Virus record (IMG/VR): IMGVR_UViG_3300046168_000085 | Coordinates: 16,389-80,388 of that record | Direction: 5' to 3' (one strand) | Source of the DNA: a virus | DNA length: 64,000 nucleotides | Shown: positions 1 to 64,000 of the stretch, in pieces | Layout of the letters: the number at the start of each line of letters is the position of its first letter | Position numbering within the stretch: position 1 is the stretch's first letter | Program-made: the position numbers and the translations under genes | The notes under the pieces: model-generated | The model's database searches: none | What the model saw: only the letters and a program-made list of their open reading frames with translations | Told to the model about the DNA's origin: nothing

Positions 1-145
1 TCTCTGCTTGCTTTGCTTCTTTTGCTTGCTTTGCTTCAAACTCAGCAATTTGCTTTCTAAGTTCTGCTTGTCTTTCTAAACTTTTTTGGTATTTGCTTTT
101 GTTTCCAAATGCACCACCAGTTCCTGCTTTACTTTTACTGCTCAT
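1..145 (-). CDS. Hypothetical protein, N-terminal part, runs off the window
   Basis: A reading frame starts with ATG at 145 and stays open to the window edge, so only about 48 residues are visible. The product is polar and rich in Lys, Gln, Ala and Glu. It begins with a Gly/Ser/Lys segment and continues as a repetitive A-K-Q-E stretch likely to form a charged helix or coiled coil. Its start overlaps the stop of the next upstream gene by about 10 bp, as is usual in this genome. No family is recognised. The simple composition also means the frame could continue as low-complexity sequence. Confidence 0.5.
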   Translation of the reverse strand, partial: MSSKSKAGTGGAFGNKSKYQKSLERQAELRKQIAEFEAKQAKEAKQAE

Positions 146-392
146 TAATTACACTTTCTAATTTAGTTTTTACATCGAATAGACTTTGCATATATTCCGC
201 AACTTCTTCGTGTTCATCGTATGGATCAACACTTCCGTCTGCATCATAATGATAGCCTGTTTTTAATTGTGAACTATTAATATGTGGCAACTCACGAATT
301 GCTTTATCAATTGCATCAATAGCAATACTAAGTCCAGATGAATCGTTCCACGTATTAAAAGTAATTGTTTTATTTACTTTTGGTATTAACAT
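135..392 (-). CDS. Hypothetical protein (about 85 aa)
   Basis: A small acidic protein of unknown function. The frame extends upstream to a TTG at 428. The ATG at 392 is the better start because the extra residues are AT-driven and lack a ribosome binding site. The C-terminal half is rich in Asp/Glu and Tyr and looks helical. It sits between a two-span membrane protein upstream and a charged partial ORF downstream, with short overlaps that suggest one transcript. Confidence 0.5.
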   Translation of the reverse strand: MLIPKVNKTITFNTWNDSSGLSIAIDAIDKAIRELPHINSSQLKTGYHYDADGSVDPYDEHEEVAEYMQSLFDVKTKLESVINEQ

Positions 393-433
393 TAAAATAA
401 TATTATTATAGTTTTTATATAAACACAAGAAAA

Positions 434-982
434 TTATTTCATTAAATAATAATATTTGTCTTCGAGGTACTCTTTTGTGCTTTTAGAAATTTTTCCATGT
501 TTAACTATTTTCTTTATATTTTGCCTATACTCTGTAATTTTACCTACATCGTTTGTCATCCGTGCTTCGGCAATTTTTTCTTCTATTACGAAAACACGTG
601 CATCATCTGCATTGTCATAACAATCAGGATCATTTGTATAATCAAATGAATCAAATATTTCTTGAAAATACCAGTTTTGTCTTCCGACTGCCCACATACT
701 CATCCATGCAATGAAAAACACACCAAGACATACTATTGATATTAATGTTGATGAATAATCTGTGGTATATGCTCCGAGAAATCCAGCAAGTGTTGGAAAC
801 CCAAGTATAAATCCCCACAACCAAACTAAAAATAAAAGAATGTGATTTCGTGTATACTCAGTCGGTTTGGTATTAGTAAATTTATCGTAATAACTTTGAT
901 CTTTTCCTTGCTTATGATCAATATAAATTTTACCAGTAAGCATTTGCATTAGTTTACTAAATTTTCTTCTTTTTTTTCCCAC
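434..982 (-). CDS. Small membrane protein with two transmembrane helices
   Basis: A predicted inner-membrane protein of up to 182 aa. A basic N-terminus precedes two hydrophobic segments at about residues 48-72 and 80-100. A soluble acidic and helical C-terminal domain rich in Glu, Lys and Tyr follows. The start is uncertain: the first possible codon is GTG at 982, and there is an in-frame ATG near residue 12. No family is recognised. It sits just downstream of two lipoprotein genes, so this stretch encodes several envelope proteins in a row. Confidence 0.6.
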   Translation of the reverse strand: MGKKRRKFSKLMQMLTGKIYIDHKQGKDQSYYDKFTNTKPTEYTRNHILLFLVWLWGFILGFPTLAGFLGAYTTDYSSTLISIVCLGVFFIAWMSMWAVGRQNWYFQEIFDSFDYTNDPDCYDNADDARVFVIEEKIAEARMTNDVGKITEYRQNIKKIVKHGKISKSTKEYLEDKYYYLMK

Positions 983-997
983 TTCATATATACATAT

Positions 998-1423
998 TCA
1001 CAACGCATAATTTGGAATAGGTTTATAATCCATATTGTAAAAAAATCTGTTGTGTAATAAGTCCAAATATCTCTGAAAATAAAAATATGCACCTGCATAA
1101 TTTAATTCCACCATGCTTGCAGTTGTTTGTATATAAAATTCATGTTCCGTATCTCCGTATCTTTTTGTGGATTCACAATCTGCTAAAAACTTCAAATTAC
1201 GATCATGTTCATCAGATAATGCTTGTTCATACTCAGACATAAAGAATGCATATGTATCAAAGTCATGGTTTGCAATTGCATTACCCATTTCAACTAAATA
1301 AACATTTGACCATGTTTTGTACAACTTGGTATCGGTTGGTTTTAATTGACATTGTGTAGAATCTTTGGTTGATTGACACCCAACTAGCAATAATAATATT
1401 AAAGATACAATAAATTTTATCAC
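998..1423 (-). CDS. Small predicted lipoprotein, unknown function
   Basis: Starting at the GTG at 1423 gives a compact lipoprotein signal peptide: a basic start, a Leu/Ile-rich core and a lipobox ending L-V-G-C, followed by a polar QSTKD-type stretch. A longer frame from a TTG at 1459 is possible but adds a non-signal-like extension. The mature part, about 125 aa, is helical and rich in aromatic residues and contains two further Cys. The gene follows a second lipoprotein gene with which it overlaps or nearly touches. Function is unknown; a role in host envelope modification or superinfection exclusion is only a guess. Confidence 0.6.
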   Translation of the reverse strand: MIKFIVSLILLLLVGCQSTKDSTQCQLKPTDTKLYKTWSNVYLVEMGNAIANHDFDTYAFFMSEYEQALSDEHDRNLKFLADCESTKRYGDTEHEFYIQTTASMVELNYAGAYFYFQRYLDLLHNRFFYNMDYKPIPNYAL

Positions 1424-1455
1424 GAAAGTAATACTATTACATAAAATAGAATTTG

Positions 1456-1953
1456 TCAATTTTTTTTGGTAATTTTATACACAGATATTATTTTTGTGTA
1501 TTCTTTAAAAAATGACGGAATGCTTTCTTTGTCGTTTGGCCAAGCAGCCCAATGCCATTCGTGTATGTCATCATAGCCTTTTAATAACACAATAGCAAAA
1601 TCTCCTTTTTTTAAATCCTTGTATTTTATTTTTTTGTAATTAAAACCATTTCTTTTTAGATATGATCTAAGTTCAGGTGGGCAAGTGATTCTTCTGAATT
1701 CTGTATGAACTATCCCCAACCCCTTGAATATATTAAAACATCGATTTTCTTGTAAGTGAATTGAAACCATTTGTTTTGATATACCATCACCAAAATGTTT
1801 ATGCATCTGACTTAAACAAGTTGGACCACATGAATCGAAGTGCAGTGAATCTATTCCCATATTTGCCCACACTTCTTCTTTTGCAGAAGGTTTGTGAAAC
1901 AACCCACAACTTGTAAAACATAACAATATTGATATAAATAGTACGCACTTCAC
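1456..1953 (-). CDS. Predicted lipoprotein with C39-like cysteine peptidase motif
   Basis: The GTG at 1953 gives a 16-residue signal ending F-T-S-C, a good lipobox. The mature domain has a D-S-C-G-P-T-C-L motif, the signature of the nucleophile helix of C39-family (bacteriocin-processing) peptidases, and a later H-E-W-H-W-A-A-W-P segment that could supply the catalytic His. In C39 proteins this fold cleaves after double-Gly leaders or has become a non-catalytic sensor. A lipid-anchored, stand-alone version without an ABC transporter is unusual. The motif match is visible; activity is inferred. A longer frame begins at a TTG at 1983. Confidence 0.6.
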   Translation of the reverse strand: MKCVLFISILLCFTSCGLFHKPSAKEEVWANMGIDSLHFDSCGPTCLSQMHKHFGDGISKQMVSIHLQENRCFNIFKGLGIVHTEFRRITCPPELRSYLKRNGFNYKKIKYKDLKKGDFAIVLLKGYDDIHEWHWAAWPNDKESIPSFFKEYTKIISVYKITKKN

Positions 1954-1970
1954 GTACTTATATATATTAC

Positions 1971-2225
1971 CTAATCTACGCAATCATCAGATTCATCCCA
2001 AACCTGATTTTGTATTTTGGCACTTTCTTCATCAACAAAACGGTTAACCATCCCAACACGTGCATAATAGTTACCAAATCCCTTAAATGAAGAGTGTGTA
2101 TTATCTGGTTCATCCATTCCGTTCCATGATGCTAAAATTTGCACAGAATCACAATATTCTGATAACTCATTTAGTTTTTGCTCTATTATTGAATTAATAT
2201 GTTCTGCTCTTTCTTGGTCGTTCAT
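1971..2225 (-). CDS. Conserved-looking small hypothetical protein (about 84 aa)
   Basis: The ATG at 2225 gives a soluble acidic protein that opens with M-N-D-Q-E-R-A-E-H-I-N. The upstream 12 codons in the same frame are AT-derived and unlikely to be translated. An N-terminal helix precedes a W-N-G-M-D-E-P segment, a G-F-G-N-Y-Y-A-R segment and a very acidic tail. The pattern resembles small uncharacterised proteins of T4-like marine phages, but I cannot name a family. Confidence 0.55.
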   Translation of the reverse strand: MNDQERAEHINSIIEQKLNELSEYCDSVQILASWNGMDEPDNTHSSFKGFGNYYARVGMVNRFVDEESAKIQNQVWDESDDCVD

Positions 2226-2333
2226 AAAAATATATAGTATTTGATTTACGAAAAAAGTCAAACTATCTTCTTAACCCAATACACCTATTATTAATACACT
2301 CAGCAAACACGAACTTAACTCATGTTCTTACTT

Positions 2334-2744
2334 CTAATGAATAGATTTCGTTGTTACGATATTTTGATCACATTCTTTGACATTTTTGTTAATCCAGACC
2401 ATAGCATCAGAAAAAGTACCTGTAAACACAATTTCATCTTTATTTCTTATTTCATATACCGATGGTTTATTTGAGTGATTCCACTTCATTGATATGTCCG
2501 TTGAATTATACTTATCGGATTTTTTTATTGTGTGGGATATTTTAAGTGAAGAAACATCGGTATATTGTTCAAGTTTGTCACCGAGTATGTCTATATTTTG
2601 TGTAGCAGTTGTTTTAATTACAACATCGATGGTGTGTATATCTCCCACAGAGTCAATTACAGTAATTTCCAAGGAATCGTTGGATTTTTTATCAACGACT
2701 ACCTTTTCTGCGTTGCATGATAACTTTTTAAAGATATCATTCAC
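2334..2744 (-). CDS. Hypothetical protein (136 aa)
   Basis: A soluble protein with alternating beta-like segments and many Asp, Lys, Ile and Thr. The start is a GTG at 2744 that overlaps the TAG stop of the thioredoxin gene upstream, which implies translational coupling with it. No motif is recognised. About 70 bp without a gene separate it from the next ORF downstream. Confidence 0.55.
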   Translation of the reverse strand: MNDIFKKLSCNAEKVVVDKKSNDSLEITVIDSVGDIHTIDVVIKTTATQNIDILGDKLEQYTDVSSLKISHTIKKSDKYNSTDISMKWNHSNKPSVYEIRNKDEIVFTGTFSDAMVWINKNVKECDQNIVTTKSIH

Positions 2745-2989
2745 TAAGATAATCTCTGAATAAGATCTTCTTTTGAAGTTGCTCCTAATACACCGTCTAC
2801 AATTTTACCATCTTCTTCTATGACAATCATTGGAACACTTCTTACACTATATTGTTGAGCAAGTTCTAAATTTTGATCAACATCAAGTATTTCTATCTTA
2901 TGACCTTCTTCTATAAGTTCGTTTACAACAGGTTTGAACATTTTGCATGGACCACACCATGATGCCGAAAAGTATTTTGCAGTTTTCAT
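2744..2989 (-). CDS. Thioredoxin-like protein
   Basis: A minimal thioredoxin-fold disulfide reductase of 81 aa. The redox motif W-C-G-P-C lies at residues 11-15 after a short beta strand, and the cis-proline loop S-V-P-M is near residue 53. The length is shorter than bacterial thioredoxin (about 105 aa) and typical of phage thioredoxin/glutaredoxin proteins. The likely role is reduction of the phage ribonucleotide reductase, whose NrdA ends in a C-x-x-C pair (33469-35954). It could also be a processivity factor, as host thioredoxin is for T7 polymerase, which is notable because this phage appears to carry a family-A polymerase; that link is speculative. Confidence 0.88.
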   Translation of the reverse strand: MKTAKYFSASWCGPCKMFKPVVNELIEEGHKIEILDVDQNLELAQQYSVRSVPMIVIEEDGKIVDGVLGATSKEDLIQRLS

Positions 2990-3022
2990 GTTATATACAT
3001 ATTAGGCAGTTAGTAAAATAAG

Positions 3023-3112
3023 TGGCGGAGGATGTAGGATTCGAACCTACGGAACCCGTAAGAGTTCAATGGTTTTCAAGACCACCGCCTTAAACCACTC
3101 AGCCAATCCTCC
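3023..3112 (-). tRNA. tRNA-Ser (anticodon UGA)
   Basis: The minus strand folds as a class II tRNA of 90 nt. The acceptor stem is GGAGGAT/ATCCTCC, followed by discriminator G and an encoded CCA. The D arm contains GGCTGAGTGG, the anticodon loop reads CTTGAAA with anticodon TGA, and a variable arm and the T arm GGTTCGAATCC follow. The long variable arm and anticodon identify it as serine, reading UCA-type codons. The 5' end touches the stop codon of the preceding ORF. Confidence 0.95.
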
Positions 3113-3411
3113 TAATCATTTTTTTTCCACCAGTCGTTTTCATCTTCGTTTGGAAATTCATTCATAAAATCCTCATCCATGAATTTTTCTAGAAATCCCA
3201 ACGCACCGTTCTCCACAAAAGTAGCAATGTGATTATCGTATTCATCTGATATTATTGAAATACAAACCCATCCATGTAGCATTACACGTGTATATAACTC
3301 TGTAAAGTATTTTCCTTGTACTTTTATTTCCACCGAGTCGTCACCTGGTAATATCTCTACTTTATCACAATACTCCTCGAATATAGAATGTGCATATTTA
3401 TGGTTGCTCAT
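3112..3411 (-). CDS. Hypothetical protein (about 99 aa)
   Basis: A small acidic protein starting at ATG 3411; the frame extends upstream but without a convincing start. It has an F-E-E-Y-C helix, a beta-rich middle and a strongly acidic tail ending in D-W-W-K-K-N-D. Its stop codon abuts the tRNA-Ser 5' end. No family is recognised. Confidence 0.5.
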   Translation of the reverse strand: MSNHKYAHSIFEEYCDKVEILPGDDSVEIKVQGKYFTELYTRVMLHGWVCISIISDEYDNHIATFVENGALGFLEKFMDEDFMNEFPNEDENDWWKKND

Positions 3412-3412
3412 T

Positions 3413-3658
3413 TTATTTAATAAGGTTTTTAATATCAGTTGCATTTAGTTTATTATCAAAAAAAAGTTTAAATGCAATTTCACGATCATCTAAATCCATT
3501 TTTAGATTTACATTTTCTTTTAATGCATTTTCCAACGATATTTCATACTTGTACAACATTTTATTTAATACCTGTACACTCAACTTATCTTCATTTGAAG
3601 ATAAATGTCGTTTAACTGCTTCACGTTCTGAAACAGATATTTCGTTGGCAATTTGCAC
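3413..3658 (-). CDS. Hypothetical helical protein (81 aa) following bS21
   Basis: A soluble, mostly helical protein beginning at a GTG one base after the stop codon of the bS21 gene, so it is probably translated by reinitiation. It is rich in Glu, Lys, Asn and Leu, with heptad-like spacing in the middle that suggests a short coiled coil. No motif is recognised. The tight link to a ribosomal protein gene makes a ribosome-related role conceivable but unproven. Confidence 0.5.
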   Translation of the reverse strand: MQIANEISVSEREAVKRHLSSNEDKLSVQVLNKMLYKYEISLENALKENVNLKMDLDDREIAFKLFFDNKLNATDIKNLIK

Positions 3659-3659
3659 T

Positions 3660-3854
3660 TTAACGATTTTTATACTCTTTCATTAACTGAGAATAATAAG
3701 CATTCTGTTTTGCCTTCTTTTTAGTCTCTGACTTAGGAATAAAGTACCGTCTCTGTCTCACAGAATCAAGAACACCTTCTTCTTTAAGTTTCTTTTTAAG
3801 TCTTTTTAATGCCCGATCAACAGGTTCACCTTCTCTTACTTTTACTTTAATCAT
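3660..3854 (-). CDS. rpsU: Ribosomal protein bS21 homologue
   Basis: A 64-residue basic protein matching bS21. It opens M-I-K-V-K-V-R-E-G-E-P-V-D-R-A-L, then the K-R-L-K-K-K-L helix, then the G-V-L-D-S-V-R-Q-R-R-Y-F segment, which corresponds to the G-V-L-x-x-V-R-x-R-x-F/Y core of the family, and a Lys-rich helix. bS21 binds the 30S platform near the anti-Shine-Dalgarno helix and is readily exchanged. Phage copies are known in some large and marine phages and are thought to bias ribosomes toward viral mRNAs. ATG start at 3854. Confidence 0.93.
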   Translation of the reverse strand: MIKVKVREGEPVDRALKRLKKKLKEEGVLDSVRQRRYFIPKSETKKKAKQNAYYSQLMKEYKNR

Positions 3855-3891
3855 GTTTTTATTTTATACGTTTATTTTTGAATTGTCAATG

Positions 3892-5160
3892 TTACTTGAA
3901 GTTTTCCATTGAATAAAAATTGCAATTTTTGTCAGATAGACATTTTGCTTGTTGCATACACCAATTACCACCGTCTATGAACCAATTCCACTTTTTGGGT
4001 TCTTTGATTTTTACGTTATCTCCGTATCCATCTGTGAATACAAAAATAACTGGATGTTTCTTTTTGTGTTTTAGTTCACGATCAATATGCTCCTGAATGA
4101 TATAAAATGAAGTACCCCCACCACTAATAAGTTTTTTATCTTTGAGATTAACTTCCGTTATTTTTGTATCAAAGCAGAATGTACGCATTTTGATTCTATC
4201 TTGTGGAATTGTAAGTGATGCACAATAAAAATCGTTTCGCAAATTAGCACACGAACCACTAACATCCAAATACAACCACATTTCTACTTTGTCATTGTCG
4301 TAAGCATAATCGTCATTATCAGAAGGAAGCATCAATTGACTTCCTGTGTCGGTGTTAAGTAAAGACAATCTACGATTTGTTTTTACCCATTGCTCTGCAT
4401 CTGTGTCGGTTCTGCCTTTATCAGTTGCCCATCTTTTAATAAGTTCAAACCAACTTTTTTTCTTTTTGATTGTGGTAGGTGGAATCATATGTTCCCATTC
4501 CATCATTGCACGATCACCTTTTCCAAAGTCTTTTGTTTTTTGACGATGTTTGTCAATTGTTTTGCTTATATCCTTTTTTTCTTCTTCCGACAAATCTTGG
4601 CCAAGTTGATCTACGATTTTATCAAAGTCAACATCTTCTAAATGATCATGTGAATCAACCAATTTACAATTTATGAAATTAGTATTGGGACTATCAACAA
4701 GTTTATTGTAATAGTATTCAAAGGTTTGCTCATTTTTAATTTCACCATCATTTTCAGCATACACGGTATCAATCCAACACAACTCTTTGGCATCTGAAAT
4801 TTTATGTCGTTGAAATCCAAAGTTATCTATTAACATATGATTAATAACTACATCAAGTGCAGTATTAACTAATTGAGGATGCTCTGCGTTTTTTGTGCGA
4901 AGTCCGTGATTCAACCAAACGTGTAGACATTCATGGCAGATAATAAACAATCGTTCGTATGATGTTTTAGATTCCCAAAACTCAGGATTGAAATGAAATG
5001 AAACATAATTACCTGCACGATCAAATTTAACACACGCAGTTGGAATTTCTTCATCAAAAACCATCTCACCCATTTCCCACAACTTGTAGAAAATTGAATG
5101 ATGCGTTTCTAACTTAAACGCAATTTCTTCAAACTCAGATAACTTTAAGACTTCACTCAT
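3892..5160 (-). CDS. VWA-like protein with metallopeptidase-like domain (DUF2201 type)
   Basis: A two-part protein of about 422 aa. Near residues 76-80 is an H-E-C-L-H motif, the H-E-x-x-H zinc signature of the putative metallopeptidase domain (DUF2201). Around residue 300 the strand W-L-Y-L-D-V-S-G-S carries the D-x-S-x-S MIDAS motif of a von Willebrand A fold. This architecture is normally encoded next to a MoxR-type AAA+ ATPase, as here. The start is the ATG at 5160, which overlaps the ATPase stop as ATGA; an upstream GTG/ATG would lengthen it by 3 residues. MoxR-VWA pairs act as chaperone-like remodelling machines; the substrate is unknown. Confidence 0.85.
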   Translation of the reverse strand: MSEVLKLSEFEEIAFKLETHHSIFYKLWEMGEMVFDEEIPTACVKFDRAGNYVSFHFNPEFWESKTSYERLFIICHECLHVWLNHGLRTKNAEHPQLVNTALDVVINHMLIDNFGFQRHKISDAKELCWIDTVYAENDGEIKNEQTFEYYYNKLVDSPNTNFINCKLVDSHDHLEDVDFDKIVDQLGQDLSEEEKKDISKTIDKHRQKTKDFGKGDRAMMEWEHMIPPTTIKKKKSWFELIKRWATDKGRTDTDAEQWVKTNRRLSLLNTDTGSQLMLPSDNDDYAYDNDKVEMWLYLDVSGSCANLRNDFYCASLTIPQDRIKMRTFCFDTKITEVNLKDKKLISGGGTSFYIIQEHIDRELKHKKKHPVIFVFTDGYGDNVKIKEPKKWNWFIDGGNWCMQQAKCLSDKNCNFYSMENFK

Positions 5161-6726
5161 CCGTCCCAATCATCGGTGAGAACATAAGAATCCATTTTTT
5201 GTGGAACAGGTGGCGGTGTTTTCTTTTTTGTACCAACCCTCAGATTTTCAAACAAATTCTTTGCAATTTTGCTTTCATTATCTTTGTATCGTCCAGGTTG
5301 ATAAATCTTTTTTTCACGATTTGCATCTTTCATTTTCTGAAGAAAGTTTGCAATGATTGATCCGTGCTTTTTAATGAATGCTTCCCAATTCAATTTCTGT
5401 TCAGAACATATTGTGTAAATGCAACTATTAATCGCACCTACAATCTCAGGAGACGCAATGGTATACGAATGAGAACGTTCTGCAACTGCATCAATCATTT
5501 CAATTGCTTCTGTTGCAGATTTAACAGACATTCCTTTCGCAGGTATATTTCCAACCAAATCTGAAACGAGTTCTTTACGATGTGCAGTTGTAGTAACTCT
5601 ACGTGTAAGCAAACCTTTGATAATCTGCTGAAAAGTTACATCATCATTTGCAGTATTACCAGTTGCACTCTGAGGAGCAGTTTTAAGTTCACTCATATCT
5701 ACAACATTAAGAATATGGTGCAAATCTTTAGTCAACTGCTTTGCTAACTTTTTGTTTTGATTTGCAGTAACAATATCCTTTGCAATGTCCGTGAACTTTT
5801 GATCTTTGCTTTTGATACGACCCACCGCAAGTTTGTATACATCAGTTTCCGTTGCCATTAAATTAGACAACTTTTCATTTGCAAACAATGGAACAAAAAA
5901 GTCACGGAGTTTCTTGCTTTTGATGATATAAGGAAGACCATCACGATAATTGTTTTCTGTTTTAATAAAGTCACGTGCTTCCGCAAGTTTCTTACGAGCA
6001 GCCAAAGCAACCAACTTTTCTTCAATTGGTCCATCTGTTAACACACGCATCAATTTGCTTACATTAGAAGATGTAGGAAGAACGTGACGCAGATTTCCTT
6101 TTGCTCCATAAACTTTCAACGCATACTCTAATCTACGAGGAGTAACTTTAGTTTGCACATTCGGTGGAAGTTCGTTCCACCAAGAAACTGCTGAATTGGC
6201 AAGTTGCTTACCGAAGTTTTCACGAAACCAAGTTACATCAGGTTTATACGGAACTTCAATGTGAACGTGAAATCTATCTTCTTGTGCAGGATCAAGAGCA
6301 TCTACATCGTAATTAAATTCTTCATCATCTTCAGGATTAATGGGCTGCCCATACAATTTTAAGATTCTTGAACTTACGACCATTGATACTTTTAAACTGA
6401 ATAAGTTCCATTACTGCATTACGAACTTTTTTGTGTGCTCTTGAAAATTCGTCCATAAAAATTGCTTCTACTTCATCATCTTGAAATTCTTGTGGACGAA
6501 CCAAATCCAAATAAGAGTTTCCGTTTTCATCGGTTTTTTCTTTTGGAACTCCGATGAAGTCAACCCACGGGTCCATTGTACTTGCACTAAAATATTTATA
6601 CTTCAAATTATTGCGTTCAAATGCATCAACTACCATAGCAGTTTTTCCTACTCCATGCTTTCCACGAAGCAATACATTTAGATTGTTTTCAATCCAAAAA
6701 TCAAAGTTGTTTGGTTTAAGATTCAT
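5157..6726 (-). CDS. MoxR-family AAA+ ATPase (frame broken once)
   Basis: The N-terminal 129 residues carry Walker A (R-G-K-H-G-V-G-K-T, about 21-29) and Walker B (A-I-F-M-D-E-F-S-R-A, about 88-97). The frame then ends at W-A-A-H. The continuation, I-N-P-E-D-D-E-E-F-N-Y followed by L-D-P-A-Q-E-D-R-F, the AAA+ sensor/arginine-finger region, is in the next frame. Removing one base from the GGG at 6342-6344 joins the two halves into about 520 aa. The C-terminal half is helical and specific to this subgroup. It is paired by an ATGA overlap with the VWA/DUF2201 gene. Confidence 0.85.
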
Positions 6727-6789
6727 ATATTTCCTTGGTTATATTTAAATTATATTATATATTATCAAATGCGTTTGATTCCGTCAAGA

Positions 6790-7335
6790 TTAGATAATCC
6801 ATCTTGGTATAGGTCGTTCATCATCAATGGTTTCATCAAGAGAATTTGCTTTTTCGTATTCTATAAATTTACCTGTTTTGCCATAGGGTCTTACCATTTT
6901 ATCAAACGAATCACTATTTACACCTGTGATATATAAACGCACTACTTCACCATTGACAGTTGTAAATCCGTGTAATCTAAAATTTTTGAATACTCTTGCT
7001 TTATTTAGTGCAGTTTCTAAATAATTAGAAACACCTGCTCCACATTGAATTTTCCATAATGCAATTCGTTTTGGTTTATCTGAAAGTACATTATGAAAGA
7101 AAATACTTTTCAGAAAGGGTCTTCCCCACGGATCAACTCCGTTTATGTAATCAAATGTTTGATTGGAATTAAAATCAAGTTCGTATGTAGGAAGTTTATT
7201 TGCAAACGGATTGAAGTATGGTTTCCAAATTGTTTCTCCGTGTCTATTTTGTACAAGATGTTTTGTATTCTCTGTTAGATTTTTACTCCAACTTGAACAC
7301 GGGTTCCATTCGTCTGAATTAACTATTGGTTGCAT
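6790..7335 (-). CDS. Hypothetical protein (181 aa)
   Basis: A soluble protein without a recognised domain, rich in Asn, Phe and Trp. It contains a Y-I-N-G-V-D-P-W-G-R-P-F segment and a beta-rich C-terminal half. The start overlaps the end of the preceding gene by 17 bp. It begins a run of four uncharacterised proteins (6.8-9.0 kb) that follow the helicase-like ATPase pair. Confidence 0.55.
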   Translation of the reverse strand: MQPIVNSDEWNPCSSWSKNLTENTKHLVQNRHGETIWKPYFNPFANKLPTYELDFNSNQTFDYINGVDPWGRPFLKSIFFHNVLSDKPKRIALWKIQCGAGVSNYLETALNKARVFKNFRLHGFTTVNGEVVRLYITGVNSDSFDKMVRPYGKTGKFIEYEKANSLDETIDDERPIPRWII

Positions 7336-7639
7336 TTACTCGTAACGATTCAGGATCATCACGCAATGCAGTCATAATTTCATTTACTTCAGTTTTTGTT
7401 CGATGACCAATGACATCATCAGAGGGTGTCAACTGAATGAATTCATTGTTATTATCGAATGCGGCCACTTCAAATGTAGATTTATAGAAATCATTTACAT
7501 CAATGTCACCATACATTCCGTCACCAGTTACAACAGAAATCGTACATCCATTATCAAAATCTTTTCTTGCTTGGATGCAGTTTACCGATCCACGATGTGG
7601 AATGAATGTTAATTCTTCAAACATTACGTTATTATTCAT
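7319..7639 (-). CDS. Hypothetical protein, paralogue of the 7678-8085 product
   Basis: A 106-residue soluble protein. It shares a pattern with the protein encoded just upstream: a P-H segment, then I-Q-A-R or I-N-A-R, F-D-x-G, an I-x-x-V/F-T-G strand, then F-x-V-x-x-F-D-N and an E-V helix near the end. The two therefore look like a tandem duplication of a small beta-rich domain. No named family is recognised. Confidence 0.55.
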   Translation of the reverse strand: MNNNVMFEELTFIPHRGSVNCIQARKDFDNGCTISVVTGDGMYGDIDVNDFYKSTFEVAAFDNNNEFIQLTPSDDVIGHRTKTEVNEIMTALRDDPESLRVNATNS

Positions 7640-7677
7640 AGATACTATAATACATTATTATTATAGAAAGTCAAGTA

Positions 7678-8085
7678 TTAGTCGTTCTGAAATTGAAGAA
7701 TAATCTGACCCACTTCTTGTGGTTCAAGATTCGCACCATGAGTGTCACCTTCCTCAGGAAAAATTCCATTGGTGATTGGGCATTGAATCTCGTTTCCTTC
7801 GTTATCAAAAATGCCAACGTGGAAAGTTGCGTGATTAAGAGCAGAATCAGGTCCTTCAGGATGTTCAGGATCAAAAGATGCTTCAATGCAAACATTACTT
7901 GACAAAAATCCGTGTGGAATTAAATTTCCGGTAAATATTTCTATCACACCCCCATCAAATGGGACCCTTGCATTAATTGAATTAAAACAATCGTGGGGAG
8001 ATAATGCTTCCCAATTCCATTCAATTGACTCAAACGCATTCCTATTATCAATATAATTTATCCAGTTATCTGTTATCGTTCCCAT
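7678..8085 (-). CDS. Hypothetical protein, paralogue of the 7319-7639 product
   Basis: A 135-residue acidic protein that is beta-rich in the middle, with an S-P-H-D segment, I-N-A-R, F-D-G-G, I-F-T-G and H-V-G-I-F-D-N-E-G-N-E in the same order as its downstream neighbour. It is longer by an insert between the second and third conserved segments. A 38 bp gap separates the two genes. The fold is unknown. Confidence 0.55.
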   Translation of the reverse strand: MGTITDNWINYIDNRNAFESIEWNWEALSPHDCFNSINARVPFDGGVIEIFTGNLIPHGFLSSNVCIEASFDPEHPEGPDSALNHATFHVGIFDNEGNEIQCPITNGIFPEEGDTHGANLEPQEVGQIILQFQND

Positions 8086-8172
8086 AATTTTTTCTCTCTA
8101 TTTTAGTTGTTTATATAATTTCTCTCTAGATATACACCCTACCAAAATTATTATAAAAAGTCAAGCAAAAAA

Positions 8173-8958
8173 TCACCAATGTTCAGGATATCTTGATTTT
8201 TGAAAACGACACAAAGCACATACTCGGATGATTATTTTATTAATAAATGCAGATACTTTTTCTACTGCATTATACAATTTTTTTTCTGTATTATCAAGAG
8301 GTATCCAATAATATTTTTCCAATGCTTTGTATTTGTCGGATTCTTCCCACTTTTTCCAATTTTCACGATACTCAATTAATTTATATCTCGCAATATTACA
8401 AATGTAATTAACTTCTGGATTAATTTCAAGTATTTTTCCATCTTTGAATGTTAAATGAAAATCAACACGCAAGTCTCTTCTAAATTCACGACTACCTAAA
8501 AAATACTTGGTTGCAGTTATACATCCTGTGTAGAATTTTTCTTCTTCATCACGATTACTACTTAAACAAGTTCTCCAATAGTCCATATCATTTAACTTCC
8601 AACTTCCTTTTTCATTGTCGGCATCTTTGGGTGATTCTGCTTCTCCGTTTCTTCCGTTTCGTGCAAAATGTATATAACCTTCTTTGTCTACCAAATAAAC
8701 ATTGTGATGGTCACGTTTGTCTTCACGGAATTCAAAACGATAATATAATCGTTGCCAATCAACTCCATAAAAAGGATGATCCTTTTCATCGCAATTCTCC
8801 ATATCACGATCAAGTGGAAGTTCATAATGAATTACAATTCTATTTGATTGATTACACGTTCCGTTTCTCAAAAGTCGTTCGTTTGATTTTGCTTCTGCTT
8901 CCAACGGATTGTGGTTTCCATAATGATCGTAAGGTTCGTATTCTTCTTCGTAACACAT
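8173..8958 (-). CDS. Hypothetical protein (261 aa)
   Basis: A soluble, highly charged protein beginning at ATG 8958. It contains many His, Asp, Arg and Tyr, eight Cys (several in the first half), and a beta-like region around residues 60-100. The C-terminal 60 residues are helical and basic. No recognised motif; the Cys do not form an obvious zinc-binding spacing. Confidence 0.55.
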   Translation of the reverse strand: MCYEEEYEPYDHYGNHNPLEAEAKSNERLLRNGTCNQSNRIVIHYELPLDRDMENCDEKDHPFYGVDWQRLYYRFEFREDKRDHHNVYLVDKEGYIHFARNGRNGEAESPKDADNEKGSWKLNDMDYWRTCLSSNRDEEEKFYTGCITATKYFLGSREFRRDLRVDFHLTFKDGKILEINPEVNYICNIARYKLIEYRENWKKWEESDKYKALEKYYWIPLDNTEKKLYNAVEKVSAFINKIIIRVCALCRFQKSRYPEHW

Positions 8959-9032
8959 AAAAGAAGATTACCAAAAATTTCGGAAAAACAAAAGAATATA
9001 AAAACTATTAATGCTTACCAAATAGTAAGGTA

Positions 9033-9278
9033 TTATTCCATAAATGTACCAAAGTCTATGTTATTCAACGATGAAGGATAGTCATTAGTACTGTGTTTGT
9101 TGAGAAATCCTGCCAATTGTTCAAGTTGCTCTTGTTCTAGTTCAACTTCTATTTTGCGTTTCTGAAAAGGATTCCACGAAATTCCTTTTTTATGATTAAT
9201 ACGCATTTTGTAGGTTTTACCTTCTTTGAATAACTCTATGATTTTGTTTCCGTTATCCAACGATATTTTTGTACTCAT
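9033..9278 (-). CDS. Hypothetical protein (81 aa)
   Basis: A small charged protein with an N-terminal beta strand pair (K-I-S-L-D-N-G-N then K-T-Y-K-M-R-I-N-H-K-K-G), a helical E-L-E-Q-E-Q-L-E-Q-L middle and an acidic tail. No family is recognised. ATG start at 9278. Confidence 0.5.
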   Translation of the reverse strand: MSTKISLDNGNKIIELFKEGKTYKMRINHKKGISWNPFQKRKIEVELEQEQLEQLAGFLNKHSTNDYPSSLNNIDFGTFME

Positions 9279-9358
9279 AGCAATAAGATACTATAATAAT
9301 ACATTTTTGTCAAATAAAAGTGGTGAAAAAGTAAATTACTTTCTTGTGAATTATACAC

Positions 9359-9478
9359 TCACGCAGTATCACGCATTTTTTTGGCAATGTCAATGATGAT
9401 ATCTTTACTTTTTACAGAAAATCCTAGTTCAGATATAACCTCATCCATTTCTTCGTCTGTTAGATCAAAATCTTCCAT
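9359..9478 (-). CDS. Very small acidic ORF (39 aa)
   Basis: An ATG at 9478 opens a 39-codon frame rich in Asp/Glu with an amphipathic helix (D-E-E-M-D-E-V-I-S-E-L). It overlaps the end of the 55-residue ORF upstream by 19 bp. Because indels are common in this sequence, the two could be one protein of about 90 aa whose frame was broken near 9470. Confidence 0.35.
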   Translation of the reverse strand: MEDFDLTDEEMDEVISELGFSVKSKDIIIDIAKKMRDTA

Positions 9479-9627
9479 TTACTTGAATTGGTAACTACCG
9501 AAGATGCAAGGTCTTGGTCTATTTCACCAAGAACCGTTAATATTAAATTCACTTCAGATGCATATTCATCAATTTTATCATCAGCATCGAGTTCAAAATC
9601 AAATTCTTCTTCTTTCTTTTTTGCCAT
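9460..9627 (-). CDS. Small acidic ORF (55 aa)
   Basis: An ATG at 9627 opens a frame whose product starts M-A-K-K-K-E-E-E-F-D-F-E-L-D and continues as an acidic helix. It overlaps the next small ORF and may be its N-terminal half. No function is recognised. It is located just downstream of the terminator that closes the outer-membrane-protein gene, so it would need its own promoter or read-through. Confidence 0.4.
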   Translation of the reverse strand: MAKKKEEEFDFELDADDKIDEYASEVNLILTVLGEIDQDLASSVVTNSSKWKILI

Positions 9628-9683
9628 TGTTCATATAACTACCACCTTTTTGAAAAAAAAATTAAAGTTCTTTGAAAAAAGTA

Positions 9684-9712
9684 CAAAAAAAAGACCTCCT
9701 TACGGAAGTCTT
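9684..9712 (-). terminator. Rho-independent terminator downstream of the barrel protein gene
   Basis: On the minus strand an 8-bp stem (AGACTTCC/GGAGGTCT, one G-T pair) with a GTAA loop is followed by a run of T. It lies about 55 bp after the stop of the 9768-10442 gene and fits an intrinsic terminator for it. Confidence 0.75.
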
Positions 9713-9734
9713 AAAACTCTAATAATAAAGTTTT

Positions 9735-9750
9735 AGGTGTAAAAACACCT
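9735..9750. repeat. Short perfect hairpin after the barrel protein gene
   Basis: AGGTGT-AAAA-ACACCT forms a perfect 6-bp stem with a 4-nt loop, directly after the stop codon of the outer-membrane protein gene. On the plus strand it is followed by CCTTTCGG and six T. It may protect the 3' end of the transcript or act as a second, weaker terminator beside the one at 9684-9712. Confidence 0.45.
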
Positions 9751-9767
9751 CCTTTCGGTTTTTTAAG

Positions 9768-10442
9768 TTAGAAGGAAAGTGATAATCCAACCGAAAATAC
9801 GGTTTCAGAATCACTTCCTGCGTTATCATTGTCAACAAGGGCAATGCCTGCGAATGTATCCGCACCTCCAAGAGAGGAAGTCACCGTAGCACCTACACTA
9901 TAATATGTGTAGTCAGCAGCGGCATCGACAGAACCCAATGAACCATCAAGAGTCAAACCAAACTGCTCTGAAAGAGAGATTGAGTGACCCACCGATAATT
10001 CTGCTACATCCGAATCATTATCTGAATCGATTGCATACAAAACACTTGGATTGAGGATAGTTTCAACGGACAAACCAAATCCGATTTCATCAGCACTTGT
10101 AGCACTTTGATAATCGTAATTAGTATATCCGACACTCAAATCAACCTTGCCAAGATCATAACCCAAAGAAACTCCACTACGAAGTTCGTTGGTTTGACCT
10201 GCTTCCAACGCATTAAAAGAATCAATGGATACTCCCAAAGATACTTTTTCAGAAACTGAAGTGGAAAGACCGAGAGAAGCACCAAGAGTGTCATCTGCTT
10301 GCTTTACACCACGGAATGTACGTGTGTCTGTATAAGAAACTCCAGCTTTACCTGTAAGTTCCCCTGCGTTAACGGTTTGATATGCGAAAAACCCTCCACC
10401 AAGAACGGCGACGGTTGCGATTATTTTAACTAATGTTTTCAT
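9768..10442 (-). CDS. Outer-membrane beta-barrel protein with signal peptide
   Basis: A 224-residue protein with a Sec signal peptide (M-K-T-L-V-K-I-I-A-T start, hydrophobic core, N-A-G cleavage region near residue 27). The mature part alternates amphipathic strands and Gly/Ser/Asp turns in about ten repeats of 15-20 residues and ends in S-L-S-F, the C-terminal Phe preferred by the BAM machinery. This is the layout of a small OmpA/porin-like barrel with no periplasmic domain. No lysis or tail motif is visible. Carriage by a phage suggests modification of the host surface, either nutrient uptake or masking of receptors; which one is unknown. It is flanked downstream by a clear terminator. Confidence 0.8.
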   Translation of the reverse strand: MKTLVKIIATVAVLGGGFFAYQTVNAGELTGKAGVSYTDTRTFRGVKQADDTLGASLGLSTSVSEKVSLGVSIDSFNALEAGQTNELRSGVSLGYDLGKVDLSVGYTNYDYQSATSADEIGFGLSVETILNPSVLYAIDSDNDSDVAELSVGHSISLSEQFGLTLDGSLGSVDAAADYTYYSVGATVTSSLGGADTFAGIALVDNDNAGSDSETVFSVGLSLSF

Positions 10443-10481
10443 AATGAGATATTATTATGACAGATTTAACAAATATGTCAA

Positions 10482-10688
10482 CTACTTTTCTTTTAAAAAT
10501 TTTATGACTTTGTTTCTAAAATCCACATCATTTGCAATCCTATATTTTATTTTTTGCTCTATTAGTTTATCTTCGTGTTGAATCTTTTTCATAATTTCAA
10601 TTTTTTTAGATTCTGTTTCTAATATAACAAATGTAAAAAATAGTAATTCCAAAAGTAATAAAAAGTACTGTTTGGATTGATAGAACAT
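10482..10688 (-). CDS. Small protein with one N-terminal membrane segment
   Basis: A 68-residue protein with a hydrophobic Leu/Phe-rich segment (about residues 8-24) and then a Lys/Glu/Ile-rich helical cytoplasmic part. It is a single-span membrane protein of unknown function between astB and the barrel protein gene. AT-richness makes the coding call moderate. Confidence 0.45.
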   Translation of the reverse strand: MFYQSKQYFLLLLELLFFTFVILETESKKIEIMKKIQHEDKLIEQKIKYRIANDVDFRNKVIKFLKEK

Positions 10689-10704
10689 ATTGATAATTAG
10701 TTAT

Positions 10705-11977
10705 TTATTGTTTTTTTTGAAAGTCGTATAAATTTTCTAATTTAAGAATATTGCTTAGTTCATTTAAAGCATTTCTACATTTTAATATAAACGAAGGCAC
10801 AAATATGTCATCGTAAATTAAATTACCAACATAATACTTTTTAATCCATATTTTTAAATTATTATACAAATCTTCTGTAAAAACAACTCCAGTGTGAATG
10901 TTATTAAATTCAGTTTCATTCATAGATACTCTTAATCTTAAACACGCCGGACCACCTCCGTTCCATAAACTTTGCTCTAAATTTACATAACGAACCTTTC
11001 GTATATCATTTGTTTCTTCCGATGATGCTTTGTAGGTATTTGCGTACCAATGGACTTCTACGACATCGTATGGGTGCTATCAGCATATGCCCATCTTTAT
11101 ATTCAACTAACTGACTATTAAACAAATATGTTTCAACTGCAACATCAAGTGGTATCTCTGATTCAGTTATCCGTAGAAGATTTAGTTTCCCATTAAAAGA
11201 GTCCTGAAGTTTTGTAATAGTTTCTGCTTCCTCTGCTAATGCATTTTCGTGGTAAACGTACAAATTTTTATTTCCGACTCCAATTACATCGTGGTGAAAT
11301 ACACCAGCATCTATGCTTTCCGCAGATTGTTGTGCGAATACTGCATTCTTGATTTGCATAATTTCCGCAACTTTTTTGGATGCTTCTAATGTTTGCCGTG
11401 CAGGATATTTTGACGGAGTTTCTTCTGACGAATTATTTGAACGACCATACACAAAGAAATGTAATCCTTCTTCTTCATACGAATTGCAGAATCGTGTGTG
11501 ATTGGCTGCACCTTCATCGTCCAACTCTCCATCACTATTCAAAGGAGAATGAATTAAAAATTTAGAGGTATCGTTGAAAATTTTATTTAATGTGATGTAA
11601 GTTTGAGGTGCTTCAATTCTACGATGATGTGTGAAATTCAAATTTGCAGTCAATAAATTTAACTTCCCATTCTCGGAATCTGTACTTGGTACGACAGTAG
11701 ACGAATTAGCAACCCACATACTGCTTGCAGATGAATTGATTGCCATATTATCATAATCTTCATAGTCGTTGATTAAAGGTCTTTCTTGTGGTGGTATAAT
11801 TGCTTGTTTATGCCCCAAATCAAACATCAACTTCATTTTGTCTAAACCTTGCAATGCAGCTTCCCGTGGATTGCTCGGCTTGCTTTTGTTCGTTGCCGAG
11901 TGTACATTTCCGTTAGCAAGACCAGCATAATTGTGAGTTGGTCCAACCAACCCATCAAAGTTTACTTCAAACGACAT
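10705..11977 (-). CDS. astB: N-succinylarginine dihydrolase AstB (frame broken once)
   Basis: Second enzyme of the AST pathway: succinylarginine + 2 H2O gives succinylornithine, 2 NH3 and CO2. The first 323 residues match AstB closely, from the N-F-D-G-L-V-G-P-T-H-N-Y-A-G-L start through D-E-G-A-A-N-H (catalytic Glu) and G-V-F-H-H-D-V-I (catalytic His). The frame ends near 11006. The C-terminus, with W-N-G-G-G-P-A-C-L-R-L-R-V (catalytic Cys) and a helical tail, continues in another frame to 10705. A single indel at about 11003-11010 reconnects it to about 424 aa, close to the E. coli length of 447. All three triad residues are present. Confidence 0.92.
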
Positions 11978-11991
11978 GGTATTATTATAGA

Positions 11992-12300
11992 TTACTTAAT
12001 CTTACCAGTCAACCATTCAAACATCATTCTCCAATCTGCCATCTTAGCATATATTGGATTGCTTGACAAAAACGCAGGCATATTACCTTCAAAAAGAAGA
12101 TGACCCACAACCGCAAGTGGATAAACCACAAACGGAGTTAACAACAACCACCATAAACTAAGATTGAAAACGAACACGGATACAACAAATGCAATCGTTG
12201 CGACGTTTCCAAGCAAATGAAAAAACTTATTGATTGGTTTTGTGTGCTTACTCAGATAAAACTGATAGTATTCTTCAAAACTTTCAAACTTTTTTCCCAT
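11992..12300 (-). CDS. DUF962/Mpo1-like membrane protein
   Basis: A 102-residue protein with the DUF962 signature: F-Y-L-S-K-H near residue 14, N-K-F-F-H-L-L-G-N, two hydrophobic helices (about 32-68), then G-H-L-L-F-E-G-N-M-P-A-F and a final D-W-R-M-M segment. The family includes yeast Mpo1, an Fe(II)-dependent dioxygenase of fatty-acid alpha-oxidation, and many uncharacterised bacterial proteins. The conserved His residues are present. Its place inside the AST module is odd; a lipid role would fit the phage beta-oxidation genes better. 14 bp from astB. Confidence 0.75.
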   Translation of the reverse strand: MGKKFESFEEYYQFYLSKHTKPINKFFHLLGNVATIAFVVSVFVFNLSLWWLLLTPFVVYPLAVVGHLLFEGNMPAFLSSNPIYAKMADWRMMFEWLTGKIK

Positions 12301-12336
12301 ATCAATAAATATGGTATATATGAGTTTTTATAATAA

Positions 12337-12579
12337 TTACTTCTTCGCAACTTCTACATCAACCGAGTGCCAAGATTTTTCACACCCAACACTTTTACAA
12401 GCCTTTTTAATTGCTTCCGCAGTTCCTCTTGCTTTTACAGTTTCGGTGTGTCCTTTTTTGATGTCAACACCATCCACTTTTGCACTTTTGGTGAATTTTA
12501 CTTCCCAATTGCTGAATGCTTCATTTAAAAAGTTTTGAATTTCTTCACGGATGATTGATTGTAGTTCTGTTTTCTTCAT
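12337..12579 (-). CDS. Small hypothetical protein (80 aa)
   Basis: It begins M-K-K-T-E-L-Q-S-I-I-R-E-E-I, an N-terminal helix commonly seen in small proteins of T4-like marine phages, and continues with a basic beta-alpha-beta-like domain holding two Cys (V-G-C-E-K-S-W and an earlier K-A-C-K). ATG start at 12579. Function unknown. It sits between astA and the DUF962 gene, so a phage gene is interleaved with the metabolic ones. Confidence 0.5.
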   Translation of the reverse strand: MKKTELQSIIREEIQNFLNEAFSNWEVKFTKSAKVDGVDIKKGHTETVKARGTAEAIKKACKSVGCEKSWHSVDVEVAKK

Positions 12580-12602
12580 AACAATATATAAGTATTATCC
12601 AC

Positions 12603-13595
12603 TTACAGAAAATATATACGAACTTTGTCGTTAATGTTTAGTTGTAATTTTTTTATGCTTTCTGCATCTACATGGATTTCTTGATTATCCCAATATTCTG
12701 CTTTTCCACGACAACAACGAAATGGTTCGTATGTTGCAATTAAAGTATCTTTTGGGTCTTCCACGAAATTCCCTGTTAATTTACCCACCTTGCTTCTTTT
12801 AATCGCACGAATGTTTTCAGTTTCACACGAATAAGTTGGTCCTGCTTCAAAAATATCAATCTCTCCGTTGAACTTGAAGTTCTGTTTCTGTAACATTCCC
12901 TTTGCAGGTTCCGTATTTTTGTGGACTTTACCAAGAACATCACGAACGTGTTTCGGAAGAAGATTAACGTAAATAGGATGACTCGGCATAAGGTCTTCTA
13001 TAAACTGCTTGTTTTTCATACTAAGATAATCTGCATTGGTATAATCTATCTTTAGAAAATGCTTCATACAATATTCGTAAAATGGTGAATGACCTCTTGT
13101 TGTTACAACACCACGCATTTCTGCGATTACTTCATTTTCAAAACGATCAAGATATTCTGCAATAAAAAGAAATCGTGAATAACTCAACAACTTTCCGTTT
13201 CCTTTTCTTGCATTTGGAAGCAGATAAAGAGTTCCAATTTCAGTAGGACCGGAATGCTTTTTATCTAAACGCAATACTTCGTTTGAAGTTTTGATTTTAA
13301 GTTCCTTATTTTCGTGGACTTCAGTATCTGTTACATATGTGTAGAAAGGTTCAAATCCACCAACTTTGCTGATGATACCGCAGATGCCTACTAACTCGTT
13401 GTTGTTTTCCATAACAAACAAATAACTTTCACCTTCAGGAGAATCCACCGATTTCTCAAATGAATATAATGTATGCTCAAGTCGTTTTTGAAGCAGAGAT
13501 TTATCGTTCTGCAAAGTTGTTATACCAGTTCCTGCTTTTTTTGCAAGTTTTTGCAGTCCACTTAAATCATTCTTATTTATCTGCCGAACGATCAT
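12603..13595 (-). CDS. astA: Arginine N-succinyltransferase AstA
   Basis: First enzyme of the AST pathway: arginine + succinyl-CoA gives N2-succinylarginine. The 330-residue product follows AstA along its length: an N-terminal GNAT-like half with F-V-M-E-N-N-N-E-L-V-G-I-C-G, then G-T-L-Y-L-L-P-N, S-R-F-L-F-I-A, V-I-A-E-M-R-G-V, L-M-P-S-H-P-I-Y and D-I-F-E-A-G-P-T. The last matches the family's D-I-F-D-G-G-P-T. ATG at 13595 is preferred to the TTG at 13601. The gene overlaps the end of the aminotransferase gene by 23 bp, indicating one operon. Confidence 0.95.
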   Translation of the reverse strand: MIVRQINKNDLSGLQKLAKKAGTGITTLQNDKSLLQKRLEHTLYSFEKSVDSPEGESYLFVMENNNELVGICGIISKVGGFEPFYTYVTDTEVHENKELKIKTSNEVLRLDKKHSGPTEIGTLYLLPNARKGNGKLLSYSRFLFIAEYLDRFENEVIAEMRGVVTTRGHSPFYEYCMKHFLKIDYTNADYLSMKNKQFIEDLMPSHPIYVNLLPKHVRDVLGKVHKNTEPAKGMLQKQNFKFNGEIDIFEAGPTYSCETENIRAIKRSKVGKLTGNFVEDPKDTLIATYEPFRCCRGKAEYWDNQEIHVDAESIKKLQLNINDKVRIYFL

Positions 13596-14955
13596 AATCA
13601 AACTGAATTAAGGTATCAAGAGTAATTTTAACAACTTCATCAATATCTTTTTTACTCATTACAGGTGTCGGAAAAAGAAAACGAACCTTCGTTGGATTTT
13701 TTCCTGCAATGAACGAAATCACTCCGTTTTTAAATAATTCGTGGACAAACTTCATTGTGACATCAGGAGACCCATCAAACACTTGAAATGCAAACATTGC
13801 ACCGATACCTCCAATGTTTGAAACAAACTCAGAGTTTTTTAATCCACTTTCAAACAAATTAAAGTATTTGTGATTCTTGCCGATTTTATACAACTCAGGA
13901 CCTGTTTTGCTTTTCTTGTCGTAAAACTTACCTTTAAGAATCTCTGTCAATACTACATCGGCTGCGAACAACGATGAAGTTGCTCCTGTGAAAGTTTGCG
14001 ACACCAACCCTGGTCTTGGTTTGACATCTTCTTTGAAAATCGTTGCACATACTTGTGTGCTTTTTCCTACACAAACCAAATCAACATATTCATCTAATTC
14101 AAACATTTGAAATGCGAATGGTTTATATGTTCTTGCAAAACTTTGTACTTCATCTACAAAGAAAAGTATATCGTGCTTTTTAAGACATTTTGCAATATCT
14201 TGAAGAATCTTTTTATCTCCAACATTGAATCCACCTTCTCCTTGAATAAGTTCTGCAACCATACACGAATGTTTACCAGGATGTCTTGCAATATGCTTTT
14301 CAAGATGCTTTACTGCTGATTCTGCATTAAACGGAATATAATCAACTTTAAGTGTATCAGGTAATCCTTCACGATAATATGGTTTATCTGTGATTTGTGA
14401 AACACCTGTTGTTCTTCCGTGGAAACAATTTGCAAATGCAAGAATACGATCAGCAGGAAACTTTTTTTGAAATGCCATCTTGATTCCGTTTTCAACTGCC
14501 ATTGCTCCACTTGTTGTTAAAAATACATGATCAAGTTTTGCTCCATGTAAATTTGCAACTTGTTTGAACTTTTCCATTACAACCAACGATTCTTCGTTTT
14601 GCTGAAGATTGCCTTGCATAACACAATCACTAAACGCAGAATTTAATGATGCTTCTACAATCTTCTCGTTTCCGTGTCCAAAATAATTTACACCAATTCC
14701 ACCTATCATGTCGTATTTAACTGATCCATCGGTAAGTTCTACTAATGCACCATATCCTTTTCCTGTTCCGACATAAGGAAATACCAATCCACCACCACGA
14801 ACATTTTTAAATCGTTCTAGTAGTTCTTCGGTGATTTCTTTAGGTGCAGTTGGTGGTGTGTGTTTTAGTTTTTTTACGGACTTAATATATTCTTTTAATA
14901 AAATTTGTTTTGCATCATTTGTTGTTTTGTCTGTAAAAAAATCGTTGTACCACAT
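13573..14955 (-). CDS. Class III aminotransferase, probable succinylornithine transaminase role
   Basis: A 460-residue PLP enzyme. Class III features visible: S-G-A-M-A-V-E-N-G-I-K around 149-159 (phosphate binding), C-F-H-G-R near 177, the F-V-D-E-V-Q motif with Asp268, and the PLP lysine in V-G-K-S-T at Lys298. It is longer than AstC (about 406 aa) and also resembles lysine 6-transaminases. Its position between astA and the M20 hydrolase/astD suggests it converts succinylornithine to succinylglutamate semialdehyde. A strong AAAGGAG ribosome site precedes the ATG. Substrate is inferred from context; lysine or ornithine is the main alternative. Confidence 0.85.
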   Translation of the reverse strand: MWYNDFFTDKTTNDAKQILLKEYIKSVKKLKHTPPTAPKEITEELLERFKNVRGGGLVFPYVGTGKGYGALVELTDGSVKYDMIGGIGVNYFGHGNEKIVEASLNSAFSDCVMQGNLQQNEESLVVMEKFKQVANLHGAKLDHVFLTTSGAMAVENGIKMAFQKKFPADRILAFANCFHGRTTGVSQITDKPYYREGLPDTLKVDYIPFNAESAVKHLEKHIARHPGKHSCMVAELIQGEGGFNVGDKKILQDIAKCLKKHDILFFVDEVQSFARTYKPFAFQMFELDEYVDLVCVGKSTQVCATIFKEDVKPRPGLVSQTFTGATSSLFAADVVLTEILKGKFYDKKSKTGPELYKIGKNHKYFNLFESGLKNSEFVSNIGGIGAMFAFQVFDGSPDVTMKFVHELFKNGVISFIAGKNPTKVRFLFPTPVMSKKDIDEVVKITLDTLIQFDYDRSADK

Positions 14956-14959
14956 AATA

Positions 14960-16150
14960 TTACTCCTTTGTTATATTATATAAATATAACGCAGATAACT
15001 TTGTTCGTTCTTTTAACGAATCAATGAAAATCATTTCATCACGACTATGCATTCCATTTCCAACAGGACCAAGTGAATCCATATTAGGCAATCCATATCC
15101 GTTTAGTTTGTTTCCATCACTTGCTCCTCCACTCATAATCAACTTTAGTTTGTTCATTCCAAGTTGCTTCGCACATTTTTGAAGATGCTCGGTTATTTTC
15201 TTTGCTTCTTTGGTGTATGGTTTTGGAGGACTTGTAAATTTTCCGTGAAGTTCTGTACCTGGATACTTCTTACGCATATCACGATAAAAATTTTGCAGAC
15301 GATGTTCAAACTCAGTTCTTTGTTTTTTGGTGACAACTCTGCAATTGAATCTGCATATTGCTAAATCAGGAACAACATTTGACGGACCACCTCCTTCTAC
15401 TTTACCTAAATTGATCGTCATTCCTTCATTGATTGTCATCATAGTCTTTGACCAATTTATGAAATCAGCAACTCCGTAAAACGCATTTAATCCATCGTGA
15501 AAGCAACGGCCTGCGTGTGCAGATACTCCTCGGAATACCATTGTATAACTTCCTACTCCTTTACGTGATTTAACGATGCTTCCGTCAGGTAACGCAGGTT
15601 CATACAACAATCCAATATCATTGTTTCTTGCGGAAGTTTCTAAATAAGAAGAAGATGCAATGCTTCCAACTTCCTCATCTGGTAAAATTAATACTTCCCA
15701 ACCAACTTTATTTTTAATATCACTATTTTCGTATGCAAGCAAAGCATACAACATAGTCATTAAACCACCTTTCATATCAAGTACTCCAGGACCCATCATT
15801 TTGTTTCCGTTTATTGTAACTTTCTGAAAATCATGGTCTTTCGGATATACGGTGTCATAATGTCCACACAATAAAATTCGTGTTTCAGCAGTTTGTCGTT
15901 TACGCAAACGAAGAACTTTTCCGTGATTTAATTGTTTTATTTCTCCGTTGGAATTTATTGAATCAATTGGAGATAACTCGTATTGATTAATTTCATCTGG
16001 TTCAAGTTCTGAAAACATTTCTTGAAGTTGATCAATTGCGACATCAAGATTTTTTAAATTATAGGTATGAGTATTAAGATTTGAAAACGACTCAAGACGA
16101 TCAAGCATTTCATCAAACCTATCGTCTATTAAACTTAGGTAGTTGTTCAT
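14960..16150 (-). CDS. M20-family metallohydrolase in the AstE position
   Basis: A 396-residue zinc hydrolase of the ArgE/DapE/carboxypeptidase G2 group. Metal-site motifs are intact: C-G-H-Y-D-T-V-Y-P (about 95-103), G-P-G-V-L-D-M-K-G-G (bridging Asp) and L-P-D-E-E-V-G-S (catalytic Glu), with a later S-G-G-A-S-D-G-N and G-M-H-S motif supplying the last His ligand. It lies between the aminotransferase and astD where astE is usually found; no AstE is present. The most economical role is hydrolysis of succinylglutamate to glutamate and succinate. ATG at 16150; the frame extends upstream to a TTG at 16165. Confidence 0.85.
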   Translation of the reverse strand: MNNYLSLIDDRFDEMLDRLESFSNLNTHTYNLKNLDVAIDQLQEMFSELEPDEINQYELSPIDSINSNGEIKQLNHGKVLRLRKRQTAETRILLCGHYDTVYPKDHDFQKVTINGNKMMGPGVLDMKGGLMTMLYALLAYENSDIKNKVGWEVLILPDEEVGSIASSSYLETSARNNDIGLLYEPALPDGSIVKSRKGVGSYTMVFRGVSAHAGRCFHDGLNAFYGVADFINWSKTMMTINEGMTINLGKVEGGGPSNVVPDLAICRFNCRVVTKKQRTEFEHRLQNFYRDMRKKYPGTELHGKFTSPPKPYTKEAKKITEHLQKCAKQLGMNKLKLIMSGGASDGNKLNGYGLPNMDSLGPVGNGMHSRDEMIFIDSLKERTKLSALYLYNITKE

Positions 16151-16167
16151 ACCTATAAGTATCAAAC

Positions 16168-17539
16168 TTACAGAGTAATACCAGGTAGCAGTTTGCTTGG
16201 AAGTTCAGGAACTTCAGTAAGATGTAAGGCAGTTGGGTGGCCGCAATGTTCAATAGTTGTATAACCACTTGGACGATTGCAACCACTCCAACCCATCCCA
16301 CCGAAAGGAACAACACTTGCACAACCCGTGGTAGGACGATTCCAATTTACTATTCCCGTTTTGAGTTCTGCTTCTGCTTTCCAAAATAAATTCTTGTTCT
16401 TGGTGATGACACCTGATACTAATCCGTACTTGGTGTCGTTTGCAATTTCTATTGCGTGTTCAAAAGTATTACTGCGAATAACTTGAAGCAACGGACCAAA
16501 ATATTCTTCGTCTGGTAAATTCTTTATATCAGTAACATCAATGATACCAGGTTCAACTAATCTACTTGATGTTCCATTAATTTGTTTAAATTCTTTTAAT
16601 ATAGTTCCACCTAAACTTACCAAATGTTTTTGAGCATCTAAAATTCCGTTGACTGCATTCACCGAAATCATTGGTCCCATAAAGGTTCTGGAGTCATCAG
16701 TATATTCTCCGATAACAAGTTTATCAGCTGCATCAATTAAATTACGAATTATACGATCACCTTCACACGCAGTTAATCCTTTGTTAACAATCAATCTTCG
16801 TGTACAAGTGCATCTCTGACCAGTAGAAATAAATGCAGATTGAAGAAGAATGTTTGTAGCAGTATTAAGACCACCTGCTTCTTCAACAATTGTTGCATTG
16901 TTTCCACCCATTTCCAATGCGACAATCTTTTCTGGGATAATCACTTAATGCTTTGTAAATGCTATGACCAACTTTTGTACTTCCTGTAAAAAACACTCCG
17001 TCTAACAACGAATTATCAATTACATCTGCTCCACTTCCTTCGCATAAAATTACCACGTCTTTTGGTATTCCTGCTTGATGTAAAAGTTCCACCATTTTTC
17101 GTCCTGTTTCAGGAGTCAATGAACTTGGTTTAAATACAACAGAATTCCCTGCGAGAAGCAAAGGAACGATGTGTCCGTTTGGAAGATGACCAGGAAAGTT
17201 GAATGGACCAATAACTGCAAAAACACCGAATGGTTTGAATCGTGCTTGTATTCCCATATCAGCATGAACTGATCGTAACGCATTAAGACGATCATTGTAA
17301 GATTCAAATGTTACATCAATTTTTCCGACCATTGCTCCAACTTCAGATTTGGAATCCCATAAAGGTTTTCCGTGTTCTTTTGATATGGTCTCGGCGATTA
17401 TATCAGAATTTGCTTCTAATAACTTTTTGTATTTTCTAAGAATACTTTTACGATGCTGAATTGTAGTTTTTCTCCAACTATCAAATCCTAGTTTGGCACT
17501 CTTGAATTTATCATTTATTTCGTTTTTGCTAAGTGCCAT
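16168..17539 (-). CDS. astD: Succinylglutamate semialdehyde dehydrogenase AstD (frame broken once)
   Basis: NAD-dependent aldehyde dehydrogenase, fourth AST step. N-terminal 218 residues: G-P-F-N-F-P-G-H-L-P-N-G-H (AstD-typical), F-K-P-S nucleotide site and F-F-T-G-S-T-K-V-G. The second frame gives L-E-M-G-G-N-N (general base Glu), G-Q-R-C-T-C-T-R-R-L (catalytic Cys) and F-G-P-L-L-Q-V. Deleting one base from the GGG at 16934-16936 joins them into about 455 aa. The start ATG overlaps the DUF1338 stop as TAATG. E. coli AstD is 492 aa; here the C-terminus is slightly shorter. Confidence 0.93.
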
Positions 17540-18334
17540 TACTTATTATCCGTACTTTCAAAAATTTTATCGGCAGAACCTGCAATAAATCCGTCAAAAT
17601 TATTATGACGCAATGCAAATTCATAATAGCATCCAGGAATTTCAAATAATTGTCCCTCCTCTGAATCAAACTCAACGGATACATTTTCTGCCATAATACT
17701 TGATTGCTCTAGTCCTTGTTTAACTGAACCTTTTATTTCACCACCTGAATCATTTATTCTATATCCGTTTTCTTTCAAATATGAATTTACCTGTCCAAGA
17801 TTTTCAAACGAAGAACAATCTGTGACACTTATTGTAAAATGATTAACGATAAAACCAAATGTGGCCACCCAAAGCTGCATACTCACTTTCTTCTTTTAAA
17901 AAGTCATAAGTTTCTTTTGTAATCATGCCCCACGGAGTTCCACAATTACAGAAATCAAAAGCATCTAGTTGCTCGTTGGATATTTGGTTAACTAATCTGT
18001 CAATCGTATCTTGTAATTCTTGTGAAAATTCTTCTAATCTTAGTTCACTAATAAATACCCGTGTCAAATCATCATCAGAATGTAAATAATATGTTGCATC
18101 GAGTTTCTTTTTTTCAAATGCTAAGTCTTCAACTTCTGAATATCCACTCTTTACAAAAGATTTGGCAAGAACACTACGATTAATACGTGGATGATTGAAT
18201 GTTCTTAATGCAATATGATCATTCTTTACCGAAGTTCCTTCGTGTTGCTCAATGAGTTTTTTTACTTTAACAACTTGCGGATTTACACGTGAATACATAC
18301 TCCACATATCATCAAACAATTCTCGTATATTCAT
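17539..18334 (-). CDS. DUF1338 protein (2-oxoadipate dioxygenase/decarboxylase-like, frame broken)
   Basis: The two frames together give about 264 aa. The first contains D-H-I-A-L-R-T-F (metal-binding His of the vicinal-oxygen-chelate-like fold); the second contains V-N-H-F-T-I-S-V and then E-I-P-G-C-Y-Y-E-F-A-L-R-H. These are the conserved blocks of DUF1338, whose characterised members (HglS) are Fe(II) enzymes turning 2-oxoadipate into 2-hydroxyglutarate. The frame breaks near 17850-17860. It heads the AST module and its stop overlaps the astD start. Whether it works in arginine or lysine breakdown is open: DUF1338 plus a lysine-like transaminase would fit a lysine route too. Confidence 0.78.
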
Positions 18335-18576
18335 AATAAATCTAACCTTTCATTTACCTTCTCAAGCATTTTTTCATAATTTATTCTGTTTGAACGGGTT
18401 GTCGTATCATCACCCCACTCGATACAATCTTCAAGTTGGTCTTTTAACCATCGTAACTCTTTTTTATTAAATGGAGTGGTTATACCGTTTACTTTAAATG
18501 TTTTCTGATGGATATCTTCTGGATTCTCCACACATTTTTTTAAAGTATTCCTCAAAGTCCATTTATTCTTCTTCAA
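18331..18576 (-). CDS. Small hypothetical protein (81 aa)
   Basis: A charged helical protein opening M-K-K-N-K-W-T-L-R. It overlaps the 3' end of nusG by 14 bp and the start of the DUF1338 gene by 4 bp, so it bridges the transcription-factor gene and the AST module. Contains [13 protein letters not shown] and a second helix near the end. No family is recognised. Confidence 0.5.
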
Positions 18577-19151
18577 CTCTTTCTACTTGCCAATTTTCTA
18601 ATTCAACTGGAGTTTCGCGACCAAATATGCTGACAAGCACTTTTAGTTTTTGATGCTCTGTATCAACTTCTGCCAATTGCTCCTTGTAGACCAACAAAAG
18701 GTCCATCTAAAATTGTAACTTGTTGACCTACATCATAATAAGACTTTGGAACTTCTTTATTTTGAAACTTTTGCTATATGATATTTGATCGTGTCAATTT
18801 CTTTGTTCTTAATTGAACGGGATTTTTTCCACCTATAAATCCAGTTACACCATTTATTGAGTAATAAAGTAGTATGCATCTGCGTTTAATTCGGTTGGAT
18901 TTTCTTCATCGAAAATATTCATACGCACAAAAAGATATCCTGGATATAATTTCCGTACACGTGCATTTTTTCTTACCTTGCTTAACCGTTGTAACAATTT
19001 CAGAAGGCATCAAAACCTCATAAAAATAATCTTTATGTTTAGGTTCAGTTTCCAAACCCTTTTCAATGAGGTTTTTTACTCTGTCTTCAAAATTGGATAA
19101 TACTTTTAAAGTATACCATTTATTTTTTTGTTCTGTTTGTAAAGTTTCCAT
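18563..19151 (-). CDS. nusG: NusG-like transcription elongation/antitermination factor (frame broken several times)
   Basis: Reading across frames reconstructs a full NusG of about 195 aa. It starts with [12 protein letters not shown] (NGN domain start), then a [13 protein letters not shown] block, [10 protein letters not shown], and the KOW domain [11 protein letters not shown] followed by A-E-V-D and [17 protein letters not shown]. Breaks occur near 18968, 18857, 18810, 18762 and 18685, each fixable by one base, so only short ORFs survive here. NusG links RNA polymerase to ribosome, Rho or antitermination complexes; a phage copy may steer host polymerase. Start ATG at 19151. Confidence 0.85.
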
Positions 19152-19203
19152 AATTTGTTTAGGTAATAATATATACAAAAATATATATATTTACAAGCAC
19201 TTA

Positions 19204-19455
19204 TTAAACAAAAAAAGAATCGTTTACTTTTTTATTTGATGTAACTCCACACTGAGATGTTTCGTAATACCACTTCTCAAGACGTTCAACTAATTCTTTT
19301 TTCGTTCCACCAATTTTAAGTTTATGCTTTTTGCACATCTCTTTTAATTTTGAAAGTGGCAAATGCTTGTATCCTCGTTTATCTACCGACTCATCGTATT
19401 GAACATGGTTCATTTTATTTTTGAGTATTTCTCCTGCTTTTGTGTCTTCCGTCAA
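19204..19455 (-). CDS. SAP-domain protein (putative nucleic-acid binding)
   Basis: An 83-residue protein whose middle matches the SAP helix-extended loop-helix: L-P-L-S-K-L-K-E-M-C-K-K-H followed by K-L-K-I-G-G-T-K-K-E-L-V-E-R-L. SAP domains bind AT-rich DNA or RNA. No catalytic domain is attached. It overlaps the next upstream gene by 4 bp and lies just before nusG in the transcript, suggesting a transcription-linked role. Confidence 0.78.
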   Translation of the reverse strand: MTEDTKAGEILKNKMNHVQYDESVDKRGYKHLPLSKLKEMCKKHKLKIGGTKKELVERLEKWYYETSQCGVTSNKKVNDSFFV

Positions 19456-19685
19456 AATATTTCCAAATTCTTTACTATCGTCTGTTCCAATGCATGGATA
19501 CTGAAGTTTCCTTGTGCTTTTATTACATATGTTGCGTGACCTTTTGGGTTCATTCCCACTTCATCCCAAGTTTGCTCAACAATGTGACCAACTCGTTTTG
19601 ATCCAGCAAACACGAAAACGACTGTATCATTTATTTTATATAAATGTCGTTTAGGATAATTTTTTCGTTTACCCCTACGTTTCAT
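19452..19685 (-). CDS. Small basic hypothetical protein (77 aa)
   Basis: ATG at 19685 gives a product with a very basic start (M-K-R-R-G-K-R-K) and a beta-rich middle with V-V-F-V-F-A-G-S-K-R-V-G-H-I-V that resembles a small SH3/KOW-type barrel. This is consistent with a nucleic-acid-binding protein, but no family can be named. It overlaps the SAP-domain gene by 4 bp. Confidence 0.5.
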   Translation of the reverse strand: MKRRGKRKNYPKRHLYKINDTVVFVFAGSKRVGHIVEQTWDEVGMNPKGHATYVIKAQGNFSIHALEQTIVKNLEIF

Positions 19686-19703
19686 TGAAACTAACACAAC
19701 AAT

Positions 19704-20234
19704 TTAATTTGGTAGGATCAAACCATCAGTTGACGGTATATCAACCACTCGTTCTTCGGGATCAGTTTTTGGTTCGTCTGCACTGAGCCTTGATATACGA
19801 GTTCTCCAGTCTGCGTCTTCTCCGTTGTATTCATCGATAATATCACGAAGATGTTCAAGGTAATCACTTGGCCAGGAATTATAGTCAACTGATGTTTCTG
19901 TAATTGGGAATGGTTGCATTGGTTTATCTGCAAATAAATCTATATCATTTTCAGTGTACATAGTGTTTGCAAAATTTTCATCTAACTTTCCGAATACATC
20001 TTCGTATCTATCTTGTAAATAATTCATTTTTTTATCATACTCATAATTTACATCAATGTAAATACTTGTTGTATTGTCCGTGCAACTTTCTGTTTCAAAA
20101 TTTTCAGGTTCATATCCAGGAGCATACTCAAGGTGAAGACCAGTTTCGTCAATAGCCCACCACTCAGTCCATTCCGGGCAAGAAAGTATCTCGTTCGGTT
20201 GGTTCATTTCAAAAATTAGATCATCCATTGTCAT
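19704..20234 (-). CDS. Acidic hypothetical protein (176 aa)
   Basis: A strongly acidic protein with a W-T-E-W-W-A-I-D-E-T-G segment near the start, many Asp, Glu, Tyr and Pro, and no hydrophobic core long enough for a membrane helix. ATG at 20234 (an ATG three residues in is equally possible). The charge could mimic DNA, but nothing in the sequence shows this directly. Confidence 0.55.
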   Translation of the reverse strand: MTMDDLIFEMNQPNEILSCPEWTEWWAIDETGLHLEYAPGYEPENFETESCTDNTTSIYIDVNYEYDKKMNYLQDRYEDVFGKLDENFANTMYTENDIDLFADKPMQPFPITETSVDYNSWPSDYLEHLRDIIDEYNGEDADWRTRISRLSADEPKTDPEERVVDIPSTDGLILPN

Positions 20235-20253
20235 TTTACCTTTCTATATATAT

Positions 20254-21723
20254 TCAACTTTTTTGCCAAACCCACACTGGTTCTCCGAAACTTCCTTCAC
20301 GTTCGTGATACTCGGTGTCCATTTTGCTATCGTCAGTATCTTCCGCAGTTCCGATTCCAAGGCAGTTTGGTCGTTTTGCCATTTCCATTCCAAAGCACTC
20401 TACATAACTTGCATTATTCTTTTTACTAAGATGCTCGTTCATTGGATCACAAATTTTTAACCACTGCTTCCCACCCTTCATACCTTTGCTTGTGGTATTT
20501 ACATCACTTATATTTACCATCAGTAACCCACCTTCTTTTAATGTTGTTAAAACATTATTTAATGCTTTGTGCAAAAAGTCTTTATTCCAACGATCAATAT
20601 TTTTATGACGAACCCAACTTTGTGTGTCATCATAACTATATCGTTCCACGGAAAAATAAGGTGGACTGGTAAATATTAAGTCAACCGAGTCTTTATATTC
20701 TGTCAAATCTGCATCTTCTGCCGGTGAAGGAATGAAATCAGTTTCTTTTTTCTTACCTAACCAGGATTCATAGAATTCTTTTTGTTTATCATATATAGGA
20801 TGATTTTCTGTCCGTGGGTCAATGCCAATATATTTTGTTGCTTTACTTGCATAAAAACCACACAATCTGTCACCCCAACCCATGCTAAAATCTAATACAA
20901 CTTGTGCATCTCTATACTTTTCTGGTTCGTTAGTTTTTTTATCCAATATTATTTTATCATCTTCATCAGTTTTATGATGAGTTGGTACATTATCTCTAAA
21001 TTTCTTTAGTAATGAATCAGGATAAAACTGATAAATTAATTTTGCGACATTGGGTTTGAATTGACTGCAAATGTATTTACGCAATCCTATACTTGTTCTT
21101 AAAGTAGATTTATCAACTTTTTCTGCTTTTAATGTAAACAAACTTCCCATTAAACTTGTCATGAATTCTTTGCTATTCCATGTACGCAAGGGTCCAGGTG
21201 ATACACTTCCATCTACACTCCAACGATTTTCTTGCTGAAAATAGTTACTTGCTTTATTACCTTTATTGTTTCTTTTTAAGATACGATCACTTAAAGGAAA
21301 TTTTTTTGAATATACAGACCTAGCAAACCAAGGAGTTTCTGTGAATAAAGAATCTTGTCTTTGTTTTTTTACTATGCTAGAACTTTTTTCGTGTTTTTCT
21401 TTTTGCTCATTCGTCATTTCAAACGATTCGTAAAAAGATGTATTTACACTCTTCGCCTCTTCCGTAGTTTCGTTTAAATCTTTGTATGTGAATTTTTCCA
21501 ATAAATGAAAATCTTTTTCTGCTTCGTATGGACAGATCTCCATATACGGAAGATCATATTGCATTAAAATTTCTGCAAGAGTTTCTTTTATATCTTCTTT
21601 GTCGTACTTCTCTTTTAATCGTGTCCAATTTACTGGATCAATTTCATAATAAGGTTTTACTAGTTTTCCCTCGGAATCTTTATATTCTTCTTTTATATAA
21701 TTTTTAAACTCTTCAATAATCAT
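20254..21723 (-). CDS. SAM-dependent DNA methyltransferase-like protein with TSPPY motif
   Basis: A 489-residue protein. The N-terminal half is helical and of unknown role. The C-terminal half is a class I methyltransferase: motif I V-L-D-F-S-M-G-W-G-D-R at about 276-286, an acidic strand end Y-I-G-I-D-P near 298-303, and catalytic motif IV F-T-S-P-P-Y-F at 351-357, the T/S-P-P-Y form typical of N4-cytosine or related amino methyltransferases. The order SAM motif before catalytic motif is the gamma/alpha-like order. No restriction partner is nearby, so it is likely an orphan enzyme for phage DNA modification or anti-restriction. Confidence 0.8.
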   Translation of the reverse strand: MIIEEFKNYIKEEYKDSEGKLVKPYYEIDPVNWTRLKEKYDKEDIKETLAEILMQYDLPYMEICPYEAEKDFHLLEKFTYKDLNETTEEAKSVNTSFYESFEMTNEQKEKHEKSSSIVKKQRQDSLFTETPWFARSVYSKKFPLSDRILKRNNKGNKASNYFQQENRWSVDGSVSPGPLRTWNSKEFMTSLMGSLFTLKAEKVDKSTLRTSIGLRKYICSQFKPNVAKLIYQFYPDSLLKKFRDNVPTHHKTDEDDKIILDKKTNEPEKYRDAQVVLDFSMGWGDRLCGFYASKATKYIGIDPRTENHPIYDKQKEFYESWLGKKKETDFIPSPAEDADLTEYKDSVDLIFTSPPYFSVERYSYDDTQSWVRHKNIDRWNKDFLHKALNNVLTTLKEGGLLMVNISDVNTTSKGMKGGKQWLKICDPMNEHLSKKNNASYVECFGMEMAKRPNCLGIGTAEDTDDSKMDTEYHEREGSFGEPVWVWQKS

Positions 21724-21767
21724 TTTACTATTATTATATAAACTAAGATATTAGTCAAACTCAAAAA

Positions 21768-23120
21768 TTAGCACTCAGTTACATTTACTGCCAATCCACC
21801 TTTACTTGTTTCTTTGTATTTGCTTTTCATATCAGCACCAGTTGCTTTCATTGTTTTTATTACGTCATCCAATGAAATTTTTGTATCGTTTTCATTAAGC
21901 ATTGCCATACGACTTGCATTAATTGCCTTTCCAACTCCAATTGCATTTCGTTCTATACATGGTATTTGTACAAGTCCTGCAACAGGATCACAAGTTAATC
22001 CTAAATTATGCTCCATAGCAATTTCGGCCGCATTTTCTACTTGCTTTAAAGTTCCTCCTACAATTTCAGTTAATGCACCGGCTGCCATACTACAAGCAAC
22101 TCCCACTTCTCCTTGGCATCCTACTTCTGCACCTGATAAACTTGCATTCATTTTGTATAACATAGCAATTACTCCAGCCGTTAATAAAAACTTGATTTCC
22201 CAATCTTCTGATTTTTCGTGGACATACTCTTTAATATACATCATTGTTGCGGGAATAATACCAGATGCTCCGTTGGTAGGAGCAGTAACAACACGATTCA
22301 TAGCTGCGTTTTCTTCGTTAACCGCAATCGCACAAATGCTTGAATAATCAAGAAATGCTTGATTATCAAGTTCATTGTTTTTAAGAAAGTTTTCGTACAT
22401 AATCGCAGCTCTTCGTTCTACATTTATTGTACCAGGAAGCATACCTTGAGTTGTTAATCCTCTGTCTACGCATTCTTGCATTATTCTCCATATTCTGCGT
22501 AATTCTGTTTTGGTTGTTTTTTCTTTTCTGAAACACTTTTCATTTTCCAACACCACATCAGATATTTTCAAATTACGATTTTCTGCGATAGTAAATAATT
22601 CTTCCGCACAAGAAAATTCATTGGTGAGTTTTCTTTTGGAAGTTTTAACTTTATTCTTTTTTGCGTTACTTTCTGTTACCACAAAACCACCACCAATGCT
22701 ATAATACATTCTCGTAGCAACTTCTTTACTTTTTGTATAAGCATAAAACTTTATTCCATTGGGATGATACGGAAGTTTTTTCTTTTTGTTGAAAATTATA
22801 TCATTCTGCGTGAATTTAATTTTACGAATGCCACCGAGTTTTATTTCTCCGTCAAGAGAATCAACTTCATTTAATTGTTGTTGTTTTACTTGATCCGGTG
22901 CATAATTCAATAAACCGAGTTGAATTGCAATCGGAGTTCCGTGACCTTCACCTGTTAATGCAAGTGAACCAAACAACTCAATTTTGATTGAATCGACTTC
23001 ACCAAATACTTTTTTGTGTTTCAAAAAAGAAACAAACTTTCTTGATGCTTGGATAGGACCTGTGGTGTGTGAACTTGAAGGACCTATTCCAATTTTGAAA
23101 AAGTCAAGAACACTATACAT
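21768..23120 (-). CDS. sdaA: L-serine ammonia-lyase, iron-sulfur dependent
   Basis: Converts L-serine to pyruvate and ammonia. The 450-residue protein has the single-chain SdaA layout: N-terminal domain with G-I-G-P-S-S-S-H-T-T-G-P, then A-P-T-N-G-A-S-G-I-I-P-A and the C-terminal catalytic block. Cys for the 4Fe-4S cluster are visible: C-Q-G-E-V-G-V-A-C, then the pair in L-T-C-D-P-V-A-G-L-V-Q-I-P-C, spaced 11 apart as in characterised enzymes. The frame is intact and full length. The start overlaps the acyl-CoA dehydrogenase stop by one base, placing it in the same operon as the beta-oxidation genes. Confidence 0.95.
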   Translation of the reverse strand: MYSVLDFFKIGIGPSSSHTTGPIQASRKFVSFLKHKKVFGEVDSIKIELFGSLALTGEGHGTPIAIQLGLLNYAPDQVKQQQLNEVDSLDGEIKLGGIRKIKFTQNDIIFNKKKKLPYHPNGIKFYAYTKSKEVATRMYYSIGGGFVVTESNAKKNKVKTSKRKLTNEFSCAEELFTIAENRNLKISDVVLENEKCFRKEKTTKTELRRIWRIMQECVDRGLTTQGMLPGTINVERRAAIMYENFLKNNELDNQAFLDYSSICAIAVNEENAAMNRVVTAPTNGASGIIPATMMYIKEYVHEKSEDWEIKFLLTAGVIAMLYKMNASLSGAEVGCQGEVGVACSMAAGALTEIVGGTLKQVENAAEIAMEHNLGLTCDPVAGLVQIPCIERNAIGVGKAINASRMAMLNENDTKISLDDVIKTMKATGADMKSKYKETSKGGLAVNVTEC

Positions 23121-24970
23121 TATTCAAGAAACTTGAATGTACCACCTAGAATTTTCTTTGCGAAAGAATAATTCTTTTTGTCGTTATTGTTGCTCATTCC
23201 ACTAAAGTTGTTTTTGATTTTGATTTTTGCTTCACTAAAAACCACATCCATCAACTCAAGATATTCAGCTGCTTTTTCAGGATCATCTTTGATCATGCTA
23301 TCAATACGTAATGCACACGCAGATATTACAAACAACTCAGTTCCAATTTCAGTCAAACGACCAAGAAGCATTTGTTGTTTGTCTAATGAAGGACCGTATC
23401 GTGCCATTGAGTGAAATAGTTTTCTGCTTAATTTCTTGCTTGTTCTTGAAACATAAAGAAGATACTTTTTGACTGCTCCATTTACTCCCGTGGGTCCTGA
23501 ATTGAAAGTTGGTAACCATTGTTTTGGATACCAAGTTGCATAGTGTATTCCTGCTCCGATAGCTGCCTTTAAACGAACCATCAATGGAAGACGTGAATCA
23601 AGAACTGCTCCGGCTGCTTTAAGATGTGGATCAAGTGCTTCACGTGCCAAAAGCAAACGCATAATTTCACTTGAACCTTCAAAGATCATATTGATACGAC
23701 AATCACGAAGAAATCTTTCCACAGGAATTGGATCAGAACCACGATTGCGAAGTGAGTCAGCAGTTTCGTAACCACGACCACCACGTATTTGCATCGTTTC
23801 GTCTGCTACTTTCCATGCTTCTTCTGTTCCCCACATTTTACACATTGCAGATTCCACACGAATATCTGCTTTTTTACCATCCACTAAACTTGATGTAAAA
23901 AGAACGATACTTTCAGTTGCGAAATTCTTGGCCGCAATCTTAGCAATTTTATCACCAATTGCTTGGTGTTTACCAATAGCACATCCCCACTGTTCACGTG
24001 ATGAACCCCACTCACGACAAATCTTTAAGCAACTACGCATAAGTCCCACACAAGCAGCCGGTAATGTAAGACGACCTGTATTCAATGTGCTAAGTGCAAC
24101 CTTGAGTCCTTTGCCTTCTCCTGCTACCAAATTCTCCACAGGTATCTTTACATCGGTAAATCTTACAACACCATTATACAATGCTTTAAGACCCATAAAA
24201 CGACATCGAGTAACTACTTCTACACCAGGTGTATCCATATCAAGAATAAATGCCGAAATGCTTTTACGCATTTTGCCTTTAATTTCTGTATCAGGTGTTC
24301 TTGCCATTACAATAATAACACTTGCTTTTACTCCATTTGTACACCAAAGTTTTTCTCCGTTTAAAACATAATGAGTTTTATCTTCTGATAACTCTGCGTA
24401 AACCGTCATTTGTGCAGGATCACTTCCTACAGTTTCTTCAGTCAACGCAAACGCACTAATTTCTCCTTTACCAAAACGAGGAAGATGCTTTTTCTTTTGT
24501 TCGTCTGTTCCGTAAAGTAACAATGGTTGAGGAACTCCGATACTTTGATGTGCTGATACTAACGCAGTTATATTTCCGCACACTTCACCCAACTTCATAG
24601 CCGCACGTGAATAATTTGTTTGTGATAAACCACGACCACCATATTCCGTTGGAATTTTAATTGCGAATGCACCAATCTTTGCAAGTTCTTTAAATACTTC
24701 ATCAGGAATTTCACCTTCACGATCAATTGCGTCTGCATCTACATACTTGTCTAACACATCACCCAATTCATTCAAGAAAATATCTCCTTTTGCTTTGTCT
24801 TCTGCTTTTTGTTTCGGAAATGGATAAATCAAATCATAATTTGCTTCACCTGTAAACAAACCACCACTAAAACTTTTTGTTCCTTTTTTTCCTTTATCAC
24901 GTGCAGCCTCGGCTGCTTCCAAGGCATCTGCTTTACCCTTGGACATTTTTGAAGTATCTATTTCACTCAT
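23120..24970 (-). CDS. Acyl-CoA dehydrogenase (VLCAD/ACAD9-like)
   Basis: FAD-dependent first step of fatty-acid beta-oxidation: acyl-CoA to trans-2-enoyl-CoA. 616 aa, longer than short/medium-chain enzymes (about 390) because of an N-terminal helical extension and a roughly 170-residue C-terminal domain, as in very-long-chain types. Visible motifs: F-A-L-T-E-E-T-V-G-S-D around 174-184, L-W-C-T-N-G near 208-213, Q-I-R-G-G-R-G-Y near 394-401, and catalytic Glu431 in F-E-G-S-S-E-I. Intact frame. It overlaps sdaA by one base and follows fadB by 2 bp. Confidence 0.95.
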   Translation of the reverse strand: MSEIDTSKMSKGKADALEAAEAARDKGKKGTKSFSGGLFTGEANYDLIYPFPKQKAEDKAKGDIFLNELGDVLDKYVDADAIDREGEIPDEVFKELAKIGAFAIKIPTEYGGRGLSQTNYSRAAMKLGEVCGNITALVSAHQSIGVPQPLLLYGTDEQKKKHLPRFGKGEISAFALTEETVGSDPAQMTVYAELSEDKTHYVLNGEKLWCTNGVKASVIIVMARTPDTEIKGKMRKSISAFILDMDTPGVEVVTRCRFMGLKALYNGVVRFTDVKIPVENLVAGEGKGLKVALSTLNTGRLTLPAACVGLMRSCLKICREWGSSREQWGCAIGKHQAIGDKIAKIAAKNFATESIVLFTSSLVDGKKADIRVESAMCKMWGTEEAWKVADETMQIRGGRGYETADSLRNRGSDPIPVERFLRDCRINMIFEGSSEIMRLLLAREALDPHLKAAGAVLDSRLPLMVRLKAAIGAGIHYATWYPKQWLPTFNSGPTGVNGAVKKYLLYVSRTSKKLSRKLFHSMARYGPSLDKQQMLLGRLTEIGTELFVISACALRIDSMIKDDPEKAAEYLELMDVVFSEAKIKIKNNFSGMSNNNDKKNYSFAKKILGGTFKFLE

Positions 24971-24972
24971 TG

Positions 24973-27063
24973 TTATTTATCCTCGTAGAATTTTTTGTTT
25001 GTTTTTGCGTATTCAAGAAGCATATCACACGGAGTAAAGTATGCATCTTTTTTTGCTAGTTCTTGTAATTTTTGAACAACTTTTAATGCTCCTAAATTAT
25101 CAAGATACGAAATTGGTCCTCCACGAAATGGAGCCCATCCAGTTCCCATTATCATTCCAAAGTCTACATCCTTTGGACTATTTACAACTTCTTCTTGTAA
25201 ACAACGAACTGCTTCGTTAACCATAATTAAAATTAAACGATCAACAATTTCTTCATCTGCAATTTCTTGATTTATATAAGCAGATTGGATTGCTGATGTA
25301 GGTAACTTAGAACTTACACCTGTTGATTTTCCATTTGTATATTTGTAAAATCCACGACCACTTTTTTTACCTACATCTTTGTTGTCGATCATTAACTTCA
25401 AAAACTCTGATTTAGGAAAATTAGTTTCAAGACGATTCAGCAGATCATCTGCGACGTGTTGACATACATCCCCTCCTACTTCATCAATTAAACGAAACGG
25501 TCCCATTGGCATTCCAAACTTACGCAACAACTTATCGACTCGTTCAATGTCTGCACCACACGAAACCATATAAACTGCTTCAATCAAATATGGCATAAGA
25601 ATTCTATTAACAAGAAATCCAGGTGAATCTTTTACCACCACAGGAAGTTTACCTGTCTTTTTAACAAACTGAGTTGCTTTTAAAACGGTTTCCTCGGAGG
25701 TACATTCTCCACGAACCACTTCCACTAATTTCATTTTGTGAACAGGATTAAAATAATGTATTCCGACCACTCGTTCTTTATGTTGCATTTTTTCTGCGAC
25801 ATCTACAATACTAAGTGCTGATGTGTTTGTTGCAAGAATTGTATCATCACGAACAAGTGTTTCAAGTTCCGCAAATAAATCCTGCTTGATTTCAAGTTGC
25901 TCAATCGCAGCTTCTACTACTAAATCAACACTTTTCATTGGCATAGATTCGGTGATAGGTGTAACATTATCAAACTTACTTGATGCTTCTGCTTTAGTCA
26001 TCACTCGTTTGCTTACAGCTGCTGAGTACAATTTACTTATGCTTGCAATTCCTTTTGCTACAAACTCTGGTTTAATATCCTTGAGCAATACTTTGATTCC
26101 TCTTGAACTAATCCATTGTGCAATACCTGCACCCATCACTCCTGCTCCTATAACCGCAGTATTTTTTACTTTAAAGTCTTTGTCACTTTTTGTTTTCTTG
26201 CTTCGTTCTTGTAAAAAGAATATGTTCACCAAATTGTTTGCTACATCTGAAGTAAGAAGTTCTGCAAATGCTTTTTGTTCAAGTTTAAGTGATTCTTCAC
26301 GACTTACACCAAGACCTTTCACCATAACATCAATTGCTTTCAACGGAGCAGGATAAACGCCACCTGTTGTTTTAATAACATTTTTGGTTGCTTTGCTTTT
26401 TGCGATATACTTCAACGGAAAACGATTTAATAAATGAGACTTGTATTTCTTTTTTCCATTTAGTAACATTGCTTTTGCAGATGCTTCCAAATTTTCTTTG
26501 TATACCGCACGATCAATCATTCCAAGTTTAAGTGCCAACTTTGGAACAACCACTTTACCTGCTAGAATAATTCCCATTGCTCCAGGTAACCCAATCATTC
26601 TTGGTAAACGAGTTGATCCACCCCAAGCAGGAAGAATTCCAAGCATCGTTTCTGGTAAACCAATTTTAGTTGCTGAATCTAATGTTGCAACACGATGATC
26701 ACACGCAAGTGCAAGTTCATATCCACCACCCAAACACGCACCGTGAATTGCAGCCACAGTTACACACGACAAATCCTCAATACGATCAAATGTATGCTGA
26801 CCAAGTTTTACTAAATAAGAAATTCTTTCAGGTGTAGGATCATCTGCGAATGATTTCAAATCCGCACCTGCGATGAATATACTTGGTTTAGCACTTTGAA
26901 ATACCACTCCTTTGATCGTCTTACTGCTATCTTCTATAAAATCAAGATGATCATTTAATTCTGCAAACATATTTTCATCAAACACGTTAGCAATTGAATT
27001 TTCTTGATCAAATGTTATTGTAACAACATCATTTAATTGTTCTAGTTTAATTGACTTGCTCAT
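24973..27063 (-). CDS. fadB: FadB/FadJ-type multifunctional enzyme (enoyl-CoA hydratase / 3-hydroxyacyl-CoA dehydrogenase)
   Basis: Carries out steps two and three of beta-oxidation. The hydratase domain has the oxyanion/catalytic block G-A-C-L-G-G-G-Y-E-L-A-L-A-C-D and G-L-P-E-T-M-L-G, with both catalytic Glu. The dehydrogenase domain begins at A-V-I-G-A-G-V-M-G-A-G-I-A (NAD site, about residue 309), followed by G-I-H-Y-F-N-P-V catalytic His and V-K-D-S-P-G-F-L-V-N-R. Total 696 aa against about 715-729 in bacteria, intact. Adjacent to fadA (1 bp gap) and acyl-CoA dehydrogenase, as in a bacterial operon. Confidence 0.95.
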   Translation of the reverse strand: MSKSIKLEQLNDVVTITFDQENSIANVFDENMFAELNDHLDFIEDSSKTIKGVVFQSAKPSIFIAGADLKSFADDPTPERISYLVKLGQHTFDRIEDLSCVTVAAIHGACLGGGYELALACDHRVATLDSATKIGLPETMLGILPAWGGSTRLPRMIGLPGAMGIILAGKVVVPKLALKLGMIDRAVYKENLEASAKAMLLNGKKKYKSHLLNRFPLKYIAKSKATKNVIKTTGGVYPAPLKAIDVMVKGLGVSREESLKLEQKAFAELLTSDVANNLVNIFFLQERSKKTKSDKDFKVKNTAVIGAGVMGAGIAQWISSRGIKVLLKDIKPEFVAKGIASISKLYSAAVSKRVMTKAEASSKFDNVTPITESMPMKSVDLVVEAAIEQLEIKQDLFAELETLVRDDTILATNTSALSIVDVAEKMQHKERVVGIHYFNPVHKMKLVEVVRGECTSEETVLKATQFVKKTGKLPVVVKDSPGFLVNRILMPYLIEAVYMVSCGADIERVDKLLRKFGMPMGPFRLIDEVGGDVCQHVADDLLNRLETNFPKSEFLKLMIDNKDVGKKSGRGFYKYTNGKSTGVSSKLPTSAIQSAYINQEIADEEIVDRLILIMVNEAVRCLQEEVVNSPKDVDFGMIMGTGWAPFRGGPISYLDNLGALKVVQKLQELAKKDAYFTPCDMLLEYAKTNKKFYEDK

Positions 27064-27064
27064 T

Positions 27065-28312
27065 TTATTCTCTTTCCAAAATTATTGCACCACCTTGGCC
27101 ACCACCAATACAAAGTGAAATTAATGCTCGTTTACCACCACGACGTTCAAGTTCCTTCAAAGTTGTAAGTGCAATACGTGAACCACTTGAACCAACTGGA
27201 TGACCAAGAGCAATTGCTCCTCCATTGACATTCAATTTGGCAAAATCAACTTCACCCAAGTTTGTGGTTTTTTTCAGTTGCTTGCAAACCGCAAGAACTT
27301 GGGCAGCGAATGCTTCGTTGATTTCAATTAAATCAAAGTCATCAAGTTTATATCCAGTTTCTTCGCATACTTTCTGAATCGCATAAACTGGTCCTAATCC
27401 CATTCTTTCAGGGATCACATCCTGCATATGCGTATGCGGAAATTCTACCCAATGGATTCCAATTGTTTTGCTTAACTGCATTTCATCTGCAATCAACAAT
27501 GACACTGCTCCGTCTGTAATTTGCGATGCGTTGCCCGCAGTTACAGTTCCTTGTTTGCGATCAAATACAGGTTTAAGTTTTTCCAACGCACCCATACTTT
27601 GCTCACCACGAATTCCATTGTCTGCATCAACGAATGTTCCGTCTGCGAAATAAAATGGGGAAATCTCAGATGACATTTTTTCTATTGCCACAAATGCTTT
27701 CAAATGAGATTCTAATGCAAACTTATCTTGATGATATCGTGTTACTCCACTTTCTCTTGCGATCAATTCAGCAGTTTCACCCATATTCATTCCAACCGTG
27801 ATATCACTCAATCCTAATCGTAAACTGATTATAGGTGCGAAGTCTTTTGGACGGAAACTCAATATCGTATGAAGACGATCACGAAATGTTCTACACTTAC
27901 TTAACTTGGTAAATTTATCAACTGCACTTGAACGATATAAAAATGGTGCTTGTGTCATATTCTCCGTTCCCCCACTTAAATAAACACTTCCACGATCAGC
28001 ATTAATTTTATCAGATGCTTGTGTAATTGATTCAAAACCACTTGCACAATTACGATGAACCGTATAAGCAGGAACACTCTTGGGTACTCCCGATTTAAGT
28101 GAAATTACACGTGTGATGTTTGCGGTGTCTGCTGGTTGACATACACAACCCATTACACTTTCGTCAATTACATCGGGATTCAAATCCATCTTTGCAAACA
28201 ATGCTTTTGTTGCAGAAACTCCGAGGTCTGCAGCTGATGTTTTAGCAAAGGTCGTACCCATTTTACAAAAAGGAGTCCGAGTACCATCTACAAGATATAC
28301 ATTTTTTTTCAT
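27065..28312 (-). CDS. fadA: Acetyl-CoA C-acyltransferase (thiolase, FadA-like)
   Basis: Last step of beta-oxidation: thiolytic release of acetyl-CoA. 415 aa, intact. The nucleophile is Cys89 in H-R-N-C-A-S-G; N-E-A-F-A-A-Q, G-G-A-I-A-L-G-H-P-V-G-S-S-G-S-R (catalytic His) and C-I-G-G-G-Q-G (second Cys) follow in the usual order. First gene of the fadA-fadB-acyl-CoA dehydrogenase-sdaA run. It could also act as a biosynthetic or long-chain (FadI) thiolase; the neighbours favour degradation. Confidence 0.95.
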   Translation of the reverse strand: MKKNVYLVDGTRTPFCKMGTTFAKTSAADLGVSATKALFAKMDLNPDVIDESVMGCVCQPADTANITRVISLKSGVPKSVPAYTVHRNCASGFESITQASDKINADRGSVYLSGGTENMTQAPFLYRSSAVDKFTKLSKCRTFRDRLHTILSFRPKDFAPIISLRLGLSDITVGMNMGETAELIARESGVTRYHQDKFALESHLKAFVAIEKMSSEISPFYFADGTFVDADNGIRGEQSMGALEKLKPVFDRKQGTVTAGNASQITDGAVSLLIADEMQLSKTIGIHWVEFPHTHMQDVIPERMGLGPVYAIQKVCEETGYKLDDFDLIEINEAFAAQVLAVCKQLKKTTNLGEVDFAKLNVNGGAIALGHPVGSSGSRIALTTLKELERRGGKRALISLCIGGGQGGAIILERE

Positions 28313-28394
28313 AACCGTTACATTATATATATCACAATTTTATACATATCGTCAACTATATAACGAACAATATACATAAATGGTTTATATTAAT

Positions 28395-28589
28395 TTATGA
28401 AAAAAACTTTGAAAGCAAGTGAATCCATATTCCGATTGAATCCACAACCACAAAATAAAACGCAAGAGCAGCCAACCAATACATTTTTCTGCCGACAAAA
28501 AAGATGATACTTAAAAAATTAACAATCGCAAAAACAACAAATCCCCAACCAATCAATTCTGGAAAAGGAAGTATTCCTCCTCCGATCAT
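28395..28589 (-). CDS. Small membrane protein (64 aa, two to three helices)
   Basis: An almost wholly hydrophobic protein with segments at about 8-32 and 36-60 and a G-R-K-M-Y-W linker. It lies between the oxidoreductase gene and fadA. Small hydrophobic phage proteins include holins; the two-helix layout would allow a class II holin, but no endolysin is next to it and the call is only a possibility. Confidence 0.5.
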   Translation of the reverse strand: MIGGGILPFPELIGWGFVVFAIVNFLSIIFFVGRKMYWLAALAFYFVVVDSIGIWIHLLSKFFS

Positions 28590-28606
28590 TCCAAGAATTG
28601 CAATGA

Positions 28607-29708
28607 CTATTTCAAATTGTTTGCTGTGTGTTTGCTTCTGCCATTTCTAAATCCAAGTTTATTTAACTCTTCAAGCAACACATCTGAAATTTCAATTCCG
28701 TTTTTATGAACATCAATAGATGTATTATATTCAGTTTCTCCTGGAACTAAAACTTCTTCACCTCGTTTACTTTTGCTTGATTTTATTTCACGCATCACAT
28801 CACCAACATTTTTTTTGAAATCTTTAAGTCCGCAAAGTTTTCTGGATCAATGCAAATAAAGAAATGACCAATATCATAATTTGGATTTTTGTATTTCCTT
28901 CATACAAGTCCACTTAGTTTGCTCATATAAGCACCACTTTGAAATGCCGAACACATAAGTTCTATTGCAATACTTAAACCAGAACCTTTGTGTCCTCCAT
29001 CTGGTGTCAACGCCGCAATTCCTTGTTTTAACCAACGCAATGATCTTTCAAATGTTAGATTTTGATTTTCAGAAACTATCGCACAATTAGGAACATAGTT
29101 GTCTGGTGTTTTTCTTGCCATTACTTCCAAATCACCTCTTTGATAAACTGATGTTGCACAATCAATACTAAACGGATATTTTTCATCAGATGGAAATGCT
29201 ATTGCGTATGGATTCGTACCCATCTTTGGTTCTACTCACCATGAGGAGCAACCGCAGGTCGTGCGTTTGTAAAACTCATTCCCACTAAATTATGCTGAGT
29301 TGCATAACGACTATAATAACTTGCAATTCCGTAATGTGAGGAATTTCTAACCGCAACACAACTAATTCCATGTTCTTGAGTTTTTGCAATTGCTTGGTTC
29401 ATTGCATACTTGCCAACGATTTGTCCAAGTGCATTGTGACCATCAATAGTTACACAGGCTTTGTTGTCACGAACAATCTCGGGAGTTGCATTTACATCGA
29501 TTACACCATCTTGAATTCGTTTTATATAATAACTAAGTCTGCTTAATCCGTGTGATTTAAATCCAAGTTCGTCAGCACTTAATAATACATCAGCACATAC
29601 ACTTGAATATTTGCTTGGTACTTTGTTTTTTTCAAATACCCACTTCGCAAACGCAATTGCATCTTTAAGTTTTATTTTCACTTTGCTCTTTCGATTTTCT
29701 AATTTCAC
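28607..29708 (-). CDS. Malate/L-lactate dehydrogenase family (Ldh_2) oxidoreductase, frame broken several times
   Basis: Joined frames give about 355 aa, the normal family length. Blocks in order: V-P-x-x-Y-S-S-V-C-A-D-V-L-L-S-A-D, G-F-K-S-H-G-L-S-R-L (substrate site), R-N-S-S-H-Y-G-I-A-S-Y-Y, S-F-T-N-A-R-P-A-V-A-P-H-G, then M-G-T-N-P-Y-A-I-A-F-P, G-G-H-K-G-S-G-L, and the tail N-Y-D-I-G-H-F-F-I-C-I-D-P and P-G-E. Single-base breaks lie near 29235, 28909, 28880 and 28825. The family reduces 2-oxoacids (lactate, malate, ureidoglycolate, sulfolactate) with NAD(P). Substrate unknown. The start may be the GTG at 29681 rather than the ATG at 29708. Confidence 0.85.
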
Positions 29709-30075
29709 GTGCTTTTCTGATTTTCCTACGCATATACGGTTTCAGAAAATAATGACCAATGAATCCCTTGATAGTTGGTTTACCCACTTGCACTCTTAGT
29801 TTATTTTCATAACGAGTCATTGGACAATCTAATACTCTTGAAAAGGAAATTAATATAATAAACGAACACAAAGGCAAACATACATACCACGGAAATCCAA
29901 ACGGTGTTAAACCCTGAAATGCAAGAATGAAAAATGCACTAAAGTTACCAATTACAACCACCCAATGCAATAGAACTACAATCAGTAGTTTAAGATGCCT
30001 TAAAGGATTGGTTGGCAAAAATCTAAGAAACCGTTTTTCGTCAGAAGGTTCTGTTATGTTTTCATCGTTCTCCAT
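29665..30075 (-). CDS. Membrane protein with two helices and a basic tail
   Basis: A 136-residue protein: acidic N-terminus, hydrophobic segments at about 28-55 and 62-83, then a very basic C-terminal tail (K-P-Y-M-R-R-K-I-R-K-A-R). It overlaps the start of the Ldh_2 gene by up to 44 bp, less if that gene starts at 29681. No family is recognised. Confidence 0.55.
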   Translation of the reverse strand: MENDENITEPSDEKRFLRFLPTNPLRHLKLLIVVLLHWVVVIGNFSAFFILAFQGLTPFGFPWYVCLPLCSFIILISFSRVLDCPMTRYENKLRVQVGKPTIKGFIGHYFLKPYMRRKIRKAREIRKSKEQSENKT

Positions 30076-30093
30076 ATAGAATAAATATAAAAA

Positions 30094-30315
30094 CTATTCT
30101 GTTTTATTTTCTAATTCTTTTAGATTTTCGGTCAACCAATGTGTGTGCCAATTATTTTTATGATGACAAACCCAAGACCATCTTGCTTTGTCTTTGCCTA
30201 TGTCTTCTCCTACCTTTTCGGACTCAATCCACTTGTGTTTGTTTATTTCGTTAGTTTCGTCAACAACATGACGATAATATAAACTTTTGTCGTATAGCTC
30301 TTGGTCGTAGTCCAC
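30094..30315 (-). CDS. Small hypothetical protein (73 aa)
   Basis: A charged protein rich in His, Trp and Lys with a W-S-W-V-C-H-H-K-N-N-W-H-T-H-W segment that is unusually dense in His and Trp and could bind metal. It follows nrdB by 24 bp. No family is recognised. Confidence 0.5.
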   Translation of the reverse strand: MDYDQELYDKSLYYRHVVDETNEINKHKWIESEKVGEDIGKDKARWSWVCHHKNNWHTHWLTENLKELENKTE

Positions 30316-30339
30316 TAACTATATATATGTACATATCAA

Positions 30340-31347
30340 TTAAAAATCGTCAACTAATGCAGATTCATCTTGATAATCAATAACTCTTGTTTCAAAAAAG
30401 TTCTTTTGTTTGCGAATATCAATAACTTCACTTAACCAAGGAAATGGATTGTTATCACTATCATAGCGATATTTCATATTTAGATTTTCCAATCTACGAT
30501 TAGCAATAAACTGCATATACTCAACGAACATTTCAGAATTTAATCCAAGAATACCTCTTGGTAATACATCTTGTGCATACGAAATTTCCAATTCAACTGC
30601 TTGTTTTAGAACTTCTGTCAACTCAGTTTCAAATTTGTCGGTCATTAAATCAGGATTTTGTTCTCGGATTTTATTCAACAAAGTTGTTCCAAATTTGATG
30701 TGAATACTTTCATCACGAAGTGTATATTGAATTTGCTCTGCGATACCTGGTATTTTATCACTTAGTGCGAGTAACATTGCAAATCCACTGAAAAAGAATG
30801 TTCCTTCGCATACAACCCAATATGTAAATGCGGCCTTGTACAACTCTCGTTTTCCTTCAATAGTAGATGTATCGATATTTGCTTCATTCAATCCACCTGT
30901 TACTTGTATAAGAAAATCATCTTTTGCTTTGATAGATGGAACCGTTTTATATGCTTCGTATACCTCACCTATATCCAAGTCTAAACTATCACAGATATAA
31001 ACTACAGTGTGATTGTGCAAGCACTCTTCATACATCTGTCTTGCCATATATTGTCTACATTCAGGATCAGTAATGTACTTGGATAATGTCATAAGATTGT
31101 TTGCAACCAAACTTTCACTTCCTGCAAAGAAACCAAGACATCTCTTAATAACCAAACGTTCATCTTCACTCAATGCATCATCAGGTGATGATTTCCAATT
31201 TTGAACATCTTTTGTCATCGGTACATCTGTTGGTACCCAGTTGTTTTTGACACCTTGTTCATACAGATCCCACGCCCATTTATGTTTATGAGGGAGAATT
31301 TGATTTACCCCCTCTGTTTCTTTTCCTAGTAGTTCTCCAGTTTTCAT
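30340..31347 (-). CDS. nrdB: Ribonucleotide reductase small subunit, class Ic-like (no radical tyrosine)
   Basis: 335-residue NrdB with a complete metal ligand set: Glu78, Glu108, His111, Glu181, Glu213, His216. The sequence around the second ligand pair is Y-E-E-C-L-H-N-H-T-V-V-Y-I-C-D-S-L. It closely follows the Chlamydia class Ic subunit (E-E-A-V-H-T-H-T-F-L-Y-I-C-E-S-L), and so do the following blocks and the N-F-F-E-T-R-V C-terminus. The radical Tyr position (His111 plus 4) is Val115 here and Phe127 in Chlamydia. It therefore probably uses a tyrosine-independent cofactor (Mn/Fe or Mn2). It works with NrdA at 33469-35954. Confidence 0.95.
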   Translation of the reverse strand: MKTGELLGKETEGVNQILPHKHKWAWDLYEQGVKNNWVPTDVPMTKDVQNWKSSPDDALSEDERLVIKRCLGFFAGSESLVANNLMTLSKYITDPECRQYMARQMYEECLHNHTVVYICDSLDLDIGEVYEAYKTVPSIKAKDDFLIQVTGGLNEANIDTSTIEGKRELYKAAFTYWVVCEGTFFFSGFAMLLALSDKIPGIAEQIQYTLRDESIHIKFGTTLLNKIREQNPDLMTDKFETELTEVLKQAVELEISYAQDVLPRGILGLNSEMFVEYMQFIANRRLENLNMKYRYDSDNNPFPWLSEVIDIRKQKNFFETRVIDYQDESALVDDF

Positions 31348-31382
31348 AATAATATATATAACGATTCAGTAGTTAAAAAAGT

Positions 31383-31730
31383 TTATAATGATTTCAAATT
31401 TTGTTGTTTTAAACGATACACAAGTAACCCAAGAATAGCAAGACCAACAAACGGTAGCACATAATACCAATTAACAAAAGATTCATTAGATGCGTTCGTT
31501 TGTATTTCAGTTCGTGTTATTGGTTTAGTTTTAGTATTCTGTTTACTTGGTTGTGTTTGTTGAACTATAACAGGGTCATCAAGAACATCCGTGTTTGTAT
31601 CTACCGGTGTTGTAACTTCCGTTGGTTGTTTGGGTACTCCGAGTGTTCCACCGGACGAGTTTAATAACTTGTTTTTAATACCACACGATGTAAGTGTAGT
31701 GATGCATAGTAATATCAATAAATGTTTCAT
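31383..31730 (-). CDS. Lipoprotein with C-terminal membrane helix, unimolecular-spanin candidate
   Basis: 115 aa. N-terminal lipoprotein signal with lipobox L-T-S-C (Cys16), then a roughly 65-residue Thr/Pro/Gln/Asn-rich linker, then a C-terminal transmembrane helix (about 87-106) and a short basic tail. Outer-membrane lipid anchor plus inner-membrane anchor in one chain is the architecture of u-spanins such as T1 gp11, which fuse the membranes at lysis. The linker lacks the usual beta-rich or coiled-coil body, so a different membrane-tethering role is possible. Good AAAGGAG ribosome site before the ATG. Confidence 0.6.
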   Translation of the reverse strand: MKHLLILLCITTLTSCGIKNKLLNSSGGTLGVPKQPTEVTTPVDTNTDVLDDPVIVQQTQPSKQNTKTKPITRTEIQTNASNESFVNWYYVLPFVGLAILGLLVYRLKQQNLKSL

Positions 31731-31795
31731 ATATAATTCTCCTTTATTTAGAAGAACAATATACCATATTTTATTGTGTACGTAAAGTAATTAAA

Positions 31796-31894
31796 TTATT
31801 TCTTGTCGTGACAAAGACAATCACATTTGTTGTCTTTGCAACACTTAACAAAAAAGCATTTAATTTTACAAATAATTTTTTTGATCAATTCCAT
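31796..31894 (-). CDS. Cysteine-rich micro-ORF (32 aa)
   Basis: ATG at 31894 opens a 32-codon frame whose product has seven Cys: a basic helix-like start (M-E-L-I-K-K-I-I-C-K-I-K-C) then V-K-C-C-K-D-N-K-C-D-C-L-C-H-D-K-K. The C-x-C-x-C-H cluster looks like a metal-binding knuckle or a disulfide-rich peptide. It fills the only gap between two envelope-protein genes. No Shine-Dalgarno sequence is evident, so translation is uncertain. Confidence 0.4.
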   Translation of the reverse strand: MELIKKIICKIKCFFVKCCKDNKCDCLCHDKK

Positions 31895-31914
31895 TGTTAT
31901 TATAAATATTAAAT

Positions 31915-32388
31915 TTAATTATTATATTCACGACATTCGCAGTCTTTTATTTTACAATTAGGATTGATCATTCCTGCTCGTTTGAATGTAAGTTTTACAA
32001 ATTCCTCAAAAAAGAAAACATAAGCAGCTGCATCATAGTTGTCCATTGCTATTGTAATTTCTTTTTCGTATGTTCTCATCCACTTGGTATATTCATCAAA
32101 CTTATCAGCATCAAAATGAGGTCCTTTCAAATCGTATTGATGAATCAATAATGCCAAATTTAATTTTGACTTTTTCAATGTTGCAAATCTTGCGATGTCT
32201 TTAGAAAACTTTGCTCGTTCTCGTTTTTCCTTTTCGTATGCTTCGTAAGATGCTTGTAATTTCGGATCAACGATGTCTATCCAAGTTTTACTTTCTTTCT
32301 TTATAAACCCATCACCCTTGGCACAATAAAGCACCAAGGGTGATAAAAATAAAAATGTAACCTTTAAAATAAGACTAACGAGTCTCAA
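31915..32388 (-). CDS. Secreted hypothetical protein (157 aa)
   Basis: N-terminal signal peptide (basic start, hydrophobic core to about residue 21, then C-A-K-G), possibly lipidated although Tyr precedes the Cys. The mature part is helical and charged and ends in a Cys-rich tail (N-C-K-I-K-D-C-E-C). The gene overlaps the protease gene upstream by 4 bp. The D-A-A-A-Y-V-F-F-F-E-E-F pattern loosely recalls the lipoprotein at 998-1423. Confidence 0.55.
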   Translation of the reverse strand: MRLVSLILKVTFLFLSPLVLYCAKGDGFIKKESKTWIDIVDPKLQASYEAYEKEKRERAKFSKDIARFATLKKSKLNLALLIHQYDLKGPHFDADKFDEYTKWMRTYEKEITIAMDNYDAAAYVFFFEEFVKLTFKRAGMINPNCKIKDCECREYNN

Positions 32389-33386
32389 TACTTCAACTCA
32401 AATTTAGGAGTGAAATCTTCAAGAGGTAGTTGTCTTAATACTCTCTCGGGATTCCGTGATCGTTCGTTTGGAAGAATTTTAATGCGAAATGGGAAATGCT
32501 TTTGAATTGATTTTTCATCGTCATCGTCATCGTCTGCACTACGAATTACTCCAGAATCTTCAATTTGCATTCCGAGAATGTCATCCATACTTGGCATATC
32601 TTCTTTTGGGTCAATTGCCCACATAATATCATTCTTTTTTGCCCACTCTTTCATTCTACGAACAGGGTACCATTAAATTGAATCCTTCTCCTGCTCCACG
32701 AACAATCATTCCGACATACTTTCCATTTTGCAAATAAACTCCTCCTCCTGAACTTCCTGGAAATGCAGTAACCGTTGTTTGATCGTATTCGTATTTATCA
32801 AGTGTTCTTCCTACTTGAGAAATGATACCAGTTGTCATTGAGTTTGCACCCATTTGACCAAGCAACGAACCAACGTGAAATAAACTCGTTCCGATTGGCA
32901 CAATGCCATCATTAGCATCACTTAAATTAAATTCAACTCCTTCTTTTGCATAATCAGTAGCACGAACCATAAGAAGTGCCAAATCGTGACCATCTTTGTA
33001 ATCTGAGTATTTGATTACTTTGGCATCCATTTTCATTTCACCGACACGTCTGCCTTTTCTACAAGTTCTTTAACAATAGACGCATCATCAAATTCTACAA
33101 GTTTAACTGGACTTCCTCCTTCAATAACACTTCGTACTTTACGAAGATTATCAACAACGTGTGCGGCCGTCCAAACGAAAGTAACTTTTTTTCCGTCTAC
33201 TTCACGGATGATCATTGCTCCAGAACCTTCTGAACTACTATACTTTGCTTTTGCTTTTATAGTAACCGATACATCTTGTAAATGGTCTGCAACTTCTCGT
33301 ACTTGTTTAGCACTCGGAGCTCCTGTTGAAATGTTTACTGAAAATGCCGTAATGGCCACTACTACTAAAAGTTTGATTGCGTTCAT
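32385..33386 (-). CDS. Secreted trypsin-like serine protease (frame broken twice)
   Basis: Joined frames give about 333 aa. A signal peptide (to A-x-S-V-N-I-S-T-G-A about residue 23) is followed by an S1-type catalytic triad: T-A-A-H-V-V-D, then K-D-G-H-D-L-A-L-L, then F-P-G-S-S-G-G-G-V-Y. The first break (about 33054-33057, A run short by one) hides V-E-K-G-R-R-V-G-E-M; the second is an extra base in the GGG at 32665-32667. The C-terminal 90 residues are acidic and non-catalytic, without a PDZ domain. A strong AGGAGGG site precedes the start. Likely periplasmic; the target is unknown. Confidence 0.85.
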
Positions 33387-33468
33387 GAATGCTACCCTCC
33401 TGGGTTTGAGATTGATAATATATCTATATATATTAACCCAAACGCACTTTTAGGTCAATCTTTAATAT

Positions 33469-35954
33469 CTATTGACAACTCTCACACACTTCACCACGCA
33501 TTTTTGCTTCTAAACTGCACAATGAGGGTTCTTCAGATTCTTGTGGATTTTCTGTATCTGTATTATCTGCATTGTGTTCTTCTACATTTGATCCAGTTGA
33601 CTTTTCAATTGCACTTGCCGCCAAATTCCGCAAATAGTAAGTTGTTTTCAATCCACTTTTCCATGCGTGTGTATAAATGTCGTTCAAAAACTTCATACTA
33701 CTTTTGTCGTTGTAAAGATTCAAACTTTGACCTTGATCAATCCACTTTTGACGAGCAGCCTGCACAATCAATAAGTTTGAATTGATCTTGTTGAAATGCA
33801 GTAACATATTTTTCTTTTATCCATTGAGGAATTGAACCATTTAGTTTGCTAAGATCACCATCAACGGTTTTAACCAAGTTGGCAAGTTCTTTTGTCCAAA
33901 TTCCTTCTGCTTTCATATCATTAACAAAGTATTCGTTCATCATTGTAAACTCACCACTTAAAGTAGAATACACAAAAATAACTCCAAAGTTTGGTTCAAT
34001 GCTTTGTGAACATCCTGCGATGTAACTGATTGTTGCAGTTGGAGCAATTGCCATTGTATTGGAATTACGCATTCCTTGTTTGGCAACTTTCTTTTTGAGT
34101 TTGTCCCAATTTTTTCTAAGATTCACTTCGTCAGAATTTCCACGAAGTTTCATAACCTCTTTCCAAGTATCAATCGGAAATGTTCCTTTGCTCCAAAGAC
34201 TTCCTGTGTATGATTCGTAAGTTTCTTTTTCTACTGCCATATCAGACGAAGATTCAATTGCGAAATAAGAAATGTTTTCATAAATTTCATCACTAATACG
34301 AATTGCATCATCACTTCCGTAGTTGACACTAAACTCATAAAACATATCGTGCCAACCCATTGTTCCTAATCCAACAGGACGATGAGTCATATTACTTTTA
34401 CGTGCTTCTTCTGTTGGATAATAATTTAGATCAATAACATTGTCTAACATACGCATTGCCATTTTGGTGCTTTTTTCTAATTTATCATAATCAATAAATT
34501 TTTCACCATTTTTATCTACACCTACGTGTCGTTTCAAATTGATGCTTGCTAAATTGCAAGTTGCAGTTTCTCCGTATTCTTTAACGGTGCGTGTGCCATC
34601 ATCTGCGTGAATAGTGGGTTTGGTATGAAGAAGAATCTCTGTACACAAATTACTGCTATGCACCGTTCCTACGTGCTGATTACTATACCGAATATTACTT
34701 GGGTCTTTGAAGGTTACCCACGGATGACCAGTTTCAAAAATACTTTTCAACATTTTCTTCCAAAGGTCTTTTGCTTTGAGTTCACGAAAAACATTCAATT
34801 CTCCGTCTTGACCTTTTTTAACATATTCCCAATATTTTGTTTCAAATGCTTCACCGAAGATTTCGTGTAACTCAGGAACTTCATTTGGACTAAACAAATA
34901 CCAAGGACCATCTGCTTCTACTTGTTTCATAAACAAATCAGGAATCCAATTTGCAGTATTCATATCGTGACAACGCATTCTGTCATCACCTACGGTTTTT
35001 CGTAATGCCAAAAAGTCTTCAATGTCAGAATGCCATGTTTCAAGATATGCACATCCTGCACCTTTTCTTTTTCCACCTTGATTTACTGCAACGAGCATAT
35101 CATTGTAAAGTTTCCAAAAGTATACAGGTCCTTGATTGATTCCGTTTGTTCCTTTGATATAACTACCTCTTGCACGAAAGTTTGAGATGTCAAAACCAAG
35201 ACCACCTGCGAATTTGCTTTTTCTTGCTTCTTGCCAAATGCCATCAAAAATTCCATCAATAGAATCATCAAAGTATTTAAATAGCAACTGCTGAGTTGAC
35301 TATGAGTTGTTCCACTATTAAACAAAGTTGGTGTGGAACTAACTACATCAAAGCAACTAAGAGTTTCGTAAAACTTTAATGCGTATGCTTGTCGGTCTTC
35401 TGGTTTTTCATTTAATGCCAATCCCATTGCAATACGCATCCACATTGCTTGTGGAGTTTCCATACGACGTCCTTCTATATGCAAAAGATAACGATCATAA
35501 ATGGTTTGTATTCCAAGATACTTCCAATCTTTTTCTCTATCAATATTAAGTTTCGCACTAAGTTCACGCAAATCAAAACTTTCAAGTAACTCTTCGTTGA
35601 GAATTTCTTCACGGACTAATCTACGCATATTAGTAATAAAACTTTTACGATACTGAAGTTCAAACGCATCACTATCTACTCCTTCACCGAACACTTCTTT
35701 GTAAATTGTATTAAGAAGCATTCTCGCAGCCATATAAGCATAATTCGGTTCAAACTCAATTTTAGACCTAGCACTCATAATAAGTGATTTGTCTATTTCA
35801 GTTGTTGTAACTTTATCGTACAACTTTATTTTGGCATCAATTAATACTTCACTTGCACTTACGTTATCTAAATTTTTGATGCACGTTCGGCACATTCGTT
35901 GATTTTATCAACATTAAATTCTTCGAGTCTTCCGTTGCGTTTTTTTACTTTCAC
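33469..35954 (-). CDS. nrdA: Ribonucleotide reductase large subunit (frame broken three times)
   Basis: Class I NrdA, about 828 aa when joined. N-terminal ATP-cone ([13 protein letters not shown] then K-I-N-E-C-A), then S-S-C-Y-L-N-T substrate Cys, N-L-C-T-E-I active-site Asn/Cys/Glu, A-P-T-A-T-I-S phosphate loop, Q-S-L-N-L and a C-terminal redox pair C-E-S-C-Q. Breaks: A/T run about 35873-35877, T run about 35270, extra base in GG at 33759-33760. The start is the GTG at 35954 with AAGG six bases upstream. Supplies dNTPs with the class Ic-like NrdB; the ATP-cone implies dATP feedback. Confidence 0.93.
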
Positions 35955-36067
35955 TTGTAACCTTTTGTTAGAATTTTATATTAACATTATAATTTAATTA
36001 TATAAATATCATTTACGAAATCTATCGTAAAAATACATACTATATATACAGAATTTTTTAACCAATA

Positions 36068-37474
36068 TCAGACACTATCTTCGTTATTATATGAATTTTT
36101 ATTGTTCATTTGGTCGTACTTGGATTTAAGAAGATTCTTTGCGCCATTATCAGAATCATTCATTTCCACCATTATTTCCGCACCCTTTGTACTTTTTTCA
36201 TCATATATTTCAATAACACCCGAAGACGTGTCAACTCTACTTGGAAATGTCAAACCATCGGGTCCAAACCGATTTTTAATGACATGAAATCTACCTGTGT
36301 TACTGACTTTGTCAGTTGCTTTTCTTGATAAACTTATCACGAAAGTCTGCCGTCATTATTTTCCGATAACTATCCGCAACTTTTTGTGCTTCAATAATAT
36401 TATCTTCTAACGATGAACGACTTGCTTGTGATGCAGTCCACACAGGTACTCCGAGTTCGCCCGCAAGGCCTCGGAGATCCTCATAAATTCCTCCTTGCTC
36501 AACATAACTGTTGGCATTGTTTCCGTGATTACCAGGAGATAAAATATCTGCATAGTCAATCACAACCATATCAACCGGATATCCCATTGTATTTGCTAAA
36601 TTTGCGTGTGCAAGAATTGTACTTACTCCTACACTTTTCGTTGGATATTCTTTAATAAGAAGTTTTCCTTTAATGTTTGCTACAACATTTTTTACAGTTT
36701 CTTCGTGTTCAATAATATCTTGAAACGGAATACCTGTAAAACAACTATCATAACGAAGTCCTACATAACACTCGTTAAGTTCCATTGTATAATGCAAAAC
36801 ATTTTTACCAAGTTTCATTGCAGATTTACCAAGTGATGCAAGCACCAACTTTTTCCTCCACCTGCACTACTAATAATAACACCGAGTTCTCCTGGTCCCA
36901 AACCTCCGTTTGTTAAATCATCAATTACTTCCCATCCGGTGGCCACAGTATCACGTGCAGTTTCTGACATTCTAAGTTCAATGTCACGTGCATAGTCGTG
37001 ACCCATATCACGTGCAGTTCCTGCTTTTAATGCATCATCAACTATTCGTTTGATTGATTCGTATTGACCACCTTTGAGAAAGTCAACACTTTGCATAATT
37101 GCATTTTTAACTTTTGGTTCTTACAAAAGTCTAAAAATTCGTTTTTAACGAACTCTGTATCATTTAGATCAACTTGTGTAAATATATTTCTTAGTTGATC
37201 TATGATTGCCAGCTTTTAATGAATCAATTCCTACATCGTCACACTTAATTTTGAATACATCTAATGTTGCAGTCTTTTTGTATTTACTATAATGAGTTAA
37301 AATCTCATCAACAATCCATTTGTGTGCTTCACTTTCCCAATACTCTGTTTCAATGATATCGTGCGTTCTGTCCAAGAATTTTTTGTCATCGATTAAAGCA
37401 CGAATTGTTTTACTTTGAAATGCAGTCCCAAACTTTTGTAGGGTATCCACATTATTATTATTAGTCTCCGTCAT
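36068..37474 (-). CDS. T4 gp41-like replicative DNA helicase (frame broken four times)
   Basis: DnaB-family helicase; pieces join to about 468 aa against 475 in T4. N-terminal domain ending T-L-D-V-F-K-I-K-C-D-D, then the RecA-like core G-P-G-E-L-G-V-I-I-S-S-A-G-G-G-K-S-W (Walker A), N-V-L-H-Y-T-M-E-L-N-E, V-V-I-D-Y-A-D-I-L (Walker B) and T-A-S-Q-A-S-R. Breaks near 37209, 37105, 36844 and 36341 are each one base. T4 gp41 unwinds DNA with primase gp61, which is not seen here. TATAAATA lies 42 bp upstream of the ATG (37516-37523) and may be a T4-type late promoter by chance. Confidence 0.92.
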
Positions 37475-37529
37475 ATTTAATAAACTTTATCAGATGACTC
37501 TGGTTGAATCAAGTCTATTTATAAAAAAA

Positions 37530-38609
37530 CTACGAATTACTTGTAATTGCATAGTTGTTCAAAATGGTCCAAGTTTCCATAAGCCAGTTATGGTGATTAG
37601 GAAACGCGGCCCATAGTTGGTCTTCTGCGAACTTTTTGCTAAATTCAAATTTATTAAGTTCGGTTACAGGAGAATCTACATGATCAAATATTTTCGTTTG
37701 CATACTTGCAGGAAGAATACTATCTTTCAATTGCATTAAATCATAGTTTCGTTTAAGTAAACTCTGATTATCTTCTTTCAAAAAGTTTTTATACAAAGGC
37801 ATTTCTTTGAGTTTATCTTCTGAAATTTTTATTAAATCGTCTCTGCTTATAAATTGTTCGGTTGCAAGTTCAGGAAAAGCAGTTTTAAGTTTCTTTTCAC
37901 CTATACCTTTGATCCCATCTATATTATCCCCACGATCACCATCAATTGTTCTGTATAACAGAAAATTATTTGGATGAATTCCGTACTCTAACGAAACTTT
38001 TTCAGGAGTATAAACTGTTCGTTTGGTTGGACTATAAACAGTTACATCGTTATCTACCAACTGAAGAAAATCTTTGTCAGTACTCATTATTGTACACTTT
38101 TTACCAAGACCACTAAAATATGATCGTGCTAATAATGCCATAACATCATCTGCTTCTACATTATCCATACATATAGTAGTAACAGGAAGCATATTCAAAT
38201 ATTGTATCAATTTAACTATCTGATACTTCATCGAACTTGATTCTTCGGTTTGATCTAAGTCTAAACTCAACGCACGATTTACACGAAACCGAACATTCTT
38301 TTTCATTTTATAGTCAGGAAAGATTTTACGTCTTCTTGCACTCCCACCCTTTCCATCAAATACAACGATACATCGTGTGGGTTTACGCAAACGAATTGCG
38401 TGACCTATGCTCTTTAGAAACCCGGTATATCCACCTATATGATCACCATTGTCGTTGGTGGTCGGATACATACTCCAAACACGCATAAACGTGTTCATAC
38501 CATCAATTAAAAGGGTATCAGAATTTATATTCCGGTCTACATCTAGTTCTTCTTTTTGTTCTTGAGAGAATTCTTGAAATAAACTAAATATCTTTTTTTT
38601 ATCACTCAT
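37530..38609 (-). CDS. 5'-3' exonuclease / RNase H of the FEN-1 family
   Basis: 359 aa. Acidic metal-binding motifs in family order: L-L-I-D-G-M-N-T-F near the start, V-V-F-D-G-K-G-G-S-A-R, E-A-D-D-V-M-A-L-L-A, I-M-S-T-D-K-D-F-L-Q-L and the helix-hairpin-helix region D-G-D-R-G-D-N-I-D-G-I-K-G-I-G. It corresponds to T4 RNase H, which removes Okazaki primers. A stand-alone exonuclease is also what a family-A polymerase lacking its own 5' nuclease would need. Overlaps uvsX by 8 bp; intact frame. Confidence 0.92.
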   Translation of the reverse strand: MSDKKKIFSLFQEFSQEQKEELDVDRNINSDTLLIDGMNTFMRVWSMYPTTNDNGDHIGGYTGFLKSIGHAIRLRKPTRCIVVFDGKGGSARRRKIFPDYKMKKNVRFRVNRALSLDLDQTEESSSMKYQIVKLIQYLNMLPVTTICMDNVEADDVMALLARSYFSGLGKKCTIMSTDKDFLQLVDNDVTVYSPTKRTVYTPEKVSLEYGIHPNNFLLYRTIDGDRGDNIDGIKGIGEKKLKTAFPELATEQFISRDDLIKISEDKLKEMPLYKNFLKEDNQSLLKRNYDLMQLKDSILPASMQTKIFDHVDSPVTELNKFEFSKKFAEDQLWAAFPNHHNWLMETWTILNNYAITSNS

Positions 38610-39762
38610 TTGAAACAGATGCTAATTCTGCGTCTTCAATTTCTGCATTATCCGTGAACTCAACATCTTCATCTACTACACTATTTGCTGATTCATATTC
38701 CATTACAATGTTATCACAAATATGCTGATATAATTCTTTTTTTAGTTCTATGTCTTTCAACATTTCAGGAAATTCTTTTGCCATAAACTTATAATCTTTT
38801 CCTTTGGAGTCTGTAAATGAATAATAAGCACCACCTTGTTTTAAGATTTTGTGTGTTTTCAATGTTGTTATCCAACTTCCGATATCATCAATACCACGAT
38901 TAAAATAAATTTCAAATGATGCTTTTCGTTGTGGAGGACCCATTCTGTTTTTTACAATAGTTGCTTCACATTTTCCACCGATAACTTCTGTGGTTGCACC
39001 TTTTTTAATTTGACCCATACTTTTCAGACGAATACGAACACTTGCGTGAAACGCAATTGCTTTACCACCACTCGTTGTCCACGGATCACCAAACATAACT
39101 CCCATCTTTTGACGAAGTTGGTTAGTGAATACCAATGCAATTTTTTGTCTTCCAATTGTTGAAGTCAACTTACGCATTGCCTTACTAATTAAAATTGCTT
39201 TAGTAGTTGCATATCCATCTTTCGCATAATCTGCCGCCATTTCAATTTTAGTTGATGCAGCCGATACACTATCTGTTACAATCGTTACAAGTTTATCTTT
39301 GTTGCTTTTACGTACCGTTGCGATGATATTGTCAATGGTTGCAAAAATATCTTCCACCGTATCAACGTGGACATACAATAACTTTTCAGTATCAACACCA
39401 ATTGCTTTTAGATACTCAATGGATACACTTGTCTCGGTATCTATTAATACCGCAACACCTCCCTTCTTTTGAGTTTCCGCAAGAATGTGTCCAGATACTA
39501 AACTTTTTCCACTTTGTTCAAGTCCAGTTAGTTCTGTGATTCGGCCTGTGGGAATTCCACCATTGGGACGATTTGAGATTGCAAGATCAAGAAGACTACT
39601 GCCAGTTGAAATCCAATCTGATATTAGCGATGGATCATCACCTTCACTTAAAAAGAAAGCAACTTTGCCTTCATCTTTATATGCAGTATTTAAACTATCT
39701 GCAAGTACACTTGCTAAATCATCGGACTTGCTTGTTGCTTTTACTTCTTTTTTCTTTGCCAT
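38602..39762 (-). CDS. uvsX: UvsX/RecA-like recombinase
   Basis: 386 aa, intact. Walker A G-L-E-Q-S-G-K-S at 80-87, Walker B-like V-T-I-V-T-D-S-V, L2-region V-F-T-N-Q-L-R-Q-K with G-G-K-A-I-A-F-H following, and an acidic C-terminal tail. Matches T4-like UvsX, which forms filaments for strand exchange and recombination-dependent replication. It directly follows gp32 with a strong stem-loop between them. Confidence 0.94.
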   Translation of the reverse strand: MAKKKEVKATSKSDDLASVLADSLNTAYKDEGKVAFFLSEGDDPSLISDWISTGSSLLDLAISNRPNGGIPTGRITELTGLEQSGKSLVSGHILAETQKKGGVAVLIDTETSVSIEYLKAIGVDTEKLLYVHVDTVEDIFATIDNIIATVRKSNKDKLVTIVTDSVSAASTKIEMAADYAKDGYATTKAILISKAMRKLTSTIGRQKIALVFTNQLRQKMGVMFGDPWTTSGGKAIAFHASVRIRLKSMGQIKKGATTEVIGGKCEATIVKNRMGPPQRKASFEIYFNRGIDDIGSWITTLKTHKILKQGGAYYSFTDSKGKDYKFMAKEFPEMLKDIELKKELYQHICDNIVMEYESANSVVDEDVEFTDNAEIEDAELASVSNE

Positions 39763-39789
39763 ATTTAATAATTTCTATTTTGTGAACTT

Positions 39790-39818
39790 GTGTGGTGAGG
39801 GAGTTGCCCTCACCACAC
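39790..39818. repeat. Perfect 12-bp inverted repeat between gp32 and uvsX
   Basis: GTGTGGTGAGGG and its exact complement CCCTCACCACAC flank a 5-base loop. No T run follows on either strand, so it is not a standard intrinsic terminator. Its position between the gp32-like SSB gene (upstream) and uvsX (downstream) suggests an mRNA processing or stability element, or a partial attenuator that sets the ratio of the two proteins. Confidence 0.7.
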
Positions 39819-39838
39819 TTATAGTTCTTTTTACTTCT

Positions 39839-40672
39839 TTAAGACTTAAACAACTCTTCAAAAGCAGCCTCAACATCTTCCGTAGAAGTTGCGTTTGGTT
39901 TGCTTTGCTCAGAAGTTGCACTTGCAACTTTTGGTTGCTTCACTTCTGTTTGTGTTTCTTCAACAACAACCTTTTCATCCGAACCAACCGATTCAGCAGG
40001 AGGAGCATCTTCTTCAGATTCTCCACTCACCCACTTTTCAAGTGCCTCTTTCAAATCATCATAACTGAGTTCTTGATATATCTCAGTGATTTCTGCTTGA
40101 TTGTTAGCAACTCCATCCGCAATGTTTTTGTTGTCGGATACAGGTGATGTGTTGGGTTTAACACGAATGTTTGTCTTTGGAAATGAACGACCAGCCTCTT
40201 CAGCAGAAAGAAATTCGATTGTAATGTCTCTTCCGTTGGTTGGATCGGTAATGTCTCCATAATCGGGGTCTGCGATGACACCTAGTAGTTCTTGGTAAAC
40301 TTCTTTACCAAATCCCCAAAAACGAACTCCTTCTGCTTCTTCACCACGAACGATGACAGGAACAAAAGTTCTCATCTTTGGCATTAAGGAACGTCCCATA
40401 CGATAATCATCTTTATCTCCACTGCGAGTCAACTTTTCTGCGAACTCTACGATTGGGTCAGGACGACCAAAAGACTTGGGAGATAGATAAGTCCGATTGT
40501 TGATTCCATAGTGGAAAAACAACTCGATAAACGGATTATCTGGTTGATGCATATAAGGTACGATACGAACCTGTTGTTTACCCGGTTGGGGTTTCCATTG
40601 ATAATTCTTACGATTATTTGTCTGTGACAAATTATTTAACTTTGCTTTAATTTTATCTAGGTCAATTGCCAT
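39839..40672 (-). CDS. gp32-like single-stranded DNA-binding protein
   Basis: 277 aa. N-terminal basic segment, an OB-fold core with K-Q-Q-V-R-I-V-P, F-F-H-Y-G-I-N-N-R-T-Y and M-R-T-F-V-P-V-I-V, and a long acidic, low-complexity C-terminal tail ending in A-F-E-E-L-F-K-S, the typical SSB protein-docking tail. The Cys residues of the T4 gp32 zinc site are absent, so it is a zinc-free version. AAGGAA lies upstream of ATG 40672. Coordinates replication and recombination with UvsX and helicase. Confidence 0.92.
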   Translation of the reverse strand: MAIDLDKIKAKLNNLSQTNNRKNYQWKPQPGKQQVRIVPYMHQPDNPFIELFFHYGINNRTYLSPKSFGRPDPIVEFAEKLTRSGDKDDYRMGRSLMPKMRTFVPVIVRGEEAEGVRFWGFGKEVYQELLGVIADPDYGDITDPTNGRDITIEFLSAEEAGRSFPKTNIRVKPNTSPVSDNKNIADGVANNQAEITEIYQELSYDDLKEALEKWVSGESEEDAPPAESVGSDEKVVVEETQTEVKQPKVASATSEQSKPNATSTEDVEAAFEELFKS

Positions 40673-40758
40673 TTTTTATTCCTTAATTTAGTATTTGTTA
40701 TTATTATTCTTAATATAATACAACTTGTTTCGTATTTCGTCAATCAGAATTGTGTACA

Positions 40759-40990
40759 TCAAGAAGTTTTTCCGCCATTTTCAACGAAATTGTAAAAGTC
40801 AGAAGCAATTTCTAATACTTCTTGTGTAGTTGGAAGTGGTGGTATTTCTAAGGGAACTATCTTCAAATCTGGCACGACTTTCCAACTCTTCTTTTTCCAT
40901 ATGCCATGTTTCCCATACCATCTCTTTTGCGTTTTTTAATACCTCTAATCGAATGCCGTAGGCATTGTATTTTTTATCTTCATTACTCAT
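40759..40990 (-). CDS. Conserved-type small phage protein (frame broken once)
   Basis: The frame from ATG 40990 gives a helical charged protein (N-A-Y-G-I-R-L-E-V-L-K then W-E-T-W-H-M-E-K-E). A one-base shift near 40858 leads into P-L-E-I-P-P-L-P-T-T-Q-E-V and a helical end, stopping at 40759, about 76 aa in total. Small proteins of this look occur beside gp32 in T4-like marine phages. Function unknown. Confidence 0.55.
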
Positions 40991-41075
40991 TTTTTTAATT
41001 ATTATTTAGTCAATTTTAGTTACTATATATAAATATATTTTACTTGAAGTTTAAGCACATTTCAAGGTAAAAAAA

Positions 41076-41835
41076 TTAACTTTTTTTGACTATTCTTTCC
41101 TTAGAAATTCGCACGGCATCAGCATTAATATCACATCCTATAAAGTTGCGATTCAACGACTTGGCAACTGCAAATGTAGTTCCACTACCGCAATAAAAAT
41201 CTGCAACTACATCATTTTCATTGCTACTTGCTTTGATGATTCTTTCTAAAATCTTAGGATGTTTCTCACTATAATAGTCAGTTGCTTTTTTAACTTTTAA
41301 TCCTGACGGAATATCATCCCAAACATTTGTAGGTATCGTTCCGATTTTTAATTTCTCTTCGGTTATGTTTGGTCTATCTTGTTTTTTGCTGATAACTGAC
41401 TTGTATGGAACTCTTATATCAAGGTCATTAAAAATAAATTCATCCGACTTTGTATACACTATAATGTAATCGTGTTTTTTTGCAAACTCTCGTTTACCCC
41501 TTCCACCGATATTAAATTTTACTACAATCTGATTTCTGAAATTTTCGTATCCAAACACATTATCCATTAAAACTCGTATCCAATGAACTATACGTAAATC
41601 CATTTGCAAATAAATCGTTCCATTAGATTTTAATACTCGTTTCATTTCATGTAAACGAGGAACATAGTGGGATAGAATCGTGTTGTGGTCAGTTTCTAAA
41701 TCCTGATAATCTTTAAACTTTTTACCCGTTCCCGTACAAAACATCACAATAAATTAAATTTATAGACTCGGTATCTATTCTACCAAGTAACTCTAAATTG
41801 TCCAAGTGATATATTTGATTTGTGTTTGGATTCAC
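41076..41835 (-). CDS. DNA methyltransferase (N6-adenine/N4-cytosine, beta-type order; frame broken once)
   Basis: About 252 aa. Starts at GTG 41835, overlapping the upstream stop as GTGA. Opens with I-Y-H-L-D-N-L-E-L-L and the catalytic strand N-L-I-Y-C-D-V-L-Y-G-T-G, where the usual D-P-P-Y/F is D-V-L-Y. The SAM motif D-F-Y-C-G-S-G-T-T-F lies near the C-terminus, so the order is catalytic motif first. One extra base in CCC at 41731-41733 breaks the frame right after the catalytic motif. Loss of both prolines could alter or abolish activity. No restriction endonuclease neighbour. Confidence 0.82.
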
Positions 41836-41975
41836 CTATCAAATTTTATTACCTCGTATCGTTTCATTTCTCCGTTGTTGTAACGATACCTAACCTCTAC
41901 TTCAACGATTTCTTTTCTGTCACCATATCCTTCACTCTCTACATCGTAAGTTAGTATATTGATAGGTTTTTTCAT
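41832..41975 (-). CDS. Small hypothetical protein (47 aa)
   Basis: ATG at 41975 opens a 47-codon frame with a beta-rich charged product (I-L-T-Y-D-V-E-S-E-G-Y-G and V-E-V-E-V-R-Y-R-Y). It starts 4 bp after the spoVR stop, and its TGA overlaps the GTG start of the methyltransferase, supporting real translation. No family is recognised. Confidence 0.5.
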   Translation of the reverse strand: MKKPINILTYDVESEGYGDRKEIVEVEVRYRYNNGEMKRYEVIKFDR

Positions 41976-41979
41976 AATC

Positions 41980-43405
41980 TCATGCAGATATGCCATTGTA
42001 CCCTGAAGCATATTTTATGTCAAGTGGTCGGCCATCAAAATCATGTCTAAGAAGAATTTCAGTATTTTTATACTTCATATTTTCCATATAATAAACAGGT
42101 CTACCCATATTGACGTGTCGTTCAACTAACTTTTCTTTTATTTTTTTGTGGTCTTTACTAACAACTACATATTTGTTGGTTGATTTATCAAGTGCATATT
42201 CAAAGTATTCATACTTTTCACAAAAGTCACGTGTAAAAAATTCATTAAGAAATGTTACATCATTGTACAATTCACGAACTTCAAAAAGTTTTTCACGACC
42301 AAGACCGAGATGTTTATTCCAATATCTTTTTTCGTCTCCGTTGTCGCAATTTTCATATTCTTTCCCAAACTTTCCTTTATCCCATCTATCTTCAATGTCA
42401 CGCAATAAAGTGTTTCCTAGTTTATATGGATTGTTCATATTGTATTTTCCACCAAGAACTCCTGCGTGGTGTTTTGCATAATCAAAAATTCCTTCGTCTC
42501 CTGCAAAGTTACAACTTGCCATAATAAATGAATCCCAATAACTTGCCCAACCTTCGTTGAGAACTTTCGTCATTCCCTGTGGACGATAGTAAATAGATTC
42601 ATCACGAATCATACTAAGAATATTTTGTTGCCAAGGTTCTAAACGACAATGATTAATAATCATTAGCATAATATCACGTTCAGGTCGTAAAGGGAATTTG
42701 TTTTCTGCTAACTTTGTACGTTCTTCTCTGTCTCGTCTTTGCTTTTCAATATAATGAGGAGGATTAACATATTTGTCCATGTACTCTTTAGTATCTAAAC
42801 GAGAAACGTGTTCACGTGGTTGACGGTCTTCAAAGTTGAATTTAGTTGCTTTCTTTAAATTACTTTCACGATAACAAAGTGATGGATCAATTAAATCATC
42901 AATTGCAAGAGCCCGCATTCAAAAAGTCTTTAACTTTTTTGCGGCCGAAACGATCCATATACATACGAATTTTATCACTATGATTTGCCATCACATTCAT
43001 CATATTACGATTCGTGTGTTTGAACATAATATTATTCTTGAAGAAATCACTATGTGCAGTTGCGTGTGCAACAACAGTTAGATTATCAACGATAGGATTG
43101 TTTCGTTGAAGGTACATATAAGTTGGATCGGTATTTACAACCATCTCATAAATCTTACCCATACCAGAATGATACTGATGATGCAAGTTGCTCAAATTGT
43201 TGTCCGAAATTAAATGTGGATAACGAACAGGAAATCCACCATACGCCGCAATCTCAACTATTTCGTCAGCATCAAATTCTTCAATGCACAACGGATATGG
43301 ATCAAGTCCATTATCATAACACGCCTTTAGGCATTCAGGTATAAGAGCAGCCAATTCTGGACACACTCCTTCGTTTAAACTATCTACTTCCCATGCAATT
43401 CCCAT
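41980..43405 (-). CDS. spoVR: SpoVR/YcgB family protein (frame broken once)
   Basis: Joined frames give about 474 aa (E. coli YcgB 510). Family blocks: G-G-F-P-V-R-Y-P-H, H-Q-Y-H-S-G-M-G-K-I-Y-E-M-V, Y-M-Y-L-Q-R-N-N, H-A-T-A-H-S-D-F-F, then after the break D-D-L-I-D-P, L-E-P-W-Q-Q-N-I-L, N-E-G-W-A-S-Y-W and the L-R-H-D-F-D-G-R-P-L end. The extra base lies at or beside CCC 42912-42914. SpoVR acts with PrkA and YeaH in stress and sporulation-like responses; its biochemical role is unresolved. Third gene of the prkA-yeaH-spoVR run. Confidence 0.93.
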
Positions 43406-43409
43406 AATA

Positions 43410-44565
43410 TTAAAAAGGTACTTCTTCTTCAGCAGGTGTTAACAACTTCTGAAGTGTTCTGAATACGTCGGAGTTGCTATCCAACGACGCGGTTACTATT
43501 GTTTTTGGATCAAGTTCACCACTTGATAATTGTGATTCAATGTGTGGAAGAAATGTTGCCCAACTTCTTACTGCTTTAACTTCTGTTATTCCTATTAAGA
43601 TTTGCATATGTTTGCATTTTTGTTAAATAATCAACACACAAATCATTATCAGAACCAAAGTTTTCTCCATCACTTAAATAAAATACATAAATGTTCCATT
43701 CGTTCAATGGAAATGCTTTTTCTACAATATCGTTGACTAAATGAAATGCACTACTAATTTGTGTTCCACCTCCACTTTTGTATTTGTAAAACTTTTCTTG
43801 ATCAACTTCTTGAGCATGATGATCGTGTACAATATATTTTACTTGAGTTTCTTGATAAAATCGTTGAACCCAGTTATCAAGATACCAACATAGTTCACGA
43901 ATCAATGCACGTTTTGGTTCGTCCATACTTGCAGAGATGTCTGATACAAAAAATATGGCTGCATTCGTATCAGGTACTTCAACTGAACTCCAACTTCTAA
44001 ATTCTTTATCATCTTTAATTGGATAAAAGTTGGATAAATCTTCTGGATTGTAATCTTCCGATGAAATTAATCGTTTGAAAGCATTTTTGAGTGTTTTTCT
44101 TTTATGCAATAAACTATTATTACCAACCTTAGCAATCCGATTCCATTTGATTTTTTCTTTTACCATTTCTCCATTGTCTTTTGGTTTTAGATTTGGTAAT
44201 TGAAGTTCTTCTCCGATCATATCAAAATAGGCATCCATACTGATTCCGACATCTATTTCATGCCCATCACCTTCTCCTTCACCACCTTCACCTGGCTGAG
44301 ATCCTTGTCCTCCTTGTTGTTGAGGTCCTTCTCCTACCTCATCACCTACATCTGCTTCACCGTTACCAATCCCACTCCCATCAGAAGGCTGTCCATATCG
44401 GAAACTTGGTAACTCTACATGAGGAACTTTTACTACAACAAAGTCCTTTCCTCTTCTGGAAATTCTTTGTCCACTCTTAATGTGCTTTTTAAGTTTATCG
44501 TCAACATTTCCTTTAACGATATCCCTATATTCACCGTGGTCTTCTCTGATTCTACGAGATGGCAT
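43410..44565 (-). CDS. yeaH: YeaH/YhbH (DUF444) VWA-like protein (frame broken once)
   Basis: About 385 aa when joined. Opens P-S-R-R-I-R-E-D-H-G-E-Y and has I-S-R-R-G-K-D-F-V-V-V-K-V-P, then a Gly/Gln/Glu-rich linker and a VWA-like part with F-F-V-S-D-I-S-A-S-M-D-E, a D-x-S-x-S-type metal site. The C-terminal block (I-G-I-T-E-V-K-A-V then S-D-V-F-R-T-L-Q-K-L) lies in the next frame after an extra base near 43595. DUF444 proteins are partners and substrates of the PrkA kinase. Located between prkA and spoVR in the order known from bacteria. Confidence 0.92.
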
Positions 44566-44585
44566 AATGATGTATCCCTTGACTA

Positions 44586-46691
44586 TTAATCTTCGTCTTC
44601 GTCTGCATCACCCTCTGCAAAAATACTTCCAACATATGTAAGAACATCTGAAGCACTATCTTCATCATATCCAAACGAAGTAATAAGACGTTGCTTCAAT
44701 GCATCAATCTTTTCAAGAAGTTCCTTGTCAACAACAGTTGCAGTATCTTGTGCAAGAGCAGATAACTTGATGCTATCTTTAGTATCTTCAAACAACTTCT
44801 TTTCAAGTGCTTTGTAAAGTTGCTCGTTTGAGTCATACTTAAACTCTTTACCCTTAGCGGCAAGTCCACCCATATAGTTCATAATTTCTCTACGGAAATC
44901 GTCTTTCATACCATTGGAAATGCCAATCTTTTCTTCAATACTACGCATAAGTTGTTCATTGGCAACTTCTTCTTTACCTGTAACTTGATTTGTAACTTTT
45001 TCGTCTTGAATATAAGCAACAATGTTATCAATGTAGTTGGTGCAAGTTGCTTTTATTGCTTCTTCACTGCTACTAAGTGCTTGTTGAACTTCTCGTTTCA
45101 CGATTCTGTCATATTCCTTTTCTACGAGTTCAAGTCGTTCCATCAAATTCTTTTTGTCATCTTCACTATTGAATCCACTATAACTTTTAAGTCCTTCACG
45201 AATTTGTGCAAACAACATAAATGGATTCAAACTTTTTGCACCCATTCTTGGATTTACAATTGCGTTGGAAAATTGATTCTGAATAAATCTTGCGGATACT
45301 CCACCATATAATCCTTCTTTTGGTGATTCATCTTGCATTTCTTTCACGTGTTCATCTGTGAATCCGTGTACACTTTGACCATTGTAAAGTTTTGCTTTTT
45401 GAATGATGCTCATATCTTGCTTGGAACTTTCTTCTAAACGACTTACAACTGCGAATAACGCAGCCAGATAAGTTGTATGAGGAGCAATATGCTTATTAAC
45501 AGTTGTACCATTATAGAAGTGATCATAAATCTTTTTCTCTTCATCAATTTTCAAAAGATAAGGAATATCAATCTTGATGGTTCTATCACGAAGTGCTTCC
45601 ATAAATTTATTGTTAGTTAACTTTTCAAACTCAGCATTATTGGTATGCCCAAGAATAACTTCATCAATTGGTACCTGATTAAAACGACGTGGTTTGACAC
45701 GATGCTCTTGGGTTGCACCAAGTAAATCGTACAAAAATTCAGTTTGTAACTTAAGAATCTCTTGAAATTCAATCAAACCACGATTAGATACTAGGAATTC
45801 TCCGTCAAAATCAAATGCACGGGGGTCACTTTCACTACCATATTCTGCTAACTTACGATAATTAATATCACCAGTAAGTTCGGTTGCATCTTGTGATTTC
45901 TCATCCTTTGGTTGGAATGTTCCGATACCTACACGATTCTTTTCCGACAAAACAACTCTTCTAACAACAATGTGATCAAGAACCTTGCGGTAATCCCCCC
46001 CATGCATTTCCATTAATTGGTTGTAATAAAATTCATTAACAGGATTTAATGCTCCATCTAATTTTAATTTATATGCATCCTCAGATAAATTTTTATTCAA
46101 ATTAGATATAATTTTATTACGAACTTTTCTTGGTAAAAGTTTTAATGGCTCTTCATTCATCGGACAATTGACAAGAACATCGTTACCATCTTTATCAGAA
46201 ACCCTCCAACTAAAGGAATATAAAGCACCTTCATCGGTTTTTGTATATTCTTCTAATCCTTTTTTCAATGCTGTAACGATTGTAGACTTGCTACTACCAA
46301 CGGGTCCGTGAAGAAGAATAACACGTCTTTCTGGACCATAGTGACGACTTGCACTTTTAAGAATATCCATGAACTCCATTAAACTCTCTTCTAAACCATA
46401 AATTGAAATATCTCCAAGGCCTTCAAAAAATTTATATTTTACATACTTTCTCTTGCAATATGTGAACTCGTCAGTTCCATGAGAAATTACCATATCATAT
46501 AATCGTTGATATGAATTTCGTGCAATTGTGGGACTCTCTTCCACCAATTTAATATAATCCCAAAAGGTTCCTGTCCAATTTAAAGATTTGTATGTTTCAA
46601 TTGCATCATCATTGTCACATCTTATCAATGATTCAAGTGCAGAATTTTCCGTGTTAGTTTCTTTTTGTCGTTTTTTATTTTCCATAACCAT
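44586..46691 (-). CDS. prkA: PrkA serine protein kinase / AAA+ protein
   Basis: 701 aa, intact; E. coli YeaG is 644 aa. N-terminal PrkA AAA+ domain with Walker A H-G-P-V-G-S-S-K-S-T at about 128-137, G-L-I-E-F-Q-E-I-L-K sensor block, V-I-L-G-H-T-N-N-A-E-F and the F-M-E-A-L-R-D-R-T segment. The C-terminal kinase-like domain ends in an acidic tail. PrkA/YeaG responds to nitrogen and carbon starvation in enterobacteria. An ATG at 46685 has the better AAGG spacing (8 nt) than the first codon at 46691. Transcribed ahead of yeaH and spoVR, with 20 bp to yeaH. Confidence 0.95.
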   Translation of the reverse strand: MVMENKKRQKETNTENSALESLIRCDNDDAIETYKSLNWTGTFWDYIKLVEESPTIARNSYQRLYDMVISHGTDEFTYCKRKYVKYKFFEGLGDISIYGLEESLMEFMDILKSASRHYGPERRVILLHGPVGSSKSTIVTALKKGLEEYTKTDEGALYSFSWRVSDKDGNDVLVNCPMNEEPLKLLPRKVRNKIISNLNKNLSEDAYKLKLDGALNPVNEFYYNQLMEMHGGDYRKVLDHIVVRRVVLSEKNRVGIGTFQPKDEKSQDATELTGDINYRKLAEYGSESDPRAFDFDGEFLVSNRGLIEFQEILKLQTEFLYDLLGATQEHRVKPRRFNQVPIDEVILGHTNNAEFEKLTNNKFMEALRDRTIKIDIPYLLKIDEEKKIYDHFYNGTTVNKHIAPHTTYLAALFAVVSRLEESSKQDMSIIQKAKLYNGQSVHGFTDEHVKEMQDESPKEGLYGGVSARFIQNQFSNAIVNPRMGAKSLNPFMLFAQIREGLKSYSGFNSEDDKKNLMERLELVEKEYDRIVKREVQQALSSSEEAIKATCTNYIDNIVAYIQDEKVTNQVTGKEEVANEQLMRSIEEKIGISNGMKDDFRREIMNYMGGLAAKGKEFKYDSNEQLYKALEKKLFEDTKDSIKLSALAQDTATVVDKELLEKIDALKQRLITSFGYDEDSASDVLTYVGSIFAEGDADEDED

Positions 46692-46729
46692 TACCTTATA
46701 TTTTTTTTGTTAGTGAGTCAAATATTAAA

Positions 46730-47140
46730 TCAAATTTTAACAATTTTAAAAAGTTTTGTATAAACAAACTTACATGATTCGTCTGAGTTTGTCAATAAAA
46801 TGCAATTCTTATAATCACTCCAATTTACTTTATAGAATGGATTATCTATTCCATTATTTAAAGTTCTAATTAATGAATTTAATGAATTTATAGTATACAA
46901 TGTATTACTGTCTTTTTTTCTGTGAACGCTAATTGTATCCATATAAAAATTATTTATATTTATATTACTTTTATTTACATTGTATGTCAACATCAATGAA
47001 TCTAGATTATCCATGTCGTGTAATACATATACTTTTCCAAACACTACTTCATAATGTGTCTGAATATTCTTGATATCAAGATCATACCTTTTAATATTTG
47101 AAAAGGTGCATAATAATTGAGCATTAATTTTTGTAACCAT
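46730..47140 (-). CDS. Hypothetical protein next to the DNA polymerase (136 aa)
   Basis: A soluble protein rich in Asn, Ile, Tyr and Lys. A pattern Y-T-I-N-S-L-N-S-L-I followed by V-N-W-S-D-Y-K-N-C-I-L-L is reminiscent of proteins found beside polymerase genes in aquatic phages, but no family name can be given. It follows the polymerase gene by 31 bp and contains a chance TATAAATA. Confidence 0.5.
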   Translation of the reverse strand: MVTKINAQLLCTFSNIKRYDLDIKNIQTHYEVVFGKVYVLHDMDNLDSLMLTYNVNKSNININNFYMDTISVHRKKDSNTLYTINSLNSLIRTLNNGIDNPFYKVNWSDYKNCILLTNSDESCKFVYTKLFKIVKI

Positions 47141-47171
47141 TTATATTACAGATAAATATGCAAAAAAAAAC

Positions 47172-48494
47172 TCAAACATTAAATTCTACCATGTCACCAT
47201 AATTTGCTCCTACATAAGTTTTTACTGGAAACTTATCATCAGGATTCATAATTTTAACTAAATCTTTTAGTAAAAGAAACTCTTCTTTAGGTAAATCAAA
47301 TAAAAAAGCATCGTAAGTATATAATATACATTTTGTTTTTTTATTATCTAAGAAATTATTAAGACTCATTAAAATTTTACAATTTCGTTCTGTCTCAGCA
47401 GCCTGTAATAGATAATTAAATACCACATATGGTTTTTCTTTTTCACGAAATAAGCATGAGTTAAGTCTTCGTTTATAGTACCAAGTCTCGACATATTTAT
47501 TTTTATTATATTTAGACCATGTAGTTTCCACAAAATCCGATACTTCCTTCATAAAAGGAACATTATTTTTTATGTCATCATCAATTCCACCGTATATTAA
47601 ATTGAATGTAATTTTTTTTGATAGTGAGTATTCTTCTTCAGAAAGATTTGATTTTCCGTAGTATAACTGACCAAGATACTCATGCACAGATGTATCTGGT
47701 AGTTTAAAATTTATATAATTTCCAAATAATCTAAGATGATAACTTTCGTAATCCATCATAATAATTGCTCCATCAGAATAACGACTTGTAAAGCAATCTC
47801 TCTGACCTTCAGATTTATTTAAGGCTGCGTAATTGACATTCCCAAATCTATTGCTAGGTCTAGATGTAGGTGTGAACATATTGTATTGCGAATGAACTAA
47901 ATTATCTGCGTTGACCAATGATAAATCACCCAAATTAAATTCGTGTGTGTATAATCCATTTTTTTCAATTTCAAACAAAGCATCGGTAAAATCTTTTTCA
48001 AAATGAAATGTGGAATCTTCAATTTGAGTGGTTGTAATTTGGTATAAAATATTTTTCAAGGTATCGTTGAACTTTTTTAAAATCATCATAATCGGAACTG
48101 ATCTTATGTCACGACTTTTAAACTTATTATATGAAATTGTTGTAAGTGTATTTGAGTAAATGCACCAACCAATGTCTTTACAATTTTTAAAATTGACATG
48201 GTACAAACTACTTTTTCTATCAATTATGTATTTAATTGAATTTGTATCTTGAATCAATTTAAGTATCGAACAATCAATATTTACACAATCAGGATGATTA
48301 AATGAAATTACAAATGTTTGTTTTGTTTCAATGTGATGTATGATAAGTACAACGGGTGAATCATTGGCTGAGTGTATTGTATCGTTATCAATAAATTGTA
48401 TAAAGCAACTACCTGCTTGAAGTGTATTTATTGCATATTTGACGGAATCGGTTGACTCTAGGAAGATCATATCACCGATTTTAGAATATAACAC
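47172..48494 (-). CDS. Divergent family-A DNA polymerase
   Basis: About 440 aa. Polymerase motifs in family-A order: T-S-R-P-S-N-R-F-G-N-V-N-Y (about 210-222; compare the T-x-R-x-S-S-x-x-P-N-x-Q block), motif A M-M-D-Y-E-S-Y-H-L-R-L (Asp248), O-helix motif B S-K-K-I-T-F-N-L-I-Y-G-G (292-303, Lys293, Phe297, Tyr301) and motif C L-Y-T-Y-D-A-F-L-F-D (Asp395). The N-terminal half resembles a 3'-5' exonuclease fold but shows no acidic exonuclease residues. The conserved Arg of motif B and the His/Glu of motif C are replaced. The start is GTG 48494 or ATG 48470. T4-like phages usually carry a family-B enzyme. Confidence 0.7.
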   Translation of the reverse strand: MLYSKIGDMIFLESTDSVKYAINTLQAGSCFIQFIDNDTIHSANDSPVVLIIHHIETKQTFVISFNHPDCVNIDCSILKLIQDTNSIKYIIDRKSSLYHVNFKNCKDIGWCIYSNTLTTISYNKFKSRDIRSVPIMMILKKFNDTLKNILYQITTTQIEDSTFHFEKDFTDALFEIEKNGLYTHEFNLGDLSLVNADNLVHSQYNMFTPTSRPSNRFGNVNYAALNKSEGQRDCFTSRYSDGAIIMMDYESYHLRLFGNYINFKLPDTSVHEYLGQLYYGKSNLSEEEYSLSKKITFNLIYGGIDDDIKNNVPFMKEVSDFVETTWSKYNKNKYVETWYYKRRLNSCLFREKEKPYVVFNYLLQAAETERNCKILMSLNNFLDNKKTKCILYTYDAFLFDLPKEEFLLLKDLVKIMNPDDKFPVKTYVGANYGDMVEFNV

Positions 48495-48502
48495 TTAGCA
48501 CG

Positions 48503-48943
48503 TCAATCTTTTTTATAAAATTCCATTGGGTTTTTTATCCCAATTCTAAGATTTTTTTGTTCTTTTGCTAGTTCTAATTGCCTTTCATTGAATGGAATCA
48601 CACCTTGGTATTGTAATATCCCCTCGTCATATTGGTCGTATAGGGAACCGGTAATTTTCCAAGCAATATATGTGCAAGTGTAAAATGGTGACACATTAGC
48701 ATTCTCAAAATACTCTTCTTTTGAAATTTCAATTGGTGTGGCATTTATATTATTAGACTTTCTTGTAAAATATCTAAAAAACATTCCTTTATTGTAATCA
48801 TCTTCAATTAGATTTGGATAATATGCAGATGGAATATACTGGTAAATACTCTTAGAAAAATTTGCTTTAGAACCTGCCAGTAACTTATATGTTTGTTCTG
48901 TAACATACTTTTCTAATTTTCTATCAACCGAATCTTCCATCAT
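48503..48943 (-). CDS. Conserved-type phage protein beside the baseplate genes (146 aa)
   Basis: Starts with overlapping ATGs at 48943/48940 within the stop of the 1002-residue tail gene. Contains D-Y-N-K-G-M-F-F-R-Y-F, a P-I-E-I-S-K-E-E-Y segment, Y-I-A-W-K-I-T-G-S-L and a final R-I-G-I-K-N-P-M-E-F. This layout is familiar from uncharacterised structural-region proteins of T4-like phages. Likely a minor virion or assembly protein. Confidence 0.6.
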   Translation of the reverse strand: MMEDSVDRKLEKYVTEQTYKLLAGSKANFSKSIYQYIPSAYYPNLIEDDYNKGMFFRYFTRKSNNINATPIEISKEEYFENANVSPFYTCTYIAWKITGSLYDQYDEGILQYQGVIPFNERQLELAKEQKNLRIGIKNPMEFYKKD

Positions 48944-51900
48944 TCATTCTCACGTGAATTAGTATCAACTGCATTTGGACAAAATTGTGCTGTCAAACTT
49001 GTAGACCAATCATTATTAGATAAACTGTGTTTTATATTTGTAACTCTCCACAATCCATTCATATAATACTTAGTTGGTACACCTGTACAATTAAACATAT
49101 CCCACAACCGTATTCCCTCAATTCCATCCAGTTCAAGTGATAATTCAATTGTATCAAGTGGCATATTGTATTTGATGCAATTTTTTGGATTTTTATCTTT
49201 AGTAGTTCTACGTTGTGCTCTACCCTGATTTGGTTCTACAAATTCTACGTCAACAACATATGTATCTGAAAATGTGTTTCTGTTATCGTCAAAAACCGAA
49301 GCATTAAATTGATTCTCATCGTTAATTGAAACACCTTCCAAAGTTTTAACATTTTCATCGATGTCTACTTCAATCCCCACGATAAATTTTGAAGCATCTG
49401 CAATTTCGGTTTCTTTTTTTTCTTTATCAGCTGATAAGGTACCTGCGTCTTTACTTGATATTCTCGCTCGTTTTAAAATTCTGTCACTTTGACCACGTGC
49501 ATAAAACGCAGAGTCAGGATCCGTGGGGTTACTGAATAATACTTGACCTGCAATGTCTCCAGTTATACTTACATCTGTGTTCATACTTCTTACGATACTA
49601 TTTTTTTTATGAGCATGAAATATAAATGCCTTTTTTTTCTTTTGAATGTCATATATGTTGTTTGAAGTGAATTTTCTGTCTATTATTTTTGTGACACAAT
49701 TTGATGAGTCGTTTGGGTCGTCACCCACTAAGTCAAAATCCCAAATTCCACCAGATGCGTTACTCATTTTTTGTAATATTGTTTTTAACATTGCGTGAGC
49801 TGTGAAATCTGATTTTACTGCATCTTTAATCACTTCATAGTTAACATATAAATCTTGTATTCTTCCAGAGTATCCTTCACTGCTTATTCCATTATCCTCG
49901 TCTAAATCTTCATAATCTGGAAAAGGTCTTATTGGAAAATCTCGTTCATGTGACCAGTGACGGTGTAAGGTCATCAATCTATGTAGATCATCACGTGGAG
50001 ACTTTTCAAGTGCTTCTTCTAGTGTTCTTATATTAGCAATGCCACTTTCTGATTTGACTGCTCCAATGAATGCATTTCTTGCCTGCGAATATTTTTTTTC
50101 TTTATCAGAGTCCGTAAACTTGTTATATATCACAGATTTATTTAATGGTTGACTTGAATCATCAAATCCGGCAATTCCAATAGTAGAATTTTTAAAGTTT
50201 TTAGTATTTGTTCTAGGTGACATTGCATTTGGTATAAGTAAAACGTTTCCATCTAATGATTTTATATTTGGATGAGCAACGCATCGTGAATTTGTTACAT
50301 CAAATTTAAAAACCGTTGCATTTGTGTCCTCAGACTCACGTGCAAAATAAGCATTAAAAATATCTATTAACCACCCAAATGTTATATATTTACCATCATC
50401 GGTTGAATTTGCCATATATTGTTTATTATCATCTACATTGATATCCCACTTACCTGAATATCCAAAACTAAAATATCTACCGTTTCCTTTAAGTAAGCCA
50501 AACATATTATTTGTATATGTGTTATATGAACTTGTAAAATCCGCAAGTGGATTTCCGATTCCAAGAAAATGATCATCTGGATTCTCATCTTGTTCTTCGA
50601 TAGTTTCAAGTAAATAGGTATCTACATACTTAAATAAGTCTATTATATTTTTATCATCGCTTACAACTTCACCCTCTGTCTCTTCATCGGTACCTGCGGA
50701 CGATGATGCGGAGTTTTCTAACTGACTCATTAGATAAGATACACTTGTAATTTCAACACTACAATCATATCCACCGTCGTCTCTTAAAGAATAATTAAAA
50801 TTTGAAATCATCCCTAATACAAATGAATAATTACCACGACCTTTTTTAAGTTGTCGTTTTACAGCAAGTGAGTTATTCCATAAGTTTACAAGACCACTGC
50901 CCTCTTCGTACATATATTCTTGTTCATCATTAAAATTAGATATATTAGGCATAATATAATCAGGATCGGATTGTCTTATAGAATTTACTTTATTTTTTTC
51001 ATCAGATGATAAATCCTTTCCTTTTTTAAATCTTGGAGGTCTTCCAACTTCATCTTGTGCCAATAATACATCTTTCGGAAAAAAATTCCAACCCCATTCT
51101 ACACAAATTGTATTACCTGGTTGAAAAAAATATGGATCGAGATAATCAACCTGACTTCTGCTCCAGGCAACAAACTTGATTGTAGTTTTTTTATGATTAG
51201 TTGCGACTCCCATGTCTTCGGATTCAATATCAGTAATACCCGGTGCAGGACGATGTTTGAAATCTGGTTCAATTAAATAATGTTGTTCTCCAAGTACGTC
51301 ATAACCAAGAATATTTGGAGGAGTTGAGTGATTACCGGCACTTCCAAAACCATAATTTTCATTAAAATTATCAACACCATGCAATATGAAACCCTCTCTT
51401 TTTTTTCCATCTTGATTCAATGCAATACCGTTTGATGTAACACGACACCAGGATGATTTTGGACCACGATATGACTCACGAATTGTTTGTTCTTGACGAA
51501 AGAATTTTTCTATATGAAGTCCAGTTTCTTTTTGACCATTTTTCAAAACATAACTATTTAAAATATTTTGTGATGCTTCCTCACCAAAACTATCATTTGT
51601 ATAATTTAATCCAACATTTCCTTCTCTTCTTATCAATTCGGCACGTACCCAATTTCTAATATGTGTCATTGTTGGATATGCATTATGAGTTCTTTCATCG
51701 TATCCAATAGACTCAGGTTCGTCATCTACCAAAGGAGTTGGATTTATTGACATTAGCTCTGTATTTGCTTCTTCTTTTGTTGCAAATAGTGGTTTGGCAA
51801 CATTTTGAACCGCATCTACTGCATCACCCAGAAAATCTCCAACAGAAGACCCTATCTTATCAAATAAACCACCTTTTGCTGTATCAAACGCATTCTCAAT

Positions 51901-51948
51901 ATTCCCACTGTTCTTGAATGAATTTATTGCTGAATCTAAAAAACCCAT
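48940..51948 (-). CDS. Large baseplate/hub-like tail protein (1002 aa)
   Basis: Intact 1002-residue protein in the tail gene order, after the gp53-like gene. An N-terminal amphipathic part rich in Gly/Phe is followed by a F-Q-P-G-N-T-I-C-V-E-W-G-W block, long acidic linkers, and a C-terminal domain with W-R-V-T-N-I-K-H-S-L, typical of baseplate hub (gp27/gpD-like) barrels. No lysozyme or Lys-rich needle motif was found. Hub assignment is from context and the C-terminal look; another baseplate role is possible. Confidence 0.65.
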   Translation of the reverse strand: MGFLDSAINSFKNSGNIENAFDTAKGGLFDKIGSSVGDFLGDAVDAVQNVAKPLFATKEEANTELMSINPTPLVDDEPESIGYDERTHNAYPTMTHIRNWVRAELIRREGNVGLNYTNDSFGEEASQNILNSYVLKNGQKETGLHIEKFFRQEQTIRESYRGPKSSWCRVTSNGIALNQDGKKREGFILHGVDNFNENYGFGSAGNHSTPPNILGYDVLGEQHYLIEPDFKHRPAPGITDIESEDMGVATNHKKTTIKFVAWSRSQVDYLDPYFFQPGNTICVEWGWNFFPKDVLLAQDEVGRPPRFKKGKDLSSDEKNKVNSIRQSDPDYIMPNISNFNDEQEYMYEEGSGLVNLWNNSLAVKRQLKKGRGNYSFVLGMISNFNYSLRDDGGYDCSVEITSVSYLMSQLENSASSSAGTDEETEGEVVSDDKNIIDLFKYVDTYLLETIEEQDENPDDHFLGIGNPLADFTSSYNTYTNNMFGLLKGNGRYFSFGYSGKWDINVDDNKQYMANSTDDGKYITFGWLIDIFNAYFARESEDTNATVFKFDVTNSRCVAHPNIKSLDGNVLLIPNAMSPRTNTKNFKNSTIGIAGFDDSSQPLNKSVIYNKFTDSDKEKKYSQARNAFIGAVKSESGIANIRTLEEALEKSPRDDLHRLMTLHRHWSHERDFPIRPFPDYEDLDEDNGISSEGYSGRIQDLYVNYEVIKDAVKSDFTAHAMLKTILQKMSNASGGIWDFDLVGDDPNDSSNCVTKIIDRKFTSNNIYDIQKKKKAFIFHAHKKNSIVRSMNTDVSITGDIAGQVLFSNPTDPDSAFYARGQSDRILKRARISSKDAGTLSADKEKKETEIADASKFIVGIEVDIDENVKTLEGVSINDENQFNASVFDDNRNTFSDTYVVDVEFVEPNQGRAQRRTTKDKNPKNCIKYNMPLDTIELSLELDGIEGIRLWDMFNCTGVPTKYYMNGLWRVTNIKHSLSNNDWSTSLTAQFCPNAVDTNSRENE

Positions 51949-51949
51949 A

Positions 51950-52246
51950 TTAAGTCCTTGAATTTATTTTATTATGGTCGATTAATATTTCACCATAATC
52001 TCTTGGTATTCTGATTTGTGTGCCTGGTTCTATATACATAGTACCCTTTACATTATTCGCAGCTGCGATTATCCACCAGTAAGTAGGATTTTCATAAAAT
52101 TTATATGATAAATGATCAAGACGAGTTCTTTCTACTATAACCAAATATAAATCAGTTGATCTTTTTTTTATTCTTGGTAAAAGAGTCGTTTGGAGTGCTT
52201 TTTTACCTGAGTTTAAAGTATTAAGTTTTGTTGTTTTGTATCTCAT
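51950..52246 (-). CDS. gp53-like baseplate wedge protein (LysM-like)
   Basis: 98 aa. The core D-H-L-S-Y-K-F-Y-E-N-P-T-Y-W-W-I-I-A-A-A-N and E-P-G-T-Q-I-R-I-P is the hallmark of T4 gp53 and small LysM-type tail proteins, in which Y/F-Y-x-x-P-x-Y-W-W and P-G-x-x-L-x-I-P are conserved. Shorter than T4 gp53 (196 aa). It shares a boundary base with the 622-residue tail gene upstream and sits 1 bp from the hub-like gene. Confidence 0.85.
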   Translation of the reverse strand: MRYKTTKLNTLNSGKKALQTTLLPRIKKRSTDLYLVIVERTRLDHLSYKFYENPTYWWIIAAANNVKGTMYIEPGTQIRIPRDYGEILIDHNKINSRT

Positions 52247-54114
52247 TATAGTTGTGGTGCTTCTCCTTTTGAATAGTCATTTAAAGAATGATTGAAGTCA
52301 CCTATATCCGACTCACCAAATGATTCAGGTAATAGAGAGTCAACTCCAAGTGGAATTTCATTTGGTGAATCACCAAAGTGACGATTGCTTGTTTGAGGTA
52401 TTCTTTTTTCTAAAAATTTCATTGAAACACTTATTTCTGCCTGTGTTGGATATTGTGCAACTTTTAATTTCTCACCATTCGCATCATTGTATGTTCTTTC
52501 AATTGTACTATTTAAATACTTATACGATCCTTTATCTTTGCTGTATTTATTGTTGCTCAGTTCCCACTGACCCTCGGTGGGAATATTTACTTGCACATCG
52601 GTTATTAGTACAGGTTGATTTTTATATAAATCACCTAGATTAAATTTTACCATAGATGGTATTATGAACGAATCACTTGAATTCTGACCAAGTTTTGTGT
52701 AACCTGCTGGTTTTGTCAGTCCGATCATATAATTTATTCGTTGCCACATAGGATGAAGTTCCTCCACACTTAGTGCATATACCATGAATTCAACCGATCC
52801 TGTTCTTGTAAATCCTGCATAAGTTGAAACTTCATCGGCACGACCTAAATATCTTAGACTATTCCACTCAGCAGATGCTTGATCGGATAATCCTGACAGA
52901 TACGCACGAAACGGAATGTATTTTTTATTTACCAAATCTTCAAAATACAATGGAATGAAATCTCCCTTTTCTATTGTTTTTTTATTATCTTCGTTTACAT
53001 TCAAAACCTTTAGTGCGTTAAATTTATCGATTCTATCACTAGCAGATTCTCCATAATTCCATCTGCCTATACCCCGTTCGGTATTTCCATACTTAGGCAT
53101 TTTTTTTAATGTACTCGAATGATTTATAGAATCCTTATTTTTTTCATACTTTTTTTCGTATTGTCTATCTTTTAAAAATTGGGAAGTGTTATTTTCGGAA
53201 TTAAGGTCAGATGTCTGTTGTACTATTTTATCTATTTCTTCTTTTTGTTTTATATCCTGATATACACCAGGTATATGCGTATTTGTAATTTGAGTCATTA
53301 CATTATTATATTTTTCGTTAAATTGTCTTAATTGCTCCTGAGCCTTACCTCTTTCTTTTAAATTGTGTCTAGGTGATGCTGAATTATTTGAAGTTTCATA
53401 ACCAATATAATCTGCTTGGTGACCCATGCTACTTTCTTTTGGGTATTCACCCCAGGTTGATCCGTTATGCTCAACCTCTCTAAATATATTTTTTGAGTAA
53501 GCATTATTTCCTCGTCTTTCTTCCAAGTTTTTAAAATTAGATGTTGCTTCTACCCGTGCATTAATACTTGGATTTCTTGTAGTTGGTGGTGGATCATTTG
53601 GGGTTGGAATTGGTTCGTAAACATTATTTAATTTTTGACGAAGTTCTTCATCACTATTTACTTCCATAGAATTGCCTCCCGTACTTAAATCAAGTCGGTC
53701 ACGCATTTCTCGTATATCACCTCTAAACGCAGAATCAAATTCTCGAACTCCAGTATATTTATTATATATCGTACCGTTTCCTTTTATATAAAAATTTCCA
53801 TCGTCTGGATTATATTTTTCTGAATCAAAACCGGCATTTGGAGGTACAGGAACTCCGTTTCTCCCCCCCTTTCCAATTGTATTTAATGAATAAACATTCT
53901 CAAGATATGATTTATTAGTATTAATGCGAAATGAAGGAACTATTCTTCCATTTGAAAATATATTAGGTCTATCCCCATAATCCTGAATTCTTACATTTTC
54001 TTGCAAAGATTTTCTATCTATGGGTTGGAGTCCAGCACTTTGATTACTCGATCCAAGCAAGTTTTTTGCTAATCTTGCTAATTGTTTTTGCAGTGTGTCT
54101 TCGATCCAGCTCAT
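52246..54114 (-). CDS. Baseplate / tail-tube-junction protein (622 aa)
   Basis: Intact. The first 330 residues are polar, Asn/Ser-rich and probably extended. The C-terminal half holds a structured domain with Y-I-P-F-R-A-Y-L-S-G-L-S-D, Y-L-G-R-A-D-E-V and Y-A-G-F-T-R-T-G-S-V-E-F, the pattern of tube-initiator/tube-cap proteins (gp48/gp54 type) at the baseplate of T4-like phages. Follows the tape measure by 33 bp. Confidence 0.68.
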   Translation of the reverse strand: MSWIEDTLQKQLARLAKNLLGSSNQSAGLQPIDRKSLQENVRIQDYGDRPNIFSNGRIVPSFRINTNKSYLENVYSLNTIGKGGRNGVPVPPNAGFDSEKYNPDDGNFYIKGNGTIYNKYTGVREFDSAFRGDIREMRDRLDLSTGGNSMEVNSDEELRQKLNNVYEPIPTPNDPPPTTRNPSINARVEATSNFKNLEERRGNNAYSKNIFREVEHNGSTWGEYPKESSMGHQADYIGYETSNNSASPRHNLKERGKAQEQLRQFNEKYNNVMTQITNTHIPGVYQDIKQKEEIDKIVQQTSDLNSENNTSQFLKDRQYEKKYEKNKDSINHSSTLKKMPKYGNTERGIGRWNYGESASDRIDKFNALKVLNVNEDNKKTIEKGDFIPLYFEDLVNKKYIPFRAYLSGLSDQASAEWNSLRYLGRADEVSTYAGFTRTGSVEFMVYALSVEELHPMWQRINYMIGLTKPAGYTKLGQNSSDSFIIPSMVKFNLGDLYKNQPVLITDVQVNIPTEGQWELSNNKYSKDKGSYKYLNSTIERTYNDANGEKLKVAQYPTQAEISVSMKFLEKRIPQTSNRHFGDSPNEIPLGVDSLLPESFGESDIGDFNHSLNDYSKGEAPQL

Positions 54115-54147
54115 ATATTTGTAAATATGAAAGTATATATTTTTTCC

Positions 54148-57100
54148 TTACGAATTTGCTATTGATGCAAGTGTTTTACTCACCTTTTTACCATCAAGAT
54201 GAACGGCAATTCCACCACTTTTCATCAATTGAATTAGTTCAATTAATCTAGTTTCAGTGCCGGATGTGTCTACGGTCGTTGAATTATCTGTCTGATTATT
54301 GTTTGTAACCGAACTTATAGTTTCCACCACACTTGCGTTTGTGCCCGTTCCGATTGATCCCATTTCCTGTGTGGTAATTGGTGAAGCATTTGATTGTCTA
54401 AGTTGATTTTCAATTTCTCTCTCTTGAATCAATTCTAAATCAATCATTGATCTATTTAGTTTTGGATTAAATTGGTGATAATCAGAAGGTCTGGCAGAGC
54501 TCCCCAACCCTTTCATTCTATTTGCGAGCATTTCATGTCGCAATTCAGAGGTTGCATTTGATGTGCTAATCATTGTGGATTTAAGTTTTTCAAATTTATC
54601 ATTAAGTTCGGAAGAAGAAAATTCTTTCACAAAATCAATACCAAACTCATCCTGATCCATTATTGCGTTTGCTTTGTTTTTATCAATAAAATTATTATAG
54701 TTTTCGTGTGCTATATCCTTATTATCCTGTAAAGTTTGTAATTCTTTTAATTTATCCTCACCTCCAATTTTGCCAACAAAGCTTGAAAATGTATATCCCT
54801 TTTGTGCTGAGTCAGTTACATTCATTTTCTGCGATTGTTCTTTTTCAATTGATTGTTGAACAATTGTTTTATTAACAGTATTGTTATCAGTAGATTTCTT
54901 TACAAGTTCGTCAGAAACACTTTCCGTTTTTCCTTTGAAAGCAAACACCATCTTTCCTAAAAACCCTAAATCACTCCATACTTTCCCAAAACGTATTACA
55001 GCCTCGGTAAGTGAGTCAAATCCTGATATTGCAGTTTCATACACCTCTGGATTTGAAATACACTCGATGAATGATTTTACAGGACTTGTTCCTATTTGGT
55101 TCATCACTAGTAGATTTTGTGAAATAGACATTATCGCAGATGATAAATTTTTAAGGTTATCTACACTTTCGGATTTAATCAACGATAGAGGTTCTAGTAG
55201 ATTTTTTATTTTTACAGATATACCATCCACTTCACCTACCCCAAGACCACTTGCAAATTCTTTAATAGAATTTAATGCGTCAGGTATTGATCTAAGATTT
55301 TCACCTATATTTCCTATATTTTGTAAAGATGATGTAAATTTTATAATTTCTTGCAATGGGTTTAAATTTGATTGATCTATTTTATTTGTACCAAATGCAA
55401 AATCTGAAATTGCATTTATACCCGATGTACCAAACCCCACAACTGAATCTATGAATCCACCTCCACCTCCAGCTGCAATAGATAATTCATTAAACGCACC
55501 TCCCATGTCACGAATTGCACTTGAAGCATCTCGTATGGCATCACTTTGCTTAGAAATTTTTAGCATATTTGTGATTACTGCTTCAAGACCTGTTCCAAGA
55601 TTTTTTAATGGTTCTCCTGCATCTTTCGCCGCATCCCCAAGTTTTCCAATTGAATATGCCATAATCCCAACGGAAATTACACCTGCCGTTACGAGAGGTA
55701 AAGCAACACCAAGACCTGCCATTGCCACTCCAAGAAGACCTATCTTTCCGATATCCGAGAATGTAAGTTTTTGAAGTGATTCAACCACTCCTGTGAAAAC
55801 TTTAGACAACTCAGAGATTGCAGGAAGTATAGAACTTAAACCCATTCCAAATAATTGCAATGCAAGTCCTAATGCCCCAATTGCAATTGAACCTGCAATA
55901 ATTGGAAGTGCAAACATTCCCATCATACCAGCTACAACTGCAAAAGCACCTAGTGCTACAACCCCTGTTAACACACTTTTAAAATCAATGTTTGCAAATT
56001 TAGTAAGTGAGTCAGCAAATGGATTCAAAGCAAGTCCTAGTGCTCCTATTGCAATTGACCCAAGTAAAATAGGCACAATGAATTTACCAATAAGACTAGC
56101 AGCCACAGCAAGAACAGATAAAGCACCCAACCCATAAAATACATTTTCCCACGGTACATCTGCAAATTGTTTAAATCCATGTGCAAGTGGAATTAAAGAT
56201 AAACTAAATATTCCCATTACAATTGCACCCATAATTAAACTTCCCTTTGCAGAGTCCAAAATTTTAGACACAATTAACATAGTAGTTGATACTCCAATCA
56301 ACGCAGTAACTCCTTTTGCCATATCGTCCCACTCTACATTTGCAAATTGCTGAAATGCTTTAGCAGCTATAAACATTGATCCAGCAAGCACAACAAGTGC
56401 TAATCCTGCTTGTAATACACCTCTTGTTGATATTCTACCAATCTGTTGGACAAATGATTGTATACCACGTCCAATTCCACGTAATAATCCTGCGATACCC
56501 TCTCCAATACCTTTAAACATTCCTGAAATACCTGTTCCAAGTGAAGTAACTGCTCGGCCAATCCCACTTGCAATATTACTCAACGCAGTCCCAATTCCTG
56601 ATGCCAGATTGGATACTGATCTTCCAATGGAACTAAAAATGCTTTGTACAGAAGATCCAATACTTTCAATAACTTAGAACTTAGAAACTGTACCACCCAA
56701 TCCACCGATTAAGTTTCTAATACCATTAACCAATCCACTGACTCCTTTACCTAAAAATCCAAATAAACTGCCACCGAGAGTAAACAATCCTTTGAAAATT
56801 CTGGGAATTAATAATCCAAAAAATAAAAAAGCAGCTGTTATTTTTGCTTGCCACTCAAACATAGTACTAAGTGGTTTTGTTAAATCTTTAATTACATCTA
56901 CAACTGGTGATAAAAATTCTTTAATTACTTTAATTGCATCTCCTATCAATTTAAATGGCCATAAAATATAACCAACTAAATCTAATATTGTACCTAAAAT
57001 TGGAACTAAAACTTCCATACCAACCTCGATTACGGGTAATAGTTTTTCACCAAGTTTTATCATTAATGAATTAAATTTATTTTTAAGTTGATTCATTTTT

Positions 57101-59097
57101 TCTTGTTGAATTTGCTCTTCAAGTTGTGCTTTCATTCTGTCAGCTCCATCTTTAGCATCACCGTCTCTTAATTTTTTAAGTTCTTCTTGAAGAGCAATTG
57201 CCCTATCACCATATTTTGCTTCAAAAGCTGCTCTGTCTTTTTCAGTCGCAGCCATCTTCATTAGATTTTCAACGGATGTACCCATTGCTTCGGCAGCTGC
57301 ACGTTTTTGAAAAACATTCATATTCTCCAAACCACCCATTTGTTGTAACAATCTTAATTGCTCTTTTGCTACCCCCTCTGCATCACCAGCAAATGAAAGT
57401 TGACGAAGTTTATGCATACTAATATGCCCACCCAACAAACTACTAAGTTTCATTTCTTTGTTAATAGAACTTTCAAAATCAAGCATAGTCTCCATTGTAC
57501 TTGCAATATCATCAATTGTTGTTCCGAGTTTTCTTGCTTGAACCGCAGAAGCTGCCAACGCACCTGGTGTTTTTCCCATGAATATTAAAGTATCTTCACT
57601 TGCAGATGCAACATCACTCATTACCTCATCTGCATTTACACCTGCTAAATCAGACGCACTTGCTACTGCCATCACTAAATTAGAAACAGTAGCATCCGAA
57701 TCTGCTCCTAGCATTTTAAATTTTTTGGCTGCTCCTGCTAAATTTTCATTTGATATACCAAGTTGTGTACTAAGTAAAGTAACGGATTGCAATGTCTTTG
57801 GCATCAGTTCCAATCCAAAGTTTCCAAATTGAGTGGCCAGTGCTTGTGCCGATGCACTTGCGTCCTCTAACGAGACCCCCATATGAGAAAATTCTACATT
57901 CAGTCTTTGAACTTCATCAAAAATTGCGGAAGTGCTTTGTAGTGTTCCACCCAAATTTTTTCGCAACTCTCTTGCAGATTCTTCAAGTTCTGTGAATCGT
58001 TTAAATGCTAATGTAAGTAAAGCAGTTAGTGCGGCTATCAATAAAAATGGTCCACTTAATATTGATTTTAGTGCAGCCCCAATGCCTTGTAAATTACCCA
58101 TGAAGTGACTTAAACCTGCTTGTATTCCACCCATTGCACTTCCTGTATCTTGTGCGTGTTTTAGTCCGACCTTCAATGCACCTGCAAATGCTTCTTTTGC
58201 AATATCCGATACTTCTTCTAAAGGTCCCGTTGCATATTTTGCTAACATACCACCTATCAATGGAATTGATTCCAACGAACCTAATATACTATCTTTTATT
58301 CCATCAAACTTACCCATGACCTCATCACTAACACCACCATATGTCTTGATGAATTCTTCCATATTTTTACCATGCAATTGAAGTTCTTCGTTTAATTCTT
58401 TATTTAAACTTAATAGTTTATTGGTTTCTTGAAATACCGCACCTGTGGTGGTTCTTAAATCATCTTGATACTGAGTCATTGTGGACATATTATTTATGCT
58501 TACTCGTTGACCTTCTATAAAATCGTCGTTGAATTTATTCAATGAACCCATTACTCCTAAGTTATTAGCAAGGCCTGCGTTTAAGTTAAGTAGTTCATTC
58601 TTTGATTGCTCTAATTTTTCTTTTTGCGTAGCATATGCAGAAGTTCCTTCGTTTAATAATGACAAGCGTGCAGCTTCTATTTCTACGAGTTTTGCAGCTT
58701 CTGGTATTTTTTCAGTTTCTAATGTGCTTATACTACCAGCAACATCTAATATTTTATGTTCAACTTCAAGTTTTTGTTGATCTAACATTGCCAAAGCTTC
58801 GGTTTGATCAGATGCAGTTGACATTTCAATTCTAAAGTCACGTGTCAAATCTTTAAATTTTTCTAAAGAACGTCCAGATGCAACTAAACTTTGTTGCATT
58901 TTTTCAATGTTGTCAATTCCTGTTATATCTAAATTTGATTCAGATTGAGCATTTTTTAAATTATCTACAAACTGAGAACTTAGATCACCCACATCCTTTA
59001 AATCAGGTAACAAATCAGATGCAATTGATTTTTGTATATCTTGTGTAAAAGAACCAACGTCCTTTATTATATTTAAATCTTCGGGATCAAGTGCCAC
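54148..59097 (-). CDS. Tape measure protein, interrupted by an in-frame TAA
   Basis: An 807-residue ORF (56674-59097) and an 811-residue ORF (54148-56583) lie in the same frame, separated by a TAA at 56674-56676 and 30 codons without ATG. Both have tape-measure composition: long helices, Gly/Ala-rich hydrophobic stretches and no Cys clusters. The joining segment (S-S-I-G-R-S-V-S-N-L-A-S-G-I-G) reads as continuous protein. A 7-bp tandem repeat TTCTAAG overlaps the stop. Either the stop is a sequence error or suppressed, giving about 1650 aa and a tail near 240 nm by the usual 1.5 angstrom rule, or two proteins are made. Confidence 0.85.
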
Positions 59098-59111
59098 TCA
59101 AAGATTCTCCT

Positions 59112-59369
59112 TTAGTGTATTAAATCTTCAAGACCTTTATCAGCAAATGATTTTTTTAAATCTTGTGTGCTAGTAATTCCTGCTTTCTTAAGTTTTGCTT
59201 TAAATTTCTTGGTGTCGTCAATGTAATTTTGAAATGCGGTGTGAAGCAATGGATCGGCAAATGCAGCCTTTCCAACAGCTTTTGCTTTTGTATTAAATAC
59301 TGCTTTTACAAGAGAACCTAAAAATTCAGATAATAGTTCCTGTTCATTTAATTTTTGTTTTCTTTTCAT
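59112..59369 (-). CDS. Small tail-region protein (85 aa)
   Basis: A charged helical protein beginning M-K-R-K-Q-K-L-N-E-Q-E-L. Just upstream of the tape measure, in the position where tail assembly chaperones lie in many phages. No motif is recognised; chaperone or scaffolding function is inferred from position only. Confidence 0.5.
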   Translation of the reverse strand: MKRKQKLNEQELLSEFLGSLVKAVFNTKAKAVGKAAFADPLLHTAFQNYIDDTKKFKAKLKKAGITSTQDLKKSFADKGLEDLIH

Positions 59370-59427
59370 ATAGGTGATTTATTATATACGTATAAATATA
59401 TAGTAAGTAACACTTTAATCATAAAAA

Positions 59428-59706
59428 CTATTTGTAAGAACGACCCCCCTTTGAAAAGGACCGGGTACTTGGTTTTGAAGCAGGTTTTGAATTAGTTTTT
59501 GCTTTTGCTTGGGCTGCTTTGATTTCTTCGTTTTCTTTATTTTTGAGTTCCACCAATTTCTTGGCATAAAACCTTCTAAGATATATTGGAAGATTATATG
59601 CAATTGACTGATTAAAAGCACCTTGACTATGATAACAGAGATTAAAAATCTCTTCGTGGAGTTGTATTTTATACTCCTGTGGAAGGGTAAAAAAAGTCGA
59701 CCCCAA
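59428..59706 (-). CDS. gp51-like hub assembly / tail chaperone protein (92 aa)
   Basis: Contains E-E-I-F-N-L-C-Y-H-S-Q-G-A-F-N and Y-N-L-P-I-Y-L-R-R-F-Y-A-K-K-L, matching the short helical core of phage hub-assembly proteins in which a Y/F-N-x-P-V/I-x-L-R-x-W/F-Y motif is conserved. The C-terminal 45 residues are Lys/Ala/Ser-rich and probably disordered. The start overlaps the gp26-like gene by 38 bp, reminiscent of translationally coupled tail chaperone pairs. Confidence 0.65.
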   Translation of the reverse strand: MGSTFFTLPQEYKIQLHEEIFNLCYHSQGAFNQSIAYNLPIYLRRFYAKKLVELKNKENEEIKAAQAKAKTNSKPASKPSTRSFSKGGRSYK

Positions 59707-60631
59707 GTGGGATCGTCATCCTTTCAGTATATCCGGTCTCTTCGGACTCAAAGTTAAATGTCATATCAAGATCAGGTGTATTTTCTCTTATGTGTTCTCT
59801 TAAAGCAAGAGAATCACGTGCAAGTAGTTCTTTATCAACAAAACTTTTAATTCTTGCACGATCTTCATTTCCGTCTAATGACTTAATTACATATTTCAAA
59901 CGAGTAGTAATTTCAGTAGTTTCATTTTTATTTTTTGAAAACTTCTTCATGCTTTTCATTTCCATATCAATTGCTTGTTCATCTCCATGAGTTAACAAAC
60001 TATAATGTACGGTTCTTTTACTATTAGGAAGTTCAAATTGAAATAGATTCAACCCACGTTCGTACTGCTCAAAATTAAATTCTTTTGGTTCAAGTTTGGC
60101 CAAGTCGATTGTATCTTCCACATCTTCATTTGTTGAAGGGTCTTTAAACTTGATTCCATAATCTTTTCCATATGCTAAAATACGTGATGCGATGAATATA
60201 GCATTCTTATCTCCAACCAAAATATCGTCCATCTTTACATTCGGTGTAATAATAAGTGCTTCAAGTAACTTATCTAACACAACACCCTTCTTGATAAGAT
60301 TTTGACTTGTAAGTATATCTTCTTCTTTTGCAGTCATGTATTTTATATCAATCTTACCACGTGATAGTGGTGAATTTTGTGGATAAAACCACCCCTGACT
60401 TGGTAGATCAATTACTTCACTTGGATATTCAAATGACTGAACTTGATCAGTTTGTGTTGAAAACTGAGCAGTTGGTGCAGGTGCAGGTGCAGTTTTTTCT
60501 GCCTGTGTAGTTTCTTGTGTAGTTTCTTGTGTAGTTGTTGACTGAGAAATCTTTCTTGCTTCAGCTGCATCTCTTTCAAGTTGTTCACGAACTTGTTGTG
60601 GTATCTCTATATTATTATCTTCGTTTGCCAT
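59669..60631 (-). CDS. T4 gp26-like baseplate hub protein
   Basis: 320 aa. A disordered Thr/Gln/Ala/Pro-rich N-terminal 65 residues is followed by the conserved domain: S-R-G-K-I-D-I-K-Y-M-T-A-K-E-E-D-I-L, K-G-V-V-L-D-K-L-L-E-A-L, A-S-R-I-L-A-Y-G-K-D-Y and the final I-P-L-G-V-D-F-F-Y-P. This is the T4 base plate protein (gp26) domain with its M-T-x-x-E-E-D-I-L signature. The N-terminus has a T-T-Q-E repeat. ATG at 60631. Confidence 0.88.
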   Translation of the reverse strand: MANEDNNIEIPQQVREQLERDAAEARKISQSTTTQETTQETTQAEKTAPAPAPTAQFSTQTDQVQSFEYPSEVIDLPSQGWFYPQNSPLSRGKIDIKYMTAKEEDILTSQNLIKKGVVLDKLLEALIITPNVKMDDILVGDKNAIFIASRILAYGKDYGIKFKDPSTNEDVEDTIDLAKLEPKEFNFEQYERGLNLFQFELPNSKRTVHYSLLTHGDEQAIDMEMKSMKKFSKNKNETTEITTRLKYVIKSLDGNEDRARIKSFVDKELLARDSLALREHIRENTPDLDMTFNFESEETGYTERMTIPLGVDFFYPSTGV

Positions 60632-60728
60632 AATTGTAACCTTTTATTTTTAAATATCAGTATAATATATACCAATATATATACATATACAAGAATAAAA
60701 ATTTTGAACAAAAAATCAAAATTTTTTA

Positions 60729-61070
60729 TTAAATATCAGCAAGGGCAAATTGTAAAATCTTTTTGTGATCTTTGTATGCAAAGAAATCACTTTTCTTTTT
60801 ACCCTTCCACACTTTATTTAAAGTAACACCTAACTTCATATCGTTGAAAACAATTTTTTTACCACTTGCAGTTTGGAACATCATTCTACCAGTAGAGTTA
60901 TCGATATCGTAGTTTTTTAAAAACTTACCAACTTGTACTTGTTTTAATAAGAACTTTGCAAGTTTTCCGTATGCATCACTTAATCCCTCTAACTGCAATT
61001 CAGTTTGCTTTTCATTGAGCACTTCTTCGTATATTTTCAATATGCTTGATTTTAATTTATTTACTTCCAC
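60729..61070 (-). CDS. Hypothetical protein between tail tube and hub genes (113 aa)
   Basis: The frame extends to 61094, but the GTG at 61070 gives a soluble protein starting V-E-V-N-K-L-K-S-S; the upstream codons are hydrophobic AT-rich filler. Helical N-terminus and a beta-rich end with G-K-K-I-V-F-N-D-M-K-L-G-V. No family is recognised. Begins just after the tail tube terminator. Confidence 0.5.
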   Translation of the reverse strand: MEVNKLKSSILKIYEEVLNEKQTELQLEGLSDAYGKLAKFLLKQVQVGKFLKNYDIDNSTGRMMFQTASGKKIVFNDMKLGVTLNKVWKGKKKSDFFAYKDHKKILQFALADI

Positions 61071-61096
61071 TCTGATAAATATATACATAAACAAAA

Positions 61097-61125
61097 AAAA
61101 AAACTCCCATACGGGAGTTTTTTTA
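61097..61125. terminator. Bidirectional intrinsic terminator after the tail tube gene
   Basis: AAACTCCC-ATA-CGGGAGTTT forms a GC-rich stem flanked by A runs on one side and T runs on the other, so it works on either strand. It lies 25-50 bp downstream of the tail tube stop and would let the tube gene be expressed at high level on its own. Confidence 0.85.
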
Positions 61126-61148
61126 AAACTGGATATGATGTTTTGTTC

Positions 61149-61640
61149 TTAGTATTGAAGGATTGCGTAATCGTATGCAATATCTAAATCAACAGTAGCA
61201 ACATCACCTGTTGTCCAATCTAATGGAGAGAATGTTGTACCTGCAACGAACGCACCCTTAATTGTCCATTCTTCGACATAGTCACCGACCGGTCCAAGAA
61301 CAACAATTGTTAAATCTTTTTTGTAGAAGTCTGCGTAACCATTTCTACCTGTTACAGACTCATGTGAAAGACGAACCCATTCCATAGCTGCTTGAGCCGC
61401 ACTTGGAACGATTGGGTCATACATACCCATGCTGATGTTATTCCACTCTGCTTTACCTGCACGAACTTTACGTTTGATATTGATGTGGTCTAATGTGTTA
61501 ACATCGATTGTAATGTTTGGTCTATCGACATTTTTAATTAAATATGCTGGAACACCGTCCATATACATAATAAAACGATTTGCTGTTTTAGGTTCAAATG
61601 CCGTAAAAAACATTTCTTGTGTTTCTACTACTTGTGCCAT
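61149..61640 (-). CDS. Tail tube protein (T4 gp19 family)
   Basis: 163 aa, intact; the T4 protein is also 163 aa. It shows the gp19-type beta-barrel pattern: N-R-F-I-M-Y-M-D-G-V-P-A-Y-L-I-K-N-V-D-R-P and, near the C-terminus, F-V-A-G-T-T-F-S-P-L-D-W-T-T-G-D. It polymerises as hexameric rings inside the sheath. A GGAG site sits 9 bp before the ATG. Between it and the sheath gene is a membrane protein gene, which is unusual as gp18 and gp19 are normally adjacent. Confidence 0.92.
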   Translation of the reverse strand: MAQVVETQEMFFTAFEPKTANRFIMYMDGVPAYLIKNVDRPNITIDVNTLDHINIKRKVRAGKAEWNNISMGMYDPIVPSAAQAAMEWVRLSHESVTGRNGYADFYKKDLTIVVLGPVGDYVEEWTIKGAFVAGTTFSPLDWTTGDVATVDLDIAYDYAILQY

Positions 61641-61759
61641 ATTATTATTTCTCCAGTTTTAGTGTTTTTATATTAATGATAAATATTAGTCAGAAAACCG
61701 AAAATTACGTTTAATGACCTGTTATTGTATAAATATTCAGTTACTCAAAAAAAATATAT

Positions 61760-62470
61760 TTATTTATCCTTTCTTAATTTCTTTCCGACAAGTTTTGCCG
61801 ATCCGTATAATACTGCTCCGATAAATTGAATGTGTTGCGGGCCTGGCCAAGGAAATGACAATCCCATTACACCAGTTGCGAACAGCATTAACAATGCCAT
61901 TCCTTCTGGTCCAGCAAATAAAGTTGATAATCTAAAACCACCACCCAGTGCACTTATCATATCTGCCATGTCGAAGTCATAATCTGCATTACCTGTGAAC
62001 GTCATATTTAACCAAATGTAAATTAACAATCCAGCTACAACTACACCAGCAATTTTTTTAGTACGAGGATGTTTCGCAAGAAAATCGTCAAGTGCTTTGA
62101 GTTTCTCCTCGGTCCACTTTCCAACTTTTGTACTTGCTACATATTCCCCAATTGCCTTGATAATATCTTTGTATGCTTTAAATCCTTTCTTAACAAGTTT
62201 AAACAAATAACTCATACTAAACTTTATTTTAGCAAAAAATTTAAAAACTACTTTGTCTAAAAACAGTTTAACCAAATCAACTAATTTTACAGATACTTTT
62301 TCTTTTAAGTCTTTTATGAATGACCATATTGATTTTAGTTTTGAAGGTATTACCAATTCATTAATTAAACTTGTATCACAATCTAGTTTATGTTCTTTAA
62401 CGAAACGAACAAATTCGTCATATTGAATATCCGTATAAATTGATTGTAAACTAGTTTCTTGCATAAGCAT
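61760..62470 (-). CDS. Membrane protein inserted between sheath and tube genes (236 aa)
   Basis: A basic, helical N-terminal half (many Lys/Phe/Leu) followed by hydrophobic segments at about 140-158 and 188-208 and a small Gly/Pro-rich turn (F-P-W-P-G-P-Q). Two to three membrane spans are likely. Starts at ATG 62470 after the strong sheath terminator. Unknown function. A virion protein inserted into the host membrane at injection, or a lysis-timing protein, are possibilities without direct support. Confidence 0.55.
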   Translation of the reverse strand: MLMQETSLQSIYTDIQYDEFVRFVKEHKLDCDTSLINELVIPSKLKSIWSFIKDLKEKVSVKLVDLVKLFLDKVVFKFFAKIKFSMSYLFKLVKKGFKAYKDIIKAIGEYVASTKVGKWTEEKLKALDDFLAKHPRTKKIAGVVVAGLLIYIWLNMTFTGNADYDFDMADMISALGGGFRLSTLFAGPEGMALLMLFATGVMGLSFPWPGPQHIQFIGAVLYGSAKLVGKKLRKDK

Positions 62471-62486
62471 AAATATATATCAAATC

Positions 62487-62523
62487 AAAAAAAAACCCCC
62501 CACTTCTGAAGAAGTGAGGGGGC
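62487..62523 (-). terminator. Strong intrinsic terminator after the tail sheath gene
   Basis: On the minus strand CCCCCTCACTTC-TTCA-GAAGTGGGGGG forms an 11-bp stem followed by a run of nine or more T. Located 25-60 bp after the sheath stop codon. Confidence 0.9.
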
Positions 62524-62547
62524 TACACCTTTGCACCTATCTACAAA

Positions 62548-64000
62548 TTAACCTTCAAAACTTGCACCGGTCGATTGCAATGTGAAATCAAGAACGATGA
62601 ATTCAACTGCACGGGCAGGTTGTAAGAAAATCTGTCCATAAAGAATGTTTCTGTCAATCAAGTCCGGAGTGTTGTTAGACTCATCCATAATTACACGAAA
62701 AGCATATAGACCATGTCTTTGTTGGACATTTTCTAAGTATGGATTAACAATACTCAAGAATCTTTGACGTGTTGCAGTAACATTTTGTTCAAAAATTAAG
62801 TATCTTGCAGAACTTGCAATAAACTTCTTAACAGTAATAAGCAAACGACGTACATTAACTCTATCCAACGCACTTGAACGACGTTGAAGAGTTTTTTGAC
62901 CGAATGCCACGATACCTTGACCAGGGAAAGCCGCAATAGGATTAACTTTACCTTCATACAATGTATCCCTTTCTGCAAATGTAAGACGATCCATTACTGA
63001 TACTGCTTGTTCAAGACCACCACGATTCAAACCCGCAGGTGCGAACCACTCTGCAGCCCACCTTGTCATTAGCCGCATACACAGATGCCATCAACGAACT
63101 TGGTGGGAATGGCATTAACTTGTTTGTCGCAGGATCAATAATTTTAACCCAAGGGTAATAAGTAGCTGCATAATTTGTATCAATTGTAGAAGCTTCGGCA
63201 ACTGCATCGTCAACACGACCTGGTTGGTCTTTTGCACTTACGCAATCAAGAATGTAAAAGCAATCTTCTCGGTTTTCACAAAGATCAACACCACGATTTA
63301 CAACTGATCTATGAAGATCAAGACTTAAACCAGGTGTCACGATAAGGTTGATATCAAACTCGTCTTGGTTACTAAGAGCAGCGAATGCACTCATATATGC
63401 GATTGTACCATTTGATGTTCGTTTAGAACAATCCATACCTTGAACATTTGTTGCAGTAATGTCTTTACCAAGATTAATTGGATGTGTTGGAGCATGACCA
63501 TCAAATCCACCTTGAAATCCTACCACAAATCTTCTAAGTTTTGCAATTTCTGTTTCTTGTGTTAAAGAAGGATTCGTATCGATAGCATCAACATAAAATG
63601 TTTCACGTTCTCCGTCAACTTCTTCTACATAACTACCAGGACGATCCATATAATATCCTTCACCCGAATCATCAGAACTTCTTGGAAGTGGTGCGAATAA
63701 CTCAACGGTATCTTTGGCAGACATAGGAAGTTCTAAAATCCCATCAGGAGAATCTTGATTAAAGACTGCACCGTTATAGTATCTTCCAGGATTTCTTCCA
63801 TATTGAGAAGCATGACTATAAATTGGATTTGGAACTGAAACTCCTGCGATTGGAGCCATGTATGAACCATGACCATATGGCATTGCCTGTGATGGGGCAA
63901 CACTGTCTGGGTTCATCTCTACACGAATCCAATTACTTGAATTTGCGTAGTCACCGTGATCAGTAAGTTTTCCTTTGTTATCAATAGTTGTGAAACGATC
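62548..64000 (-). CDS. Tail sheath protein (T4 gp18 family), partial and frame broken once
   Basis: The frame is open at the window edge, so the N-terminus is outside. Visible: a polar domain, F-P-P-S-S-L-M-A-S-V-Y-A-A-N-D-K, then in the next frame W-F-A-P-A-G-L-N-R-G-G-L, N-P-I-A-A-F-P-G-Q-G-I-V, F-G-Q-K-T-L and the C-terminal A-V-E-F-I-V-L-D-F. These are the conserved C-terminal blocks of contractile sheath proteins. Removing one base from CCC at 63057-63059 gives V-Y-A-A-N-D-K-V-A-A-E-W-F-A-P-A-G. The sheath contracts around the tube at injection. Confidence 0.93.

Follow-up and report, generated by a model that had tools for sequence, protein, structure and literature searches.

The nrdB locus and its phage neighbourhood

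The window analysed here is the stretch of 64,000 nucleotides at positions 16,389 to 80,388 of the IMG/VR virus record IMGVR_UViG_3300046168_000085, a record of 80,388 bases. The element is a marine phage and carries, on the minus strand, the genes for both subunits of a class I ribonucleotide reductase (RNR). The features used in this work are listed below in window coordinates. Clade denotes the group of 58 distinct IMG/VR contigs (at least 64% identity, 48 distinct proteins) to which the phage NrdB belongs, and CtR2 denotes NrdB of C. trachomatis.

30340..31347, minus strand: nrdB, class I RNR beta subunit (PRK07209, 433.6 bits; phrog_86)
31114..31116, minus strand: codon 78, GAA, encoding Glu as metal ligand 1 (class Ic has Glu here, class Ia/Ib has Asp)
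31015..31026, minus strand: codons 108-111, E-C-L-H, with ligands E108 and H111; C109 invariant in the clade
31003..31005, minus strand: codon 115, GTA (Val), the site of E. coli Y122 and C. trachomatis F127
30799..30810, minus strand: codons 180-183, C-E-G-T, with ligand E181; flanking C180 and T183 invariant and clade-specific
30700..30726, minus strand: codons 208-216, with Y208 (CtR2 Y222), T209 and ligands E213 and H216
30373..30375, minus strand: codon 325, the tyrosine for radical transfer at the C-terminus (CtR2 Y338)
31383..33386, minus strand: trypsin-like peptidase (split here) and two small ORFs, between nrdA and nrdB
33469..35920, minus strand: nrdA, alpha subunit, broken by single-base indels; intact in relatives

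The nrdB ORF encodes 335 aa, with an ATG start, a stop and zero internal stops. An intact, unbroken frame had been claimed in an earlier, sequence-only reading of this DNA; the ORF spans exactly 30340-31347 and runs on the minus strand, a detail absent from that claim. The NCBIfam match, PRK07209, exceeds its cut-off of 309 bits, and the PHROGs match is a ribonucleotide reductase small-subunit family. The best solved relatives were CtR2 (378 bits) and 6y2n (345 bits), with the next at 117 bits or less. The top-ranked structures against the AlphaFold model of the protein (pLDDT 83, pTM 0.84) were those of the Mn/Fe NrdB of C. trachomatis (TM 0.87). The predicted fold agrees with that of the Chlamydia enzyme and carries no information on metals. 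The sequence-only reading had judged the context of the radical site to be close to the class Ic enzyme of Chlamydia, with Phe at that site, and among characterised enzymes this one is indeed the closest.

The indels in the window copy of nrdA lie near 35874, 35273 and 33760, all of them outside nrdB. In relatives nrdA is usually a single gene of about 815-840 aa, and the order of the genes between nrdA and nrdB is conserved in the close ones. The alpha matches family PRK07207 best (1028 bits), and the best-matching solved chain is 5im3; both of these we take to be NrdAz. The N-terminus of the alpha is ATP-cone-like. The three catalytic Cys, the Y-Y dyad and the C-terminal Cys pair were present in 51/51 full-length nrdA copies scanned, a set that includes a few from Phe-type neighbours. 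Each of the 9 viral records examined has one beta; neither a second beta nor NrdI was found in them. Terminase and tail sheath genes were present in the larger clade records checked (records reach 225 kb), which indicates that these are tailed phages.

Within 28900-36000 of the window, nrdA, the trypsin-like peptidase and malate/lactate dehydrogenase are all split by frameshifts and are intact in relatives; single-base indels seem to be frequent in the window assembly. Some nrdA genes in other clade members have unusual structures. The frame at L155:1167-4790 has 1208 aa, about 370 aa more than the others, and may contain an intein or insertion. At L132:481-4269 and L141:2275-4752 nrdA consists of two long ORFs, possibly due to an intron, a homing insertion or a split gene.

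Other gene sets were also seen in the window, all on the minus strand. After nrdB, positions 20254-30075 hold malate/L-lactate dehydrogenase, thiolase (FadA), a FadB-like 3-hydroxyacyl-CoA dehydrogenase/enoyl-CoA hydratase, acyl-CoA dehydrogenase, serine dehydratase and a DNA methylase. Related contigs (L005, L006, L011, L016, L019, L020, L022) show this order throughout the part of the region that they cover, so the near-complete fatty-acid beta-oxidation set is a stable part of these phages. Positions 11006-18334 hold genes of the arginine succinyltransferase pathway (AstB, AstA, class III aminotransferase, aldehyde dehydrogenase, M20 peptidase) and a 2-oxoadipate dioxygenase-like fragment. 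AstA was found in 0/10 related viral records, many of which end before the region, and the viral-contig scan gave no close relative. The Ast region is either a recent acquisition or a sign of a chimeric contig. At 41980-46691, genes for the PrkA serine kinase, a DUF444 (YeaH-like) protein and a SpoVR-like protein are adjacent, a bacterial stress-operon set within a phage.

Radical site and metal ligands

The claim that the phage encodes an RNR small subunit lacking the radical tyrosine held, with a PRK07209 family protein that has Val at position 115. Across the clade this site is Val in 29 contigs and Ile in 29, with Tyr or Phe in 0/58. The codons are GTA (17), GTT (7), GTG (5), ATT (21), ATC (3) and ATA (5), and on the tree Val and Ile interchanged at least 5 times and never gave way to another residue. 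The use of six codons together with the repeated switching amounts to purifying selection for a beta-branched, non-oxidisable aliphatic residue. Since the window contig contains several single-base indels, one could suppose that an ordinary Tyr codon had been misread as Val115. The probability of such an artefact is negligible: a change from Tyr to Val takes two substitutions, and every other clade contig has Val or Ile, in six codons. The refuting condition named in the sequence-only reading, Tyr at codon 115 on polishing, was checked and did not refute the claim. The independent clade contigs refute the artefact, and as all 58 distinct contigs have Val or Ile, a base-call error at this codon is excluded.

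The absence of tyrosine from the radical site, a mark of class Ic, was thus seen in 58/58 contigs, and the Phe (or Leu) of the class Ic reference type is absent from the clade, which has Val and Ile only. As cited in PMC3824934, Hogbom 2010 gives Leu, Ile and Val for some R2c proteins.

The alignment to CtR2 also confirmed that the six metal ligands are conserved, E78/E108/H111/E181/E213/H216 corresponding to E89/E120/H123/E193/E227/H230. All six are invariant across the clade, with ligand 1 being Glu in 58/58 contigs. Outside the clade, the combinations of ligand 1 and radical site in distinct loci were Asp with Tyr (53), Glu with Phe (54) and Glu with Leu (1). The coupling of Asp to Tyr and of Glu to Phe, Leu, Val or Ile had zero exceptions in the 166 distinct relatives, clade included. 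The same coupling was seen in 60 further genome loci among the matches listed, drawn from Chlamydiota and the phylum of an Andersenbacteria genome.

According to PMC8463856, Tyr/Asp is the pair of class Ia/Ib, Phe/Glu that of Ic and Tyr/Glu that of Id. Metal preference is not set by ligand identity alone (PMC4118035). The Tyr/Asp pair of class Ia/Ib was not found in the clade, which has Val/Glu. Class Ib was rejected on this pair and on the absence of NrdI from the 9 viral records, and class Id was ruled out because the clade has no Tyr.

We also considered a metal-free enzyme of class Ie type, in which the metal site would be vestigial and the radical would reside on another residue. In class Ie the metal carboxylates are lost and a Tyr-derived DOPA occupies the radical-Tyr position (general knowledge; PMC8463856). 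PMC12918982 (bioRxiv, February 2026) describes 269 viral alphas nearest NrdAz whose betas have Ile or Val in place of Tyr, names this group Ic-like, and leaves its cofactor open, a metal-free one included. The invariance of all six ligands disfavours this option for our clade, Tyr is absent, and NrdI was not found in the 9 viral records. We regard a metal-free enzyme as very improbable, and class Ie itself was rejected with all ligands present and Tyr absent.

Tree placement and second-sphere residues

The tree was computed after removal of the ligand-1 and radical-site columns and is unrooted. In an initial version that included distant phage class Ia outgroups, branches as long as 2-7 changes per column were scattered over the topology, and the tree was rebuilt without these outgroups. 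In the final tree the phage proteins form one clade with 100/100 support, which adjoins the Glu/Phe lineages, lies outside the bacterial class Ic sequences and has a long stem branch (1.35 changes per column). Clustering with tyrosyl-radical class Ia enzymes was looked for and not found, the Asp/Tyr enzymes being one separate, distant group. Among the matches listed, no bacterial locus had more than 54% identity to the phage NrdB.

Named phages were also compared. The best match, Acinetobacter phage MD-2021a (44%), resembles a contig of a bacterial chromosome and carries Asp/Tyr, and Pseudomonas phage vB_PpuM-Illi-2 has this pair too. No RNR was found in the 41 kb examined of Microcystis phage Mel-JY01, the nearest isolate by UvsX. 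Two Glu/Phe neighbours from IMG/VR, L175 (176 kb) and L177 (74 kb), carry a tail sheath gene beside a canonical Glu/Phe class Ic beta, which indicates that the Phe type of class Ic is present in phages too. The equivalent of Y222 is Phe in the betas of these two contigs and likewise in the Andersenbacteria genome L041.

Residues next to the ligands set the clade apart. C109, N112, C180, T183 and T209 are invariant in it and unlike both the Glu/Phe and the Asp/Tyr relatives; F186 and I206 are nearly invariant and also differ from the relatives. Position 109 is Ala in all Glu/Phe relatives, N112 directly follows ligand H111, and position 209 is Ile in nearly all relatives. By our own mapping with an offset to E. 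coli numbering, T209 corresponds to the pocket position I234 of E. coli. The other two pocket residues, F185 and F189, are kept in the clade. Three hydrophobic residues line the radical pocket in PMC3824934. Taken together, the surroundings of the metal ligands appear to be remodelled as a set.

This invariant second sphere, together with the long stem, suggests that the chemistry may have diverged from that of Chlamydia; given Val/Ile115 and the remodelled surroundings, identity with the Chlamydia chemistry is not assured. One form of such divergence would be a separate subclass with a homodinuclear metal-centred oxidant (Mn2 or Fe2), or some other new cofactor, within its own second sphere. 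The five invariant residues and the long stem fit this proposal, and so does the finding of PMC12918982 that no single-metal pattern accounts for where in the ocean the Ic-like group occurs. On the other side, class Ic is marked by Glu without Tyr, an Mn/Fe protein is the nearest characterised relative, and Tyr is retained in Id, the known Mn2 subclass whose oxidant is metal-centred (PMC8463856). We hold this proposal to be the less probable one, at about one chance in four in plain terms. A virus-only class I subclass, defined by V/I115 and by invariant Cys beside two of the Glu ligands, with a metal-centred oxidant whose metal pair, activation route or oxidation state would be unlike Chlamydia Ic, is a tentative suggestion of slightly lower probability.

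Candidate mechanism and known enzymes

W51, Y222 and Y338 form the electron path of the Chlamydia NrdB, and in the alignment they match W37, Y208 and Y325 of the phage protein. With no oxidisable residue at 115, a complete ligand set and this transfer path, the oxidant would have to be carried by the metals, or by a residue for which no RNR precedent is known. Our main reading, which we give a probability of roughly 0.6, is that the protein is the sole phage beta of a tyrosyl-radical-free class I RNR with a metal-centred oxidant, most likely Mn/Fe. The dinuclear site (four Glu, two His) would react with O2 or reduced oxygen species, and a one-electron oxidant would be retained on the metals. 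From there it would travel through W37/Y208 and then Y325 of the C-terminus into the phage NrdA, to its YY dyad and catalytic Cys. Mn/Fe would be the most likely metal pair, as in class Ic, with the beta-branched Val/Ile115 only filling the space of the missing tyrosine.

A metal-centred oxidant of class Ic type is, we infer, the best-supported mechanism. Mn/Fe comes first, given the precedent of class Ic and Glu at ligand 1; by extrapolation the cofactor is probably Mn(IV)/Fe(III), and on the pattern of Glu without Tyr an Mn2 cofactor, the other option of the sequence-only reading, seems less likely than Mn/Fe. The benefit proposed in that reading, resistance to radical scavengers and to iron limitation, would be a conjectural one. 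Against the mechanism stands the frameshifted state of nrdA in the window itself.

The protein could instead be inactive or a helper, a beta-like protein comparable to yeast Rnr4 or to an oxidase of R2lox type, which would need another beta or serve a different function. Loss of catalytic residues is typical of helper betas, there is a weak R2lox profile match (58 bits), and by our own offset mapping V81 and Y176 align with the two residues of the R2lox cross-link. Yet the same mapping gives the same V/Y pair in CtR2, and the R2lox score is far under the 434 bits of PRK07209. All ligands and the C-terminal Tyr are present, an intact nrdA lies a few genes away in relatives, and each record has a single beta. 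An inactive or helper protein is therefore quite unlikely in our view. R2lox, which has no alpha partner and no C-terminal transfer Tyr, was rejected with nrdA nearby and Y325 kept. The protein is a genuine, conserved phage NrdB that lacks the tyrosine and looks functional.

CtR2 (Mn(IV)/Fe(III); 1syy, 4d8f, 4m1i) is a member of the same PRK07209 family with about 50% identity. It shares the six ligands, the Glu at ligand 1, the absence of the radical Tyr and the retained transfer residues. It differs in having Phe127 where the phage clade has Val or Ile, and the second sphere of the clade shows, in CtR2 numbering, the replacements A121C, T124N, M192C, I195T and I223T. The Tyr-type NrdB proteins (Burkholderia, Methylobacillus and others) are of the same family with 46-50% identity to the phage NrdB, but they have the class Ia pattern of Asp at ligand 1 with the radical Tyr and form a separate tree group. 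In the class O (Cyano SP) beta of cyanophages, which pairs with a minimal alpha, Phe or Leu likewise stands in place of the radical Tyr (PMC9531940, PMC6370689). Both are phage proteins and both are tyrosine-less, whereas the site is Phe/Leu there and Val/Ile here. Class O was rejected, the alpha here being about 830 aa, of family PRK07207 and with only 22 bits to the class O structure 7urg.

Matched by description, the window protein fits each feature stated for the marine viral Ic-like clade in the accessible part of PMC12918982, so as a set of sequences the clade is already, if recently, known. In that part of the text we found no account of the ligand-1 coupling, of the second-sphere residues or of a beta phylogeny. 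Relative to it, this work adds a beta tree, the strict coupling of ligand 1 to the radical site, the set of second-sphere residues and ligand evidence against a metal-free enzyme.

Class I ribonucleotide reductases are classified by their mode of oxidant storage. The strict coupling, the six invariant ligands and the clade's own second sphere make the cofactor question of the viral group directly testable, and they single out C109, C180 and T209 as the residues of first interest. If the main reading is true, a tyrosine-free mixed-metal enzyme could suit phages whose hosts live in iron-poor seawater.
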